Source: a virus. From it: DNA of 47,543 nt. Below are positions 1 through 47,543 of this stretch, piece after piece. The notes under the pieces were generated by a model. The model saw nothing but the letters and a program-made list of their open reading frames with translations. It was not told the DNA's origin and searched no databases. The stretch is from the IMG/VR virus record IMGVR_UViG_3300049893_002819, positions 1 to 47,543 of that record; one strand, given 5' to 3'. Each line of letters starts with the position of its first letter. The stretch's first letter is position 1. Made by a program: the position numbers and the translations under genes.

Positions 1-202
1 ACCCGGAATCGCTCCCACTCATGTTGCTCTTTGATGCGTTGTCCCAATAAGCGTGTTCATCCTGAGAAATGGGACGGCTACCGGCTAACTGATCATATGT
101 TTGGTTAACATAGTCAGGTGCTATTTGCATCCAAGAGCCTTCTGGTTGGGGAGATACTTTATCCAGATAGGCGGCTTTCGCCATGAAGGTTGTGTCAGCC
201 AT
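1..202 (-). CDS. Ejection/internal virion protein, N-terminal part (cut by window edge)
   Basis: A minus-strand frame opens with ATG at 202 after an AGGAG ribosome site and stays open to the edge, giving about 67 residues that begin MADTTFMAKAAYLDKVSP. The start sits just past the stop of the preceding gene. The visible part is polar and rich in Ser, Gln and Asp, with no recognised domain. The other window edge carries an open minus-strand frame (46700-47543) whose upstream end is missing. If the last two bases (AC) are the same as the first two, the frames join exactly into one protein of about 347 residues. I therefore infer that this is the N-terminus of that protein, a probable DNA-ejection protein, but the join cannot be proved from this window. 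Confidence 0.6.
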   Translation of the reverse strand, partial: MADTTFMAKAAYLDKVSPQPEGSWMQIAPDYVNQTYDQLAGSRPISQDEHAYWDNASKSNMSGSDSG

Positions 203-203
203 A

Positions 204-605
204 TCAAACTCCTATCTCAAACCAGCCTGTAAGGTTAAACACATTCCCACTTGCCACTTGCGTCGGCAAGTAACACCTCGAAGTCGCAACATCTATGTGG
301 CACAGACCCACTGCAACATTCGTCGTATCATTCGTCATTGCAGCAGACCCAGCCAGCCCACCCGCAGCCATCGGCAAGGTCAAGTAATCTGTTCCCGCCG
401 AGGAAGCAATGCTCGTCGCAGCACTGAACTGGACTTGAAATTCACACTTCCTTCCCACCACCCGCAATCTACCACTATAACTCGTCGCTCCCACCACTGT
501 CAAGCTACCAAACACAGGAGTCCATGATTCCCATCGGTCCTGGGAAAGAAGGTTCTGGAACGCGAAGGACTTGACATCAATCTCTTGGTTGTCGAGATGA
601 CTCAC
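204..605 (-). CDS. Hypothetical virion-associated protein
   Basis: This 133-residue protein lies between the nozzle protein and the first ejection protein, overlapping the nozzle stop by 4 bases (ATGA coupling). It has a polar N-terminus followed by alternating small and hydrophobic residues such as LTVVGATSYSGRL, which suggests a beta-sandwich. No transmembrane segment or catalytic motif is visible. It is all-beta in character, and its position in the tail block suggests a tail-associated or fibre accessory protein. I do not recognise a family. Confidence 0.7.
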   Translation of the reverse strand: MSHLDNQEIDVKSFAFQNLLSQDRWESWTPVFGSLTVVGATSYSGRLRVVGRKCEFQVQFSAATSIASSAGTDYLTLPMAAGGLAGSAAMTNDTTNVAVGLCHIDVATSRCYLPTQVASGNVFNLTGWFEIGV

Positions 606-2353
606 TTCGCCACCGTGTAGTCGATTTCCAAGGCTTCTGCCCGGAAGGGTCCGTTGTAGGAGTGGACAATCTTGTACGCCCGGCCTCCTTCATACGAGCC
701 CAGGCGGTTCACCCTAGGCTCTGGAAGCTCCATGTCAAACGTGAAAGGTCCCTGCCACGTCACGTAGTTGTCATCGCTGAAGTAGAGGCTTGCAGTACCG
801 GCGGTCTGCTGATCACTCACAAGGCGAACCGACTGCACAAACTTCCTCTTCGTCGTTCCATGGTCCACCCTCGCGGTCCGGATCTCCATACTGAAGGCTG
901 CCCCCTCGTCTGTGTATAGCTGGCCATCGGAAATAGGAGCTATTCTATAGATCTTTCCTCCAGTATTAAACCTGCTTGTGGCGAGGATCTGGTTCGAGGT
1001 TCCCATACCAATACCATCTACGAAGGTAGCCTGATTACAGTCCCACTCACTCCAGACTCCCAGCGAGGCATTGAGGACAAGCATTCGGAGGAAGGAAGCC
1101 ACTTGCGCAGGAGTGTCTTCCAAGAGGATGTTGTCCCCGCTCTCTAGCAAGAGAGCATCTCCACTTTCTAGGAGTAGATTACTTGCTGGCCCATCACTCG
1201 CGACTGAGACAACGAACGCTGCGTAAGGATATCCTCCAAGGCGAAAGCTCGTAGCATAAATCGCTCCGTCTGCTGCGGCTGTCCCAAGGATCTTATCCAC
1301 CGCGAAGGTACTAACCTTCGTCAGCTCCATTCCTCGAATTCTATGAACTCCGACATCCCCCTCATGTGGAGTCGAGGCGAAGTAGATATCGTTGTCCAGC
1401 GTTACGATGGATCGCTGGTCCAGTGCTCCAATCCGATCAAAGTACTGGGGTGAGCGCTGGAGGGGACTTCCAGTAGCCAAGCCTGCGTTGTAGAAAGCTT
1501 CCTTCGAAGCGCAGCCCATGGCGATGAGTAAGTTCTTATGGCGGGCCAGTCCCACTGGGGGATCAGGCGACATATTGGGCGAGACGTAACCGAGCGCAGG
1601 ATAGGATGTGACAGAATTCAAGTCGCTATTCCGCACATTCCCATCATCTGTGGAGTAGAACAAGTACCCATCCATCTCCACGAAGGCGCTAATCCTCGTC
1701 CCGGTGGTTACGAAGTCCGCGTCAATAATCTTCGCAAGGGGAGCCTTCGTGATAGTGATGCCAGCAGTGGTCCCTGTCGTGGCCTGGGTAAGTGTGATGG
1801 ATGTGGCACTTACTGTAGCAATCCTCGTATCCGCTGGGATGTTCGTCCCGGTGACAATCTGCCCTACATACATCCCTGCGGTGGAAGCGATATTGTCAAT
1901 CGTCGTATTCGTGTGAGTGTCGCCGATGTACGTCAGCTGGTCCTTCGCTCCCTCCGCGTAGAACCAACCAGTACCATCCGATGACTTAATCATCACGTAA
2001 GTAATACTGTTGACGATAGTCTCTGTGAAGAACAGGGCTCGCCCAGTGATTGCTCCCACAGAAATCGTCCCCACGTAGATCGTGGAGTTTGTGTCTCCAA
2101 AGGCTGCTATCGCAGCATTGAAAGACTGGGGACGGAGGAATGCAGTAGAGGCGCTTCCCGCCGCCACAAGGCTATCTACTCCCCACCCCGGCCTCTTCTC
2201 CACATACACTACAGCTTTCTCCGTGACTGGGTTCTGCGCGACGGAGAATACGCAGTTGAGAAACCTCTGGTCAAGGCCAGACACAAGGTCTGCGTTCCCT
2301 GCGAGACCTCGCTGGTTGAAACTACCTACCAGTGGTATGCGATCCGTTGGCAT
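602..2353 (-). CDS. P22 gp10-like tail nozzle / packaged-DNA stabilisation protein
   Basis: This 583-residue protein opens with MPTDRIPLVGSFNQRGLAGN and continues with DQRFLNCVFSV and YVEKRPGW. That arrangement (leader, short 'R..N' segment, then a K/R-P-G motif) is typical of the P22 gp10 family, whose members form the tail nozzle below the gp4 ring. Beta-rich segments with many W, G and S residues fit a propeller fold. Residues about 150-210 look like an inserted Ig-like domain. Near residue 400 the segment LLLESGD occurs twice, followed by a diverged third copy. It lies in the tail block after the adaptor and collar-fibre genes, with a 1-base gap to the fibre gene. The assignment rests on pattern and position. 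Confidence 0.72.
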   Translation of the reverse strand: MPTDRIPLVGSFNQRGLAGNADLVSGLDQRFLNCVFSVAQNPVTEKAVVYVEKRPGWGVDSLVAAGSASTAFLRPQSFNAAIAAFGDTNSTIYVGTISVGAITGRALFFTETIVNSITYVMIKSSDGTGWFYAEGAKDQLTYIGDTHTNTTIDNIASTAGMYVGQIVTGTNIPADTRIATVSATSITLTQATTGTTAGITITKAPLAKIIDADFVTTGTRISAFVEMDGYLFYSTDDGNVRNSDLNSVTSYPALGYVSPNMSPDPPVGLARHKNLLIAMGCASKEAFYNAGLATGSPLQRSPQYFDRIGALDQRSIVTLDNDIYFASTPHEGDVGVHRIRGMELTKVSTFAVDKILGTAAADGAIYATSFRLGGYPYAAFVVSVASDGPASNLLLESGDALLLESGDNILLEDTPAQVASFLRMLVLNASLGVWSEWDCNQATFVDGIGMGTSNQILATSRFNTGGKIYRIAPISDGQLYTDEGAAFSMEIRTARVDHGTTKRKFVQSVRLVSDQQTAGTASLYFSDDNYVTWQGPFTFDMELPEPRVNRLGSYEGGRAYKIVHSYNGPFRAEALEIDYTVAK

Positions 2354-2354
2354 C

Positions 2355-2972
2355 TCAAGTCTTGATGATGTAGTTCAGAATGATTGTCGGTTGAACGTTG
2401 TTGTGTGCCCCATCACCACCAGTGCTGCTGGATGTTGAATTCATGGCTCGCGGGTCGTTGGAATTGTATGCCGGGTCAGCGTATCCTCCACCTGGCGGGC
2501 CGGTGAGTATGGTATGCGTATGGGCTGGGATTTCGCTAACAACAAGAGTGTGCGTTTCCGCCCCGCCAGTAGCTCCAAGGGTATCCCCATCCACCCCTCC
2601 ACTCTGCCCTGTGAGTCTATTCGCGCTGGAGCCCCCCATGTCATCCTGGCCAGCAATTACCCTCCCGCGAGCATCCGGAAGAGTGAAGTTACCTCCTGAG
2701 TCTGGTCCGAAAGTTGTACCGATAACCGCGTACAGAGCCGCATAAGTAGCTTGTGACACAGCTTGTCCGTAGCAAAGTAGCCAACCAAAGGGAGCTGCCG
2801 TACCTGCATACGGCAAGACAATACCTGGAGGCATCCCTACAGCTATCCGCAGCTCCGACGCTGCGATCTTCTTCGTCGTAGTGACCGAAGTGTCAACAAT
2901 GGGGTAGACATCGTCATCTGCCACATTCGCCCCGGTAAGGGCAGTCAGTGCACTGATCTTCGTATCGGCCAT
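2355..2972 (-). CDS. Tail fibre protein with phage tail collar domain
   Basis: This 205-residue protein has two parts. Residues 1-45 (MADTKISALTALTGANVADD and onward) match a short N-terminal segment seen on many phage fibre proteins. Residues about 47-100 form a tail-collar domain: the run from MPPGIVLPYAGTAAPFGWLLC into a FTLPDARGRV segment is its hallmark. The C-terminal part contains EIPAHTHT, the His-x-His type site that binds metal in short-fibre trimers, and ends in NVQPTIILNYIIKT, the usual collar-fibre terminus. It should act outside the particle in host contact. An AAGGAG site lies 5 bases before ATG, and the gene sits between the adaptor and nozzle genes. Confidence 0.88.
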   Translation of the reverse strand: MADTKISALTALTGANVADDDVYPIVDTSVTTTKKIAASELRIAVGMPPGIVLPYAGTAAPFGWLLCYGQAVSQATYAALYAVIGTTFGPDSGGNFTLPDARGRVIAGQDDMGGSSANRLTGQSGGVDGDTLGATGGAETHTLVVSEIPAHTHTILTGPPGGGYADPAYNSNDPRAMNSTSSSTGGDGAHNNVQPTIILNYIIKT

Positions 2973-2974
2973 GT

Positions 2975-3943
2975 CTACTCCTTGCCAGGCTCAAAGTGAG
3001 AGGAAGTGTTCTGAGGGTTAAGACCCACAGCGGCACCAAGGGCGTTCTGCCTATTCGCCTCCATGATCTGGGTCCAGTTCCCACAGCTCGGTGCGAGGCG
3101 GAAAGCAAGCTCCCAACTCAACGCAGCATACCACTCTTGCGGATACGCAATGTCATCTGCTCCCGCAGCATCGTCGTAGTCCTCCGAGGGGTACACCGCA
3201 ACTAGCCTCAGAGTCTTGTACATATTCACTGCTGCAAAGTTGCAGGTGACCGCCGTGTTGAGGCGCTGAGGCTCAATGAGGATGGAGAGCGGATCGCCGG
3301 GGGCGAGCTTCTGAGTCACAGCCTCATACTGCTGGACATCTGTATAGACTGCCACAGGAATGTCGATTGGCTGGCTGGGAGAACTCCAATCCCGCAAGCT
3401 CGCTGTCTCGAGAGAGGGGAATCGTTGGGCCTTAGAAGTGTAGGTGTAAACGACAGCTCCTGAGTTCGCGGCGCCTAAGGTGTTTGCCGGCACTGTGAGA
3501 CCTGTACCACTATCCACACTTGTGATCGTCGTCCAGCCGATGGTTCCCGCCGCCAGCACAAAGCCAATCTGGTCAGCGGCGGTCATCCCAGTAGTACTCG
3601 CTACCGTAATGCTCGTCGCGTTCGCTGCTTTCGCGGCCCCTAGGGTCGTCACCACAGCGGAAGCTGTCGCCCGGTCATCTCCTGAGGCAGGTCCCACAAG
3701 ATACCTCGCCTGCCCGCTCACTGGGAACACAGTCAGTCTCTGGCGAGTCCAGACCTTAAGGCCTGGGAACCTATCCGCGGTCCCCTGCCACTGCTTCACG
3801 AGCTGGTTCAGCCTGCTGAGCGCCATCGTGATGTCGGCAGAGGTAAGGGTTCCTCCCGGCACGATGAAGCCCAAGTCCTCATACGCAGACTGAATGACCT
3901 GGGCTGCAGTCATCTGGAAGTTCCAAGATCCGCTGGTTGCCAT
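2975..3943 (-). CDS. P22 gp4-like head-tail adaptor / tail accessory factor
   Basis: This 322-residue protein begins with a helical section (MTAAQVIQSAYEDLGFI, then ALSRLNQLVKQWQ) as in the P22 gp4 family, which forms a ring under the portal and closes the packaged head. The family's later features are also present: a section on regular beta strands followed by YPQEWYAALSWELAFRLAP. Residues about 90-165 (VVTTLGAAKAANATSITVAS and onward) look like an inserted beta domain. The start ATG overlaps the stop of the upstream gene as TAATG, with AGAGGAG inside that gene's last codons. Its position next to the collar fibre and nozzle genes agrees. Confidence 0.8.
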   Translation of the reverse strand: MATSGSWNFQMTAAQVIQSAYEDLGFIVPGGTLTSADITMALSRLNQLVKQWQGTADRFPGLKVWTRQRLTVFPVSGQARYLVGPASGDDRATASAVVTTLGAAKAANATSITVASTTGMTAADQIGFVLAAGTIGWTTITSVDSGTGLTVPANTLGAANSGAVVYTYTSKAQRFPSLETASLRDWSSPSQPIDIPVAVYTDVQQYEAVTQKLAPGDPLSILIEPQRLNTAVTCNFAAVNMYKTLRLVAVYPSEDYDDAAGADDIAYPQEWYAALSWELAFRLAPSCGNWTQIMEANRQNALGAAVGLNPQNTSSHFEPGKE

Positions 3944-5199
3944 TACTTAACTCCTCTAAGCACGTTCGTGAGGATCTGAAGATTCCGCGGAACATCCTCT
4001 GTCATTGCAGGGTCGAAGCGTCGAAGAATCGGATCTGCCCAACGCCTTTCTACGTTCCGAGCCTCCACTTCCCCAGCCCTCCTTCCATAACGCTCCATAC
4101 CAATATGCTGTACAGCGTTAGGAGCTACGAAATCTTCTATATGGTAGAAGGCTTCGTCTGGCTTCATCCCTGCTTTTACTACTCTGTCGTACTCACGCTT
4201 GAGAAAAGCGTCAACCTCTCTTTGAGAAAGCTTAGAGGCGATACTTCTGGGATTTCCACCTCCCGCGAAGCCTTCCCGGGTTTGTATTCCGTGTTGAGAT
4301 TCGTGAAGAAGTACACGAAGAAGTTCTCGCGGATCCTTTCCTGCAGCTTCTATGAAATCTCCTCGAGGCGCCATATAATAGGCACCTTGTCCTGGAGACT
4401 CTGCCGGCAGTACAGGTATTTTTCTCATGTCGGGATAAGCTTCGTACAGCCGAGGATGCCGCATCACATTCTCTAGAAGAGCTTCTTCTCCTCCATAGTT
4501 CGGATTTACATGCGCAAGCTCGTCTGAAATCTCAAAGCGCATCTTACCCTCTCTACCAGGGGCCATTCCTTGCTCTCTCCACATATTTTGGGAGGGGCCA
4601 CTGAGAACTCGACTTACAGGAACATCCTTCGCGGCCTTCAACGCTGCAGGCGCCGTCAGCGCCATCTTCCCCGCAAGCATGTTCATCGCTCCTGGTCCAA
4701 GCATTCCAATGAGTTTCTGGATTCGAGCATCCCCCACGTCTTCTGGTAGAGGGATATTGTTCTTCACGATGTCTTCGAGGAAGCTTCTCCAGTCATGCTG
4801 GTAGTTCCTACCGATAGCCCCAGGTGCAGTGTCAGACCCCACTGGCTTCCTCCATCGGGAAGGAATACCGGCGGGACCGTGGAACCTTCCAACCTCTGGA
4901 GGAGACTCTACTTCCACTCCATGACTTCCAGGATTGTACTGGTCAGCCCCAGAGACATTAGTGAAGTCCCTCTGTTGGCCAAGCACCCTCTCCAGCTCCT
5001 TCCCCAGCACCTTCTGCGCGGTCTTGTTCTCTGGGGTCTTCAGACTTTCAATGAGCATCCGCAGGTTCGCGGGGTCAGAGTCATGAATCCACCTCTGTAC
5101 ATTCCGATCACCATCACTTCCGAGGGCATCCACAATTCCACTCCTGAACTTGTGATCCTGGGTACTTAGCTGCTCGCCTGTCGGCGTATACTTCGGCAT
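3943..5199 (-). CDS. Virion-associated LPD23-like protein with zinc-peptidase HExxH motif
   Basis: This 418-residue protein has a disordered, polar N-terminal 110 residues. It then contains a block resembling the large polyvalent-protein-associated domain LPD23: GKMRFEISDE (219-228), HPRLYEAYPDM (248-258), LLHESQHGIQTREGFAGGGN (297-316) and AGEVEARNVERR (375-386). The HESQH at 299-303 is a zinc-peptidase type HExxH, and E379 could be the third metal ligand. LPD23 modules are known from polyvalent phage and mobile-element proteins thought to enter the host with DNA. Its place in the tail/ejection block suggests injection or processing of a virion or host protein. The active-site residues look intact; the target is unknown. 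Confidence 0.65.
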   Translation of the reverse strand: MPKYTPTGEQLSTQDHKFRSGIVDALGSDGDRNVQRWIHDSDPANLRMLIESLKTPENKTAQKVLGKELERVLGQQRDFTNVSGADQYNPGSHGVEVESPPEVGRFHGPAGIPSRWRKPVGSDTAPGAIGRNYQHDWRSFLEDIVKNNIPLPEDVGDARIQKLIGMLGPGAMNMLAGKMALTAPAALKAAKDVPVSRVLSGPSQNMWREQGMAPGREGKMRFEISDELAHVNPNYGGEEALLENVMRHPRLYEAYPDMRKIPVLPAESPGQGAYYMAPRGDFIEAAGKDPRELLRVLLHESQHGIQTREGFAGGGNPRSIASKLSQREVDAFLKREYDRVVKAGMKPDEAFYHIEDFVAPNAVQHIGMERYGRRAGEVEARNVERRWADPILRRFDPAMTEDVPRNLQILTNVLRGVK

Positions 5200-5390
5200 C
5201 AGCGTATCCCCCTTTGCATCTTCATCATGAGTTCTGCGAAGAACCGGGCTTGCCCCTCTTGGTCAAAATCATCCTTCGTACCAATTCGAGGATTCAGTCG
5301 CATCTCAAGCCTCTGGCGGAACTCCTGCATAGGATCCCTCTGTTGTGGCTGCTGAGGCATCATCTGGGACTGAAGTCTCTGGTCAACCAA
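5199..5390 (-). CDS. Small Gln/Met-rich hypothetical protein
   Basis: This 63-residue protein starts at a TTG preceded by AGGAG with 6-base spacing, overlaps the end of the methyltransferase/glycosyltransferase gene by 8 bases and joins the next gene by TGATG. It begins with a Gln- and Met-rich stretch (MVDQRLQSQMMPQQPQQRD) and continues as a charged helix ending AELMMKMQRGIR. There is no membrane segment or known domain. Tight coupling on both sides supports translation. The function is unknown; it may be a small virion or assembly factor. Confidence 0.55.
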   Translation of the reverse strand: MVDQRLQSQMMPQQPQQRDPMQEFRQRLEMRLNPRIGTKDDFDQEGQARFFAELMMKMQRGIR

Positions 5391-6990
5391 CGGAGGCTCC
5401 TAGTTTCTCGCGCGGGATTGGCACGTGTATCACGTTCGGACCATTCAACGCTTTTCCAATCGCAACCCAGCAAGCCTCCGGAGGGATGTCCACTTGGCAC
5501 TGGGCTGTGCCCTCCCAGTACGCATCCTTGTCATCGTTCCGGTTGCAGTGATCCCAGTTATAGTGCATCTTGTGGCAGGGGTAGCAAGGAGTCTTCGTGC
5601 TGAAGAGAGCGAAGGTGTTTTTCCAGTCCCGGGTCAAGTTCTCATGGCTCGAGTGGCTCAAGAACACAATCTTCGGCATGTCTTCCATGCTCATGCCGCT
5701 CAGCACGCCGGTCTCCGGCCCCACGATGAGGTCACAGACTTGGGCGAATGCAAGTGTCTGGCGGATGCTCCATTGTCCCGCCTTCCGAATGATCCTCGGC
5801 TCGTTCTTCCAAGGCTCATCCAAGATCAGGCTCTTCGCGTCCCCCACAGTCACGATTTTGCACTCAGGATACACAAGCATCATCCGGGCGAAGATCTGGT
5901 CGATGTGGGGCCACACTTTGTGCACGCTCGAGCCATTCAGGACCCAGAGGATGAGAGGACTTGCCTTCATCTCAATCCTCTGTTCCACTGCCCAGTTCTT
6001 CTCCTCCAGCGAGGCGTAGAACTTCGTACGAGACTTCGTGTACACGATCTCCGCCAGCTCATGCTGGAACTCCACGTAGTTCGTGTTCAAGTACTTGTCT
6101 CGCACACTCTTCGGCCAGCGAGCCTGCACTCGATCCCCCAGTGTAAGCCAAGTGGCTTCCACACTCTCACTCAGGTTGATCCACCGATCATACTTTACTC
6201 TCTCGTAGTCCCAGAAGGTTCCGAGGTGTTGAGGGGGTACTTGATCTGTGTCTTGCAAGTACACTTCATCAATGTGAGGATCATGCTGGAGGACATCCCA
6301 CGCCCGCGGAGTAGTGTAGAGGCGGATGTGAAAGCCTTGCTTTTTGAGGCCGGGAAACACGCTGCAGGTCTGCAGGGCATCTCCCCACGCACCGTAACGA
6401 ACGACAGCTGCAAGCTTCTCAGGTCGTGGCTTTTTCCAAGTATGCTGGCGGCCGGCACCAGCTTCGAGCTTCCTAAACACTTGGAAGAAGCTGTACTCTT
6501 CCCTCTCATTTCGATCTTCATTCCGCAGGCAGTCCCAGTCCCCGCCGAACCCCTCCATCGCGTCGAGGATGTCCTGCGGGAGGAAATCATGCTTGTGGTC
6601 CTCGTTGCTTCCCGGCTTCCCCACATTCGGATAGAAGTCCTTGTGGGGGAGGTAAAGGCACAGGTGGCCGCCGACCTTCACAAGTCTCCACCACTCAGCC
6701 AGCGCGGTCTTGTAGTCCACGATGTGCTCAAGCAAGTGGCTCGAGAACACAAAGTCACAAGCACCATCCGCGAATTGAGGCAGCCTACTCGCATCCTCCA
6801 CAGTGATTTCAGGATTCATCTGGATGTTGAACAGCGCCGTGTCCTTCCGGCTATCCACTCCCACGAAGTGGGGAAACCCCTTGTGGGGACCGCACCCTAT
6901 ATCAAGGCCGAAGCCTCGAGTATAGGGTACGAGCTCCCAGAGCATCTTCCCGACTTCATTTCCCTTCGGGCCGTCTGCTCGCCAGACCAC
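5383..6990 (-). CDS. SAM methyltransferase fused to GT9 heptosyltransferase-like domain
   Basis: This 535-residue protein has two domains. Residues about 1-175 are a class I SAM methyltransferase: LDIGCGP (29-35) is motif I, GVD (44-46) precedes the acidic loop, and FSSHLLEHI (82-90) is the Methyltransf_11 motif. Residues about 190-530 resemble GT9 ADP-heptose:LPS heptosyltransferases: AVVRYGAWGDALQT at the start, a donor-site block LNGSSVHKVWP (351-361) and GPETGVLSGM (424-433), equivalent to the GT9 'GPxTG' motif. A CxxCH/C cluster near 469-482 is an extra. It starts at GTG directly after the previous stop. The plus-strand heptose operon could supply its donor. The acceptor is unknown; placement among capsid genes makes virion modification possible. 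Confidence 0.78.
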   Translation of the reverse strand: MVWRADGPKGNEVGKMLWELVPYTRGFGLDIGCGPHKGFPHFVGVDSRKDTALFNIQMNPEITVEDASRLPQFADGACDFVFSSHLLEHIVDYKTALAEWWRLVKVGGHLCLYLPHKDFYPNVGKPGSNEDHKHDFLPQDILDAMEGFGGDWDCLRNEDRNEREEYSFFQVFRKLEAGAGRQHTWKKPRPEKLAAVVRYGAWGDALQTCSVFPGLKKQGFHIRLYTTPRAWDVLQHDPHIDEVYLQDTDQVPPQHLGTFWDYERVKYDRWINLSESVEATWLTLGDRVQARWPKSVRDKYLNTNYVEFQHELAEIVYTKSRTKFYASLEEKNWAVEQRIEMKASPLILWVLNGSSVHKVWPHIDQIFARMMLVYPECKIVTVGDAKSLILDEPWKNEPRIIRKAGQWSIRQTLAFAQVCDLIVGPETGVLSGMSMEDMPKIVFLSHSSHENLTRDWKNTFALFSTKTPCYPCHKMHYNWDHCNRNDDKDAYWEGTAQCQVDIPPEACWVAIGKALNGPNVIHVPIPREKLGASVG

Positions 6991-7212
6991 TCAGCTCACC
7001 TTCGTGTAGCCGCAGCAGGTCGCATCGGAGCTTCCTTCGCTCCGTGGGGCCTTGAACGTGGACTTCTTGGACGCGCCCACAGACGCACCAAGCAGCACCC
7101 GCCCAGCAGCTTGGTCCGGCTTCGCTTGCTTCGTCTTCGGGGCACTCGCTCCATGAGCCTTCCCTTCGTTGATGAGGGGAGACCCTCCTGCTTTCCTTGA
7201 TGGCTTCAACAT
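6991..7212 (-). CDS. Small Lys/Gly-rich hypothetical protein
   Basis: This 73-residue basic protein starts MLKPSRKAGGSPLINEGKAH and ends ATCCGYTKVS. A good AGGAG site lies 6 bases before ATG. It sits after the coat-accessory gene and a strong RNA hairpin, and its stop abuts the GTG start of the fusion gene. It is low in complexity (Lys, Ala, Ser, Gly) and contains a CC pair near the end. There is no known domain. A head or DNA-associated minor protein is possible but not shown. Confidence 0.5.
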   Translation of the reverse strand: MLKPSRKAGGSPLINEGKAHGASAPKTKQAKPDQAAGRVLLGASVGASKKSTFKAPRSEGSSDATCCGYTKVS

Positions 7213-7235
7213 CCTTCTCTCCTTTCTCAGAGGAG

Positions 7236-7255
7236 GGAGGGGATCTCTCCCCTCC
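7236..7255 (-). terminator. Strong hairpin between coat-accessory gene and next late gene
   Basis: Perfect 8-bp inverted repeat GGAGGGGA / TCCCCTCC with a 4-base loop, just downstream of the coat and coat-accessory genes in the direction of transcription. No T-run follows, so it is not a classical intrinsic terminator. It may reduce read-through or shield the abundant coat mRNA from 3' decay. Confidence 0.4.
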
Positions 7256-7263
7256 CATCCACA

Positions 7264-7665
7264 CTACGCAGTCACATCCGCGCCGGGATTGATGACGTAC
7301 TCCAGAGACGCACTGCCAGTCTCCGTGCCATCCGTACCCTTCGTGATGTACGCCTGGTCCCCGCGAGCCATTGCAGCACCAGTCCCACTCAGCGCCACGT
7401 TGTGCACAGCAATCGCTGCCGTGTTCGTGGCGAGAACAGTCGTGGTAGTGGCCGTACCCTGCCGGATGATGTACAGCGTCTTGATGTCGATGCTGGTTCC
7501 GGTGCTCAGGATCGTGGTGGAGTAGTTGGCCGCCTTCAGGGTCAGAGGCGCGTGCGCCACGAACCGCTGAGAAGCTGCACCGCTACCCGCCGCGACTGAG
7601 CCGAGGGGGGCACACTGAACCGCAAGGTAAGCGGGATGGTCATACGCCATGTTCTTGGTTGCCAT
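7264..7665 (-). CDS. Putative head decoration / minor capsid protein
   Basis: This 133-residue protein directly follows the coat gene. Composition is beta-rich and Ala/Thr/Gly-heavy (LKAANYSTTILSTGTSIDIK, YITKGTDGTETG), with no Cys-based or catalytic motif. Size, position after the coat protein and composition are typical of decoration proteins that stabilise the capsid, but I recognise no specific family. The strong hairpin after it suggests it is co-expressed with coat at high level. Confidence 0.6.
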   Translation of the reverse strand: MATKNMAYDHPAYLAVQCAPLGSVAAGSGAASQRFVAHAPLTLKAANYSTTILSTGTSIDIKTLYIIRQGTATTTTVLATNTAAIAVHNVALSGTGAAMARGDQAYITKGTDGTETGSASLEYVINPGADVTA

Positions 7666-7677
7666 GGTTTCCTCCCC

Positions 7678-8652
7678 TTACGCTGCCGAGTCCCACATAA
7701 CAATGCGGGCCTCAGATGCTACGGTTTGAACAAGGCCGAAGCCCCCCAGGTAGTACCATGCGACGCCCTTCGACCGACCGTAGTCCGTCGGAATCTTGGC
7801 ACGCATTTCCTCAGGGATTGCAACTCCTTCAGCCACCGTGTCTTCCCCAATGAAGAAGATCCAGTCGTTGCCCGACGCCCAGGCACTTCCAGTCAGACCT
7901 CCATCCGAGGAACGACCCTTCGGGATGTTCGTCTGCTCGACGTACCGGACGTTCTCGTACCGACCGATCTCAGCGTTGAAGATGAGCTGGATGCCAGGCA
8001 CCGTGTACTGGTGGATGGTCTCCAGATCGTTCTTCAGCCGACGGAGAGTCGTCGGCCAAGCAACGCCTACGTAGTCATCCCCGCTGTAAGCAGGAATGTT
8101 CCGCTCCTTCATCAGGTCCACAACGAGCTTGGCGTGCTCTTTCTGGAACGCGATGTTGTTCGTCGCGGTTGCGGTGCCATTCGTCGTGAGGGTGAGAGTT
8201 CCGGTGGACGTACCGGCGGCTGCCGGCACCACGTGGAGGGGAGTTGCCTGGAACTGAGCCCAAGCAGCGCGGTCAAACGTCTTCGTCGCGTCATTCCGCA
8301 TTGCTTGCATCACAGGCTTCCTCACTTCAAACTTCGAGAGGGCTTCCAGCTTACCGCTGTACGGCACGCTGTTCCCATACTCATTGATCGTGAGGGTTGC
8401 CTGCGTGATGGTGAACTGAGTCTCCGGCATGGTGTTGGTCTCAGTTAGAGTCCCACCTGCCGTCGCTGCATTGCCCACCACGTCCCAGGTGAAGATTTGA
8501 CCCTTCCCCTTTCCTTGCTGAGAAGCATCCTTCACATCGCAGAACTGGCGGAACCGCGTCATAGGCTGGAGAGCCTCGCGCAGTTCATTGCTCAGGTTCA
8601 GCGAGTAGAAGAAGCCACCCAGACTGTTTACTGCCCAAAGCTGGCCAGCCAT
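7678..8652 (-). CDS. Major capsid (coat) protein
   Basis: This 324-residue protein follows the scaffold gene, as expected for the coat. It starts MAGQLWAVNSLGGFFYSLNL; the N-terminal arm and a segment TFTITQ-like beta region followed by INEYGNSVPYSGKLE are typical of HK97-fold coat proteins of the P22/N4-gp56 type ('neyG..v..s..l' signature). The C-terminal half has WPTTLRRLKND and IGRYENVRYVEQTN, the recurring 'lr.d..f......' and 'ig.i.g.riv.t' features of this group. No processing site is apparent. An AAGGAA site lies before the ATG. Confidence 0.88.
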   Translation of the reverse strand: MAGQLWAVNSLGGFFYSLNLSNELREALQPMTRFRQFCDVKDASQQGKGKGQIFTWDVVGNAATAGGTLTETNTMPETQFTITQATLTINEYGNSVPYSGKLEALSKFEVRKPVMQAMRNDATKTFDRAAWAQFQATPLHVVPAAAGTSTGTLTLTTNGTATATNNIAFQKEHAKLVVDLMKERNIPAYSGDDYVGVAWPTTLRRLKNDLETIHQYTVPGIQLIFNAEIGRYENVRYVEQTNIPKGRSSDGGLTGSAWASGNDWIFFIGEDTVAEGVAIPEEMRAKIPTDYGRSKGVAWYYLGGFGLVQTVASEARIVMWDSAA

Positions 8653-8654
8653 GT

Positions 8655-9758
8655 CTAGGTTCCTTTTCGTTGTTGAGAGAGTTGATTCTTACCGCGATTT
8701 GCGGCCATGCCTGCGATGATTTCACTGGGCGTCGGGACCTTGACAGCAGCGGCAGCTTCCTGCAGCCTACTCGCAGCTGTGCGAGGTACAGGGACCGCTT
8801 GGGCCTTGCGCTCTTGTCTGGCGGCTGCCGTCCCAGGTGGGGTGGGCGAACCAGAGGGGGAAGTGCCGGGCTTGCTCAAGTTGAACGCCTTACGAAGATC
8901 ATCCCCAATGGACTTGTAGAGGTCCTTGTACGGGCGAGGGTCTGCCTCACCTCCCCTTTCCTTCGGCGCTCTCCGGCGGTTTTCTTCAACGAAGAAAAGA
9001 CGCTTGAGGTAGTCGTTGGCGAGGAGGTCCGCGTACTCAGTCTTCACAAAGTTCATTGCGTCTTGGAACAGGAGTTCGTCCTTCGCTGCGATCCGAGCTT
9101 GCTGGGCCGCAAACTGCTGGACTTGCTCCGGTGTTACAGCACCTCGGCCCCGGAGGGCACTCAGTGCTTCTGCTGCTTGCTCGGGAGTACCGAACTGGAG
9201 AGCGTTCGCAAGTTCTGCGTCGCTCTTTTCTTGTTGCTTGGGTACTGCGGGAGCCTCAGGGATTGCCTGGGGCGTCCCACGAACTTTTGCCTCAGCTTCA
9301 CGGAGAAGCTCTGAAGCCATCTTAAGGCGGAAGTCGGCCGCAGTTTCTTTCTGGAACGTGCGGAAGCCCGCGTCGATGATGGCTTTACCAGGGACCTCGA
9401 CCTCCTGTCCATCCACCTTCACCTTGTACATCTTCTCCGGCTCGATGGGTGGGGGAGCCGCCGGCGCAGTCTCACTCGCGGGGGAGGGAGTCTCGGGAGA
9501 GGGGTCCCCTGCAGGCTCCTCAGCTGGTACTGCCGCAGCAGCTTCGTTCAGAGGAGTTTCCGCCGGCGGCGGTGTCACGTTTCCTTCATCATCAATGGAG
9601 GGAGCAGTCTCTCCAGCAGCCTGGGCGTGCTGGGCAGCTACTGTCTTGGCGACTTCCGCCAGCGCGATGTTCCGCGGGTTATCCTGCGGATTCGGTCTAC
9701 GATACTCCTCTTCTTCAGGAGTCTCGGGAGTCGTACTTTGCGTGTCTTCAGTCGCCAT
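8655..9758 (-). CDS. Scaffolding protein
   Basis: This 367-residue acidic protein lies immediately upstream of the coat gene. Its N-terminal third is disordered and rich in Pro, Glu and Ala (TPETPEEEEYRRPNPQD). Near residue 110 a short ordered motif MYKVKVDGQEVEVPGKA is followed by helical, charged, coiled-coil-like sequence, and the C-terminus is basic (residues 340-367). This arrangement, with the ordered 'KVDGeE.evp' motif, is common in phage scaffolds, whose basic C-terminal helix binds coat. It overlaps the preceding gene by 11 bases and has a GAGGTGG ribosome site. Confidence 0.82.
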   Translation of the reverse strand: MATEDTQSTTPETPEEEEYRRPNPQDNPRNIALAEVAKTVAAQHAQAAGETAPSIDDEGNVTPPPAETPLNEAAAAVPAEEPAGDPSPETPSPASETAPAAPPPIEPEKMYKVKVDGQEVEVPGKAIIDAGFRTFQKETAADFRLKMASELLREAEAKVRGTPQAIPEAPAVPKQQEKSDAELANALQFGTPEQAAEALSALRGRGAVTPEQVQQFAAQQARIAAKDELLFQDAMNFVKTEYADLLANDYLKRLFFVEENRRRAPKERGGEADPRPYKDLYKSIGDDLRKAFNLSKPGTSPSGSPTPPGTAAARQERKAQAVPVPRTAASRLQEAAAAVKVPTPSEIIAGMAANRGKNQLSQQRKGT

Positions 9759-10074
9759 GTTCCACCTCTTGAAGTGCTCCGTCCGCAGCCTTGCCGGATA
9801 GGATCAGGTCTCTGAGCCAGCTCAACATGAACTGCGCTCGCCAGATTCGGTTCTGCAGGTCCTGGATGCGACGGCGCCGCCAGGGCCAGACTTTGTTCAG
9901 TTCCTCTTGGGAGAGGAGGACTTCTTGGTGAAGGCACCCTACAAGATGCCGACCAAGGTCGCTGTGCAAGAAATCCCGAGCTTGCATCCCCAAGTCGACC
10001 TCCGCAACGAGGGTGCGGGTCGTGGGATCCAGAGTCTCGAGGATGCTTTGCAGCTCTTCTTCAGATGTGTTCAT
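9748..10074 (-). CDS. Helical hypothetical protein upstream of scaffold
   Basis: This 108-residue helical protein starts MNTSEEELQSILETLDPTT; I chose the ATG that forms an ATGA overlap with the lipoprotein stop, rather than a further-upstream start. It is charged, with a WPWRRRRIQDLQNRIW segment, and has no membrane span. The family is unknown. Its position between lipoprotein and scaffold suggests a head-assembly role or simply a spacer gene. Confidence 0.6.
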   Translation of the reverse strand: MNTSEEELQSILETLDPTTRTLVAEVDLGMQARDFLHSDLGRHLVGCLHQEVLLSQEELNKVWPWRRRRIQDLQNRIWRAQFMLSWLRDLILSGKAADGALQEVEHGD

Positions 10075-10385
10075 GGAGTGATCCACGCAGTGCCATCTCC
10101 ACAATCCGTGGAGAAGTGTGGCATCTCGTTGTAGGAGGGATGGTCTAGGCCAGCAAAGTGCTGCTCTTCATGGCGCTTGACACATTGAATCTGGGCTGCA
10201 GTCATACCGCGTCGCAGTTCCATGATGCCTTCAGATAGCTTGGCGCATCCATCCAGCCTACGCCCACATGGGTAGTCCACGAAGCGGATCTCCTTGATCT
10301 CAATAGGTGCACGACCAGAGTAGACCCAGTACGGACCTTGAGTGGCGCAGCCAGATAGCAGGCTGAGGATCAGCAGCCTCTTCAT
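10071..10385 (-). CDS. Small lipoprotein with HExxH metal-binding motif
   Basis: This 104-residue protein begins MKRLLILSLLSGCATQG, a short signal peptide with a lipobox ending at C13, so the mature protein should be lipid-anchored to a membrane. Residues near 76-84 carry RHEEQHFAGLDH: HEEQH matches the zinc-peptidase HExxH, and the following D-H could supply another ligand. Further Cys residues suggest a disulphide. The ATG overlaps the stop of the fibre gene as ATGA. It may act in the periplasm or at the outer membrane during lysis or superinfection exclusion, or be an inactive metal binder; neither is shown. A spanin is less likely because no long coiled coil is present. Confidence 0.65.
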   Translation of the reverse strand: MKRLLILSLLSGCATQGPYWVYSGRAPIEIKEIRFVDYPCGRRLDGCAKLSEGIMELRRGMTAAQIQCVKRHEEQHFAGLDHPSYNEMPHFSTDCGDGTAWITP

Positions 10386-12301
10386 GGCGTCGTCATCGCC
10401 TGAAGTTGCGCTACGGGGAGGGCGGTTGGGTAGATGCGGACGTTGCGGGTGTTGCCGAACTGCCAAACGGTTCCGTTAGCTTCTCCAATAGCAATATTCG
10501 CTGATATCAAGGTTCCGTCGTACGTCCCGGCTGTCCCGGCGCTTCCATTAGCAAACGCCCTAAGTGACGAACCAGACCAACTAATTGCGCCTTTGTAGAT
10601 GGAATTAGCGCTAATAGCTGAAATCGTCGGGCCAGCTACAGTATTGGTTCCGTCAAAACAATTCACAGGGGTAGTTGCTCCGTTGTAATACATACGGCCA
10701 TTGCCGCCAGAATCCCCTACTGAAGCTGAGTTAGAAGTGACATTGAGACTGGAAACGGTCGCTTCGTTGTACAAACTACCGGCGGTGTTACTAAGGTTCC
10801 CCGCCAGCGCATACGTCAGCACATCCGCATTCCTCGTCACCGCCGCAGTCGTCGTGGGGATGTAGGAGGAGGCGAAGGAGGCGGCTTCGAGTTGGTTCCA
10901 CGCAAATCCTGCCGTGCCGGTTACCGCATTATCAAACCCGCCAGTAGACTGCGTGGCGTTAGCTGTCCCAGCTGGCATCATAAACATCGTCCACGTCGCT
11001 GCCGTGGCCGTAAAGATTATCTGAACACGCCACCAATTCACGTCAAAGGATGATATCGACGCCGCTGCACCCGTAGCGATGGTGTACCCAGTAAACCCCG
11101 TCCAGTTAGTTGCCACGCCATTAGACGTATCAATAGTCGCAAGCGCGATCAGCGTTCCAACCTGGAACGCTCCGACAATCGGATACGACGATTGCGCCCC
11201 AGAAGTTTTCTTGACGAGTACGGAATAGGTGTGCGTCGCCGCCGTAAGAATAACGTCCTGAGACTTGTACTCTGCCGCGCCAGCGTCATTGTCGGTTAGC
11301 GTCCACCCGCTAGTCGCACCATCCGGCCCAAGAAGGTTTTGCGTTGCGCCTGTCGTGCCTGTGTCCACCCAAGTCGTCGTAAGCGAGTTGGATTGGAAAA
11401 TTTTGTTCTCCCGCTGCCCCTCTGCCAGATAACCGAACGGGCCGGAGGCGTCCGTGGTGAGGGTTGAAGCGCCGTTCGCCGGAGTGATCGCCGCGCCCGT
11501 GGCCTCGGTGACGACGTTGCTCGCTACCGTGTTGCCGTTCAGGGTGGTGAAGTATTTGACGCCATCGACACCGGCTCCGTGGAAGGGGGCGGAGAGAACG
11601 CCTACGCTGACGTACTCGGAGGGGTTCTGGTTGGATTGGCCGGTGACGTTTTCAGCTTGTGGATGCCAAATAGCAACAGAATCGCCTGACGTAACAAGCT
11701 GAATTCCTATTATCCCTCCGCCTCCTACAGTAGTAACTGGCGCAGCGATCCTTTGCCATGAAGTTGTAACAGATGCGGTAATGTTGGTCCCCGTAGAACC
11801 AGCGCCACCATTAAACAAATTAATAGTACCAGAGCCCGTAATACGTCTTATATATATACTGTTTCGTACAGACCCTACGTTAGCGGCGTAATCAATCGCT
11901 TTGCGAATATCCCCATTGCCAGCAGTGGCGGTAAGCGTATAAGCGGTTACCCCACCGTCTGGGTCGGTTGCGCCGACAACGCTCGTAGAATTAACCAGTG
12001 TCCACCCGGAAGCTGCTGTAAGAACACCACTACTGGCATCCGTTGTGATCCAGTTATAAACCCTCCGCGCCCCCGTGAACCGCGCCTCGTTCTTCAGGCA
12101 CAGCTTCAGCAGCCCTTCCCAGTCCTGCACGTAAGAGTCCTGTGCGGGCGTGCTGTTGCGGGTGAAGGTCGGGGTCGCGCTCCCCATCGCACCCGTGGGC
12201 ACGAGCGTGTTCTGCAAGCCAGCAGCGAAGCTAGCGCCCTTCAAAGCTCCAGAGCTTCCGAATCCGTCAGCTGCTCCCATCCAGTGCACTGGGCTCGTCA
12301 T
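10382..12301 (-). CDS. Lectin-like (concanavalin A / CBM-like) virion surface or fibre protein
   Basis: This 639-residue beta-rich protein contains two related jelly-roll-like regions, roughly residues 95-220 (SGWTLVNSTSVVGATDPDGG, NSIYIRRITG) and 310-480 (GWTLTDNDAGAAEYKSQ, TYSVLVKKTSG). Each has a 'gWt...da.....' opening and a 'W.r......a' strand typical of carbohydrate-binding modules on phage fibres. A C-terminal LamG/ConA-like domain (about 520-630) includes GAISWSGSSLRAFANG and VRIYPTALPVAQLQAMT. It is likely displayed on the particle for glycan binding. It sits between portal and coat rather than in the tail block, so a head fibre or spike is possible. Confidence 0.72.
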   Translation of the reverse strand: MTSPVHWMGAADGFGSSGALKGASFAAGLQNTLVPTGAMGSATPTFTRNSTPAQDSYVQDWEGLLKLCLKNEARFTGARRVYNWITTDASSGVLTAASGWTLVNSTSVVGATDPDGGVTAYTLTATAGNGDIRKAIDYAANVGSVRNSIYIRRITGSGTINLFNGGAGSTGTNITASVTTSWQRIAAPVTTVGGGGIIGIQLVTSGDSVAIWHPQAENVTGQSNQNPSEYVSVGVLSAPFHGAGVDGVKYFTTLNGNTVASNVVTEATGAAITPANGASTLTTDASGPFGYLAEGQRENKIFQSNSLTTTWVDTGTTGATQNLLGPDGATSGWTLTDNDAGAAEYKSQDVILTAATHTYSVLVKKTSGAQSSYPIVGAFQVGTLIALATIDTSNGVATNWTGFTGYTIATGAAASISSFDVNWWRVQIIFTATAATWTMFMMPAGTANATQSTGGFDNAVTGTAGFAWNQLEAASFASSYIPTTTAAVTRNADVLTYALAGNLSNTAGSLYNEATVSSLNVTSNSASVGDSGGNGRMYYNGATTPVNCFDGTNTVAGPTISAISANSIYKGAISWSGSSLRAFANGSAGTAGTYDGTLISANIAIGEANGTVWQFGNTRNVRIYPTALPVAQLQAMTTP

Positions 12302-12302
12302 T

Positions 12303-12605
12303 CTAGTTCCCTGTGTAGCTCACAGTCACATCAACAGTTCCACCTACGTCCAGATAGAGACCTGTCTTGAAGTGGAAAGGAAGGGGATACCACGTCCCCG
12401 CTGCTGGAGTGAAGGTGTTCACAAGCACAGTCCCCGAGGCCGCTGTATTATCCCACAGTTTGATCGTCGGCGAGCCCGAGGCAGAAGCCACGAAGATTCC
12501 GCAAAGGAACCCTGCACCAGTTGCCACAAGCGTGTCTCCTGTAGCATTCAGATACCCCATACCACCCACTGCCGGAACCTGCACCCCAATCTGTTCTTGT
12601 GCCAT
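12303..12605 (-). CDS. Small beta-rich hypothetical structural protein
   Basis: This 100-residue protein starts MAQEQIGVQVPAVGGMGYLN at an ATG with AGGAG at 5-base spacing; an alternative upstream start lacks this. The rest is beta-rich (LVATGAGFLCGIFVASASGS, GLYLDVGGTVDVTVSYTG). It is a common pattern for small head- or fibre-associated proteins and it directly precedes the lectin-like protein. There is no known enzyme motif. I suggest a structural accessory protein. Confidence 0.6.
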   Translation of the reverse strand: MAQEQIGVQVPAVGGMGYLNATGDTLVATGAGFLCGIFVASASGSPTIKLWDNTAASGTVLVNTFTPAAGTWYPLPFHFKTGLYLDVGGTVDVTVSYTGN

Positions 12606-12616
12606 GTTATCTCCTT

Positions 12617-13018
12617 TCAGTGGAGAAGAAGCCAAACGGCTTTCTTCCTCCGTCGTTTACGGGTTTCTTCCTCTTCAGCATCCTCGATCCGTTTCTTGAG
12701 GAACTTGTCCACTTCTGCGAGCTTTGCGAGGACTCGCTTGCTGGCACTTGTTGCAGAAAGTTCAATGATGTAGTCATTGAGGTGGGCACGCTCCTCCCAC
12801 AACGCCTCCACAACCACTGGTTCAAGGAGTGCTTGGGCCGGCGGCAAGACTGTGATAACTTCATCTGGCTCGTCCTTCTCCCACCAGTAGCGAAGCTTCG
12901 CACGCCGACGGCGCCTCCGCAAGCGAGTGCTGTCTCCACCACCTGGCGGCTCGACGACGACTGGCGGGGGCTGAGGCCCTTCAGCTCCGAACGGCCTGAA
13001 GAGGAGGAGGAGAGACAT
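12617..13018 (-). CDS. Arg/Glu-rich helical hypothetical protein
   Basis: This 133-residue protein starts MSLLLLFRPFGAEGPQPPPV, then has a run of basic residues near position 33-40 (RLRRRRRRAKL) and ends in a long charged helix (DKFLKKRIEDAEEEETRKRR). Its ATG abuts the stop of the OGT-like gene. A second open frame covers the same bases, but this one continues the operon and has phage-like small-protein composition. Similar short, tryptophan-containing proteins with a polybasic stretch occur near phage structural genes. The function is unknown. Confidence 0.55.
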   Translation of the reverse strand: MSLLLLFRPFGAEGPQPPPVVVEPPGGGDSTRLRRRRRRAKLRYWWEKDEPDEVITVLPPAQALLEPVVVEALWEERAHLNDYIIELSATSASKRVLAKLAEVDKFLKKRIEDAEEEETRKRRRKKAVWLLLH

Positions 13019-14704
13019 TTAAGCACGTTGCTCCCACATCTTGTGGTAGGCCTGCTCGATGGCCTGGGGGTAGCCTTTCACCACAGGACTCTCGAGGAGC
13101 TCAGATCGGAGGGTCTTGCGAAGGTCCGCCAGCGCCCGGACATCTTGGGTTAATTCGACCGCTTTACGGACGTATTCTTCGTTCGTGTTTGCGATCCACT
13201 CCCGGCGACCCATCGCAGTCAGGACACTACTAGTGCTGCGACCAGACGCCTGGGTACCGTACTTCGTCACAATAGGTACACCCATGTAGAGCTGCTCCAT
13301 GCTCACAACCCCTCCACTGTGAGGGAAGGGATCAAGGATGATGTCAGCCTGCTGGTAGGCAAGCATATGATCCTGGTGGTTGGTGGAGATGGAGAAGAGG
13401 ACTCGGCGGGGATCAATGTCCTTGAGGATGCGGAGGACACGCTTCACGCTGTAGGGGCGCCGGTACGCATGGTCCTTCAGCTCGAGGCGGCTTTCCGGCA
13501 CAGCGAGGAGGATCTCTCTCCAAACAGCCAAGCACTCATCGCTGAATTTCTCGTACCGAGCGTAGCTGCCGAAGGTGAAATGCCCCTTCACGAAGTAGGG
13601 GAGCTGGCTTACACCTTTGAGATCGTAAGCTGGCGGCTTATACGTCACGACGCAAGGCACATCCCAAATCTTCTCTGCATAGTGGGGGCGCTCAGCCTCC
13701 GGCACAGCTACAGGGTCTGCGAGGAAGTAGTCAATCTCCGGGCAGCCAGTCCCATGGGCGAAGCCCCAAGCAGTTACTTGGATGGGAGCTGGCTTGCGGG
13801 TGAAGAGGCTCAGTCGGCCTCCATTTGTGTGGCCCGCGAGGTCCACGAGGATGTCAATGCGGTCTCTTCCAATGAGAGCATCTGCCTCTTCATCTGACAT
13901 CCTCGAGATGTCTCTCCACCGATCTCCAGCCGCATCCATGAAAGCCTTCGTCACGGGATCGGCTGCAGGGTCCACAGGGAGAGTGGAGTAGAAGAAGGGG
14001 AGGACCTTGCTTGTGTCGTGATTCAGCACGACAAGGCCGAAGATCATGCTCGCGCTATGGCACTTGAAGTCGCCAGAGACGTAGCCTACGCGCAGAGGGG
14101 CTACAGAACCGTTGATGCGACCCACTTGGTGGGTGTGCTTCTGGCCCTTGTAAGCGTTCGCCACGTACCAACCATCTCGCTTCTTGCGAAGGTCGGCGGG
14201 GGTAGCAGAGGTGAGCGTCTGGACGAAGCAGCTGTTGGGAGCTGCTTGGATGTGGGTGGGGTCTTCTGCGAGGATCTTCTCATAGTACTGGAGGGACTTC
14301 TCCGGCATCCCGGCAGTCGTCAAGATCGTGGCGAGGGCAAGCCAGGTTTCCTTGCAGGGAGCCACTTCCACACCGCTCTCAGCTGCCTTGAGCGCTTCAT
14401 CAATCCGGTCGGCCTCCAGACACATGAAGGCCCAGTTCATCCAGATAACGCCGTGCTTGCCTCCATCGAAGAGACTTGCTCGCTCGATAGTGAGGATAGC
14501 TTCATTCAGGTTTCCTGTCTGGGCGTAGAGGACAGCGAAGTTCTGTGTAGCAAGTGCGTGTGCTGGGTCAAGGCGGAGGGCTTGCCTGTAGTGGCGTTCA
14601 GCGTCAGAGAACTTGCTTGCAACTTGGGCTTCTAGGCCCAGGCGCATCCACTCGTCGGCTTGGTCAGACCCCTGCGGGGGGATGACGATGTAAGGTTGAG
14701 CCAT
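13019..14704 (-). CDS. TPR protein with GT41 (O-GlcNAc-transferase-like) glycosyltransferase domain
   Basis: This 561-residue protein has about four tetratricopeptide repeats (residues about 15-155; SDAERHYRQALRLDPAHALA is one) followed by a GT41 domain. Key blocks are LRVGYVSGDFKCHSAS (204-219, with the His that aligns to the conserved OGT histidine), VDLAGHTNGGR (287-297), PAPIQVTAWGFAHGTG (305-320), FGSYARYEKFS (378-388) and DIILDPFPHSGGVVSMEQL (454-472). This order matches bacterial OGT/SPINDLY-type enzymes that transfer a sugar from a nucleotide donor to Ser/Thr. The donor here is not known. Lying between the portal and fibre genes, it could glycosylate virion proteins, for example the repeat-rich neighbour. 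Confidence 0.9.
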   Translation of the reverse strand: MAQPYIVIPPQGSDQADEWMRLGLEAQVASKFSDAERHYRQALRLDPAHALATQNFAVLYAQTGNLNEAILTIERASLFDGGKHGVIWMNWAFMCLEADRIDEALKAAESGVEVAPCKETWLALATILTTAGMPEKSLQYYEKILAEDPTHIQAAPNSCFVQTLTSATPADLRKKRDGWYVANAYKGQKHTHQVGRINGSVAPLRVGYVSGDFKCHSASMIFGLVVLNHDTSKVLPFFYSTLPVDPAADPVTKAFMDAAGDRWRDISRMSDEEADALIGRDRIDILVDLAGHTNGGRLSLFTRKPAPIQVTAWGFAHGTGCPEIDYFLADPVAVPEAERPHYAEKIWDVPCVVTYKPPAYDLKGVSQLPYFVKGHFTFGSYARYEKFSDECLAVWREILLAVPESRLELKDHAYRRPYSVKRVLRILKDIDPRRVLFSISTNHQDHMLAYQQADIILDPFPHSGGVVSMEQLYMGVPIVTKYGTQASGRSTSSVLTAMGRREWIANTNEEYVRKAVELTQDVRALADLRKTLRSELLESPVVKGYPQAIEQAYHKMWEQRA

Positions 14705-16239
14705 TAGAAGAGATACCCTTGGATGACGACGTTACGGATGAAGTTTGCAGTAGAGCCTGTGAAGGCAATGCCGATGGTGGAGGGCCCCACAACGTCGTAG
14801 TAGCAGTTCTGGAGTTGCTCCTTCGTCACGCCAGCAGTCACCACCATGTTGACGTTGAGGCGACCTACAGTAACCATGGAGCCTTGGGTCCAGCTCGCAG
14901 AGGCGGAGAACTGCCCCATGAAGATGTCCATTGTGCCGCCAGCAACAGCAGAGGAGGCCACAACAGCTTGTATGTTCATCACTCGGAAGACCTTCCCGCC
15001 GGGAACAGCCCACTGGGTAAGAGCAGCCCCCGCACGATCCGGCCCTGTGAAGATTGTGAAGAGAAGAGTCGTGTTGACGGAGCCACCAGCAGTGGAGGTC
15101 ACACTGATGAAAACGGGGACGTACGCTTGGTCCTTATCTATCACAATCAGGGCAGTTGAAGCTTGTGCCACAGAACCTGCAGTGAACAACGCTCCACTCA
15201 CCGCTACTGTCTGCGTAGGGTTTAACCACACAGGAAGCCCAGTGACCGACACAGATGCTTGAGTCGTCACAGGCGCGACGTTGAGGATGCTTACAGTCCC
15301 TGTCGTGGTGCCCGCAATCGTAACTGTGACTGTAGTGGGATTCATAATCCACACAGCCTGGGCAGTACCAGTCGTCACACCAGTGGTGGTAATGAGCATT
15401 CCACTGACGTTCACAGTCACGCCGTTGGAGACAGTCACAGTTCCTGAGACTACCACAGGGACTGTGTTGAGGATGGTGCTTAGGGCAGTGATGCCGCTTA
15501 TCGCAATGATTGTGCCGATGGTCTGGCTGACAGCAATGGCAGAGATACTCACTGCCCCACTAATCGCCGGCATCGCAGAGATGCTCACGGCGCCTGAAAT
15601 CACCACAGTGTTGGAGACACTGATCGTCCCGCTCACCACAACTGTGTTGGAGATGCTCACTGTACCACTAACCTGCGTAGAGATGAGGACTGTCTGGCTG
15701 GCTCCCAGCCACACAAGGAGACCACTCATCCCAGAGGAACCAGTTGTGGAGAACCCAACGCCGGATACAGTCACAGTACCACTTACCACCGCACTGACAG
15801 ATACTCCTTGCTGAATAGTGACGGAAGCTCCAGCCACAGTGGGTGCTGTGTTGACAGTGAAGGTCGTCGGATTGATGGTGACTGTGCCGGAGACTTGGGC
15901 CACCACAGAGGCACCAGCTATTGTACCGGCGGTGTTTACAGTGAATGTCGTGGGAGCAATCGTGACAGTACCACTCACCTGCGCTACAACAGACACCCCT
16001 GGCACTACAGCCACAGAGCCATTCACCGTTACCGTGCCGCTCACTGCGGGCATGGCACTTATACTCACTGCACCAGAGACTCCAACCGCCCCGCTTACTA
16101 CTATCGTCCCATCAGCACCAATCCCAGTAGTGTCAAGCGCAGCCCCACCCACCAGCTTCATCTGCTGGAAGCCTACACCGCCAATGTCCTCGGCGGCGAC
16201 AGTGTAACTTGCGGTCGGATTTACAGGGACATTAGCCAC
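14704..16239 (-). CDS. Repeat-rich beta structural protein
   Basis: This 511-residue protein starts at GTG and overlaps the portal end by 8 bases. After a short leader, about 320 residues consist of degenerate repeats built on V-S-G-T/A-V-T/S-V/I (QVSGTVTI, NTVVVSGTIS, SGAVSISAMPA); one unit, VVAQVSGTVTIAPTTFTVNT, is present twice in tandem with small changes. Residues about 360-511 form a non-repetitive globular beta domain ending NFIRNVVIQGYLF. Ser/Thr-rich alternating strands suggest an extended beta fibre or stack. It is probably exposed on the head. The neighbouring OGT-like gene makes it a candidate glycosylation substrate; that is inference. Confidence 0.6.
   Translation of the reverse strand: MANVPVNPTASYTVAAEDIGGVGFQQMKLVGGAALDTTGIGADGTIVVSGAVGVSGAVSISAMPAVSGTVTVNGSVAVVPGVSVVAQVSGTVTIAPTTFTVNTAGTIAGASVVAQVSGTVTINPTTFTVNTAPTVAGASVTIQQGVSVSAVVSGTVTVSGVGFSTTGSSGMSGLLVWLGASQTVLISTQVSGTVSISNTVVVSGTISVSNTVVISGAVSISAMPAISGAVSISAIAVSQTIGTIIAISGITALSTILNTVPVVVSGTVTVSNGVTVNVSGMLITTTGVTTGTAQAVWIMNPTTVTVTIAGTTTGTVSILNVAPVTTQASVSVTGLPVWLNPTQTVAVSGALFTAGSVAQASTALIVIDKDQAYVPVFISVTSTAGGSVNTTLLFTIFTGPDRAGAALTQWAVPGGKVFRVMNIQAVVASSAVAGGTMDIFMGQFSASASWTQGSMVTVGRLNVNMVVTAGVTKEQLQNCYYDVVGPSTIGIAFTGSTANFIRNVVIQGYLF
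15204..16164 (-). repeat. Degenerate tandem repeats encoding VSGTVTV-type units
   Basis: The DNA repeats the pattern of ACTGTGAGTGGT-like codons (seen on the plus strand as accactcac/acagtc motifs) many times, with units mostly 8-24 codons long. Repeat boundaries are blurred by point changes. This region is prone to length change by recombination or slipped synthesis and is a place where assembly could have collapsed or expanded copies. Confidence 0.6.
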
Positions 16240-18556
16240 GCTTCTTCACCTTGCTCCGGGAGCCTACAGGCTCACCTTTCTCGTCCTTTATCAGTTCAGT
16301 CTCCCTCTCCGCAGTCGCTGCCTCAATGAGGGCCTTCGTGTGGGCCTCGAACTTGGCGATGGCGGCGTCCATGTGGGCTTGGAAGACTTTGAGGGCCATT
16401 TCCTGCTTCGCAGTGTCGTACGTGATCTTGATGTCTTGGCGGTGCTCTCTCTCCTTCTGCACCATCTCTACACGAGCCTTCTGCATCTCCATGCCCATCT
16501 TCTGTATGTCGAGTTTCTGCTCGAACTGCTGTTCTTGGGCCTTGAGGGCGAATTCTCCCATCAACTTCTTCATCTCAAGGCCAAGCTGCTGCTGGGCTTC
16601 ATTCAGCTTCGCGTTCAGCTCATGTTCTCTCTCATCAAGTTGACGCTCGCGCCTCTGAATGCGATCCTTGTGCTGGTCGATGATCTTCTGGGCAGTGCCC
16701 TCGGCTTGCTGAAGCATCTGCTGGGCACGCACGAGGCGAGGATCAACTTGCTGGTTGAAGAACCGAGCGGAGTCCTTGAACCCCGCGAGGCCGTAAAGCT
16801 CCTTCCGAACCTCCTGCAGGTCGAGATCTGGGGGTCCTTGGGCCACAAGCTGGGAGTAGGCTCCCGTAGCTTGCATAAATTTCTGGAATCTGCCGTCAGG
16901 ATCCGTCGCTCCCATCCCCACATTGATGTTGATGGTCAGTTCTTGGTCGAGGAGCTTGTCCAAGTCGGGAGATTGGAGGTAGTGTTGCCAGACTTTCGCT
17001 TTCTGAGCCGCAATTGCGAGGACAGTCGAGTCGCTCTCGTACTTTTGCTCGAGTTTTGCGAGCTGGCGGAGGGTCGGCTCAAGCCAAGTCTCTACCCACA
17101 CGCGGAAAGTGTACTCAGTCAGCATGTTTGAACCAGCGCCCATCATTTTCATGCCGCCGACAGTCTCATTCATCCGCCGATTTGTCATCACAGAGGCGGA
17201 ATTGAGGCCTCCACCCTCGAGATCATCGAAATCTGCGTTCAGGCGGTCTTGTTCCTGGAAGGAGCTGGCGGTCACATCCGTCCAGTTCACCTCCCGCACG
17301 TCCTTTTCCACGTCTGAAGCCATGGTGACGCCGCCAGGCACATTGCGGAGGATACCCTCCACGTCTACCTGCGAGCCCCGGCGCACAATCCAGCGCTTGT
17401 TCAACACGAACTTCACGTTATCCAACCGCTGGTTCGCTACTTCATTCGCTTCTTGCTGCAACTGGCTCCCCAGCTGGGCCAGACCCTTGGGCATCGCTTG
17501 GTGAGTTTCCACCACACAGAAGCCGATTGTGACTGGGATCTCGTTCAGAGGGAAGAGTTCCTTCAGAGGAACAGGATCTGTAAGGAGATCCATGTCTTTC
17601 AGGCTGTAGAAAGCTACAGTTTTCCCGCCGGAGCGGATGAAGTTGAGGTGAACCTGGATGACGTCGAAGTCAGACACACTACTTGTGACTGTGTCCGGAT
17701 TCTCTCTCTTCCCATCCCGGGCCTGCTGGACAGGATCATCATCCTTCATCCGGGCCTCGAGGAGGACTTTCTCCTCTAGTCGCTTCCAGGGCTTCCCTTC
17801 TTTCCCATAACCGTTCTCCATCCGGTCAAGGACATCCTGCAGATACATCGGCATTTCGAGGATGAGGTAAGGACTCGTCCCTACAACATCATCCCACTTC
17901 GCAGCTGGGTCGAACCGCAGCCGTTGGATGCTTAGAAGCTCACAGCAAGGCTTGTCCACTACAGGGACATCCTCCTCCATCTCAAGGGGGATCATCACCC
18001 CCGGCATGATTTCCGCCTGCTTCGTGACAGTCTGCTTCTCAGTCTGGTAGTCCCAGTACTGGAACGATGCACAGATGCCCACAGTCATAGCATCCTGGAA
18101 GGCACCGACTGCAGTGATGAACCAAGGGATACCCTTCCGACTATTCGTGAGGCGGTACTGGAGGAGTTCCTTCGTGATGGCGGCGGAGATCGCCTGGTCC
18201 CGGTCACTCTCATTCACTGGCAGCACAGTCAGCACATCCGGATTGCTGAACAGAGCTTGTGCTGCAGTCGCCTCATGCTTGCGAATCACGCTGCGAGTCT
18301 TCGGGCGGAAGATGCGGCTACGGTACTTGTACCCCTCGCTGTTGTACTTGCTGTCTCGAGGGTGCTGGGAGTTGAAGAGGCGGAGCCCATCCTCCCAGTT
18401 CTTCCGGTAGTTGTTGTCAGCGTACGTCGTTGAGCGCTTGTAAGCGTCTTGTGCGAGCTTCATCCAGGGATCGCTGGAGGAAAGCCCTGTCGTGCCGGAG
18501 CTGTTCCCGAGGAGATTTCCTGCGGCTTGGCCGGGAATCTGGTTCGTTGTGGGCAC
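16232..18556 (-). CDS. P22-like portal protein
   Basis: This 774-residue protein has the size and organisation of P22-type portals. An early block KNWEDGLRLFNSQHPRD and YRSRIFRPKTRSVIRKHEAT (residues about 49-97) forms the usual N-terminal segment. It is followed by a wing and clip region, and then a long charged helical C-terminal section (about 620-760; QQAEGTAQKIIDQHKDRIQR, rich in Glu, Gln and Lys), the expected barrel-type coiled coil. The portal forms the dodecameric DNA channel at the head vertex. GTG starts directly after the preceding TAA. The gene lies downstream of the terminase and two small genes. Confidence 0.9.
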   Translation of the reverse strand: MPTTNQIPGQAAGNLLGNSSGTTGLSSSDPWMKLAQDAYKRSTTYADNNYRKNWEDGLRLFNSQHPRDSKYNSEGYKYRSRIFRPKTRSVIRKHEATAAQALFSNPDVLTVLPVNESDRDQAISAAITKELLQYRLTNSRKGIPWFITAVGAFQDAMTVGICASFQYWDYQTEKQTVTKQAEIMPGVMIPLEMEEDVPVVDKPCCELLSIQRLRFDPAAKWDDVVGTSPYLILEMPMYLQDVLDRMENGYGKEGKPWKRLEEKVLLEARMKDDDPVQQARDGKRENPDTVTSSVSDFDVIQVHLNFIRSGGKTVAFYSLKDMDLLTDPVPLKELFPLNEIPVTIGFCVVETHQAMPKGLAQLGSQLQQEANEVANQRLDNVKFVLNKRWIVRRGSQVDVEGILRNVPGGVTMASDVEKDVREVNWTDVTASSFQEQDRLNADFDDLEGGGLNSASVMTNRRMNETVGGMKMMGAGSNMLTEYTFRVWVETWLEPTLRQLAKLEQKYESDSTVLAIAAQKAKVWQHYLQSPDLDKLLDQELTININVGMGATDPDGRFQKFMQATGAYSQLVAQGPPDLDLQEVRKELYGLAGFKDSARFFNQQVDPRLVRAQQMLQQAEGTAQKIIDQHKDRIQRRERQLDEREHELNAKLNEAQQQLGLEMKKLMGEFALKAQEQQFEQKLDIQKMGMEMQKARVEMVQKEREHRQDIKITYDTAKQEMALKVFQAHMDAAIAKFEAHTKALIEAATAERETELIKDEKGEPVGSRSKVKKRG

Positions 18557-18928
18557 TTAGTGGACCGCCTTCACAGGGAGGGGAGCTGCCCAGTACTTCT
18601 GCATCTTTACGTCGTCAAGTTCGAAAGTGGTGACAGGGTCATCAGTCCTTGCTCCCCGAGCGAGGTTGGCCCTCTCGAGAAGCTCTCCCGCCGCCATGAG
18701 GATTTCCCTCTTGCGTCTCGTCGCGTCGTGGCTCAGCTGGTCCATCTTCCTCAGCATCCCGATGAGGCCCCGGCGACCACTCGCCTCAAGGTGCTTAATG
18801 ATGAGGACACCCCCCTTACACTCTATCCACCAGCTGTGGTTCGGGTAGGCAGAGACGAGGAGTTCCGCGGACTCCTTCGCGCAGGCATCTGCTAGGGGGT
18901 TATCACCAATGCAGTGGATGAGGGCCAT
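18557..18928 (-). CDS. Hypothetical protein upstream of portal
   Basis: This 123-residue protein begins MALIHCIGDNPLADACAKES and has a WWIECKGGVLIIKHLEASG segment, with a helical, charged second half (RKREILMAAGELLERANLAR). It is linked to neighbours by a 1-base overlap upstream and direct abutment to the portal start. Similar small proteins precede P22-type portals in other phages, but I cannot name the family. No membrane segment or catalytic motif is visible. Confidence 0.65.
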   Translation of the reverse strand: MALIHCIGDNPLADACAKESAELLVSAYPNHSWWIECKGGVLIIKHLEASGRRGLIGMLRKMDQLSHDATRRKREILMAAGELLERANLARGARTDDPVTTFELDDVKMQKYWAAPLPVKAVH

Positions 18929-19116
18929 CAGGTGCCTGTCGCAGTGCCAGTATAGGGGCCGCCGTTCGGCTCACTCGCGTCGAACTTTCGCCCGTTGGAG
19001 AACTCGTAGGCGGTGTCTTTCTTCCCCCACTCGTCACCCCAAGATTGCTTGACAAGGGCGCCGAAGGAGATCTGGCGAGTCACCGGCGGGATAAGAGGAA
19101 CACCTGAGCGGGCCAT
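18928..19116 (-). CDS. Small hypothetical protein
   Basis: This 62-residue protein, MARSGVPLIPPVTRQISFGA and onward, is rich in Gly, Ser, Thr and Asn at its C-terminus (NGGPYTGTATGT). It shares single-base stop-start overlaps with both neighbours, which supports co-translation. No domain is recognised; it is probably a packaging- or head-associated accessory. Confidence 0.5.
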   Translation of the reverse strand: MARSGVPLIPPVTRQISFGALVKQSWGDEWGKKDTAYEFSNGRKFDASEPNGGPYTGTATGT

Positions 19117-19292
19117 CAGTGCTTCCCCACAACGAGGTTCATAATGACGACGAGGACACTCAAGCCCCCCACCGCCTTCCAGATAAGGCTCTTGATCCCC
19201 TCAAGGTCCGTTGTGAGGTCACCAAGCTTCTCCAGCACATGGCCCATGTTGGTCTCAAGCTTGGCCAAGCGTTCGCCAGGTTCGTCTCCCAT
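19116..19292 (-). CDS. Small coiled-coil membrane protein (XhlA-like architecture)
   Basis: This 58-residue protein begins MGDEPGERLAKLETNMGHVL, a short coiled coil, and ends with a hydrophobic span (GGLSVLVVIMNLVV) and GKH. Coiled coil plus single C-terminal membrane helix is the layout of XhlA/haemolysin-type holin accessory proteins. I chose the ATG just past the terminase stop; a TTG about 30 codons upstream is possible but overlaps terminase. Alternatives are an unrelated membrane anchor or a holin accessory. Its placement beside terminase rather than the lysis genes is unusual. Confidence 0.5.
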   Translation of the reverse strand: MGDEPGERLAKLETNMGHVLEKLGDLTTDLEGIKSLIWKAVGGLSVLVVIMNLVVGKH

Positions 19293-19293
19293 A

Positions 19294-20727
19294 TCAGTAG
19301 TCCGGGAAGTAGGGGGGGTCATAACTGGCGGGCCCTCGGTATTCGGCGGAATCTCCGAAGGTGAGACAGAAAGCATCAGCAATGTCAGGGCTCCTTGGAT
19401 AGCGTTTTTTCATTTCGTCTTTACTCTCCACTTTGATCTTCCCGTTGGAGGTGAAGGCGTACTTCGGCATGGCAAGCTCTGCAAGCAACGCCTCGTCTGG
19501 GAAGAGTTTGCAATTCTGCTTCTCGAGCCACTTCCTCGCCCTGAACCACAGCTCATCCCGCAGGCGCGCATATCGGTCGTCGATGCTGGTGGCTTCTGCG
19601 ACATTGACTCCGATGGCTGGGAGGTTGAGTTCGAGGAGCCTATCGAGAACACCAGCACCGACGCCGATTACATCCACGAAGATGTAGTCTGGGCGGTTCT
19701 CAGGAAGGGTTTGGTTCCACTCAGCAAACACTTTTCCCGCCGACTGCATCGTGTCCATGCCAGACCAGCTGATGTGCTTCTCCAGCGTTGCGTTCGTCAC
19801 CCGCTTCACAAGCACAGTCCTGTCTGAGCCGAAGCGGGCCACATCCACACCCCAGATAGGCTTGCCGAAGGGCTTGACATCCCGCACCTTTGCAGCCTCA
19901 CAGAGGTGCATTGGGATCACAGAGTCGCTTTCCTCGAGAGGGAAGTCTCCCATAACCCGGACGCGATACACATTCGAATCTCGTCCGTATTGGTGGATAA
20001 GCTCATCCCTGAACAGCTGGCTCTGGAGGGGGCAGTCCTCACCATTCACCTGGATCGTGCCCCACATCTCCCTCAGCTTATGGTGCGTCTCGTAGAACAG
20101 CCCCTCGAGGCGTGTGGGGTTGGAAGTGAGGATGACGAAGGAGTCCTCGCTGGAGAGGGCCCCGCGGCCCGCCTCGAAGATGCTTTCAGCTACACCAGAC
20201 GCCTCATCCACGATGATGAGGACGTGTTTGGAGTGGAGGCCCTGCAAGGCCTCTGGCTTCTCTGGCCTCGCGGTCCGCGCAACGCTGAAGGACTCTTGCG
20301 GAGCCTCAATCATCTCGAACTGGTCAGCCTTCCAGTTGAACTTCGCACCGAGGGCAGGTACTCGTTCCTTGAGGCGACGATGCCAAAGGCTCAGTTCCGC
20401 CCAGAGGACATCTGACATCTGCGTGGCGGTGGGAGCAGTGCAGCCGCCCTTGGCGGGGAAGTAGCAGGTGTGGAACCAGAGGATAGAGATACTGAGGAAC
20501 ATGCTCTTGCCAACACCGTGGCCGGAGCGGATGCTTAGGCGGCGGCGCTTGACAAGGAGCTTGGAGGCCTCCCACTGCCAGGGGAGGATACCTTCCTTCT
20601 TCTCCGGGTCCCACTCTGGCGGGAGGCCAAGAGCCTCCACCGCGAAGAGTGCGGGTCCTCCAGCCCGCCAACGGAGGATTCGTTCCCGAGCCTCATCAAC
20701 CTCAGCGGGTAATGGCTGTGCGCTCAC
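19294..20727 (-). CDS. terL: Terminase large subunit
   Basis: This 477-residue packaging motor has an ATPase domain with Walker A SGHGVGKS (68-75) and Walker B VLIIVDEAS (169-177), followed by TSNPT (201-205) as coupling motif. The C-terminal nuclease domain has WGVDVARFGSD (292-302, D295), VDVIGVGAG (351-359, D352) and RSPDIADAF (445-453, D448 and D451), the expected RNase H-like metal ligands. All key residues appear intact. It cuts and pumps concatemeric DNA into the prohead through the portal. ATGA overlap with the small-subunit gene shows co-translation. Confidence 0.96.
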   Translation of the reverse strand: MSAQPLPAEVDEARERILRWRAGGPALFAVEALGLPPEWDPEKKEGILPWQWEASKLLVKRRRLSIRSGHGVGKSMFLSISILWFHTCYFPAKGGCTAPTATQMSDVLWAELSLWHRRLKERVPALGAKFNWKADQFEMIEAPQESFSVARTARPEKPEALQGLHSKHVLIIVDEASGVAESIFEAGRGALSSEDSFVILTSNPTRLEGLFYETHHKLREMWGTIQVNGEDCPLQSQLFRDELIHQYGRDSNVYRVRVMGDFPLEESDSVIPMHLCEAAKVRDVKPFGKPIWGVDVARFGSDRTVLVKRVTNATLEKHISWSGMDTMQSAGKVFAEWNQTLPENRPDYIFVDVIGVGAGVLDRLLELNLPAIGVNVAEATSIDDRYARLRDELWFRARKWLEKQNCKLFPDEALLAELAMPKYAFTSNGKIKVESKDEMKKRYPRSPDIADAFCLTFGDSAEYRGPASYDPPYFPDY

Positions 20728-21206
20728 GCTGTCTCGGGGGCCGGGGTCACATCAATGGGAGGACGCTGCTGGGAGGGGAGGGAGCTTAGTATCCCCATGA
20801 GGCTGTGAGTGTGGTTCACGTTCGCATTCACTTCCACGCGAGCACCGTAGCCGAGGGCCCGGGCACTGTTCTTGAAGACCTCCAGCACAAGCTGGTCTGA
20901 AGGGTTAGCCTCGAGCTTCTCACGAAGGCGGGCGATGGACTGGAGGACGAGGCCTTTGAAGGATTCCTCAACAGCCCCCCTCAGCATAGGATCAATGATT
21001 TCGTCCTTCCTCGAGGCGATGAAGGCCTGGAAAGCGTCTGAGGCGATGACTTGGCTAACCCAGCCTTCTGTGTAGCCGAAGTGGCGTGCAATCTCGCCCT
21101 GGGATACAGCTGGATTACTGAGGATGAGATCCGCCATTGCTTGGTGACTGTAGCCAACCTTCGCCACACCCCCTCGCACTACACCAGTTGCCGGATCAGT
21201 CCACAT
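20724..21206 (-). CDS. terS: Terminase small subunit-like DNA-binding protein
   Basis: This 160-residue protein starts MWTDPATGVVRGGVAKVGYS at an ATG with GAGG eight bases upstream; a longer frame to 21377 exists but its extra 57 residues are Pro/Gly-rich and lie across the control region, so I reject it. A helix-turn-helix segment (VSQGEIARHFGYTEGWVSQV, about residues 38-57) should bind the pac site. A helical middle (VEESFKGLVLQSIARLREKL) is the likely oligomerisation section. Directly upstream of terL, it marks the first gene of the late arm. Confidence 0.82.
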   Translation of the reverse strand: MWTDPATGVVRGGVAKVGYSHQAMADLILSNPAVSQGEIARHFGYTEGWVSQVIASDAFQAFIASRKDEIIDPMLRGAVEESFKGLVLQSIARLREKLEANPSDQLVLEVFKNSARALGYGARVEVNANVNHTHSLMGILSSLPSQQRPPIDVTPAPETA

Positions 21207-21490
21207 TTGTAAGTCCTCGACACACCAAGCGACGTTACATCCTACCACGGGGGATGGGTACTTGCAAGTGGGAGCTGGCGGGCCGCGTGGTGCGGCGGGT
21301 TGGCCGGGCGGGTTACTTGCCCCAATCTCGAACGAGATTCCTACCACCAAGCGCCAGAAAATATGAGGCTCCCCCAATCAGCACCCCGGCCTTTGTCGGG
21401 ATACCCCCGCGGCTGGGGGTCGCTGGGACCCCTACTGGGTCGCGCTGGAAGAGAATAGTTCGCATTCGCACTGAGATTGTGCGGTGCAGC

Positions 21491-21520
21491 ATTGTCGATC
21501 CAAGCTTACAATCCTGACAA
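21491..21520 (-). promoter_or_regulatory. Candidate leftward (late-arm) promoter
   Basis: On the minus strand, TTGTCA (-35) and GACAAT (-10) are separated by 18 bases. Both hexamers depart from consensus, so strength would be modest and could depend on an activator. The -35 lies inside the TTACAAT...ATTGTAA inverted repeat. Confidence 0.3.
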
Positions 21521-21536
21521 TTGTAACAGTTTGTAA
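21506..21536. promoter_or_regulatory. Operator-like TTGTAA repeat cluster
   Basis: A perfect inverted repeat TTACAAT - 7 bases - ATTGTAA (21506-21512 and 21520-21526) is followed by a third half-site TTTGTAA at 21530-21536, starting 10 bases after the second, one helical turn. The cluster overlaps the leftward -35 and lies 15 bases before the rightward -35, a good place for a regulator acting on both arms. Confidence 0.5.
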
Positions 21537-21551
21537 ATGTTGGTCCGGCAC

Positions 21552-21581
21552 TTGCATTCCGGCATCTGGCTATGGTATGCT
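21552..21581 (+). promoter_or_regulatory. Rightward sigma70-type promoter with extended -10
   Basis: TTGCAT and TATGCT are 18 bases apart, and TGG precedes the -10, giving an extended -10 (TGn). Part of the spacer (CATTCCGGCA) is shared with the promoter at 22500, suggesting duplication of a promoter unit. It would drive the 157-residue first early gene after a leader of about 150 bases. Confidence 0.6.
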
Positions 21582-21688
21582 GTGTCTACGGAGTAGGGAT
21601 TACGACAGTCCCCGACAGGGGATGACGCGGCGAAATACCGTTGAATCCGGAGCAGCGTCTAATGGTCCCTACAACGTGGAGGAAGTGG

Positions 21689-21731
21689 CAGGTTAGCGCC
21701 ATGCACCCCTCCATCCAACCAATCTAACCTG
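21689..21731 (+). promoter_or_regulatory. Inverted repeat in the first early leader
   Basis: CAGGTTAG and CTAACCTG form a perfect 8-bp stem with a 27-base loop that ends just before the ribosome site (GGAG) of the first early gene. The loop contains ATG at 21701 that would give an 8-codon peptide, without a well-placed ribosome site. This may control translation of the next gene. Confidence 0.4.
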
Positions 21732-21743
21732 ACGGAGAACACC

Positions 21744-22217
21744 ATGAAACAAGAGAAACGGCAATCCATCAAGACGTCCGTTGCGCCAAGCGGCATTATC
21801 ACGTTCAGCACGCCGGCGGGGAGCTTCACGTTCGACCCTGCAGGCTGTACGGATGACGTGGAACGGCGCGCTACGCTCAAAGGCTACATCGAGAAGGTCA
21901 GCAACAAGGCCGCGATGCCGATGGGCACAGCGTGGAGCGTGAAGCTTGCTGCGATGAAGCAGCTGGCGGATCGCCTCGCGAGTGGCGGCGCGTGGAGCGA
22001 GCGTGCGGAAGGCGCATCGAGCCTCAACCGTGCGTGCCTCTTCGCGGCAGTCGCAGCGGTGCGCGGGCTTGCGCCGGAGCAAGTGCAAGCGAAGTGGCAG
22101 GACAAGCCGGACGCGGTGCTGCGGACTGTGCTGACGCACAGGGATGTTGCGGCAGAGTACGCGCGGCTTACGTCGGCGGGCAGCGTGGACGAAGAAACGC
22201 TCTTCGCAGACTTGTAA
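21744..22217 (+). CDS. Early hypothetical protein (paralogue of gene at 24023)
   Basis: This 157-residue protein starts after GGAG. Its N-terminal half has short beta-like stretches (GIITFSTPAGSFTFDPAG), then helical sequence AWSERAEGASSLNRACLFAA and a C-terminal SVDEETLFADL. The order of features and several residues (W-S-x-R-x-E-G, then an R-A and A-x-x-G run, QV-A, and final VD...LFA-L) are repeated in the 177-residue gene at 24023, so the two are distant paralogues. It is the first gene after a strong promoter, so an early function such as host takeover or DNA binding is plausible. The family is not recognised. Confidence 0.75.
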   Translation: MKQEKRQSIKTSVAPSGIITFSTPAGSFTFDPAGCTDDVERRATLKGYIEKVSNKAAMPMGTAWSVKLAAMKQLADRLASGGAWSERAEGASSLNRACLFAAVAAVRGLAPEQVQAKWQDKPDAVLRTVLTHRDVAAEYARLTSAGSVDEETLFADL

Positions 22218-22227
22218 GCGTAGAGGG

Positions 22228-22253
22228 GAGGGAGGGGCAACCCTCCTTCCCTC
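22228..22253 (+). terminator. Possible hairpin after first early gene
   Basis: A G-rich arm (GAGGGAGGGG) pairs with CCCTCCTTCCCTC through about ten pairs, with one bulge and a short loop. It starts 11 bases after the stop. No T-run follows, so termination would be weak or factor-dependent. Confidence 0.35.
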
Positions 22254-22265
22254 TCGGCGCTGGAG

Positions 22266-22488
22266 TACGACTACTACTACATCCCCAACCCCACGGGGTG
22301 GTTATCTCATAATCCGTCCGAGATATGCCAAGTGTCCAAGAGTCTTTTATCCATGTCTCTTAGTATATATATTATTTTTTTTTACTTATATAGGAAGGGA
22401 TAAGGAATACGAACGGAATACATGGGAATAACTCGGGCGGATATGGAAGGAATGGGGGCATGGGGTTGGGGATGTTGTGGTTGTGGTA
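22266..22488. repeat. Large imperfect inverted repeat with AT-rich core (possible origin)
   Basis: Arms of 57 bases (22266-22322 and 22432-22488) face each other. CATCCCCAACCCCA/TGGGGTTGGGGATG is a perfect 14-bp pair, and ATCCGTCCGAG/CTCGGGCGGAT matches 10 of 11, with exactly 18 bases between the two blocks on each side. Outside, a TACnACnACnACn pattern agrees except at every third base. The core holds TATATATATTA and nine T in a row (22361-22392), plus GGAATA repeats at about 22404-22429. An easily melted core flanked by inverted arms fits a replication origin; no initiator gene or experiment supports this. Confidence 0.5.
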
Positions 22489-22499
22489 TCAATCCTTGA

Positions 22500-22528
22500 T
22501 TGACATTCCGGCAAGCCTAGCGTAGAAT
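22500..22528 (+). promoter_or_regulatory. Strong sigma70 promoter
   Basis: Perfect TTGACA, 17-base spacer, TAGAAT. It immediately follows the right inverted-repeat arm and drives the Ea22-like gene. The sequence closely resembles the promoter at 23914 (GCG-TAG-ATGG around the -10). Confidence 0.8.
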
Positions 22529-22583
22529 GGGGGCGTGGTGGCGGATTGCCGCCAGCCCCAGACAACAGAGAAGGAGCTAGACT

Positions 22584-23018
22584 ATGAATGAAACCAAGCA
22601 AGCCACAGCACTCAACCTCAACCAGTTCGATGGGCATACGCCGGGACCGTGGAGCGTACAGGCCCGCTTTACCAACCTGTTCGCAGTTATGGCACCGCAT
22701 CAGCCGCCGTGCCCTGCGCCTTCTGACGTTGCGAACAATCTGCGAGAGCCTGACGCCCACCTCATCGCCGCCGCGCCCGCCCTGCTCTCCGAGTGCCGCC
22801 GCCAGCGCGAGGAACTCCGCGACTTAGACGGCGAATTGCAAGCATCGTTAGCGCGCGGACAGGATTGGTTGGCCCAAATCGCCAAGCTGCGCGAGGCGCT
22901 GCGCGTGATAAGCATCAACGGGATGCTCGGCGCAAGGAACAGTTTGGACGACGTGGTAAAGGCAACACATGCCGAGTATGAGGCCATCGCCAACACCGTG
23001 CTTGAGTCCGCCGAATGA
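22584..23018 (+). CDS. Ead/Ea22-like protein
   Basis: This 144-residue protein follows AAGGAG. It contains HTPGPWSVQ (residues 18-26) and EPDAHLIAAAPALLSECRRQ (55-74), the hallmark segments of the Ead/Ea22 family found in early regions of many lambdoid and other phages, followed by a helical charged C-terminus. Their role is unclear; they are often accessory. It is the first gene after a strong promoter and ends with ATGA overlap to a small downstream gene. Confidence 0.85.
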   Translation: MNETKQATALNLNQFDGHTPGPWSVQARFTNLFAVMAPHQPPCPAPSDVANNLREPDAHLIAAAPALLSECRRQREELRDLDGELQASLARGQDWLAQIAKLREALRVISINGMLGARNSLDDVVKATHAEYEAIANTVLESAE

Positions 23019-23185
23019 GTGCCTTGAACAAGTACCGAATGGTCTACATCCCGCAAGCAGGCACGAGGCCACACTCCTTGCCTCTCCTCGCAGAGAGTGC
23101 AACAGTCGCAGTGGTGCTTGCGGAGAAGTTGGCTCGGATCGCAGGATGGGTCTTGCTTACAGTGAAAGGAGGGTGGAAGTCATGA
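23015..23185 (+). CDS. Short hypothetical protein
   Basis: A 56-residue frame begins MSALNKYRMVYIPQAGTRPH with ATG overlapping the previous stop (ATGA) and ends overlapping the next start in the same way. The middle is hydrophobic and alanine-rich (ATVAVVLAEKLARIAGW). Double coupling supports expression, but no domain is visible. A weak amphipathic or membrane-associated helix is possible. Confidence 0.45.
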   Translation: MSALNKYRMVYIPQAGTRPHSLPLLAESATVAVVLAEKLARIAGWVLLTVKGGWKS

Positions 23186-23367
23186 AATACTGGGCACAGA
23201 TACAAGCGCCTGCAGGGAACTGGGTTGATGTTCTCGGGACAGATGACTTGGAAACAGCTTTCGACTTCGCAGATTGGCACAGGGAGAAGGGAGATCAAGC
23301 AAGAGTAGTAAAGCGTATCGATCTGCCCCTAGAAGACCCTCGCGGGCTTCACTCAGATCATGAATAA
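23182..23367 (+). CDS. Small hypothetical protein
   Basis: This 61-residue protein starts MKYWAQIQAPAGNWVDVLGT, with GAAAGGAGGG before ATG, and overlaps both neighbours. The arrangement of two aromatic beta strands and a helix (DLETAFDFADWHREKG) resembles small phage proteins that occur beside Ea22-like genes. The function is unknown. Confidence 0.6.
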   Translation: MKYWAQIQAPAGNWVDVLGTDDLETAFDFADWHREKGDQARVVKRIDLPLEDPRGLHSDHE

Positions 23368-23665
23368 GCATCCGCGAGCATCCGCTGTCCTCAACGAGGA
23401 CGCAGTTCGACGCATCCGCAAGCTCGCATCTGAAGGATGGACCACGCGAGCACTCGTCCAGGAGTTCGATGTAGGCTTCGAGACGATTCGCCGGATCATT
23501 CGATGGGAGACTTGGCGCTGGGTCAGCGAGGCGCCAAGCGCAGGTGCGAGCATCCCACCAGCACATGATGCGGCCTCGAGCCTCGCACGCCTCCAGACAC
23601 TCCTCGGCACGCCAGATGGAGACTCACTTGTGGAGCAACTGAAAGGAGAGAAAGATGTCTCGTAA
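23360..23665 (+). CDS. Small helix-turn-helix protein
   Basis: This 101-residue protein begins MNKHPRASAVLNEDAVRRIR and contains a helix-turn-helix (TTRALVQEFDVGFETIRRI, about residues 28-46) of the type seen in small phage or recombinase-derived regulators. The C-terminal half is polar and Pro/Ser-rich. It lies in the early block just before a promoter and could control that or the divergent region. Overlaps on both sides show it is translated with its neighbours. Confidence 0.6.
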   Translation: MNKHPRASAVLNEDAVRRIRKLASEGWTTRALVQEFDVGFETIRRIIRWETWRWVSEAPSAGASIPPAHDAASSLARLQTLLGTPDGDSLVEQLKGEKDVS

Positions 23666-23906
23666 GAGTGTGTGTCACTGCCCGGCCTACGCCTGGCCCC
23701 ATCGACGAGGAAGTGGCCAGTGCATCTGGTCCCCACGCCACTCCGAGGCCCATTGCACAGAATGTGGCCAGCCCTGCAATGTGCTTGTGGGTAAGCTCGA
23801 TGCCCACGAGGTATCTCCCGGCTCCCCACGCACGTATGCCTGCAGCTCGTGCTGCAGTGCTCCAGCAGTCCGCGAGGGTGAGGAGATAACTTTCGAATCC
23901 GCGTAG
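23655..23906 (+). CDS. Cys-rich zinc-ribbon-like protein
   Basis: This 83-residue protein starts MSRKSVCHCPAYAWPHRRGS and has Cys/His clusters: C7-H-C9, C23, C34-x2-C37-x3-C41, and C63-SSC66-C67. The pairs suggest one or two zinc sites. It has an AAGGAG-type ribosome site and precedes a strong promoter for the next gene. A DNA- or RNA-binding early protein is likely but unproved. Confidence 0.6.
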   Translation: MSRKSVCHCPAYAWPHRRGSGQCIWSPRHSEAHCTECGQPCNVLVGKLDAHEVSPGSPRTYACSSCCSAPAVREGEEITFESA

Positions 23907-23913
23907 AACTTAT

Positions 23914-23942
23914 TTGACATCCCACGAAGTCTCGCGTAGGAT
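23914..23942 (+). promoter_or_regulatory. Strong sigma70 promoter
   Basis: Perfect TTGACA, 17-base spacer and TAGGAT. It drives the 177-residue early gene after an 80-base leader and resembles the promoter at 22500 around the -10 (CGCGTAG-ATGG). Confidence 0.8.
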
Positions 23943-24022
23943 GGACGTATTCCCGCCATCACGGGGGAAGGGAAAAGGCGAAGCGCCCACTTAAAGGATC
24001 GCCACACCAAAGGAGTACTGAA

Positions 24023-24556
24023 ATGGCTGACAATGTTGAGCAGGTCAAGATGTCTGACGGGCGCACGGTTGCGTTCGCAGGGAAGCGGAAAGCGATCAAG
24101 TCCAGCGACTTCGTGAACGGCGAAGTCCAGGTCCGGATCGACTTCCGGAACGGAGAGACCAGGCTGTTCACCATTCCCTCGAGCCTCACGTCGCAGGCTG
24201 CGTGCCACGGCGGGGAGCAGAAGTACGGCGACTCGTACGCGGGAGTGGATGACATCGAGGACATGATCGCGGCCTGCGAGAAGGTCCAGGAGAACCTCGC
24301 GAAGGGTGACTGGAGCGCACGGGTGGAAGGCAGCGGCATCGCCGGCACGTCCGTCCTCGCTCGTGCACTCGTCGAGGCGACCGGCAAGACGATGGAGCAG
24401 GTCAAGGCGTTCCTCGGGGGCAAGACCCAGGCGGACAAGATGGCCCTGCGCCAGTCGTCCAAGCTCAAGCCCATCATCGAGAGGCTCGAGGCGGAGAAAG
24501 TGGCCAAGGCCTCGAAGGTGGACACGAACGCGCTGTTCGCAGAACTGGGTGTCTAA
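24023..24556 (+). CDS. Early hypothetical protein (paralogue of gene at 21744)
   Basis: This 177-residue protein has AAGGAG seven bases before ATG and its own promoter and terminator. Residues about 10-70 give a beta-rich section, and a SQAACHGGEQKYGD segment (57-70) is followed by helical sequence. WSARVEGSG and a final DTNALFAEL match the pattern in the first early gene, indicating distant duplication. The conserved H-G-x-x-Q-K-Y-x-D block recurs in hypothetical proteins of unrelated phages that I recall, but no function is known. Monocistronic, strong expression is implied. Confidence 0.78.
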   Translation: MADNVEQVKMSDGRTVAFAGKRKAIKSSDFVNGEVQVRIDFRNGETRLFTIPSSLTSQAACHGGEQKYGDSYAGVDDIEDMIAACEKVQENLAKGDWSARVEGSGIAGTSVLARALVEATGKTMEQVKAFLGGKTQADKMALRQSSKLKPIIERLEAEKVAKASKVDTNALFAELGV

Positions 24557-24606
24557 GGGACCGTCAGCCCTTTGATACCAAGTGGGCCTCACGGTCTGCG
24601 GGAAAG

Positions 24607-24637
24607 CGCCAGGTTTACGGACCTGGCGTTTTCTTTT
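24607..24637 (+). terminator. Intrinsic terminator after the 177-residue early gene
   Basis: CGCCAGGT / ACCTGGCG is a perfect 8-bp stem with a 6-base loop, followed at once by TTTTCTTTT. It isolates this gene from the next promoter at 24648. Confidence 0.88.
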
Positions 24638-24647
24638 ACGAACTTGA

Positions 24648-24676
24648 TTGACACGAACGGGATTTCGTGCGATAAT
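24648..24676 (+). promoter_or_regulatory. Strong sigma70 promoter
   Basis: Perfect TTGACA, 17-base spacer and GATAAT. It lies directly after the terminator and heads the replication/recombination operon from 24713. Confidence 0.85.
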
Positions 24677-24712
24677 CCGTTCGTACCTATCCTAAACCTG
24701 ACGGAGGATGAA

Positions 24713-25339
24713 GTGGAACCTAAGCACACAGATCCATTAGAGGACTTGCTTTCAAGTGCTCTCATCGAACACAGCACAGTTGTCAAACACAAGCGGGCCG
24801 TTCGATCCTCCAGCGATGTGGATGCGAACTACAGAGCCTGCTTCACGCGCCCGGAGAACTGGGCACTCCGCAGCCAGGTGCGGCTCGTCCATGTGGATGA
24901 CACCGTGCGGACCCTCATCGGCCTTTTCGATGAACTCGTGCATACTTACGTCCCGGCGTGCCGCCGGCTCACAGCCGCCTCCCAAGTGAACGAGGCCCTC
25001 CCGCAGAAGAGTGAGGAAGTCAGAGGCCCACACTGGATGCCCACAGAACTATGGCAGTTCAAACGGCAGCCCAGTGAGCGTTCACTCTACACCGTACTGG
25101 ATGTAACCCTCGACATGGGCCAGCATCTCAGCGCCTCGGCTGTCCTCTGTGAAGCGAGGCTCGTGGGCGGAGGCCTCCAGAAGCTCATCCTCAGCGAGAA
25201 CACCATCTTCGAGGGGCATGCTCCCCGCACGATCCTTTCCTTGCCCACCGGCCTTGACATCCTTGAAGGTGTCCTTGGCGGCTGCAAGGTCCTCATCTGG
25301 CGTCGTATTAATGAGGAGCTGGGGAATGGCAACGTCTGA
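24713..25339 (+). CDS. Hypothetical protein, first gene of recombination operon
   Basis: A 208-residue protein starts at GTG with GGAGG at 5-base spacing, downstream of a strong promoter; a longer upstream frame would cross the promoter and terminator. It is mixed alpha/beta with SSDVDANYRACFTRPENW early and an RRINEELGNGN end. No motif matched a family I can name. Its place before a nuclease and RecA-like ATPase suggests a role in DNA recombination, but this is position only. Confidence 0.6.
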   Translation: MEPKHTDPLEDLLSSALIEHSTVVKHKRAVRSSSDVDANYRACFTRPENWALRSQVRLVHVDDTVRTLIGLFDELVHTYVPACRRLTAASQVNEALPQKSEEVRGPHWMPTELWQFKRQPSERSLYTVLDVTLDMGQHLSASAVLCEARLVGGGLQKLILSENTIFEGHAPRTILSLPTGLDILEGVLGGCKVLIWRRINEELGNGNV

Positions 25340-25508
25340 GCTGTTGAAAATCCTCATGAAGAAGTGTGAGGCTGTTGGAGGAATGGCAGTATGGGAAACT
25401 GTGATTGAGCTGGAGCTGGCTCACGCAGAGACACTGCCAGAAGCCTTCACACGAGACATTGAGAAAGCGTACAACGCATTTAAGGAACTTCATGCCAAGA
25501 CCACGTAA
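25326..25508 (+). CDS. Small helical hypothetical protein
   Basis: A 60-residue protein, MATSELLKILMKKCEAVGGM and onward, is nearly all helical and charged. GAGGAG lies eight bases before ATG, and it overlaps the preceding gene by 14 bases and the next by 17. No domain is recognised. Confidence 0.55.
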   Translation: MATSELLKILMKKCEAVGGMAVWETVIELELAHAETLPEAFTRDIEKAYNAFKELHAKTT

Positions 25509-25767
25509 CGCAGTGCCCTCCCGCGACCTCCACCTCATGCTCGCGGATGAAGATGCCTCCCGGCTCGAGCTGTTCCTCTTCTCCGAGGCGGAGCAGCGCA
25601 TCCCCCACGCGGCAAGGCAGAAGTTCTTCACAGAGAGGCTGCGAGAGTTCTTTACCCGCAAGCCACTCGATCTTGCGCTGTACATGGCAGAGATGCCGCC
25701 AGGCTCCATCGTCTACGGACCGCCGGCACTCATCGAAGCACTCAAGAAAAGGCTCGGCCATGTATAG
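25492..25767 (+). CDS. Small conserved phage protein with basic start
   Basis: A 91-residue protein starts MPRPRNAVPSRDLHLMLAD after AAGGA, then has ELFLFSEAEQRIPHAARQKF and FFTERLREFF. This Arg-Pro-rich start followed by a helical 'LYSELEGRVPxGAYQxFF.ERIREFF'-like region is familiar from a group of small hypothetical proteins in podovirus recombination operons. The ribbon-helix-helix-like pattern suggests DNA binding, but this is inference. Confidence 0.65.
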   Translation: MPRPRNAVPSRDLHLMLADEDASRLELFLFSEAEQRIPHAARQKFFTERLREFFTRKPLDLALYMAEMPPGSIVYGPPALIEALKKRLGHV

Positions 25768-25993
25768 CCCAGAGGACAACGCGCTTATCTCAGCCTACAG
25801 GCAGAAGGCCGCCGAGGGAACTCTCACCCCAGAGGAGCTGACTCACGCAGTCAAACTCCTCCGCCAAGCCCGCATGGGTGCAGTGCAGTCCGCTGCGAAG
25901 AAGCGTTCAGCTGCTGTGAAGCAAACCCGCTCTGCGGATGACTTGCTCAGCGAGTTAGAAGGAATAGTGGACGCTCGAGGAGAGGGACTGTGA
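25760..25993 (+). CDS. Small helical accessory protein
   Basis: A 77-residue protein, MYSPEDNALISAYRQKAAEG and onward, has a helical pattern with LTPEELTHAVKLLRQAR and a C-terminal SADDLLSELEG. The motif LT.EEL..AV.LLR..R is shared by small proteins adjacent to nuclease genes in other phages. The C-terminal 'LL.ELE.l' also appears in the downstream Cys-rich protein (ALLNELESL), so these small proteins may bind a common partner. It overlaps the nuclease start (GTGA). Confidence 0.6.
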   Translation: MYSPEDNALISAYRQKAAEGTLTPEELTHAVKLLRQARMGAVQSAAKKRSAAVKQTRSADDLLSELEGIVDARGEGL

Positions 25994-26916
25994 AACTCCC
26001 ATTCCCCGCAGTGTGGGACTCCTCCATGCTCGCAGCCCTCCGCAGCTGCCCCCAGAAGTTCGCCTTGGAGTACCTCCAGAACTGGAAGCCCCGGACGACA
26101 AGCCACCACCTCCATGCAGGCGGAGCCTTCGCTAAGGGCCTCGAGGTTGCAAGGCGTGCATTCTACGCGGAGGGAGCATCCGCAGATCAAGCCCTCGAGC
26201 AAGGTGTAGGTGCCTTGCTTGAAGCCTACGGAGACTTCCAGCCCCCGGATGACAGTCCGAAGACTGCAGCTCGGATGGCTGGCGCTCTCGAGTTCTATTT
26301 TTCCCATTGGCAACTGGGAGCTGACCCTGCCGTGCCAGCGGTCCTCGGAGACCGCCTCGGTATAGAATTCAGCTTTGCAACGCCACTCCCTGTGAACCAC
26401 CCAGAGACTGGCGAGCCCCTCATGTACTGCGGGCGCGCAGATCAAATCTGCGATTTCGCTGGAGGAAGGTACGTGGAGGATGACAAGACTGCGAGTCAAC
26501 TTGGTGCGAGCTGGAGTCGTCAATGGGATCTGCGTTCCCAGTTTACTGGCTACTGTTGGGCGGCTCGCTCTGCTGGGATTTCTGTGCAAGGTGTGCTTAT
26601 ACGGGGCATCTCTATTCTGAAGACGAAGTATGATTGCGCAGAGGCAGTCTCCTACCGACCCGAGTGGCAGGTGGATCGCTGGCTCGGCCAGACAGAAAGA
26701 GACATCCAGCGCGCAATCCAATGCTGGAAGGATGGATACTGGGACTGGAGCCTGGACCACGCCTGCACAGAGTACGGAGGCTGCACCTTCCGCCAGGTCT
26801 GCCTCATGCAAGACCCCATGCCGATCCTTGAACTTAACTTCGAGCGCCGGTACTGGAACCCACTCACCCGTGAGGAGACTCTCCTCGGAGGCCCAGATGT
26901 TCGAGTCGCAGCCTAG
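25990..26916 (+). CDS. PD-(D/E)XK nuclease, RecB/Cas4-like with Fe-S-type Cys cluster
   Basis: This 308-residue protein starts at GTG. The PD-(D/E)XK core is visible as GRADQI (D151), VEDDKT (D164-x-K166) and QFTGY (Q184, Y188). N-terminal C20 in SCPQKF pairs with C259, C265 and C271 near the end, the four-cysteine arrangement of AddB/Cas4-type nucleases that hold a 4Fe-4S cluster. It would process DNA ends for recombination together with the RecA-like ATPase two genes downstream. Neighbouring small genes are translationally coupled. Confidence 0.85.
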   Translation: MKLPFPAVWDSSMLAALRSCPQKFALEYLQNWKPRTTSHHLHAGGAFAKGLEVARRAFYAEGASADQALEQGVGALLEAYGDFQPPDDSPKTAARMAGALEFYFSHWQLGADPAVPAVLGDRLGIEFSFATPLPVNHPETGEPLMYCGRADQICDFAGGRYVEDDKTASQLGASWSRQWDLRSQFTGYCWAARSAGISVQGVLIRGISILKTKYDCAEAVSYRPEWQVDRWLGQTERDIQRAIQCWKDGYWDWSLDHACTEYGGCTFRQVCLMQDPMPILELNFERRYWNPLTREETLLGGPDVRVAA

Positions 26917-27223
26917 TACCGAGCCTGTGTTCTGCACGAACTGCAAGCACCTCATTGGTGCTCGCCGCAGGCCAGAGGATGCACCATTCTGGAAGTGTGG
27001 GCATCCACTCAACGTGGAGAAAGTGGAGCAGGACCTCGTGACGGGGCTTACGCGGACGACGTTTAAGGAACTTGAAATCCGCCGAGTCCGGGAAGACCCC
27101 GAGGCCTGCGGGCCAGGAGGAAGGGGCTTCGAGCAGTACATCCAGCCCACTTACACTCCACCTCCCTCTTCCAAGCAATCCAAGGGAGCAGACGCTCTTC
27201 TCAACGAACTGGAGTCGCTATGA
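26897..27223 (+). CDS. Cys-rich zinc-binding-like protein
   Basis: A 108-residue protein starts MFESQPSTEPVFCTNCKHLI. Three or four Cys (C13-x2-C16, C34 in WKCGHP, and C71 in EACGPGG) form a probable zinc site, with the C-terminal half disordered and ending in ALLNELESL. It lies between the nuclease and the ATPase, coupled on both sides. A DNA-repair accessory role is likely but unproved. Confidence 0.6.
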   Translation: MFESQPSTEPVFCTNCKHLIGARRRPEDAPFWKCGHPLNVEKVEQDLVTGLTRTTFKELEIRRVREDPEACGPGGRGFEQYIQPTYTPPPSSKQSKGADALLNELESL

Positions 27224-28089
27224 GCGCAGTCCTCAGCCAAGTGCCAGCACCTCGCAGTCCTCTCGCAGGTGTGAACGTCCTCATCGAGGGACCCACCGGC
27301 ACAGGTAAGACAACGAGTCTCAAGACCCTCGCGGACGCCGGCCTGGAAGTGTTCGTCCTCTTCACAGAAAGCGGCCTTGAGTCATTCGTGGGTGCCTGGA
27401 CCGACAACGGGCAGAAAGTACCAGACAACGTCCACTGGCATGTCCTCAAGCGGCCAGAGGCAAACTTCGGGAGCATGGCAGATGACGCAACGCGGATCAA
27501 CACCCTCGCACTTGAAAGCCTCGCAAAGCTCACAGATCCAAACCGTTCAAAGCATAATCAGTTCATTGAACTTCTGCGAAGCCTTGCTGACTTCGAGGAT
27601 CAACGAACAGGTAAGAAGTTCGGAGCCGTGGACAGCTGGGGTACCGGCAGAGTACTCGCAATCGATTCGCTTACGGGCATCAATCCGATTGCTCTTAGCC
27701 TCGTTGTCGGCGGCAAGCCAGTCAAGAGCATGTCTGACTGGGGCATCGCCCAGGACCAAATCGAGAAAGTCATCCGCCAGCTCTGTGATGGCTGCAGGTG
27801 CCACTTCGTCCTCACAGCGCACGTGGAGCGTGAAGTCGATCAAGTCTTTGGCGGAGTCAAGCTTACGGTCAGCACTCTTGGACGGGCACTCGCACCTAAG
27901 ATCCCGCCCATGTTCAGTGACGTTGTGCTCTCCTACCGGGAGGGAACTAACTTTCTATGGAGCACGGATAACGCCCAAGCGGACCTCAAAGCCCGCAACC
28001 TCCCGATCAAGAGCGGCCTTCCGCAAAGCTTCTCCCAGATAGTAGAAAAGTGGAAGTCGCGGGGTGGGCTGTTTGAAGAGGGGAAATGA
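27220..28089 (+). CDS. RecA-like ATPase (Sak4-type recombination protein)
   Basis: This 289-residue protein has Walker A GPTGTGKTT (24-32) and Walker B VLAIDS (145-150). A RecA-core organisation follows (IEKVIRQLCDGCRCHFVLTA about 171-190, with HVERE). Phage Sak4-like single-strand annealing/recombination ATPases have this size and organisation, and it lies after a PD-(D/E)XK nuclease and before small genes leading to the 30768 protein. It would promote homologous recombination or concatemer formation. Confidence 0.8.
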   Translation: MSAVLSQVPAPRSPLAGVNVLIEGPTGTGKTTSLKTLADAGLEVFVLFTESGLESFVGAWTDNGQKVPDNVHWHVLKRPEANFGSMADDATRINTLALESLAKLTDPNRSKHNQFIELLRSLADFEDQRTGKKFGAVDSWGTGRVLAIDSLTGINPIALSLVVGGKPVKSMSDWGIAQDQIEKVIRQLCDGCRCHFVLTAHVEREVDQVFGGVKLTVSTLGRALAPKIPPMFSDVVLSYREGTNFLWSTDNAQADLKARNLPIKSGLPQSFSQIVEKWKSRGGLFEEGK

Positions 28090-28090
28090 C

Positions 28091-28495
28091 ATGAGCGACA
28101 CGCCGGAAACGGATGCTCTGATAGACCATCACAACGCCGAAACGAAGGAGCTGCCTACCGAACTCGGGTTAAGCGCCGTGAGCAAGCATTCCATGCGCCA
28201 AGTGAAAGAACTAATTGACCATACCCGCTCCCTCGAACGCCGCCTGCGTGCGGCAGAGGCCGAGGTCAAGCATCTAGGCGTCATGTACTCCGAGGAACGC
28301 AAGCGCGCCGAGAAAGCCGAGGCCGAGAACGCCGCGCTGCGCAAGGATGCGGAGCGGTTGACGTGGGCAGAGAACAACCCGGAAGCCGCAATGCGTGAAC
28401 TCGTTTCATGGTGGGAACTGTGCGGTCATGGTGCGAGAGAAATTTGGTTTGGATTCCGAACCAGGATCGACGCCGCCATGAAGGAGAAGCCGTGA
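28091..28495 (+). CDS. Ea22-like coiled-coil accessory protein
   Basis: A 134-residue protein begins MSDTPETDALIDHHNAETKE, the familiar 'SDTPETDAL' start of many phage accessory proteins, and continues as a coiled coil (residues about 55-100, ERRLRAAEAEVKHLG). It lies at the start of a series of short coupled genes with Ea22-like features. The function is unknown; such genes are usually dispensable. Confidence 0.7.
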   Translation: MSDTPETDALIDHHNAETKELPTELGLSAVSKHSMRQVKELIDHTRSLERRLRAAEAEVKHLGVMYSEERKRAEKAEAENAALRKDAERLTWAENNPEAAMRELVSWWELCGHGAREIWFGFRTRIDAAMKEKP

Positions 28496-28773
28496 GCACA
28501 AAATGCACGATCTTTTCCGGCAAGAACTATCACGTCTACAGCGAAGTGCTGGACGGCGACTATGTTTACATCGACGTGAAGGGCGCTGAGTGGGTTGAGA
28601 GCATAGGCAGCAGGTATCACCGCGAAACATGCCGTGAGAAGGGTCTGGCAGAACCGCCCCCGCGCATGGTGTTGAAGATTCCCACAGCTACCGCCGAACT
28701 TATGTTCGAGTCCGAATTGGTGATTGGTGGAGAGTTACCGGCGAGGGAGATGTGGAAGGAGAAGCCATGCTGA
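28492..28773 (+). CDS. Small hypothetical protein
   Basis: A 93-residue protein starts at GTG preceded by AAGGAGAAGCC and overlaps the previous stop (GTGA). It begins MSTKCTIFSGKNYHVYSEVL and has beta-type strands followed by a segment TATAELMFESELVIGGELP. The ribosome-site region is nearly the same as that of the next gene, suggesting recombination at gene ends. No domain is recognised. Confidence 0.55.
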   Translation: MSTKCTIFSGKNYHVYSEVLDGDYVYIDVKGAEWVESIGSRYHRETCREKGLAEPPPRMVLKIPTATAELMFESELVIGGELPAREMWKEKPC

Positions 28774-29531
28774 CGCGGGAGCACGCCAGAATCATCCTTG
28801 AGCAAACAGACCTGACGTGGCACCAGAACGTTCCACGGGAAGCCGTGGATGCGCTCAAGGGAATAGCTTACGGAAACCAGAAAGTAGCTGGGCAGGACGG
28901 CTGCGTTAGGGTGCCGAGGGAGCCAACAGAGGCGATGAGCGTTGCAGGAATCAGCGAGCTTCACAAAAAGCACGGCGACTATTACAGCCGCTCGCGGGCG
29001 GTTTACAAAGCCATGCTCTCCGCATCGCCAGCAGCACAAGAATCCTCGGACGTGCAGGTTCAGGAAACTAACAATAGCTCGTCGCCTGATGCAAGCGAGC
29101 AACCTGCACCGTCCGGGGACCAGAGCAGTTTCCTCGACGAAGCGCGAATGATTGCCGCGCAATGCTGGTGTGACAAAGAAACCAGCAGCATAACGATGGA
29201 TACTCGACTGGCGGAAGCATTTGCTCGCAGGTTGGCTACATGGATGGATACTGGCGCACAACATGCCAGAAATGAAACTTACTGGCGGCAACAATTTAAG
29301 GACCAGAAAGCAGCGGTATTTCCTGAGCATCGCTACGGCGAGTTTCATGCCGAGCGGGATGCCCCCGCTGCCCCCGAGTTGCCGGAGGAAGTGCAGAACG
29401 AGATTGCCCGCGTAACTTCGGCATTAATCGATTCGCATGATGAACTGTCAACGAGGCGACTATTGCACATCTGCAACGACTTTGACCGCATCGCCCGCCT
29501 CGCGCTGCGCTTGGGAAAGGAGCAGCGATGA
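28767..29531 (+). CDS. Large accessory protein of Ea22-like cluster
   Basis: A 254-residue protein starts MLTREHARIILEQTDLTWHQ after AAGGAGAAGCC. It combines a helical N-terminus, a polar low-complexity middle (SSPDASEQPAPSGDQSS) and a C-terminus ending RIARLALRLGKEQR. The final section is almost repeated in the next gene. Segments such as YRQVTEAMSVAGI-type helices are typical of phage accessory proteins that vary by shuffling. The function is unknown. Confidence 0.6.
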   Translation: MLTREHARIILEQTDLTWHQNVPREAVDALKGIAYGNQKVAGQDGCVRVPREPTEAMSVAGISELHKKHGDYYSRSRAVYKAMLSASPAAQESSDVQVQETNNSSSPDASEQPAPSGDQSSFLDEARMIAAQCWCDKETSSITMDTRLAEAFARRLATWMDTGAQHARNETYWRQQFKDQKAAVFPEHRYGEFHAERDAPAAPELPEEVQNEIARVTSALIDSHDELSTRRLLHICNDFDRIARLALRLGKEQR

Positions 29532-30043
29532 AACTGACGCGGGCACAGATTGAAAAATGGCGCAGTGCTATTAAGCACCGGTGGCCGGGGGTATCAGGGG
29601 CGGACCCTCTCTGCGACCTCGCCCTCTCCGCGTTGAGCGGCGTGGTGGTGCCGAGTGGCTGGCAACTAACGAAAGAAGGTGACACCATAGAAATATGCGG
29701 GCCAAACGGTCACAAGGGCGTAGCGTGGGAGCATTCCTGCGGCCTGACTAAACTGCTGTATGAGCTTGCTAACTCTCTAGTAGCCGCCGCACCAGCGGCA
29801 CAAGAAATCCCTGTTAGCCAGATGATCCTCGATGCTGGCGGAGACATGGCGAAAGTAGCCGAGCAGTTGGCGGCACAAGAACAACGGGCCGAGGAACTGC
29901 CGGAAAAGGTACAGCGAGAAATTCCGTTTCTCGCAAATGAACTAGACCAACTGTTTAGGCAAAAGGCGAAGTTGTCAGAGATTGAATACGCACTTCGAGA
30001 CTTCGCTCGCCTCGCCTACCGCTTGGGGAAGGAGCAGCGATGA
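29496..30043 (+). repeat. Direct repeat at two gene ends
   Basis: Two 36-base segments (29496-29531 and 30008-30043), each ending in GGAGCAGCGATGA across a stop/start overlap, match at 31 of 36 positions. They supply the same ribosome site and C-terminal codons to two gene pairs. The feature spans both copies. Confidence 0.7.
29528..30043 (+). CDS. Accessory protein with repeated C-terminus
   Basis: A 171-residue protein, MKLTRAQIEKWRSAIKHRWP and onward, has ATGA overlap with the prior gene. It ends FARLAYRLGKEQR, matching the previous protein's IARLALRLGKEQR, and the DNA at the two ends matches at 31 of 36 positions. It is probably one member of a shuffled family of accessory genes, function unknown. 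Confidence 0.6.
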   Translation: MKLTRAQIEKWRSAIKHRWPGVSGADPLCDLALSALSGVVVPSGWQLTKEGDTIEICGPNGHKGVAWEHSCGLTKLLYELANSLVAAAPAAQEIPVSQMILDAGGDMAKVAEQLAAQEQRAEELPEKVQREIPFLANELDQLFRQKAKLSEIEYALRDFARLAYRLGKEQR

Positions 30044-30285
30044 CCCCCGACCAGATCGCGGAGTTGGAGAGGCTGTACTCGGAGGCGGTCCAAACTGGTC
30101 GAGAGATTGAGTCCGAGGAATTGGAAGATGCACTTGTTATCGCCTTCCCCGCCATCCTCTCCGACCTGAAGCGCCTGCGGGCGCTGGAGGGGGCGATGGA
30201 GCAGGCGACCAATAACAACGATGTTATTGCAGCAGATTGGTTCAAAAAACGCGCCGCGCAACTGGAGAAGGAGTCCAAGCGATGA
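30040..30285 (+). CDS. Short helical accessory protein
   Basis: An 81-residue helical protein, MTPDQIAELERLYSEAVQTG and onward, is coupled by ATGA to both neighbours. A DLKRLRALEGAMEQA section suggests a coiled coil. No known domain. Confidence 0.55.
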   Translation: MTPDQIAELERLYSEAVQTGREIESEELEDALVIAFPAILSDLKRLRALEGAMEQATNNNDVIAADWFKKRAAQLEKESKR

Positions 30286-30527
30286 GACACCCAGCAGAGT
30301 TGACGGACGAGGAACTGTGGTCGGTACACGACAAGGCCCACGACAAAGCCCTTCCTGACCGTAGCACGCTATATCGAATCATCGCCAGCGCCGCCACCGC
30401 GAAGGCGAGGAAGTGGCAGCGGGAGCGGGATGCGGAGATTGCCAAGAACGTGATGGCCTTCTTCTCCTGCACAAAGGATGCTCACGGTGTACCAGAAGCC
30501 ATCCTGCGCGACGGGGAGGCGACATGA
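30282..30527 (+). CDS. Short accessory protein
   Basis: An 81-residue protein starts MRHPAELTDEELWSVHDKAH, with helical sequence and AKARKWQRERDAEIAK at its centre. ATGA overlaps connect it to its neighbours. The family is unknown. Confidence 0.55.
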   Translation: MRHPAELTDEELWSVHDKAHDKALPDRSTLYRIIASAATAKARKWQRERDAEIAKNVMAFFSCTKDAHGVPEAILRDGEAT

Positions 30528-30724
30528 CCCCCCACCAAGTCCTCTCCCTCCTCACTCAGGACCAGACCCAAGAACTCATGATGGCCTGCGCGCAGTACCT
30601 CCCCATCGACCGCATCCAGGAAGCCCTCCGCCAGGGCCTTGACGAAATCGAGAGGCGCCAGCTTGCATGGCAACTCTCCGTAGAATTTGACACGACGAGT
30701 TCGCAGGACGTCGAGTCATCTTAG
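30524..30724 (+). CDS. Short accessory protein
   Basis: A 66-residue protein starts MTPHQVLSLLTQDQTQELMM, with ATGA coupling to the prior gene and an acidic, helical C-terminal half. It is the last in the run of small genes. No known domain. Confidence 0.5.
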   Translation: MTPHQVLSLLTQDQTQELMMACAQYLPIDRIQEALRQGLDEIERRQLAWQLSVEFDTTSSQDVESS

Positions 30725-30767
30725 CAGCAAGCCACCTGCACCCAAGCAACCTTCAAGGAGTCAACGA

Positions 30768-31232
30768 ATGACCGACATGAGCAACTTCAACCCTGAGCAG
30801 TTCCTCGGCGCAGCCCTCACTGCACCCCTTACCAAGCGGCCGCCGGCTGCTGCGGGCCGTCCGTACAGCGCAGTCGTCCAGATGCCCAAGCTCCGCGCGT
30901 GGGCAAGTGAAGCGAAGGGGACCAGCGGTGTTGCCGCCGACATCCCCCTCGAGATCACTCTCTCTCCGGACGTGGCGCAGACTGTGGGCCAGGAGAAGAT
31001 CACGCTGACGGACAGCGTGTTCCTCGACACGACTCCCAGTGGTGGCCTCGACATGAGCCCTGGGCGCAATCGCGGCCTCCGCCGGTACTACGACGCGACT
31101 GGCCTTAACAAGCCCGGCACTACCATGCAGCATCTCGTCGGCCAGATGGTCAAAGTCGTCCTTAAGCACGACCTCGCGAAGGACGGCTCTGGCGACATCT
31201 ACGAGAGGGTGGACGCCATCACGAAGGCCTGA
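30768..31232 (+). CDS. Hypothetical beta-barrel protein, possible ssDNA-binding protein
   Basis: A 154-residue protein starts MTDMSNFNPEQFLGAALTAP at ATG with AAGGAG seven bases upstream. After a disordered start it has alternating strands (SAVVQMPKLRAW, DIPLEITLSPDV, EKITLTDSVFLDT) and a final LVGQMVKVVLKHDL... strand. Size, strand pattern and position before replication genes fit an OB-fold ssDNA-binding protein, but no signature confirms this. A double terminator follows, which suggests high expression. Confidence 0.5.
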   Translation: MTDMSNFNPEQFLGAALTAPLTKRPPAAAGRPYSAVVQMPKLRAWASEAKGTSGVAADIPLEITLSPDVAQTVGQEKITLTDSVFLDTTPSGGLDMSPGRNRGLRRYYDATGLNKPGTTMQHLVGQMVKVVLKHDLAKDGSGDIYERVDAITKA

Positions 31233-31284
31233 ATCCCCCAGGCTTTCGTGCTTTCCCTCAGGTGCAAGCCTGAGGGGTTTTTTT
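31220..31284 (+). terminator. Double hairpin terminator
   Basis: Two stems in a row follow the gene. CACGAAGGCCTG / CAGGCTTTCGTG (12 pairs with one G-T) begins inside the stop region, and CCCTCAGG / CCTGAGGG (8 pairs, 6-base loop) is followed by GTTTTTTT. The second is a good intrinsic terminator. Confidence 0.85.
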
Positions 31285-31327
31285 CAGCCTCCGCTCGAGG
31301 GGTCTGAACAAAACTCAAGGAGAACAA

Positions 31328-32647
31328 ATGAGTATTCTCAAGCTGCCCCTCGCAGCCATTCAAGTAGCCCCCAACCGCCAACGGAAGGAGATTGAAGGTG
31401 AAGCTCTTAGCGCGCTTATGGAAAGTATTGGTTCCGCCGGTCTCCTCCAGCCAATCGTTGTCAGAGAAGCTGGCGGCGTCTACACTCTCGTCGCCGGGGA
31501 GCGCCGCCTTCGAGCCATCTCCAACTTCGCCGGCCTTGCTCAACCCTATAGGTTTGGCGGAGCTGACTGGTCTCCTGAGTTCGTCCCCTGCATCTCCATC
31601 GGAGATCTCGACCCCCTCGCCGCGGAGGAAGCGGAACTCGAGGAGAATATACGCAGAGTTGACCTCACCTGGGAGGAAAGGGCAGCCGCCACTGCACGCC
31701 TTGCTGACTTACGACGGAGGAAGGCTGCAAGTCTGGGCGCCCAAGGACCAAGCGTGGCGGACATTGCCAGTGAGGTACGTGGAGCGTCCGAAGGCACTGC
31801 TCACGAAGCTACTCGTCGCGAGCTTGTACTGGCCCCGTTCCTCGCGGCGGGGGCAGAGCATCTCAAAGGTGCGAAGAGCCTCGACGAAGCGTGGAAAGCG
31901 CACCTCCGCCAGGAAGAAGTCCTCCGCAACCAAGCGCTCAGCCTCCAAGTAGGAGCCACCTATGGAAAACACAGTCATACCCTTCACCAAGCCGACTGCC
32001 TCCAGTGGCTCGCGGCCTGCCAGCCCGCTTCATTTGATGTTATCCTCACTGATCCGCCGTATGGCATGGGAGCTGATAACTTCGGGGATGCTGGCGGACG
32101 ACTCACCGGTCAGACTCACGTTTACTCTGACACCCCCGAAGACTGGCAACGGTTGGTTAGTGGACTGGCAGCTGAGTGGTTCCGAGTTGCCAAAGACCAA
32201 GCCCACCTCTACATCTGTTGTGACATTGATGGGTTCCACTTCGCGAGAGAAGCTTTAGAGGCCGCGGGGTGGTGGGTCCACCGCACTCCCATCATCAATT
32301 TCAAGAAAGATGGCTCCCGCGTCCCTTGGCCGCAGCACGGCCCCCAGCGAAAGTGGGAGCTGGTGCTGTACGCGAATAAAGGGAAGAAGCCAGTAACTCG
32401 CATCTACCCTGATATCATCGAGACGAAAGGAGATGACAATCTTGGACACGGAGCACAGAAGCCTGTTGACCTCTACGTTAATCTTCTTACTCGGAGCGTG
32501 CGTCCTGGAGATAGCGTTCTTGATTGCTTTGGTGGCACTGGTACTATCCTTGTGGCAGCCCACCAAATGCAGTGCCGAGCAACCTACGTCGAGCAAGACC
32601 CCAACTACTTCGCAATCGCAGTCAAGCGGCTCGAAGCGCTAGAATGA
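31328..32647 (+). CDS. ParB-like domain fused to beta-class DNA methyltransferase
   Basis: This 439-residue protein starts after AAGGAG. Residues 1-100 are a ParB/Srx-like domain with LVAGERRLRA (54-63). After a helical linker, the methyltransferase has TDPPYGMG (241-248, motif IV for adenine N6 or cytosine N4) and FGGTGT (401-406, motif I), with HGAQKPVDL (374-382) just before. The order IV then I marks the beta class. ParB-MTase fusions occur in many phages and may protect DNA from host restriction. The stop overlaps the polymerase start (ATGA). Confidence 0.92.
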   Translation: MSILKLPLAAIQVAPNRQRKEIEGEALSALMESIGSAGLLQPIVVREAGGVYTLVAGERRLRAISNFAGLAQPYRFGGADWSPEFVPCISIGDLDPLAAEEAELEENIRRVDLTWEERAAATARLADLRRRKAASLGAQGPSVADIASEVRGASEGTAHEATRRELVLAPFLAAGAEHLKGAKSLDEAWKAHLRQEEVLRNQALSLQVGATYGKHSHTLHQADCLQWLAACQPASFDVILTDPPYGMGADNFGDAGGRLTGQTHVYSDTPEDWQRLVSGLAAEWFRVAKDQAHLYICCDIDGFHFAREALEAAGWWVHRTPIINFKKDGSRVPWPQHGPQRKWELVLYANKGKKPVTRIYPDIIETKGDDNLGHGAQKPVDLYVNLLTRSVRPGDSVLDCFGGTGTILVAAHQMQCRATYVEQDPNYFAIAVKRLEALE

Positions 32648-34983
32648 GTGAAGTTGCTGGGGAAGGACCAATCCCCGCGAGGATCATGATCGTAGGGGAG
32701 GCGCCGGGCTTCGAGGAGGAGCGAAGCGGCCACCCCTTCGTAGGTGCGAGTGGCCGGGAACTCGACAAGATGCTCCATGAAGCTGGCCTCATGCGCAGTG
32801 AGTGCTTCACCACGAATGTCTGCCGCCATCGTCCTCCAGACAACAAGATTGAAGTCTGGCTCAGTAAAGTGAAGCGGGCGGGTAGCATCCCCCAGGGCTT
32901 CGTGAAGATGCGGAACCTCTGGGTCCATCCCTACCTCGAGTCCGGCTTCCAACGACTCCTCAAGGAGATCGAGCTTGTCAAGCCCAACGTCATTATTGCT
33001 CTTGGAAATGTGTCCATGTGGGCACTTACTGGTCGTTGGGGGGTCTCTAAGTGGAGAGGTTCCGAACTTCGGATTGATTGGGACTCAGATGGGCCTCATG
33101 TCCTCCCGACTTATCATCCCGCCTACATCCTCCGAGATTGGGCGGAGCGAGCTGCCACGGTGCGGGACTTGCGACGGGCAAGTACTCTTGCCTCCTCCCG
33201 AGCTAGCCGCAAGCCGGCGTGGTCTTTCATCATAAGGCCCACGTTCAAGCAAGTAGAGGACACCTTCCATGCTCTTATTGCCAAGCTCGATCAAGGCCCG
33301 CTCAAACTCACCCACGATCTGGAGACCCGTAATGGACACATTGCTTGTAGTGGAATCGCTTGGTCCAAGCACGAAGCCATCTGTGTCCCTTTTATGTGTG
33401 TCGAGAGACCCGACGGCTTTTGGACTGCTGAGCAGGAAGCTGCAATCCTTTGGCTTCACTACCGAGTCCTCCACCACCCCAATGCCAGAGTGGTTAACCA
33501 GAATTATCTCTACGACGCCCAGTACTGCCACAGATGGTGGCTCTTTACTGGCCGGTTCTGGAGAGATACAATGTTGGCGCATCACACTGCTTTCTGCGCA
33601 CTTCCGAAGGCAGTAGACTACCAAGCAAGCCTCTACTGCGAGCACTACGAGTACTGGAAGGATGATGGCCGGGATTGGGACCCGAAGGTAGGTGAGGACC
33701 AGCTGTGGGAATACAACTGTGTGGACTGTGTTCGCACTTACGAAGTAGATGACGTCACGTCTGCAACCATCACCCAGCTCGGCCTCGAGGAAGTGAACAA
33801 GTTCCAGCAAGACTTGTTCCACTGCACCCTCAAGACAATGAACTATGGTATCCGCCTGGATGCCGCCGCCAAGTCTGTGATGAAGCAGGAGCTTGAAGAA
33901 GCTGCTTCCAAGCGGGAGGCAGACCTCGCGGCCATCTTCGGCCACCCAGTGGACTACCGCAGCCCAGCGATGCTCATGAGGCTCTTCTACGAAGACCTCG
34001 CCCAGCCCCCGACCATCAACCGGAAGACGAAAAGGCCAACTATCAATGAAGAAGCTCTGGAGAAAATTGCAAAACGTGAACCCTTGCTGGCTCCTGTGGT
34101 TAAGAAGATCATCGAACTTCGGTCCATCGGGGTATTCGTCTCAACTTTCATCAATGCTAGACTTGACTTGGACTCTCGCTTACGCTGCTCTTTCAACCCT
34201 TGCGGGACGTACACATTCAGGTATAGTAGTAGTAAGAACGCCTTCTGGAACGGAACGAACCTTCAAAATATCCCTAAAGGAACTGAAGCCAAGGAACCAG
34301 AAGACTTAGAACTCCCGAACATCCGTAAGCTCTTCGTGCCAGACCCCGGCTTCACCTTCTTCGACATGGACCTGGACCGGGCGGATCTCCAAGTCGTGGT
34401 GTGGGAAGCTGATGACAAAGAAATGAAGCAGATGCTCCGCGAAGGTGTAGACATGCACAGCGAGAACGCCAAGGCCCTCGGAATCAGCCGACAGCTCGCC
34501 AAGTCTTGGGTCCACGGCACGAACTACGGGGGCGGACCTCGCACGATGGCGCAGACTTGCGGCCTCACAATCCACAAAGCCGAGCAGATGCAGCAGCGTT
34601 GGTTCCAGATCCATCCTGGTATCCGCCGGTGGCAGGAGCGTACAGCAGAGCAGCTCAAGCAAGGCGTCGTCTCCAACATCTTCGGCTACAAGTGGTATCA
34701 GTTTGACAGACCCAATCTCCCAGATGCCCTCGCGTGGCAGCCACAAAGCGTCGTTGGTCGGGTCATCAACACTGCTTGGCAACGCATCCACGCCCAAGCC
34801 CCCCACATCCAAGTCCTCATGCAAGTTCATGACTCTCTTGCTGGACAGTTCCCAAGCCACATGCTACAATCATCCCTCGAGACGCTCCGCACCCTCGCCA
34901 CAGTCACAATCCCATACCCTGACCCCCTCATCATCCCAGTCGGAATCAAGACGAGTGAAGTGAGCTGGGGTGATGCAAAGTAG
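32644..34983 (+). CDS. Uracil-DNA glycosylase / 3'-5' exonuclease / family A DNA polymerase fusion
   Basis: A 779-residue protein has three parts. Residues 1-190 match family 4/5 uracil-DNA glycosylases: GEAPGFEEERSGHPFVGASG (18-37) and HPAYILR (158-164). Next, a DnaQ-like exonuclease shows DLET (225-228), NYLYDAQY (287-294) and YNCVDC (357-362). The polymerase has TNLQNIP (538-544), motif A FFDMDLDRADLQ (573-584), motif B RQLAKSWVHGTNYGG (616-630) and motif C QVHDSL (727-732). Motif A has D-R-A in place of the usual Y-S-Q. SPO1 phage polymerase has a related glycosylase-like start. It should replicate the phage DNA; whether the glycosylase part is active is untested. Confidence 0.92.
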   Translation: MSEVAGEGPIPARIMIVGEAPGFEEERSGHPFVGASGRELDKMLHEAGLMRSECFTTNVCRHRPPDNKIEVWLSKVKRAGSIPQGFVKMRNLWVHPYLESGFQRLLKEIELVKPNVIIALGNVSMWALTGRWGVSKWRGSELRIDWDSDGPHVLPTYHPAYILRDWAERAATVRDLRRASTLASSRASRKPAWSFIIRPTFKQVEDTFHALIAKLDQGPLKLTHDLETRNGHIACSGIAWSKHEAICVPFMCVERPDGFWTAEQEAAILWLHYRVLHHPNARVVNQNYLYDAQYCHRWWLFTGRFWRDTMLAHHTAFCALPKAVDYQASLYCEHYEYWKDDGRDWDPKVGEDQLWEYNCVDCVRTYEVDDVTSATITQLGLEEVNKFQQDLFHCTLKTMNYGIRLDAAAKSVMKQELEEAASKREADLAAIFGHPVDYRSPAMLMRLFYEDLAQPPTINRKTKRPTINEEALEKIAKREPLLAPVVKKIIELRSIGVFVSTFINARLDLDSRLRCSFNPCGTYTFRYSSSKNAFWNGTNLQNIPKGTEAKEPEDLELPNIRKLFVPDPGFTFFDMDLDRADLQVVVWEADDKEMKQMLREGVDMHSENAKALGISRQLAKSWVHGTNYGGGPRTMAQTCGLTIHKAEQMQQRWFQIHPGIRRWQERTAEQLKQGVVSNIFGYKWYQFDRPNLPDALAWQPQSVVGRVINTAWQRIHAQAPHIQVLMQVHDSLAGQFPSHMLQSSLETLRTLATVTIPYPDPLIIPVGIKTSEVSWGDAK

Positions 34984-36163
34984 AAACTTCGAGGACTGGC
35001 TTGGCGCGTACTTGGACTACAGCTCCCACAGCGAGGCTCCAAAGCGGATGCGCTTCTGGTGTGGAGTCAGCGCGATGGCGGGAGCTCTTCGCCGACGAGT
35101 CTGGCTCGACATGGCGTACTTCAAGTGGACACCAAACTTCTTCATCATCCTCGTGGCGCCTCCAGGTATCGTCTCAAAGTCCACTACTGCTGGCGTTGCG
35201 ATGAATCTCCTCCGCAAGATTCCAGGAGTGAAGTTCGGGCCAGATGTCTGTACGTGGCAGAGCCTCGTCAAGTCGTTGAGCGAGTCCCAAGAGCAGTTCC
35301 ACGTCAACGGCCATGATTCGATCACTGCGGCTGAAATCACTATTGAGTCTGGAGAGCTGGGGAACCTCCTCAACCCACAAGACAGGGAGATGGTTGACCT
35401 CCTCGTCACTCTGTGGGATGGTCGAGCTGTGTTCAACAAGACAACGAAAATGAGTGGAAGCGAAACCATTGAGAATCCCTGGATCAACATCGTGGCCTGC
35501 ACGACCCCCGCGTGGATCGCAGGGAACTTCCCCGAGTACATGATCGGCGGGGGCTTCACTTCCCGCTGTGTGTTCATCTTCGCTGAGCAAAAGGAGCGTT
35601 ACATTGCCTATCCCTCCCTCCAAGTCCCTGCCGACCTTGCCGACATACAGCGTAAGCTTGTACAAGACCTTGAAAGGATCTCCCTACTGGCCGGACCATT
35701 CCGCCTCCTTCCATCTGCCGTTGAGTGGGGAAACGCTTGGTACAAGCACCACTACGAAAACAGGCCCGCCGGCCTCGATGACGACCGCTTCGGTGGCTAC
35801 ATCGCCCGGAAGCAAACCCACCTCCACAAGCTTGCAATGGTACTCAGCGCATCCGCGAGGGATGACCTTACCCTCAGCGCTGAGGACTTGGCGGCGGCGA
35901 ACCTCATGATCTCTGATCTCGAGCTCGACATGCCCAAGGTCTTCGCCCGCATCGGCAAGAGTGAAGGTTCCCTCCACACAGATCGCTTGCTTGGCTTCAT
36001 CCGCTCGCGGGGAGCAATCTCCTACGAGGAAGCCTACAAGTTCCTCCAAGCCCACTTCCCCGCAGACAAAGACATGGAAGGTATCCTCGCGGGCCTCATT
36101 AAGGCCGGGATGCTCCATCTCGAGAAAGTGGGAGAACACTTCTTGCTGAAAACTCGAACGTGA
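34970..36163 (+). CDS. DUF3987-like replication ATPase / helicase
   Basis: A 397-residue protein begins RNFEDWLGAYLDYSSHSEAP and carries an ATP-binding loop APPGIVSKST (63-72), which is Walker A-like. Residues 116-140 (DSITAAEITIESGELGNLLN) and PWINIVACTTPAW match DUF3987/YfjI-type phage ATPases often placed beside DNA polymerase. A C-terminal winged-helix-like segment (RLLGFIRSRGAISYEEAYKF) may bind DNA. GTG 34970 or ATG 34973 could start; both overlap the polymerase end. It is probably a replicative helicase or primase-like helper. Confidence 0.75.
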   Translation: MMQSRNFEDWLGAYLDYSSHSEAPKRMRFWCGVSAMAGALRRRVWLDMAYFKWTPNFFIILVAPPGIVSKSTTAGVAMNLLRKIPGVKFGPDVCTWQSLVKSLSESQEQFHVNGHDSITAAEITIESGELGNLLNPQDREMVDLLVTLWDGRAVFNKTTKMSGSETIENPWINIVACTTPAWIAGNFPEYMIGGGFTSRCVFIFAEQKERYIAYPSLQVPADLADIQRKLVQDLERISLLAGPFRLLPSAVEWGNAWYKHHYENRPAGLDDDRFGGYIARKQTHLHKLAMVLSASARDDLTLSAEDLAAANLMISDLELDMPKVFARIGKSEGSLHTDRLLGFIRSRGAISYEEAYKFLQAHFPADKDMEGILAGLIKAGMLHLEKVGEHFLLKTRT

Positions 36164-36504
36164 TACCCGACGGAACCCCGAACGTGAAACCAACTCTGGA
36201 GACTCTAGTATGTCAACATCCCTTGAACTTCTGCTGCACAGCCGCCTTCTTCGCCGCGAACAGGGGCGTGAAAAGCTCAGTACTTTCCGAGAGGCTTGGA
36301 ATGGACGTAGCAACAGTCAAGCGCTGGCGAGCCCGGTGGCGGGGAGAGGAACTCGACTGCAAGAAGGTCCCTTCCTGCATCCAGGCATCCTGTCCCCCTC
36401 ATCTGAGGGGTCCCTTGAAGGGGCGCCTGCGTGTGCGAAGTGGACCCACTACGGTCGCTGGTCCCACGATGGCCTCAAAGTCCTCAACGAGAGGGGAGAC
36501 GTGA
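36160..36504 (+). CDS. Small HTH protein, possible frameshift
   Basis: A GTG start gives 114 residues. Residues about 37-62 form a helix-turn-helix (VKSSVLSERLGMDVATVKRW), and C70, C75 and C79 follow. The rest of this frame looks non-coding (Arg/Ser/Pro-rich, poor codons). The overlapping plus-strand frame ending at 36533 looks better after about 36390, with CAKWTHYGRWSHDGLKVLNE and RGDVIYELPAPRR. A one-base change near CCCCC (36393-36397) would join them into one protein of about 124 residues. This could be a real mutation, a sequencing slip, or programmed slippage. Confidence 0.5.
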   Translation: MIPDGTPNVKPTLETLVCQHPLNFCCTAAFFAANRGVKSSVLSERLGMDVATVKRWRARWRGEELDCKKVPSCIQASCPPHLRGPLKGRLRVRSGPTTVAGPTMASKSSTRGET

Positions 36505-36507
36505 TTT

Positions 36508-36717
36508 ATGAACTTCCAGCTCCTCGTAGATGAGTTCCTTGGACCAGGCAAGGCTACTGTCATCTCGAGCCAGGGTAACCGTCTGTTCCTCGCCAGCGCT
36601 GCAACCCCCAAGCAGATCTTCGACCTTGAGATCTGGCTCCGCGCCAAGCTCCACCAACCCATCGAAGTCCTAATGACAGAGAAGAAAGACATCAACGTCT
36701 TGAGGAGGATTAAATGA
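36508..36717 (+). CDS. Small hypothetical protein before carbohydrate operon
   Basis: A 69-residue protein begins MNFQLLVDEFLGPGKATVIS and continues with alternating strands and a helix, ending EKKDINVLRRIK. It joins the radical SAM gene by ATGA overlap. The family is unknown. It may be a small partner of the radical SAM enzyme, as some such enzymes have, but nothing else supports that. Confidence 0.55.
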   Translation: MNFQLLVDEFLGPGKATVISSQGNRLFLASAATPKQIFDLEIWLRAKLHQPIEVLMTEKKDINVLRRIK

Positions 36718-37745
36718 CCGACAAGTTCCGCATCGACAGCCATAAACTTCAGTTCCACCCCGCTAGGGTGGAAGAATGGAGGCAAGGCAAGGACCTCTGG
36801 GAAACTGCCAAGTCCATCTACCCCATCTACGTGGAAGTAAGCCCCGTAGGTGCTTGCAACCACCGCTGCACTTTCTGCGCAGTGGACTACCTCGGCTACA
36901 AGCCTATCTCCCTCGAGGCTTCCATGCTCGTGGACCGCCTTGAGGAGATGTCCTCCCTCGGAGTCAAGTCCATCATGCTCGCGGGCGAGGGAGAACCCCT
37001 CCTCCACAAGAAGATCAACCACATCGTCTTCGGAGCGCTCAATGCCCGCCTGGACGTAGCCTTCACCACAAACGGAGTCCTCCTCGACAAGCTCGAGGCA
37101 CTCCCTCAGTGCTCTTGGGTCAAAGTGAGTGTGAATGCTGGTTCCCGCGAGACCTACACCAACGTCCACAAGGCAGACCCCAAGGACTGGGATAAAGTCT
37201 GGAGGAACATCCGGGAAGCTGCAAAGTACAAAGGCAAGTGTACCCTCGGCATCCAGATGGTCGTGCTGCCGGAGAACGCCCACGAGATCCCCCTCCTCGA
37301 GGAGCTTGCGGCAGACGCCGGCGTGGACTACTGCGTGATCAAGCCCTACAGCCAGCACAAGCGAAGCATCAACAAGCTTGATCCCACGTGGAAGCCAGTT
37401 GCCCTTCAGATCTCTCGCAGCAAGACAGTGTTCCGGGAGGCTGCCTTCTCCACCACAGGTCCCACGTATACCAAGTGCAACGCTACTCCTTTCTTCTGGG
37501 CCTACATCACTGCTGCGGGAGACGTCTACTCCTGCAGCGCGTACATAGGGGACCCACGCTTCTGCCTCGGCAACATCAAGTCAGACATCTTCGAGGATAT
37601 CTGGGAGGGACCGGATAGGCAAAGGAACTGGGAACTCCTCACCAAGTATCTTGACATCTCCAAGTGCCGCACGAACTGCCGGATGGACAAAGCCAACCGC
37701 TACCTCAATGACTTCAGCGAGCTCCCCCATGTCAACTTTATCTAG
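36714..37745 (+). CDS. Radical SAM/SPASM enzyme, early-arm copy
   Basis: A 343-residue radical SAM protein has CNHRCTFC (C48, C52, C55), GEGEP (91-95) and a C-terminal SPASM-like set of Cys (C255, C274, C284, C318, C322). The sequence from residue 178 (LGIQMVVLPENA) to 210 (DYCVIK) lines up residue for residue with the late-arm copy. SPASM enzymes usually modify peptides or sugars, and those with dehydrogenase, epimerase or C-C activity occur in sugar pathways. It opens an operon of heptose-type genes, so a sugar substrate is likely. The exact reaction cannot be read from the sequence. Confidence 0.85.
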   Translation: MTDKFRIDSHKLQFHPARVEEWRQGKDLWETAKSIYPIYVEVSPVGACNHRCTFCAVDYLGYKPISLEASMLVDRLEEMSSLGVKSIMLAGEGEPLLHKKINHIVFGALNARLDVAFTTNGVLLDKLEALPQCSWVKVSVNAGSRETYTNVHKADPKDWDKVWRNIREAAKYKGKCTLGIQMVVLPENAHEIPLLEELAADAGVDYCVIKPYSQHKRSINKLDPTWKPVALQISRSKTVFREAAFSTTGPTYTKCNATPFFWAYITAAGDVYSCSAYIGDPRFCLGNIKSDIFEDIWEGPDRQRNWELLTKYLDISKCRTNCRMDKANRYLNDFSELPHVNFI

Positions 37746-38556
37746 CAACATCCTCGTCTGTGGAGACGCGATGGTGGATGAGTACTGGTATGGGGAAGTC
37801 AAGAGGATCTCTCCCGAGGCTCCAGTTCCCGTCGTCCGGGTCACGAGGAAGGAAGATCGCTTCGGCGCTGCTGACAACGTGGCGGCGAACTGCCACGCAA
37901 TGGGCGCTCGAGTGTTCCCCGCCACAGCTTACACCTCCCGCAAGATCCGAGTCGTTGGGCAGAACCAGCAAGTTGTCCGGGTGGACTTCGACGACTTCCT
38001 TACAGAAGAGGGGATCTCCAAGCTCGAGGCCTCCTTCCGCGAGTACCTCCCCCAGTGTCCCATCGTCATCTTCAGCGACTACGGGAAGGGTTCCTTGCGA
38101 AGCATTCGCTCCCTCATCTCTGAAGCCAAGACCGCGGGGGCTATTGTCCTCGTCGATCCCAAGGGCCATGACTACCGCAAGTACAGAGGGGCAGATCTCA
38201 TCAAGCCGAACGTCTTCGAGATGCGGGAAGTTTGTGGAGGCTGGTCCAGTGAGGATGAACTCGCCCACAAAGCAGAGCAGCTGCGGAAGGATGCTGGAAT
38301 CTCCGCTATCCTCGTTACGCGCGCAGCGGAGGGAATGAGTCTCTTCGATGCGGCGGGGGCAAGCCACTTTCCTGCTGTCGCCCGGGAAGTCTACGACGTG
38401 ACTGGTGCCGGCGACACAGCCATTGCGGCCTATGCCTGTGCGTTGAGTAGAGGCTTCGGTCCGAAGATGGCTATTGGCTACGCGAACAAGGCCAGTGGTA
38501 TTGCCGTCGCTCATTTCGGCACAGCAGTAGTTAATGGCAAGGAGGTGTTTGGATGA
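37729..38556 (+). CDS. HldE N-terminal-like heptose-7-phosphate kinase
   Basis: A 275-residue PfkB-family kinase starts MSTLSSNILVCGDAMVDEYW. Blocks VKRISPEAPVPVVRV (24-38), QNQQVVRVDFDDF (78-90), SDYGKGS (116-122), VDPKGHDY (142-149), IKPNVFEM (158-165) and VTGAGDTA (224-231) match HldE/RfaE kinase, which phosphorylates heptose-7-phosphate at C1. D229 is the expected catalytic base. About 40-50 residues between GARVFPATA and SRKIRVVGQ are shorter than usual in HldE. The start ATG overlaps the radical SAM end. A partner adenylyltransferase gene follows directly, whereas in bacteria both are often one chain. Confidence 0.87.
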   Translation: MSTLSSNILVCGDAMVDEYWYGEVKRISPEAPVPVVRVTRKEDRFGAADNVAANCHAMGARVFPATAYTSRKIRVVGQNQQVVRVDFDDFLTEEGISKLEASFREYLPQCPIVIFSDYGKGSLRSIRSLISEAKTAGAIVLVDPKGHDYRKYRGADLIKPNVFEMREVCGGWSSEDELAHKAEQLRKDAGISAILVTRAAEGMSLFDAAGASHFPAVAREVYDVTGAGDTAIAAYACALSRGFGPKMAIGYANKASGIAVAHFGTAVVNGKEVFG

Positions 38557-38990
38557 AACTCGTACTTGCTCACGGCACTTTTGACTGGCTCCACTACGGC
38601 CACGTTGTTATGTTGAAGGAAGCCCGCAAGCTCGGAGACTTCCTTGTAGTGAGTCTCACTGCAGACGAGTTCATTGCTAAGGGTCCAGGCCGCCCTGTCT
38701 TCAGCGAGGATGAACGATTCAGGTTCCTCAGTGAACTGCGATGTGTAGATACTGTATTCATCTGCTATGCGGAGAGTGCCATCCCCGCCATCGAGGCCTT
38801 CCGCCCGGCAGTCTACGTGAAGGGCGGAGACTACCTCATGGAGGACAAACTCGGCCACCTCGCAGCAGAGAAGGAGCTGACCGAGAAGCTCGGCGGCCGC
38901 CTGCACATCCTCGACTCATCCCCCAAGTATAGCAGCACTGACATCATTCGGAGGCTTCATGCAACTCGCTCGCACGATACGCCAAGCTAA
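38553..38990 (+). CDS. HldE C-terminal-like nucleotidyltransferase
   Basis: A 145-residue cytidylyltransferase-fold protein starts MKLVLAHGTFDWLHYGHVVM, containing the HxGH-type site (TFDWLHYGH). GRPVFSEDERFRFL, YVKGGDYLM and KYSSTDIIRRL match HldE-C (RfaE2), which moves AMP onto heptose-1-phosphate to form ADP-heptose. The best ribosome site (AAGGAGG) is in the kinase end, and the ATGA overlap couples them. Together the split pair could make an ADP-sugar. The phosphatase GmhB, needed between the steps, is not in this window and would have to come from the host. Confidence 0.88.
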   Translation: MKLVLAHGTFDWLHYGHVVMLKEARKLGDFLVVSLTADEFIAKGPGRPVFSEDERFRFLSELRCVDTVFICYAESAIPAIEAFRPAVYVKGGDYLMEDKLGHLAAEKELTEKLGGRLHILDSSPKYSSTDIIRRLHATRSHDTPS

Positions 38991-39363
38991 GCGTGTCTAC
39001 ATCATCGGCAATGGAGGCTCATATGCCAACGCCATGCACTTCACGAACGATCTCCTTCTCTGTGGCATACGTGCCCATTGCCTTGATCCAGCGACTCTCG
39101 CGGCCTTTGCCAACGATTTTGGCTACGAGACAGTATTCACTAAGTGGCTGGAGGTTGTCGGTGAGCGTGGAGACCTCCTCATCGCACTCAGTGGGAGTGG
39201 TAAGTCCCCCAACATCCTCCACGCCCTCGAGATTGCCAAGCAAATCGGCATGATTGTCTGGCCGATCTTCGGAGCGGACACCGGCCTCGATATGCAAGCG
39301 TCCGAGGAAGAGCAGCTTCACATCACCCACAACGTCATGCGCTGGTTGAGGAGCAACAAATGA
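38959..39363 (+). CDS. GmhA-like SIS-domain sugar isomerase
   Basis: A 134-residue SIS-domain protein starts MQLARTIRQAKRVYIIGNGG. NGGSYANAMHF (18-28), FANDFGYETVFTKW (50-63) and SGSGKSPNILHAL (78-90) match phosphoheptose isomerase GmhA, which makes D-glycero-D-manno-heptose-7-phosphate from sedoheptulose-7-phosphate. It lacks the usual N-terminal helix pair (about 40-50 residues) but keeps the C-terminal helix with HITHN. CGGAGGCTTC precedes ATG, and it overlaps the nucleotidyltransferase by 32 bases. A neighbouring pair of thiamine-diphosphate enzyme halves may relate to its substrate or product. Confidence 0.8.
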   Translation: MQLARTIRQAKRVYIIGNGGSYANAMHFTNDLLLCGIRAHCLDPATLAAFANDFGYETVFTKWLEVVGERGDLLIALSGSGKSPNILHALEIAKQIGMIVWPIFGADTGLDMQASEEEQLHITHNVMRWLRSNK

Positions 39364-39938
39364 CCCCACAGGCCCTCATTGCTTTCGAAGAGGAAGTAGC
39401 GACTCTCTTCGAAGCGAAGATGATCCCAGGCCCCATCCACCTCAGTGGAGGGAACGAAGAAGCTCTCATTAACATCTTCAGCAACATTCGTCGAGATGAT
39501 TGGGTGTTCTCCACTTGGAGGAACCACTACCATGCACTACTGCATGGAGTCCCCAGAGATGAGATTCTCGAGCAGATCATCTTCGGTCGGAGTATGAACT
39601 TCTCTTCCCCCAAGCACAAGTTCTTCACCTCCGCCATCGTGGGAGGGATCTGCCCACCCGCCGTAGGCGTGGCGGCAGCGTGCAAAAGGCGCCGAGTTGA
39701 AACAAGAGTCCACTGCTTCGTAGGAGATATGGCAGCTTGCACAGGAGTGTTCCACGAAGCGAGGAGTTACGCGGAGGGGCACAACTTGCCAGTTATGTTC
39801 TACGTGGAGGATAACGGGATGAGCACGAACACTCCCACGATGAAGGCCTGGGGGGAGGACCTTGTGTCGAGGGTCCGTCGATACCCCTACACCCGGAAGT
39901 ACCCCCACACAGGAGTCGGAAAATGGATTCAGTTCTGA
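39360..39938 (+). CDS. Small E1 alpha-like thiamine-diphosphate enzyme subunit
   Basis: A 192-residue protein is shorter than the usual E1 alpha (about 330-400). It keeps WRNHYHALLHG (53-63), IVGGICPPAVGVAAA (93-107), GDMAACTGVFHEA (122-134) and EDNG (150-153), the conserved positions of the thiamine-diphosphate site in which GDG...N is the usual form; here the third Gly is Met. Free-standing E1 alpha/beta pairs are known from surface-sugar clusters. No E2 or E3 is present, so acyl transfer to a sugar or keto-acid decarboxylation is more likely than a full dehydrogenase. It is followed by a 172-residue E1 beta-like gene. Confidence 0.75.
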   Translation: MTPQALIAFEEEVATLFEAKMIPGPIHLSGGNEEALINIFSNIRRDDWVFSTWRNHYHALLHGVPRDEILEQIIFGRSMNFSSPKHKFFTSAIVGGICPPAVGVAAACKRRRVETRVHCFVGDMAACTGVFHEARSYAEGHNLPVMFYVEDNGMSTNTPTMKAWGEDLVSRVRRYPYTRKYPHTGVGKWIQF

Positions 39939-40441
39939 GCTACAAGCAGGCCCTCACAGAGGCTATGACGATGCTTGCGCGCCGCGCAGACACTCTCTTC
40001 GTGGGGCAAGGAGTCAAGTATCGCTGCCATGGGATGTTTGATACGCTGGAGGGTGTGCCTGAGGACCGCCGGATTGAGTTTCCAGTGGCCGAGGACTTCC
40101 AAGCAGGCTTCTGCATTGGCCTTGCGCTCGAAGGCTACCTCCCTATCTGCATCTACCCGCGGTGGGACTTTGCGCTCCTCGCCGCGAACCAGATAGTGAA
40201 TCACTTGGATAAGCTCCCCACCTTCGGCTGGAAGCCTCACGTAATCATCCGAGTGGCTGTGGGGCACACCAAGCCTCTGAATCCCGGCCCTCAGCACAGC
40301 CAGGACCACACAGACGCCTTCGCCTCTATGTGCCACAACCTCGTCGTGGTGAGGGCCCAGAATCCAGTCCAGGTTCATGGCTTCTACAGTATGGCTGCCT
40401 CCAGCCGCCTTTCCTACATCATCGTGGAGATGCCCCAATGA
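39923..40441 (+). CDS. Small E1 beta-like thiamine-diphosphate enzyme subunit
   Basis: A 172-residue protein matches only the pyrimidine-binding domain of E1 beta; the usual C-terminal transketolase domain (about 130 residues) is missing. RIEFPVAEDFQAGFCIGLAL (50-69) holds the catalytic Glu (E57), and GPQHSQDHTDAF (122-133) is the substrate-side loop of the family. GGAG lies seven bases before ATG. It should assemble with the E1 alpha-like gene product. Either a trimmed 2-oxoacid enzyme or a mini transketolase is possible. Confidence 0.75.
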   Translation: MDSVLSYKQALTEAMTMLARRADTLFVGQGVKYRCHGMFDTLEGVPEDRRIEFPVAEDFQAGFCIGLALEGYLPICIYPRWDFALLAANQIVNHLDKLPTFGWKPHVIIRVAVGHTKPLNPGPQHSQDHTDAFASMCHNLVVVRAQNPVQVHGFYSMAASSRLSYIIVEMPQ

Positions 40442-41340
40442 GAAAGTACTCTCTCCTCCTCACAGCCCGCGACAAGGTGCGCCATGTAGCTGTAGCTGTG
40501 AAGTCCATGTTTGCGCAGACTGGCCCACCTATCGAGCTTCTCCTAAGCGACCAGGGATCTGTGGATGGAACCCGCGAGATCCTCGATCACCTCGCATCCA
40601 CCTATGATGGCCCTCACAAAGTTCGACGGATCAATTGCCCCTTGACTGACGTAAAGGGAATGCCCGGCCTTAACGCTCACGTGGGATGGGCTATGGACCA
40701 GACAGACGCTGACGTGGTAATGCAGCTATCTGCTGACGACTACGACCTGGCCCAGCGGAGCGAGCTAACCATCGCGGCCTTCGAGGAGCACAACCCCAGC
40801 ATGGTTCTTGGCAGCCTCTACTACGTGGATGAACGGATGGTCTACCAAGGTGAAACCATCGACTACTACCCCACAGACTCCTGGTCCACCCTCGAGGACC
40901 AGCTAAAGCGCCACATGGGGGGATCCACTTGCCAAGCCTGGACCCGCGAGTTCTGGAACACAGTTGCGCCACTGGAAGGCGTCGGTAGCCTGGATGTGAG
41001 CCTTCCCCCTCTCGCTGTCCTCCTCAAAGGGGCATACTGGCTCCGCCCCAAGATGCACGCTTACCGGCGGGTGGACAGCGCCACGAACACTGGTCTCGAG
41101 GGAGTCCGCAACAGCTACCCGGAGGGAAGCCCCCAGCGAGACCAAGCAGAGGAACTCATACACTTCCAAGTAACCTCTGGCTACTACTTCGTCCTTGCTC
41201 GGATGACGAGTCTAAACCTCGGAGATGCTGCTGCCCACCACTCCCTCGCCCAAGCTATCCTCGACCGGAACGCTTCTTGGCATCACGTCCGCTGCAAGAT
41301 GTCCTTCGACAAGACCTCGCCCCTTCCCTTCAAGACTTAG
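40438..41340 (+). CDS. GT2 family glycosyltransferase
   Basis: A 300-residue protein starts MRKYSLLLTARDKVRHVAVA at the ATG that overlaps the E1 beta stop; a longer upstream frame exists but is a shadow. LLLTARD and VKSMFAQTGPPIELLLSDQG (21-40 region) followed by GSVDGTREIL show a GT-A fold start. VVMQLSADDYDL (about 98-109) holds a D-D pair replacing the usual DxD, and the middle has TCQAWTREFW. It lies at the end of the heptose-type operon and could add the operon's sugar. Its stop overlaps the convergent holin-like gene by 4 bases. Confidence 0.85.
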   Translation: MRKYSLLLTARDKVRHVAVAVKSMFAQTGPPIELLLSDQGSVDGTREILDHLASTYDGPHKVRRINCPLTDVKGMPGLNAHVGWAMDQTDADVVMQLSADDYDLAQRSELTIAAFEEHNPSMVLGSLYYVDERMVYQGETIDYYPTDSWSTLEDQLKRHMGGSTCQAWTREFWNTVAPLEGVGSLDVSLPPLAVLLKGAYWLRPKMHAYRRVDSATNTGLEGVRNSYPEGSPQRDQAEELIHFQVTSGYYFVLARMTSLNLGDAAAHHSLAQAILDRNASWHHVRCKMSFDKTSPLPFKT

Positions 41341-41900
41341 TCTGGTTGCTTCGCCTTATTCCTCGTACCGAACCACCAAAGGACGCAAGTAGTAGTAAGG
41401 TACAAGATGTTCCCCACAACCATCTTCCAGACATCCATCGCGGCAGCAGTATCCAACTGGCCAGCCCCCAGCACCGCCCGCGCTTGCATCCACACAAGGG
41501 TCGTGAGGAAGCAAAGGTAGATCGTGAGGAGTGGCCTCACACCTCCCCGGAAGGCATCCAGCACTACCATGACCCACTGCTGCTTAGGTGTCATCTTCGC
41601 AGAGTTACTATACTGCTTCGGCTCCATTGAGTAACTCGCTGCGAAAGCATTCGAAGCTGCCACGTCCTTCGCGGCATCCGCCTCCACTTGTGCTACCTGC
41701 GTTCGGGCTGCCCACTCCTGCGCCATGATCTCCGCATCCACTTTCTTAAGCGCCACGGCATTATCAAACCGCTGCTTCTCCAGTTCCATATCCAGCTGCT
41801 TGTTCTTGTAGTCCGCGAACCTCTGGGCAATGACTCCAATAATCCCAGTAGCACCGCCCGAGAAGATACTTCCAAAGATCGTTCCGAGGATTTCAAGCAT
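41337..41900 (-). CDS. Holin-like membrane protein with coiled coil
   Basis: A 187-residue protein starts MLEILGTIFGSIFSGGATGI, an amphipathic first helix, then has a charged coiled coil (residues about 30-95, KNKQLDMELEKQRFDNAVAL), and ends with two likely membrane helices (PLLTIYLCFLTTLVWM and VVGNILYLTTTCVLWWFGT). The layout is common among phage proteins called 'holin-like' located by lysis genes. Here it is next to a DUF5675 protein. It could form the lysis pore or be a structural membrane protein. It overlaps the GT2 gene end to end. Confidence 0.6.
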   Translation of the reverse strand: MLEILGTIFGSIFSGGATGIIGVIAQRFADYKNKQLDMELEKQRFDNAVALKKVDAEIMAQEWAARTQVAQVEADAAKDVAASNAFAASYSMEPKQYSNSAKMTPKQQWVMVVLDAFRGGVRPLLTIYLCFLTTLVWMQARAVLGAGQLDTAAAMDVWKMVVGNILYLTTTCVLWWFGTRNKAKQPD

Positions 41901-42318
41901 CTTGGATCTCCAATGTGAAAGGACTTCCTTGCATTAAGACTTCAAGCCGGGAGACTGCCGGGCGGGAGAGGAAAAGAGCCTTCTGCCCTTCCATCCAGCC
42001 AAGCTTCTCCCCAAGTGCAATACACCCCTGGAGATGACTCCTCCATCCCAGGTCTACATCCCCCATCCAAGTGGCCGCATGGATAAGGATTCCTCCCCGC
42101 GGCTCGGTTCCGAGGAGGCGGTAGACTGGTCGGCGGAACTTCGGAGAGTACATCATCACAGTCTTGTAGGTTCCCGCTGGGATGCAGGATCTCCCTCGAG
42201 CATTATCCCTCCAAGGGAGCTCTCCCGTAAGGCAAGTCCATCCAGCAAGACTCAGCCTCCCAAACGTTCCTTCGTCTCCAGATTCAAGACGCTTGAGGAT
42301 TCCGTTCGGGATACTCAC
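41893..42318 (-). CDS. DUF5675 family protein, probable lysis gene
   Basis: A 141-residue protein starts at GTG, with GAGG 5 bases upstream. The motif ILKRLESGDEGTFGRLSLAG, CLTGELPWRDN and RSCIPAGTYKTVMMYSPKF, then HAATW and GCIALGEKLG, match DUF5675, a family of phage proteins that resemble murein-acting enzymes by conserved His, Cys and Gly. H100 and C118 are candidate catalytic residues. It is next to the holin-like gene, which supports a role in lysis. No other endolysin is visible. Confidence 0.75.
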   Translation of the reverse strand: MSIPNGILKRLESGDEGTFGRLSLAGWTCLTGELPWRDNARGRSCIPAGTYKTVMMYSPKFRRPVYRLLGTEPRGGILIHAATWMGDVDLGWRSHLQGCIALGEKLGWMEGQKALFLSRPAVSRLEVLMQGSPFTLEIQDA

Positions 42319-42334
42319 TCAAACCTCGTTCGAG

Positions 42335-43435
42335 TTAGATGAAGCTCGCATGAGCTGGCTTCACGAGTGGAGGGATGAAGGCCAGGCCCTTGGCTCGAGC
42401 ATCCAGCGCTTCATTCGTCTTGTGCTGGAGGCAGAGAGCCCCACAGGACTTGCGGGCATCAAATTGGTCTGAGGCCAAGTACCTTACCACCTCCCAGTAC
42501 CTATCCCCCGCGAGGATGTCCTTAAACCTCTCCTCCACTATGTTTCCGATGTGGAACTTCCTGTACCTGTCGTTAAAGAGGAAGCCACAGGGCGCAACCA
42601 GCCCGGAACCGGAGATTTGAAGGATGAACGGCGGGCCATAGCATCTCGAGTAGCTGCGTTGGCTACCTGCACGGATCTTCGACCACTTGACCACAACATG
42701 ATACTCCTCGTCGGACAGTCGCTCAGCTTCATGAAGAGTCTCCTCTAAGGCCGCATACTTGTCGTACTCCACTCCCAGCTTCCCATCCACATCATCACTG
42801 CAGTGTTTAATGACAAGGTAATCTGGCCGCAGCTCTGCGCCGAGGCGTGCGAGGGGAAGGATCTGGTCAGCGTACCGTGGGTCAAGGACCATCTGCATCC
42901 CTACAGTGCAGTGGAGACCTCGCTCCTTCTTTACTTGCATCATAATCTGGATGTTGTGGCAGACTCTCTCGAACCAGCCTTCCTTCGCTCCCATAATTTC
43001 CCTGTAGCGGCCTGGCTCCCCCGCCGAGAAGTTAATCCTCACATACGTGAGGGCCGGCAACAGCTCCTCTGCCCACTCTCTCGTGAAGAGCAGCCCATTC
43101 GTGCCCACAGCCATATCAATCCCCAGGCCATGACCCCGCAGCACAGAATGGCGGAAAGCAGGAGAAATAGTAGACTCCCCATCACTGACAAAACTAATCC
43201 CCTGCACACCCACCTCAGCGCAGTCCTCAAGGAATCCATCCATCACCTCCTTCGTGATAGGCTTCCGTTCGTTCTCCTGCATAGAAGCGTAGCAGAAGTG
43301 GCAGGCGTAGTTGCATTGCCGCGTGAGAGCCATGTCGATTGTGATAGGGGCGATCCTCTCCCCGCGATCCCACGCCGCGAGCCTCTCGCTGTGCCAAGCA
43401 ACCTTCGTCCCATCCAGCGTATCATCCCAGCTCAT
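42335..43435 (-). CDS. Radical SAM/SPASM enzyme, late-arm copy
   Basis: A 366-residue radical SAM protein has CNYACHFC (C41, C45, C48), SDGEST (84-89) in the position of GGEP, and C-terminal Cys (C265, C283, C331, C335) as in SPASM. VGMQMVLDPRYA and DYLVIK lie at exactly the same residue numbers as in the early copy, and both share a CY/CN-x-x-PF, G-x-V-x-x-C, GNI and FKDI-type end. The two are therefore ancient duplicates. It lies between an ejection gene and the lysis genes, overlapping the ejection gene by 4 bases. It may modify a late product or a sugar. Confidence 0.85.
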   Translation of the reverse strand: MSWDDTLDGTKVAWHSERLAAWDRGERIAPITIDMALTRQCNYACHFCYASMQENERKPITKEVMDGFLEDCAEVGVQGISFVSDGESTISPAFRHSVLRGHGLGIDMAVGTNGLLFTREWAEELLPALTYVRINFSAGEPGRYREIMGAKEGWFERVCHNIQIMMQVKKERGLHCTVGMQMVLDPRYADQILPLARLGAELRPDYLVIKHCSDDVDGKLGVEYDKYAALEETLHEAERLSDEEYHVVVKWSKIRAGSQRSYSRCYGPPFILQISGSGLVAPCGFLFNDRYRKFHIGNIVEERFKDILAGDRYWEVVRYLASDQFDARKSCGALCLQHKTNEALDARAKGLAFIPPLVKPAHASFI

Positions 43436-45336
43436 GGCGCCTCAGCCGCTGCATTCACTTGCTGCACGAAGCCCGGCATCCCTTGCCTATAAAGCTTCTC
43501 CATCGTCTGCGCTCGTGCCTGGTTCATCTGCGCCCGGCGAATCGCTTTCTGCAAGCTATCTCCCACCACAGGAGGATTCAGCATCTCCGCCGCCACCTCC
43601 GCAGCCACCTTCGAAGAGACCTTACCTTCAAGCCTCTTCAATATTGCGTTCATCACCATGACTTCTCTCTTCAACACATTCGGAAGGTTCGTACCGACAT
43701 GGATGTCTGGTTCCACAGGCCTCCCCAGCTTCCCTTGCTGTGTAAGCGCTTCTTTTCTCTTGAACCATTCTTCCACCTGGCGGATCTTCTGCAGAGCCTC
43801 AGGATCCAACGAAGGAGACCGTAGCCCGAACTCAGGCGCATTAATCTTCTTCAACACCGCATCCTCCATGAGGGGCTGGCCGCTTCCCGCCCGCCAGCCT
43901 GTCGGCCCCATCGCAGTCCTCTCCAGGTCCTGCCCCAGCTCCATCTGAGAGATCTTCTGCCCCGCCTGCCCATGCATTGTTTCAGCGATCTTCCACCTCG
44001 GTACTTGTTCTGAGATTTTGTCCTTCACTTCTCGAAGTGCAGACTGCGCAAAGGGTGCATGGCTCTTCTCGAGTTCCAGTTTAATCCCATCCAACACTGA
44101 GATGATTTGAGCAGGATCTGTCCTCGCCCGCCCTTGCTCATCCACAAGCCCCTTCCTCGCGGTAGCAAGCGCCCGGAGAAGGTCTGGGTTGCCGGGATTC
44201 TCTTTTATCAGCTTGTTGATGTACCCTATCGTCGGTCCCACTCGGGGCACAACTGTCTGTGCTTCAGCTCCCACAGCCGAGGGATCAATATGTGCCCACT
44301 GCTGCTGCTTCTTATCCCCGCGAGCGAGCGCATACAACGTATCAGAAGTCTCCTTCTGTGCAGCCTGCGCAGCCTGCAGATCCATTGGAGTCTTCCCCAC
44401 AGACCTCAGGTTGTCAAGCACTGCTCCAGACTGCTGATCCGCCCTTGCTGCATACGCTGTTGGATTGATGCGGGCCGCAGACTCTTGCAGAGCAGCGAAC
44501 CCAGGCGCACCTGCTTGAACTGCTGCCTCCCCTGCTGTAGGAGCAGCCCCCGGCACTACCTGTTGAGGATCTCGCAGCCCGGCAGCCACCTGCGGAGCTT
44601 TCTCTCCCGCCGCAGCTTGGTACAGCTTTCCTTTAATCCCATCCCTCACCTTCTGGCTAAAGTTCCCCAACACTGGCTCCAGCCAGTTCTTCCACGCATA
44701 CTCGAAGCCAGTACCCCCGAGCTTGAGAGCCCCCGCCAGCAGTGCTCCACCGCCCGCGCTCGCAAGCACTTGCAGCGCCTTTGTCATAGCGAACTCATCA
44801 TCTGACTCTGTAGCCGACGTGAGGCCCCCCACACCACCCAGCACTGCTCCCTGCGTAGCAATACTACTACCCTTCAGCCCAGGACCAAAGGCTCCCACTA
44901 CTGCTCTATTCGCTGGGGAAAGCACAGCCCCGGTGAGACCAGCAGCTTCCGCCACCCCACCATACAGCTCCCCCCCTCTCCTCATCGCCTCAGAAGTCCT
45001 CTTCCAATACTCTGGCAGCACAGGCTTACCCGGCAGCACTCTCTCCACAATCTGGGCAGCCGCTACCACAGGCTCACCTGCGCGAATCGCGAACTGGCCG
45101 CCGGGGGAACCAAGCACAGCTTCCTCCGGCGTGATGTTCGCAATCTCTCCCTTTCTCTCCCCGGAAGGCACATACGGCTTCCAGTCCATCGTCACAGACT
45201 CTTCTGGGATTGCGGGTGCAGGACCCGCCCTCGCTGCCTTATACGCCGCCGCCACAGTATCAAACTCTGGCGTGCCTCTCTTCCCGGCGTTCTCTGTGAG
45301 CCAAGTAGCGTACTTGACTGCTGGATCTTCGGCCAC
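43432..45336 (-). CDS. Ejection/internal virion protein, large
   Basis: A 634-residue protein starts at GTG after GGGAGG. It is Ala/Gly-rich with a glycine-rich hydrophobic stretch (about 140-215, including ASAGGGALLAGALKLGG) that could insert into membrane, followed by a long helical section. The C-terminal half has EEWFKRKEALTQQG and MEKLYRQGMPGFVQQ. Large helical proteins in this position form the DNA-ejection channel in P22-like phages. The match is by position and composition; no catalytic motif is evident. Confidence 0.7.
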   Translation of the reverse strand: MAEDPAVKYATWLTENAGKRGTPEFDTVAAAYKAARAGPAPAIPEESVTMDWKPYVPSGERKGEIANITPEEAVLGSPGGQFAIRAGEPVVAAAQIVERVLPGKPVLPEYWKRTSEAMRRGGELYGGVAEAAGLTGAVLSPANRAVVGAFGPGLKGSSIATQGAVLGGVGGLTSATESDDEFAMTKALQVLASAGGGALLAGALKLGGTGFEYAWKNWLEPVLGNFSQKVRDGIKGKLYQAAAGEKAPQVAAGLRDPQQVVPGAAPTAGEAAVQAGAPGFAALQESAARINPTAYAARADQQSGAVLDNLRSVGKTPMDLQAAQAAQKETSDTLYALARGDKKQQQWAHIDPSAVGAEAQTVVPRVGPTIGYINKLIKENPGNPDLLRALATARKGLVDEQGRARTDPAQIISVLDGIKLELEKSHAPFAQSALREVKDKISEQVPRWKIAETMHGQAGQKISQMELGQDLERTAMGPTGWRAGSGQPLMEDAVLKKINAPEFGLRSPSLDPEALQKIRQVEEWFKRKEALTQQGKLGRPVEPDIHVGTNLPNVLKREVMVMNAILKRLEGKVSSKVAAEVAAEMLNPPVVGDSLQKAIRRAQMNQARAQTMEKLYRQGMPGFVQQVNAAAEAP

Positions 45337-45338
45337 AG

Positions 45339-46691
45339 TTACCTCCCCACAATAGCGTCAGCAGCCTCGAGGAGCTGATTCCTCGCAGCCCCCGCTCGGA
45401 CACCCGGAGTCCCCAAGCGAGTTCTGTGAGCCTCAGTATACGCCTTCGTCAACCTCTCTTTCGCCTCCTTCGTAAAAGTCGCGATCTCTTCCAGAATCCG
45501 ACGAATCTCTTTCTCATCCACTGAGCGATTGAGACGCCCCAAGTAGCTCTCCAGTCTCTCCCCTTCCTTCTCCGTCAGCGCACCGAAGCTAGAAGCTCCC
45601 TGCGCAGACATCGCTTTGAGGTCTCGAAGAGTATCCACCATCACTCGATTCTTGAGGTCTTCCAGGCGGTTCTGGGCTACAGCTCCAGCTTGCCCAGGTA
45701 CGTTTGGAATCACCCCCGCAAGCCCTGTGATCCGTCCGAGCTTCGCAGCCTTCACTTGTTCAATCTGCCCCTCCAATCGCTTGTACGCCGCCAGTCCAGT
45801 CTGGTACGCAGATGTATCCTTCGCAAACTTCTCTTGCGACTTCTGTCCTTCAAAGTCTGCAATCCACGCTTTCCGATCCTTTGGGGGAAGCTTTGCAATC
45901 TCTGGCGGCATGGCGGGGTGGAAGAAAGGATCAGCCGCAGGAGTAGGGGCAGGTGTCGGTACTGGCGCAGGAGCAAAGCCTCCTTGCTGGGGAGCCTGTA
46001 CTGGGGCTTGCGCTTGCGGAGCCAACTCCACACTCGGTCCAGGCTGATAAGGCTCATCCAGCGTCATCCGCCCGCCGCCAGCAGCACCAATCGCCTGCAC
46101 TGCAGCCATGTTCCCAGGGCTAAGCCCCGGCGCGGTGATCTGCTGGGTTTGGGGAGCCTGCGGCATAGGCACGTTCACGTCTACTGGCCGCATCCCACTC
46201 GCATCTCCCGTCTCCCAAAACAGCTTCACTCCACCCTGCCTCGCAGCCTCCGCGTTGAGGAGGAGCTGCTTCTGCCGGAACTCGTTCTTGATCGCGTTCT
46301 GCTCCCTTGCATCCTTCGCATTCTGCAAGCGAAGGGCATAGTTCATCTCAAACTGGCGGGCGATCTGCTGCAAGCGAGTGGCTGTTGCCTCCTTCGTGGT
46401 TGCCTCATGCAGCTTCACGTTCTGGGCTTGCTGCTTCCAGTGGAGAACATCCTTTGGAGAGCTGTAGCGGGCTCCCCACAGGATAAGTTGATCCTCCGTC
46501 GGAGTCGGCCCCAGGGCATCAAGCTCCGCCCTCGCCTTCTTCTGCATCTCAGCTTCTCGGAAGGCACTCTCAAGCCGAGAAAGCCCAAGCCCCCTCTGCA
46601 CATTCGCATCAGTGGCTGCGATGTTCCTATCCTCCGCGGCCATCGCGGGGCCAATGACTGGGAGGCGGGCAAGTACCGGATCAAGTGGCAT
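45339..46691 (-). CDS. Ejection/internal virion protein
   Basis: A 450-residue helical protein. The N-terminal half is charged coiled coil (ALRLQNAKDAREQNAIKNEF), the middle is Pro/Gln/Ala-rich (APQAQAPVQAPQQGG), and the C-terminal part, residues 330-425, holds a domain common in phage internal proteins: GLAGVIPNVPGQAGAVAQ, then ASSFGALTEKEGERLESYLG. That domain is often found just upstream of large ejection proteins. It should be packaged and injected with DNA. Confidence 0.75.
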   Translation of the reverse strand: MPLDPVLARLPVIGPAMAAEDRNIAATDANVQRGLGLSRLESAFREAEMQKKARAELDALGPTPTEDQLILWGARYSSPKDVLHWKQQAQNVKLHEATTKEATATRLQQIARQFEMNYALRLQNAKDAREQNAIKNEFRQKQLLLNAEAARQGGVKLFWETGDASGMRPVDVNVPMPQAPQTQQITAPGLSPGNMAAVQAIGAAGGGRMTLDEPYQPGPSVELAPQAQAPVQAPQQGGFAPAPVPTPAPTPAADPFFHPAMPPEIAKLPPKDRKAWIADFEGQKSQEKFAKDTSAYQTGLAAYKRLEGQIEQVKAAKLGRITGLAGVIPNVPGQAGAVAQNRLEDLKNRVMVDTLRDLKAMSAQGASSFGALTEKEGERLESYLGRLNRSVDEKEIRRILEEIATFTKEAKERLTKAYTEAHRTRLGTPGVRAGAARNQLLEAADAIVGR

Positions 46692-46699
46692 GTTGGCTC

Positions 46700-47543
46700 C
46701 TATGCAAGTCCAGCTTGTCTGTAGTCAAACATTTCCTGGGCGAGGGTCCGGCGGGGGTTGAGGATATCACTTGTGACTGCTCCCACCACGTTCGGCACAT
46801 TCGACATGGAGCTGATTGCGTTCGTTGCGAGCTGAGGAACTGCTTGGTTATAAGCCGTCAGCCCACCGAACCCCGCGAGCCTATCCCGCTCCTGTCCCAG
46901 CTTCCCAAACAGCATGTTTGAGGCGTAGTCTTGCATCTCCTGCAGAGCGTTTCCACTCTGCGCAGGATTCCCCTTCGTGGAGAGAGCCCTCGCTGTGGCA
47001 TCCGTTCCCTGCTTCACAGCCGCCTGCACATCCGGGCTACTGTAGTAAGCATTCAGGTCCCCATACGAGTCACTCAGCCGCTTCCTATACTCCGCTCCGA
47101 AGTCCATAAACTGGCGGGCGAAGTTCTGAGTGGCTGTGGCCTGATCTCCAGCGACCTTCGTGGCATACACCCCACCCAGAGTCTTAACTGCTGTTCCAAG
47201 CATTCCCTCACTCACTCCTAACATCTGAGCAATCTGGCCAAGGGGTCTTCCTGCATCTAAGGCAGCTTTGATCTGCTGCATAATACTGGAAGTTGGATTC
47301 GCCAGGTCCATGGGAAGCTGGCCAGAGGGAGTGTAGCCTGAGGTGCCGCCGTTCTGGAAGTTGAATTGCTCGTATGAGCCACTACCTCCCGGCTCCCACG
47401 TTCCTGCATTCGCTTGACTCCAAGAGTCTTGCCAGCTAGGGTCGAATTCCATACTGCCTCCTGTCCCATACGATACACCGCCAACCTCTGTTGGCTGAGT
47501 CCACGATTGCGAGAAAGAACTTGGCTCCCCCCCGCCACCAAAC
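46700..47543 (-). CDS. Ejection/internal virion protein, C-terminal part (cut by window edge)
   Basis: A minus-strand frame is open from the window edge to its stop, giving 280 residues. The first M is internal; upstream residues FGGGGEPSSFSQSWTQPTEV are in frame, so the start lies beyond the edge, most likely at 202 on the other side of a circular map. The polar Gly/Ser/Gln-rich part is followed by a helical C-terminus (IMQQIKAALDAGRPLGQIAQ, then QEMQDYASNMLFGKLGQERD), typical of small ejection proteins in P22-like phages. Confidence 0.7.
   Translation of the reverse strand, partial: FGGGGEPSSFSQSWTQPTEVGGVSYGTGGSMEFDPSWQDSWSQANAGTWEPGGSGSYEQFNFQNGGTSGYTPSGQLPMDLANPTSSIMQQIKAALDAGRPLGQIAQMLGVSEGMLGTAVKTLGGVYATKVAGDQATATQNFARQFMDFGAEYRKRLSDSYGDLNAYYSSPDVQAAVKQGTDATARALSTKGNPAQSGNALQEMQDYASNMLFGKLGQERDRLAGFGGLTAYNQAVPQLATNAISSMSNVPNVVGAVTSDILNPRRTLAQEMFDYRQAGLA

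Follow-up and report, generated by a model that had tools for sequence, protein, structure and literature searches.

A seven-gene operon and a second radical SAM gene in the genome of an uncultured environmental phage form what is almost certainly a conserved sugar module, and judged from sequence there is about an even chance that they encode the synthesis of a nucleotide-activated heptose that has been modified, probably by a two-carbon branch. The window analyzed is the whole of IMG/VR virus record IMGVR_UViG_3300049893_002819 (47,543 nt, classed as linear). Pfam and NCBIfam profile searches of the operon proteins gave the following order, all on the + strand: a radical SAM/SPASM enzyme, rSAM1 (36714..37745; PF04055 4e-22, PF13186 7e-9), an HldE domain-I-type heptose 7-phosphate kinase (37729..38556; TIGR02198 4e-89), an HldE domain-II-type nucleotidyltransferase (38553..38990; TIGR02199 5e-33), a GmhA-like sedoheptulose 7-phosphate isomerase of 134 aa (38959..39363; TIGR00441 4e-25), a minimal E1 alpha of 192 aa with the ThDP diphosphate-binding domain only (39360..39938; TIGR03182 2e-26), a minimal E1 beta of 172 aa with the ThDP pyrimidine-binding domain only (39923..40441; PF02779 2e-10) and a GT2 glycosyltransferase (40438..41340; PF00535 5e-11). 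Successive gene junctions are -17, -4, -32, -4, -16 and -4 bases, better starts having been chosen for the kinase (37729) and GT2 (40438). The place, order and families of the seven tightly overlapping genes are those given in the first-pass annotation, and its view of them as a heptose-type phage sugar operon joined to radical SAM and ThDP enzymes is supported, but it missed the second radical SAM/SPASM gene. This gene, rSAM2 (42335..43435, - strand), encodes a radical SAM protein with an auxiliary-cluster domain, and was recognized from 52 related virus loci, its module neighbors and a fold match. By their sequences the seven operon genes are real and intact, and chance is ruled out, as dozens of diverged virus records retain the module.

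Relatives in IMG/VR were retrieved by a sequence scan with E1 alpha and an alignment-based scan with rSAM2, the latter returning the 52 virus loci, from which 47 records were then searched whole; single-sequence scans of IMG/VR with rSAM2, GT41 (see later) and GT2 gave no match. The best-conserved marker of the module is rSAM2, and its relatives adjoin heptose and ThDP genes in most of the 47 records. The nucleotidyltransferase is found in 34 records, the heptose kinase in 31 and the isomerase in 28, and a ThDP gene lies within 700 bp of rSAM2 in 34/45 loci. Pairwise distances of the module genes correlate (Mantel r 0.39–0.94). One 68 kb record (L102) has rSAM2 and no match to E1, ALS, isomerase, kinase or nucleotidyltransferase. 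Terminase relatives, used as a control, amounted to three records, too few for a background rate, and among them was a close relative, G050 (terminase 79%, MCP 91% and primase 83% identity). At the same genome position G050 carries the order kinase, isomerase, acetolactate-synthase type, rSAM2, nucleotidyltransferase and GT2, with the acetolactate-synthase type replacing the E1 pair and no separate rSAM1. Orthologs of rSAM1 and GT2 occur in L075, and of GT2 also in L109.

The module is thus a recurrent one of uncultured phages, carried by dozens of relatives, rather than a peculiarity of one phage. It had been stated earlier that no phage pathway with this combination was known, and a literature search for phage with ADP-heptose and radical SAM, or similar combinations, gave no paper in the collection covered; we found no description of a viral pathway of the predicted kind. 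The gene set is not confined to this phage, however, since it recurs in uncultured phages and parts of it are present in cyanophages S-SM2 and P-TIM68. The sugar islands of these two viruses bring together a fused E1 alpha-E1 beta, an HldE-type kinase, a nucleotidyltransferase and an isomerase, as here, but are larger, with epimerases and a Zn-alcohol dehydrogenase, and no rSAM2 relative was found in their loci. Among annotated phages, rSAM2 has no relative above 31% identity.

The heptose enzymes share their isomerase, kinase and nucleotidyltransferase families, and most catalytic motifs, with the ADP-L/D-glycero-D-manno-heptose pathway (GmhA, HldE or HldA/HldC). The kinase aligns with HldA (4e84, 4e-73) across the DVTGAGD region and is about 30 residues shorter, the missing stretch lying mid-protein, while the nucleotidyltransferase keeps the HxGH (as HYGH) and STD motifs. 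The isomerase matches GmhA structures at up to 2e-19, with Asp at the position of the catalytic Glu65 and the C-terminal His180 region left unaligned by HMMER. The HldE/GmhA set scores below the NCBIfam equivalog cut-offs (298.7 against 345 bits, 113.9 against 181.5 and 88.6 against 209.5). Unlike the ADP-heptose pathway, the phage set is joined to radical SAM and ThDP enzymes and has no seen GmhB or HldD; the reported absence of the GmhB phosphatase holds for the window ORFs scanned, which are part of all ORFs.

An alignment of 43 rSAM2 sequences shows C41, C45 and C48 to be invariant and C265, C283, C331 and C335 nearly so, the latter four suggesting one auxiliary cluster. The AF2 model of rSAM2 (pLDDT 92.5) has DesII as its top PDB fold match, with BlsE and BtrN also matching, and the peptide-modifying SPASM enzymes SuiB and SkfB scoring just below DesII. 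DesII is a sugar-nucleotide enzyme that also dehydrogenates TDP-quinovose (PMC11434129). Fold and CX3CX2C motif are shared with DesII, BtrN and BlsE, which have sugar-type substrates, but identity is only 14–18%, and a sugar substrate for rSAM1 and rSAM2 is putative.

The two E1 subunits had been correctly identified in the first pass, and turn out to be minimal, one-domain forms. E1 alpha lacks the C-terminal third and E1 beta the transketolase C domain, Pfam matching only E1_dh (positions 4-172) and Transket_pyr. Among relatives, R54, H56, D123 and N152 of E1 alpha are invariant, with GD...N and RNH kept, as are E57 and H125 of E1 beta, with PVAE and QH kept; alignment to PDH E1 subunits also shows the ThDP-binding and catalytic residues to be present. 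The loss of active sites, which had been named as grounds for refutation, was therefore not found: motifs are kept in the kinase, the nucleotidyltransferase and the E1 pair. Participation in a pyruvate dehydrogenase complex was rejected because the subunits lack domains of full-length E1 and the operon has no lipoyl partner E2. Across the 47 records, 30 have E1_dh, 11 have a strong acetolactate-synthase-type domain and none has both (hypergeometric 7e-7 if records are independent, a condition overstated by such co-occurrence probabilities, given that the records are interrelated and many are fragmentary). A recognized ThDP gene is present in 42 records and is of E1 or acetolactate-synthase type in 41/42; in L100 the slot is occupied by a split transketolase.

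Both ThDP types have precedents in sugar biosynthesis, AviB1/AviB2 (E1-like) and YerE (ALS-like) being the two described routes to two-carbon-branched sugars (PMC4425429; also PMC4753412, PMC10338323). As in the AviB/YerE systems, the phage module has an E1-like pair or an ALS-like enzyme within a sugar cluster, and the same two ThDP types as in AviB1/AviB2 (avilamycin), Pau11/Pau12 (paulomycin) and YerE (yersiniose) fill its one slot, which lends support to the earlier guess of two-carbon transfer. The phage E1 subunits differ in being minimal, and the phage keto sugar would be produced by radical SAM chemistry on a heptose instead of by a 4,6-dehydratase or decarboxylase. In the proposed pathway the isomerase, kinase and nucleotidyltransferase would convert sedoheptulose 7-phosphate to an NDP-heptose, with a phosphatase from the host, and a DesII-like radical SAM enzyme would oxidize or deoxygenate a sugar carbon to give a keto sugar. 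The E1 pair (the ALS type in relatives) would decarboxylate a 2-oxo acid, probably pyruvate, and join the two-carbon acyl unit to the sugar ketone, so that the product is branched. If so, phages make a bespoke higher-carbon sugar instead of borrowing host sugars, and viral biochemistry is extended by ThDP-dependent carbon branching and by a radical SAM reaction on a sugar nucleotide. With E1 and acetolactate-synthase types trading places at a single locus, nature has in effect run a swap experiment, and the chemistry is open to direct test.

The ThDP enzyme might instead only supply the precursor, forming sedoheptulose 7-phosphate for GmhA from ribose 5-phosphate and a two-carbon unit, with ordinary ADP- or GDP-heptose as product and the radical SAM enzymes acting independently. 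The split transketolase in L100 fits this unlikely alternative, as does the position of the GmhA-like isomerase directly upstream of E1 alpha-E1 beta in three Chloroflexi-type MAG loci. However, 41/42 ThDP genes come from E1 or acetolactate-synthase families, which use 2-oxo acids, and hosts normally have a transketolase of their own. The E1 pair is also found in epimerase-rich sugar clusters where no heptose gene was found, and in the huge phage LR756501 (L037), which is unrelated, E1 has a radical SAM gene as neighbor. Editing of the sugar by the ThDP step is somewhat the likelier of its roles, and a two-carbon branch on the product has slightly less than an even chance; a transketolase transfers a ketol rather than an acyl unit, and the L100 enzyme counts against an acyl branch.

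Attachment of the sugar to a surface, either of the phage or of the host, is probable, and the Ser/Thr-rich shell protein of the phage itself is a possible site. GT2, together with GT41 in this phage, would most likely move it onto a virion protein, a target given nearly even odds. Placement by GT2 on a host surface glycan (lipopolysaccharide or capsule), e.g., to block superinfection, is distinctly less probable. Heptose is a lipopolysaccharide core sugar, GT2 is the operon's own conserved transferase (58% identical in G050), and related cyanophage and MAG genes lie in surface-glycan-like clusters, but one large group has the module among head genes (GroES-like, Mu gpT-like capsid), no flippase was seen within the operon and GT41 enzymes of known function act on proteins. 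Hypermodification of phage DNA, another option raised in the first-pass annotation, is very improbable: base glycosylation is known in phages, but the Pfam-scanned ORFs include no pyrimidine hydroxymethylase, thymidylate-synthase-like or TET-like gene.

The late-strand transferase, first described as GT9-like, is a TPR and GT41 protein (13019..14704, - strand; PF13844 7e-40, SPINDLY 7y4i 3e-72), and GT9 was rejected. Its alignment to SPINDLY spans the catalytic region, including the His and Lys regions that we take to be active-site residues, and its assignment to GT41 rather than GT9 points to protein glycosylation. It shares TPR and GT41 domains with OGT/SPINDLY and bacterial relatives but is a late gene adjoining that of a Ser/Thr/Val-rich repetitive, virion-type protein (14704..16239, - strand; 26% S+T), which itself adjoins the portal gene. 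GT41 of this phage had no match in 50,697 phage records, and no relative of GT2, GT41 or the Ser/Thr-rich protein was found in annotated phages. By composition and co-occurrence with GT41, virion O-glycosylation appears to be a leading option and the Ser/Thr-rich protein the leading candidate acceptor, which would make it a viral counterpart to OGT-type protein O-glycosylation. The full scheme, a dedicated pathway to a hitherto undescribed radical-edited, two-carbon-branched (nine-carbon) nucleotide sugar made with interchangeable ThDP enzymes and used in OGT-like O-glycosylation of this protein, is a tentative one, with perhaps one chance in several. As G050 has the module while lacking both GT41 and the Ser/Thr-rich protein, neither of the two is an obligatory partner. 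The C-terminal domain of the Ser/Thr-rich protein gave a beta-rich model of moderate confidence with unspecific viral matches. The protein is found in 11/47 records, including 9/9 of those with GT41 (4e-8 if independent).

The 47,543-base sequence makes up one whole virus record in IMG/VR, where its class is linear. The seven-gene sugar operon proposed in the first-pass annotation (36714-41340, + strand) is real, with genes arranged head-to-tail and overlapping by 4 to 32 bases. Profile searches identified a radical SAM protein with a SPASM domain, a heptose kinase (rfaE domain I, 4e-89), a heptose nucleotidyltransferase (rfaE domain II, 5e-33), a GmhA-like isomerase (4e-25), E1alpha (2e-26), E1beta (pyrimidine domain only) and a GT2 glycosyltransferase. 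None of the heptose-gene matches passed the NCBIfam equivalog cut-offs, so these genes are relatives rather than certified orthologs. The position of GmhA Glu65 is Asp in the isomerase, and the kinase is about 30 central residues shorter than HldA. Loss of active sites in the kinase, nucleotidyltransferase and E1 pair, which would have counted against the proposal, was not seen: alignments showed intact catalytic motifs in all four proteins.

A second radical SAM gene, rSAM2 (42335-43435, - strand), lies on the strand opposite to the operon and was absent from the first-pass gene set. It shares 51-52% identity with genes directly adjoining HldE, GmhA, E1alpha and E1beta in other phages. An alignment-based scan of IMG/VR gave 52 virus loci with rSAM2 relatives, most with heptose and thiamine-diphosphate (ThDP) genes within a few kilobases, the IMG/VR scans using short peptide patterns and being no census, with many records fragments. 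Of 47 rSAM2 records searched whole, 34 hold the nucleotidyltransferase, 31 a heptose kinase, 28 an SIS isomerase and 30 E1_dh. As a yardstick, a search of 50,697 annotated phage records found E1alpha relatives in 10. Gene distances within the module (operon plus rSAM2) were correlated across loci (Mantel r 0.39-0.94), as expected for co-inheritance. One bacterial-genome locus (L069) has rSAM2, kinase, nucleotidyltransferase and E1, the isomerase not being found there, and is a phage or prophage since it includes a phage portal gene. L069 is a Sulfuricaulis MAG contig, and by eye its neighboring genes resemble 4,6-dehydratase, sugar 2-epimerase and acetyltransferase (cf. nonulosonic acid pathways). 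The module enzymes are of known kinds, as cyanophages S-SM2 and P-TIM68 carry a fused E1, kinase, nucleotidyltransferase and isomerase, and the minimal E1 pair also turns up in bacterial and archaeal MAGs, within sugar clusters that often include NDP-sugar epimerases. None of the papers searched describes the module genes combined with rSAM2 and recurring in phages.

In most loci lacking E1, an acetolactate-synthase-type ThDP enzyme adjoins rSAM2. Among the 47 rSAM2 records, 30 have E1, 11 a strong acetolactate-synthase type and none both (7e-7 if records were independent, which they are not). At least two phage groups show a swap of type within the group: phages with a Mu gpT-like capsid have both, plus one split transketolase (L100:9975-11785) directly after rSAM2, in the slot held elsewhere by the other two types, while the second case is the window's own group. 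There, a close relative (G050; identity 79% in terminase, 91% in capsid, 83% in primase) has, at the same position, an operon of kinase, isomerase, acetolactate-synthase type, rSAM2, nucleotidyltransferase and GT2, with no E1 and no separate counterpart of the radical SAM gene that opens the window's operon (rSAM1). Such swapping argues for one ThDP step as an integral part of the module. Two routes to a two-carbon sugar branch have been published, using the pyruvate-dehydrogenase-like pair AviB1/AviB2 or the acetolactate-synthase-like flavoprotein YerE (PMC4425429, PMC4753412, PMC10338323), and both enzyme types are also found in the phage slot. The main cautions on a two-carbon-branch reading are the L100 transketolase and the minimal E1 subunits. 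In two phages (L109:7094-8759 and L128:~14070-15710) the acetolactate-synthase-type enzyme is split into two overlapping ORFs with an identical break point, possibly a true two-subunit form. In a 735 kb huge phage (LR756501, L037), E1beta, radical SAM and E1alpha genes are contiguous, flanked by C-methyltransferase-like and glycosyltransferase-like genes.

rSAM2 retains CX3CX2C and four more near-invariant cysteines, the latter suggesting, from sequence, one auxiliary cluster. Its structure model (pLDDT 92.5) had DesII as the top solved-structure match, ahead of peptide-modifying SPASM enzymes, and BlsE and BtrN, with sugar-type substrates, were also matched. DesII converts one TDP-sugar into a 3-keto sugar by deamination and also acts as a dehydrogenase on TDP-quinovose (PMC11434129). 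We infer both the radical SAM reaction and the sugar product: rSAM2 would yield a keto sugar, the substrate required by a two-carbon-branching ThDP enzyme, and so might link the two steps. A methyltransferase-domain protein near the capsid gene (5383-6990, - strand) may also modify the sugar, because methyltransferases come after rSAM2 in other phages.

The late-strand protein previously called GT9-like is instead a TPR+GT41 protein (13019-14704, - strand), with 540 residues aligned to SPINDLY (3e-72) and no match in any annotated phage searched. It directly adjoins a Ser/Thr/Val-rich repeat protein (14704-16239, - strand; 26% Ser+Thr), with the portal gene next. GT41 is found in 9 of the 47 rSAM2 records, all nine with the repeat protein (4e-8 if independent). 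The data suggest virion O-glycosylation by GT41, with the repeat protein as a putative acceptor for the sugar. However, G050, although it carries the sugar operon with GT2, lacks both GT41 and the repeat protein, the whole 10071-16239 segment being missing. This pair is therefore an associated unit that the module can do without, and the main transferase may be GT2. The segment (- strand), which also encodes a Ser/Thr-rich tail protein, looks like a mobile unit because it is missing between shared flanking genes in G050.

Elsewhere in the window are a family A DNA polymerase with a fused N-terminal domain of the uracil-DNA glycosylase superfamily (32524-34983, + strand), an N6/N4 DNA methylase fused to a ParB N-terminal domain (31328-32647, + strand), and a gene (45339-46691, - strand) matching (3e-14) a PHROG whose description is of a protein that the phage releases when it infects its host.
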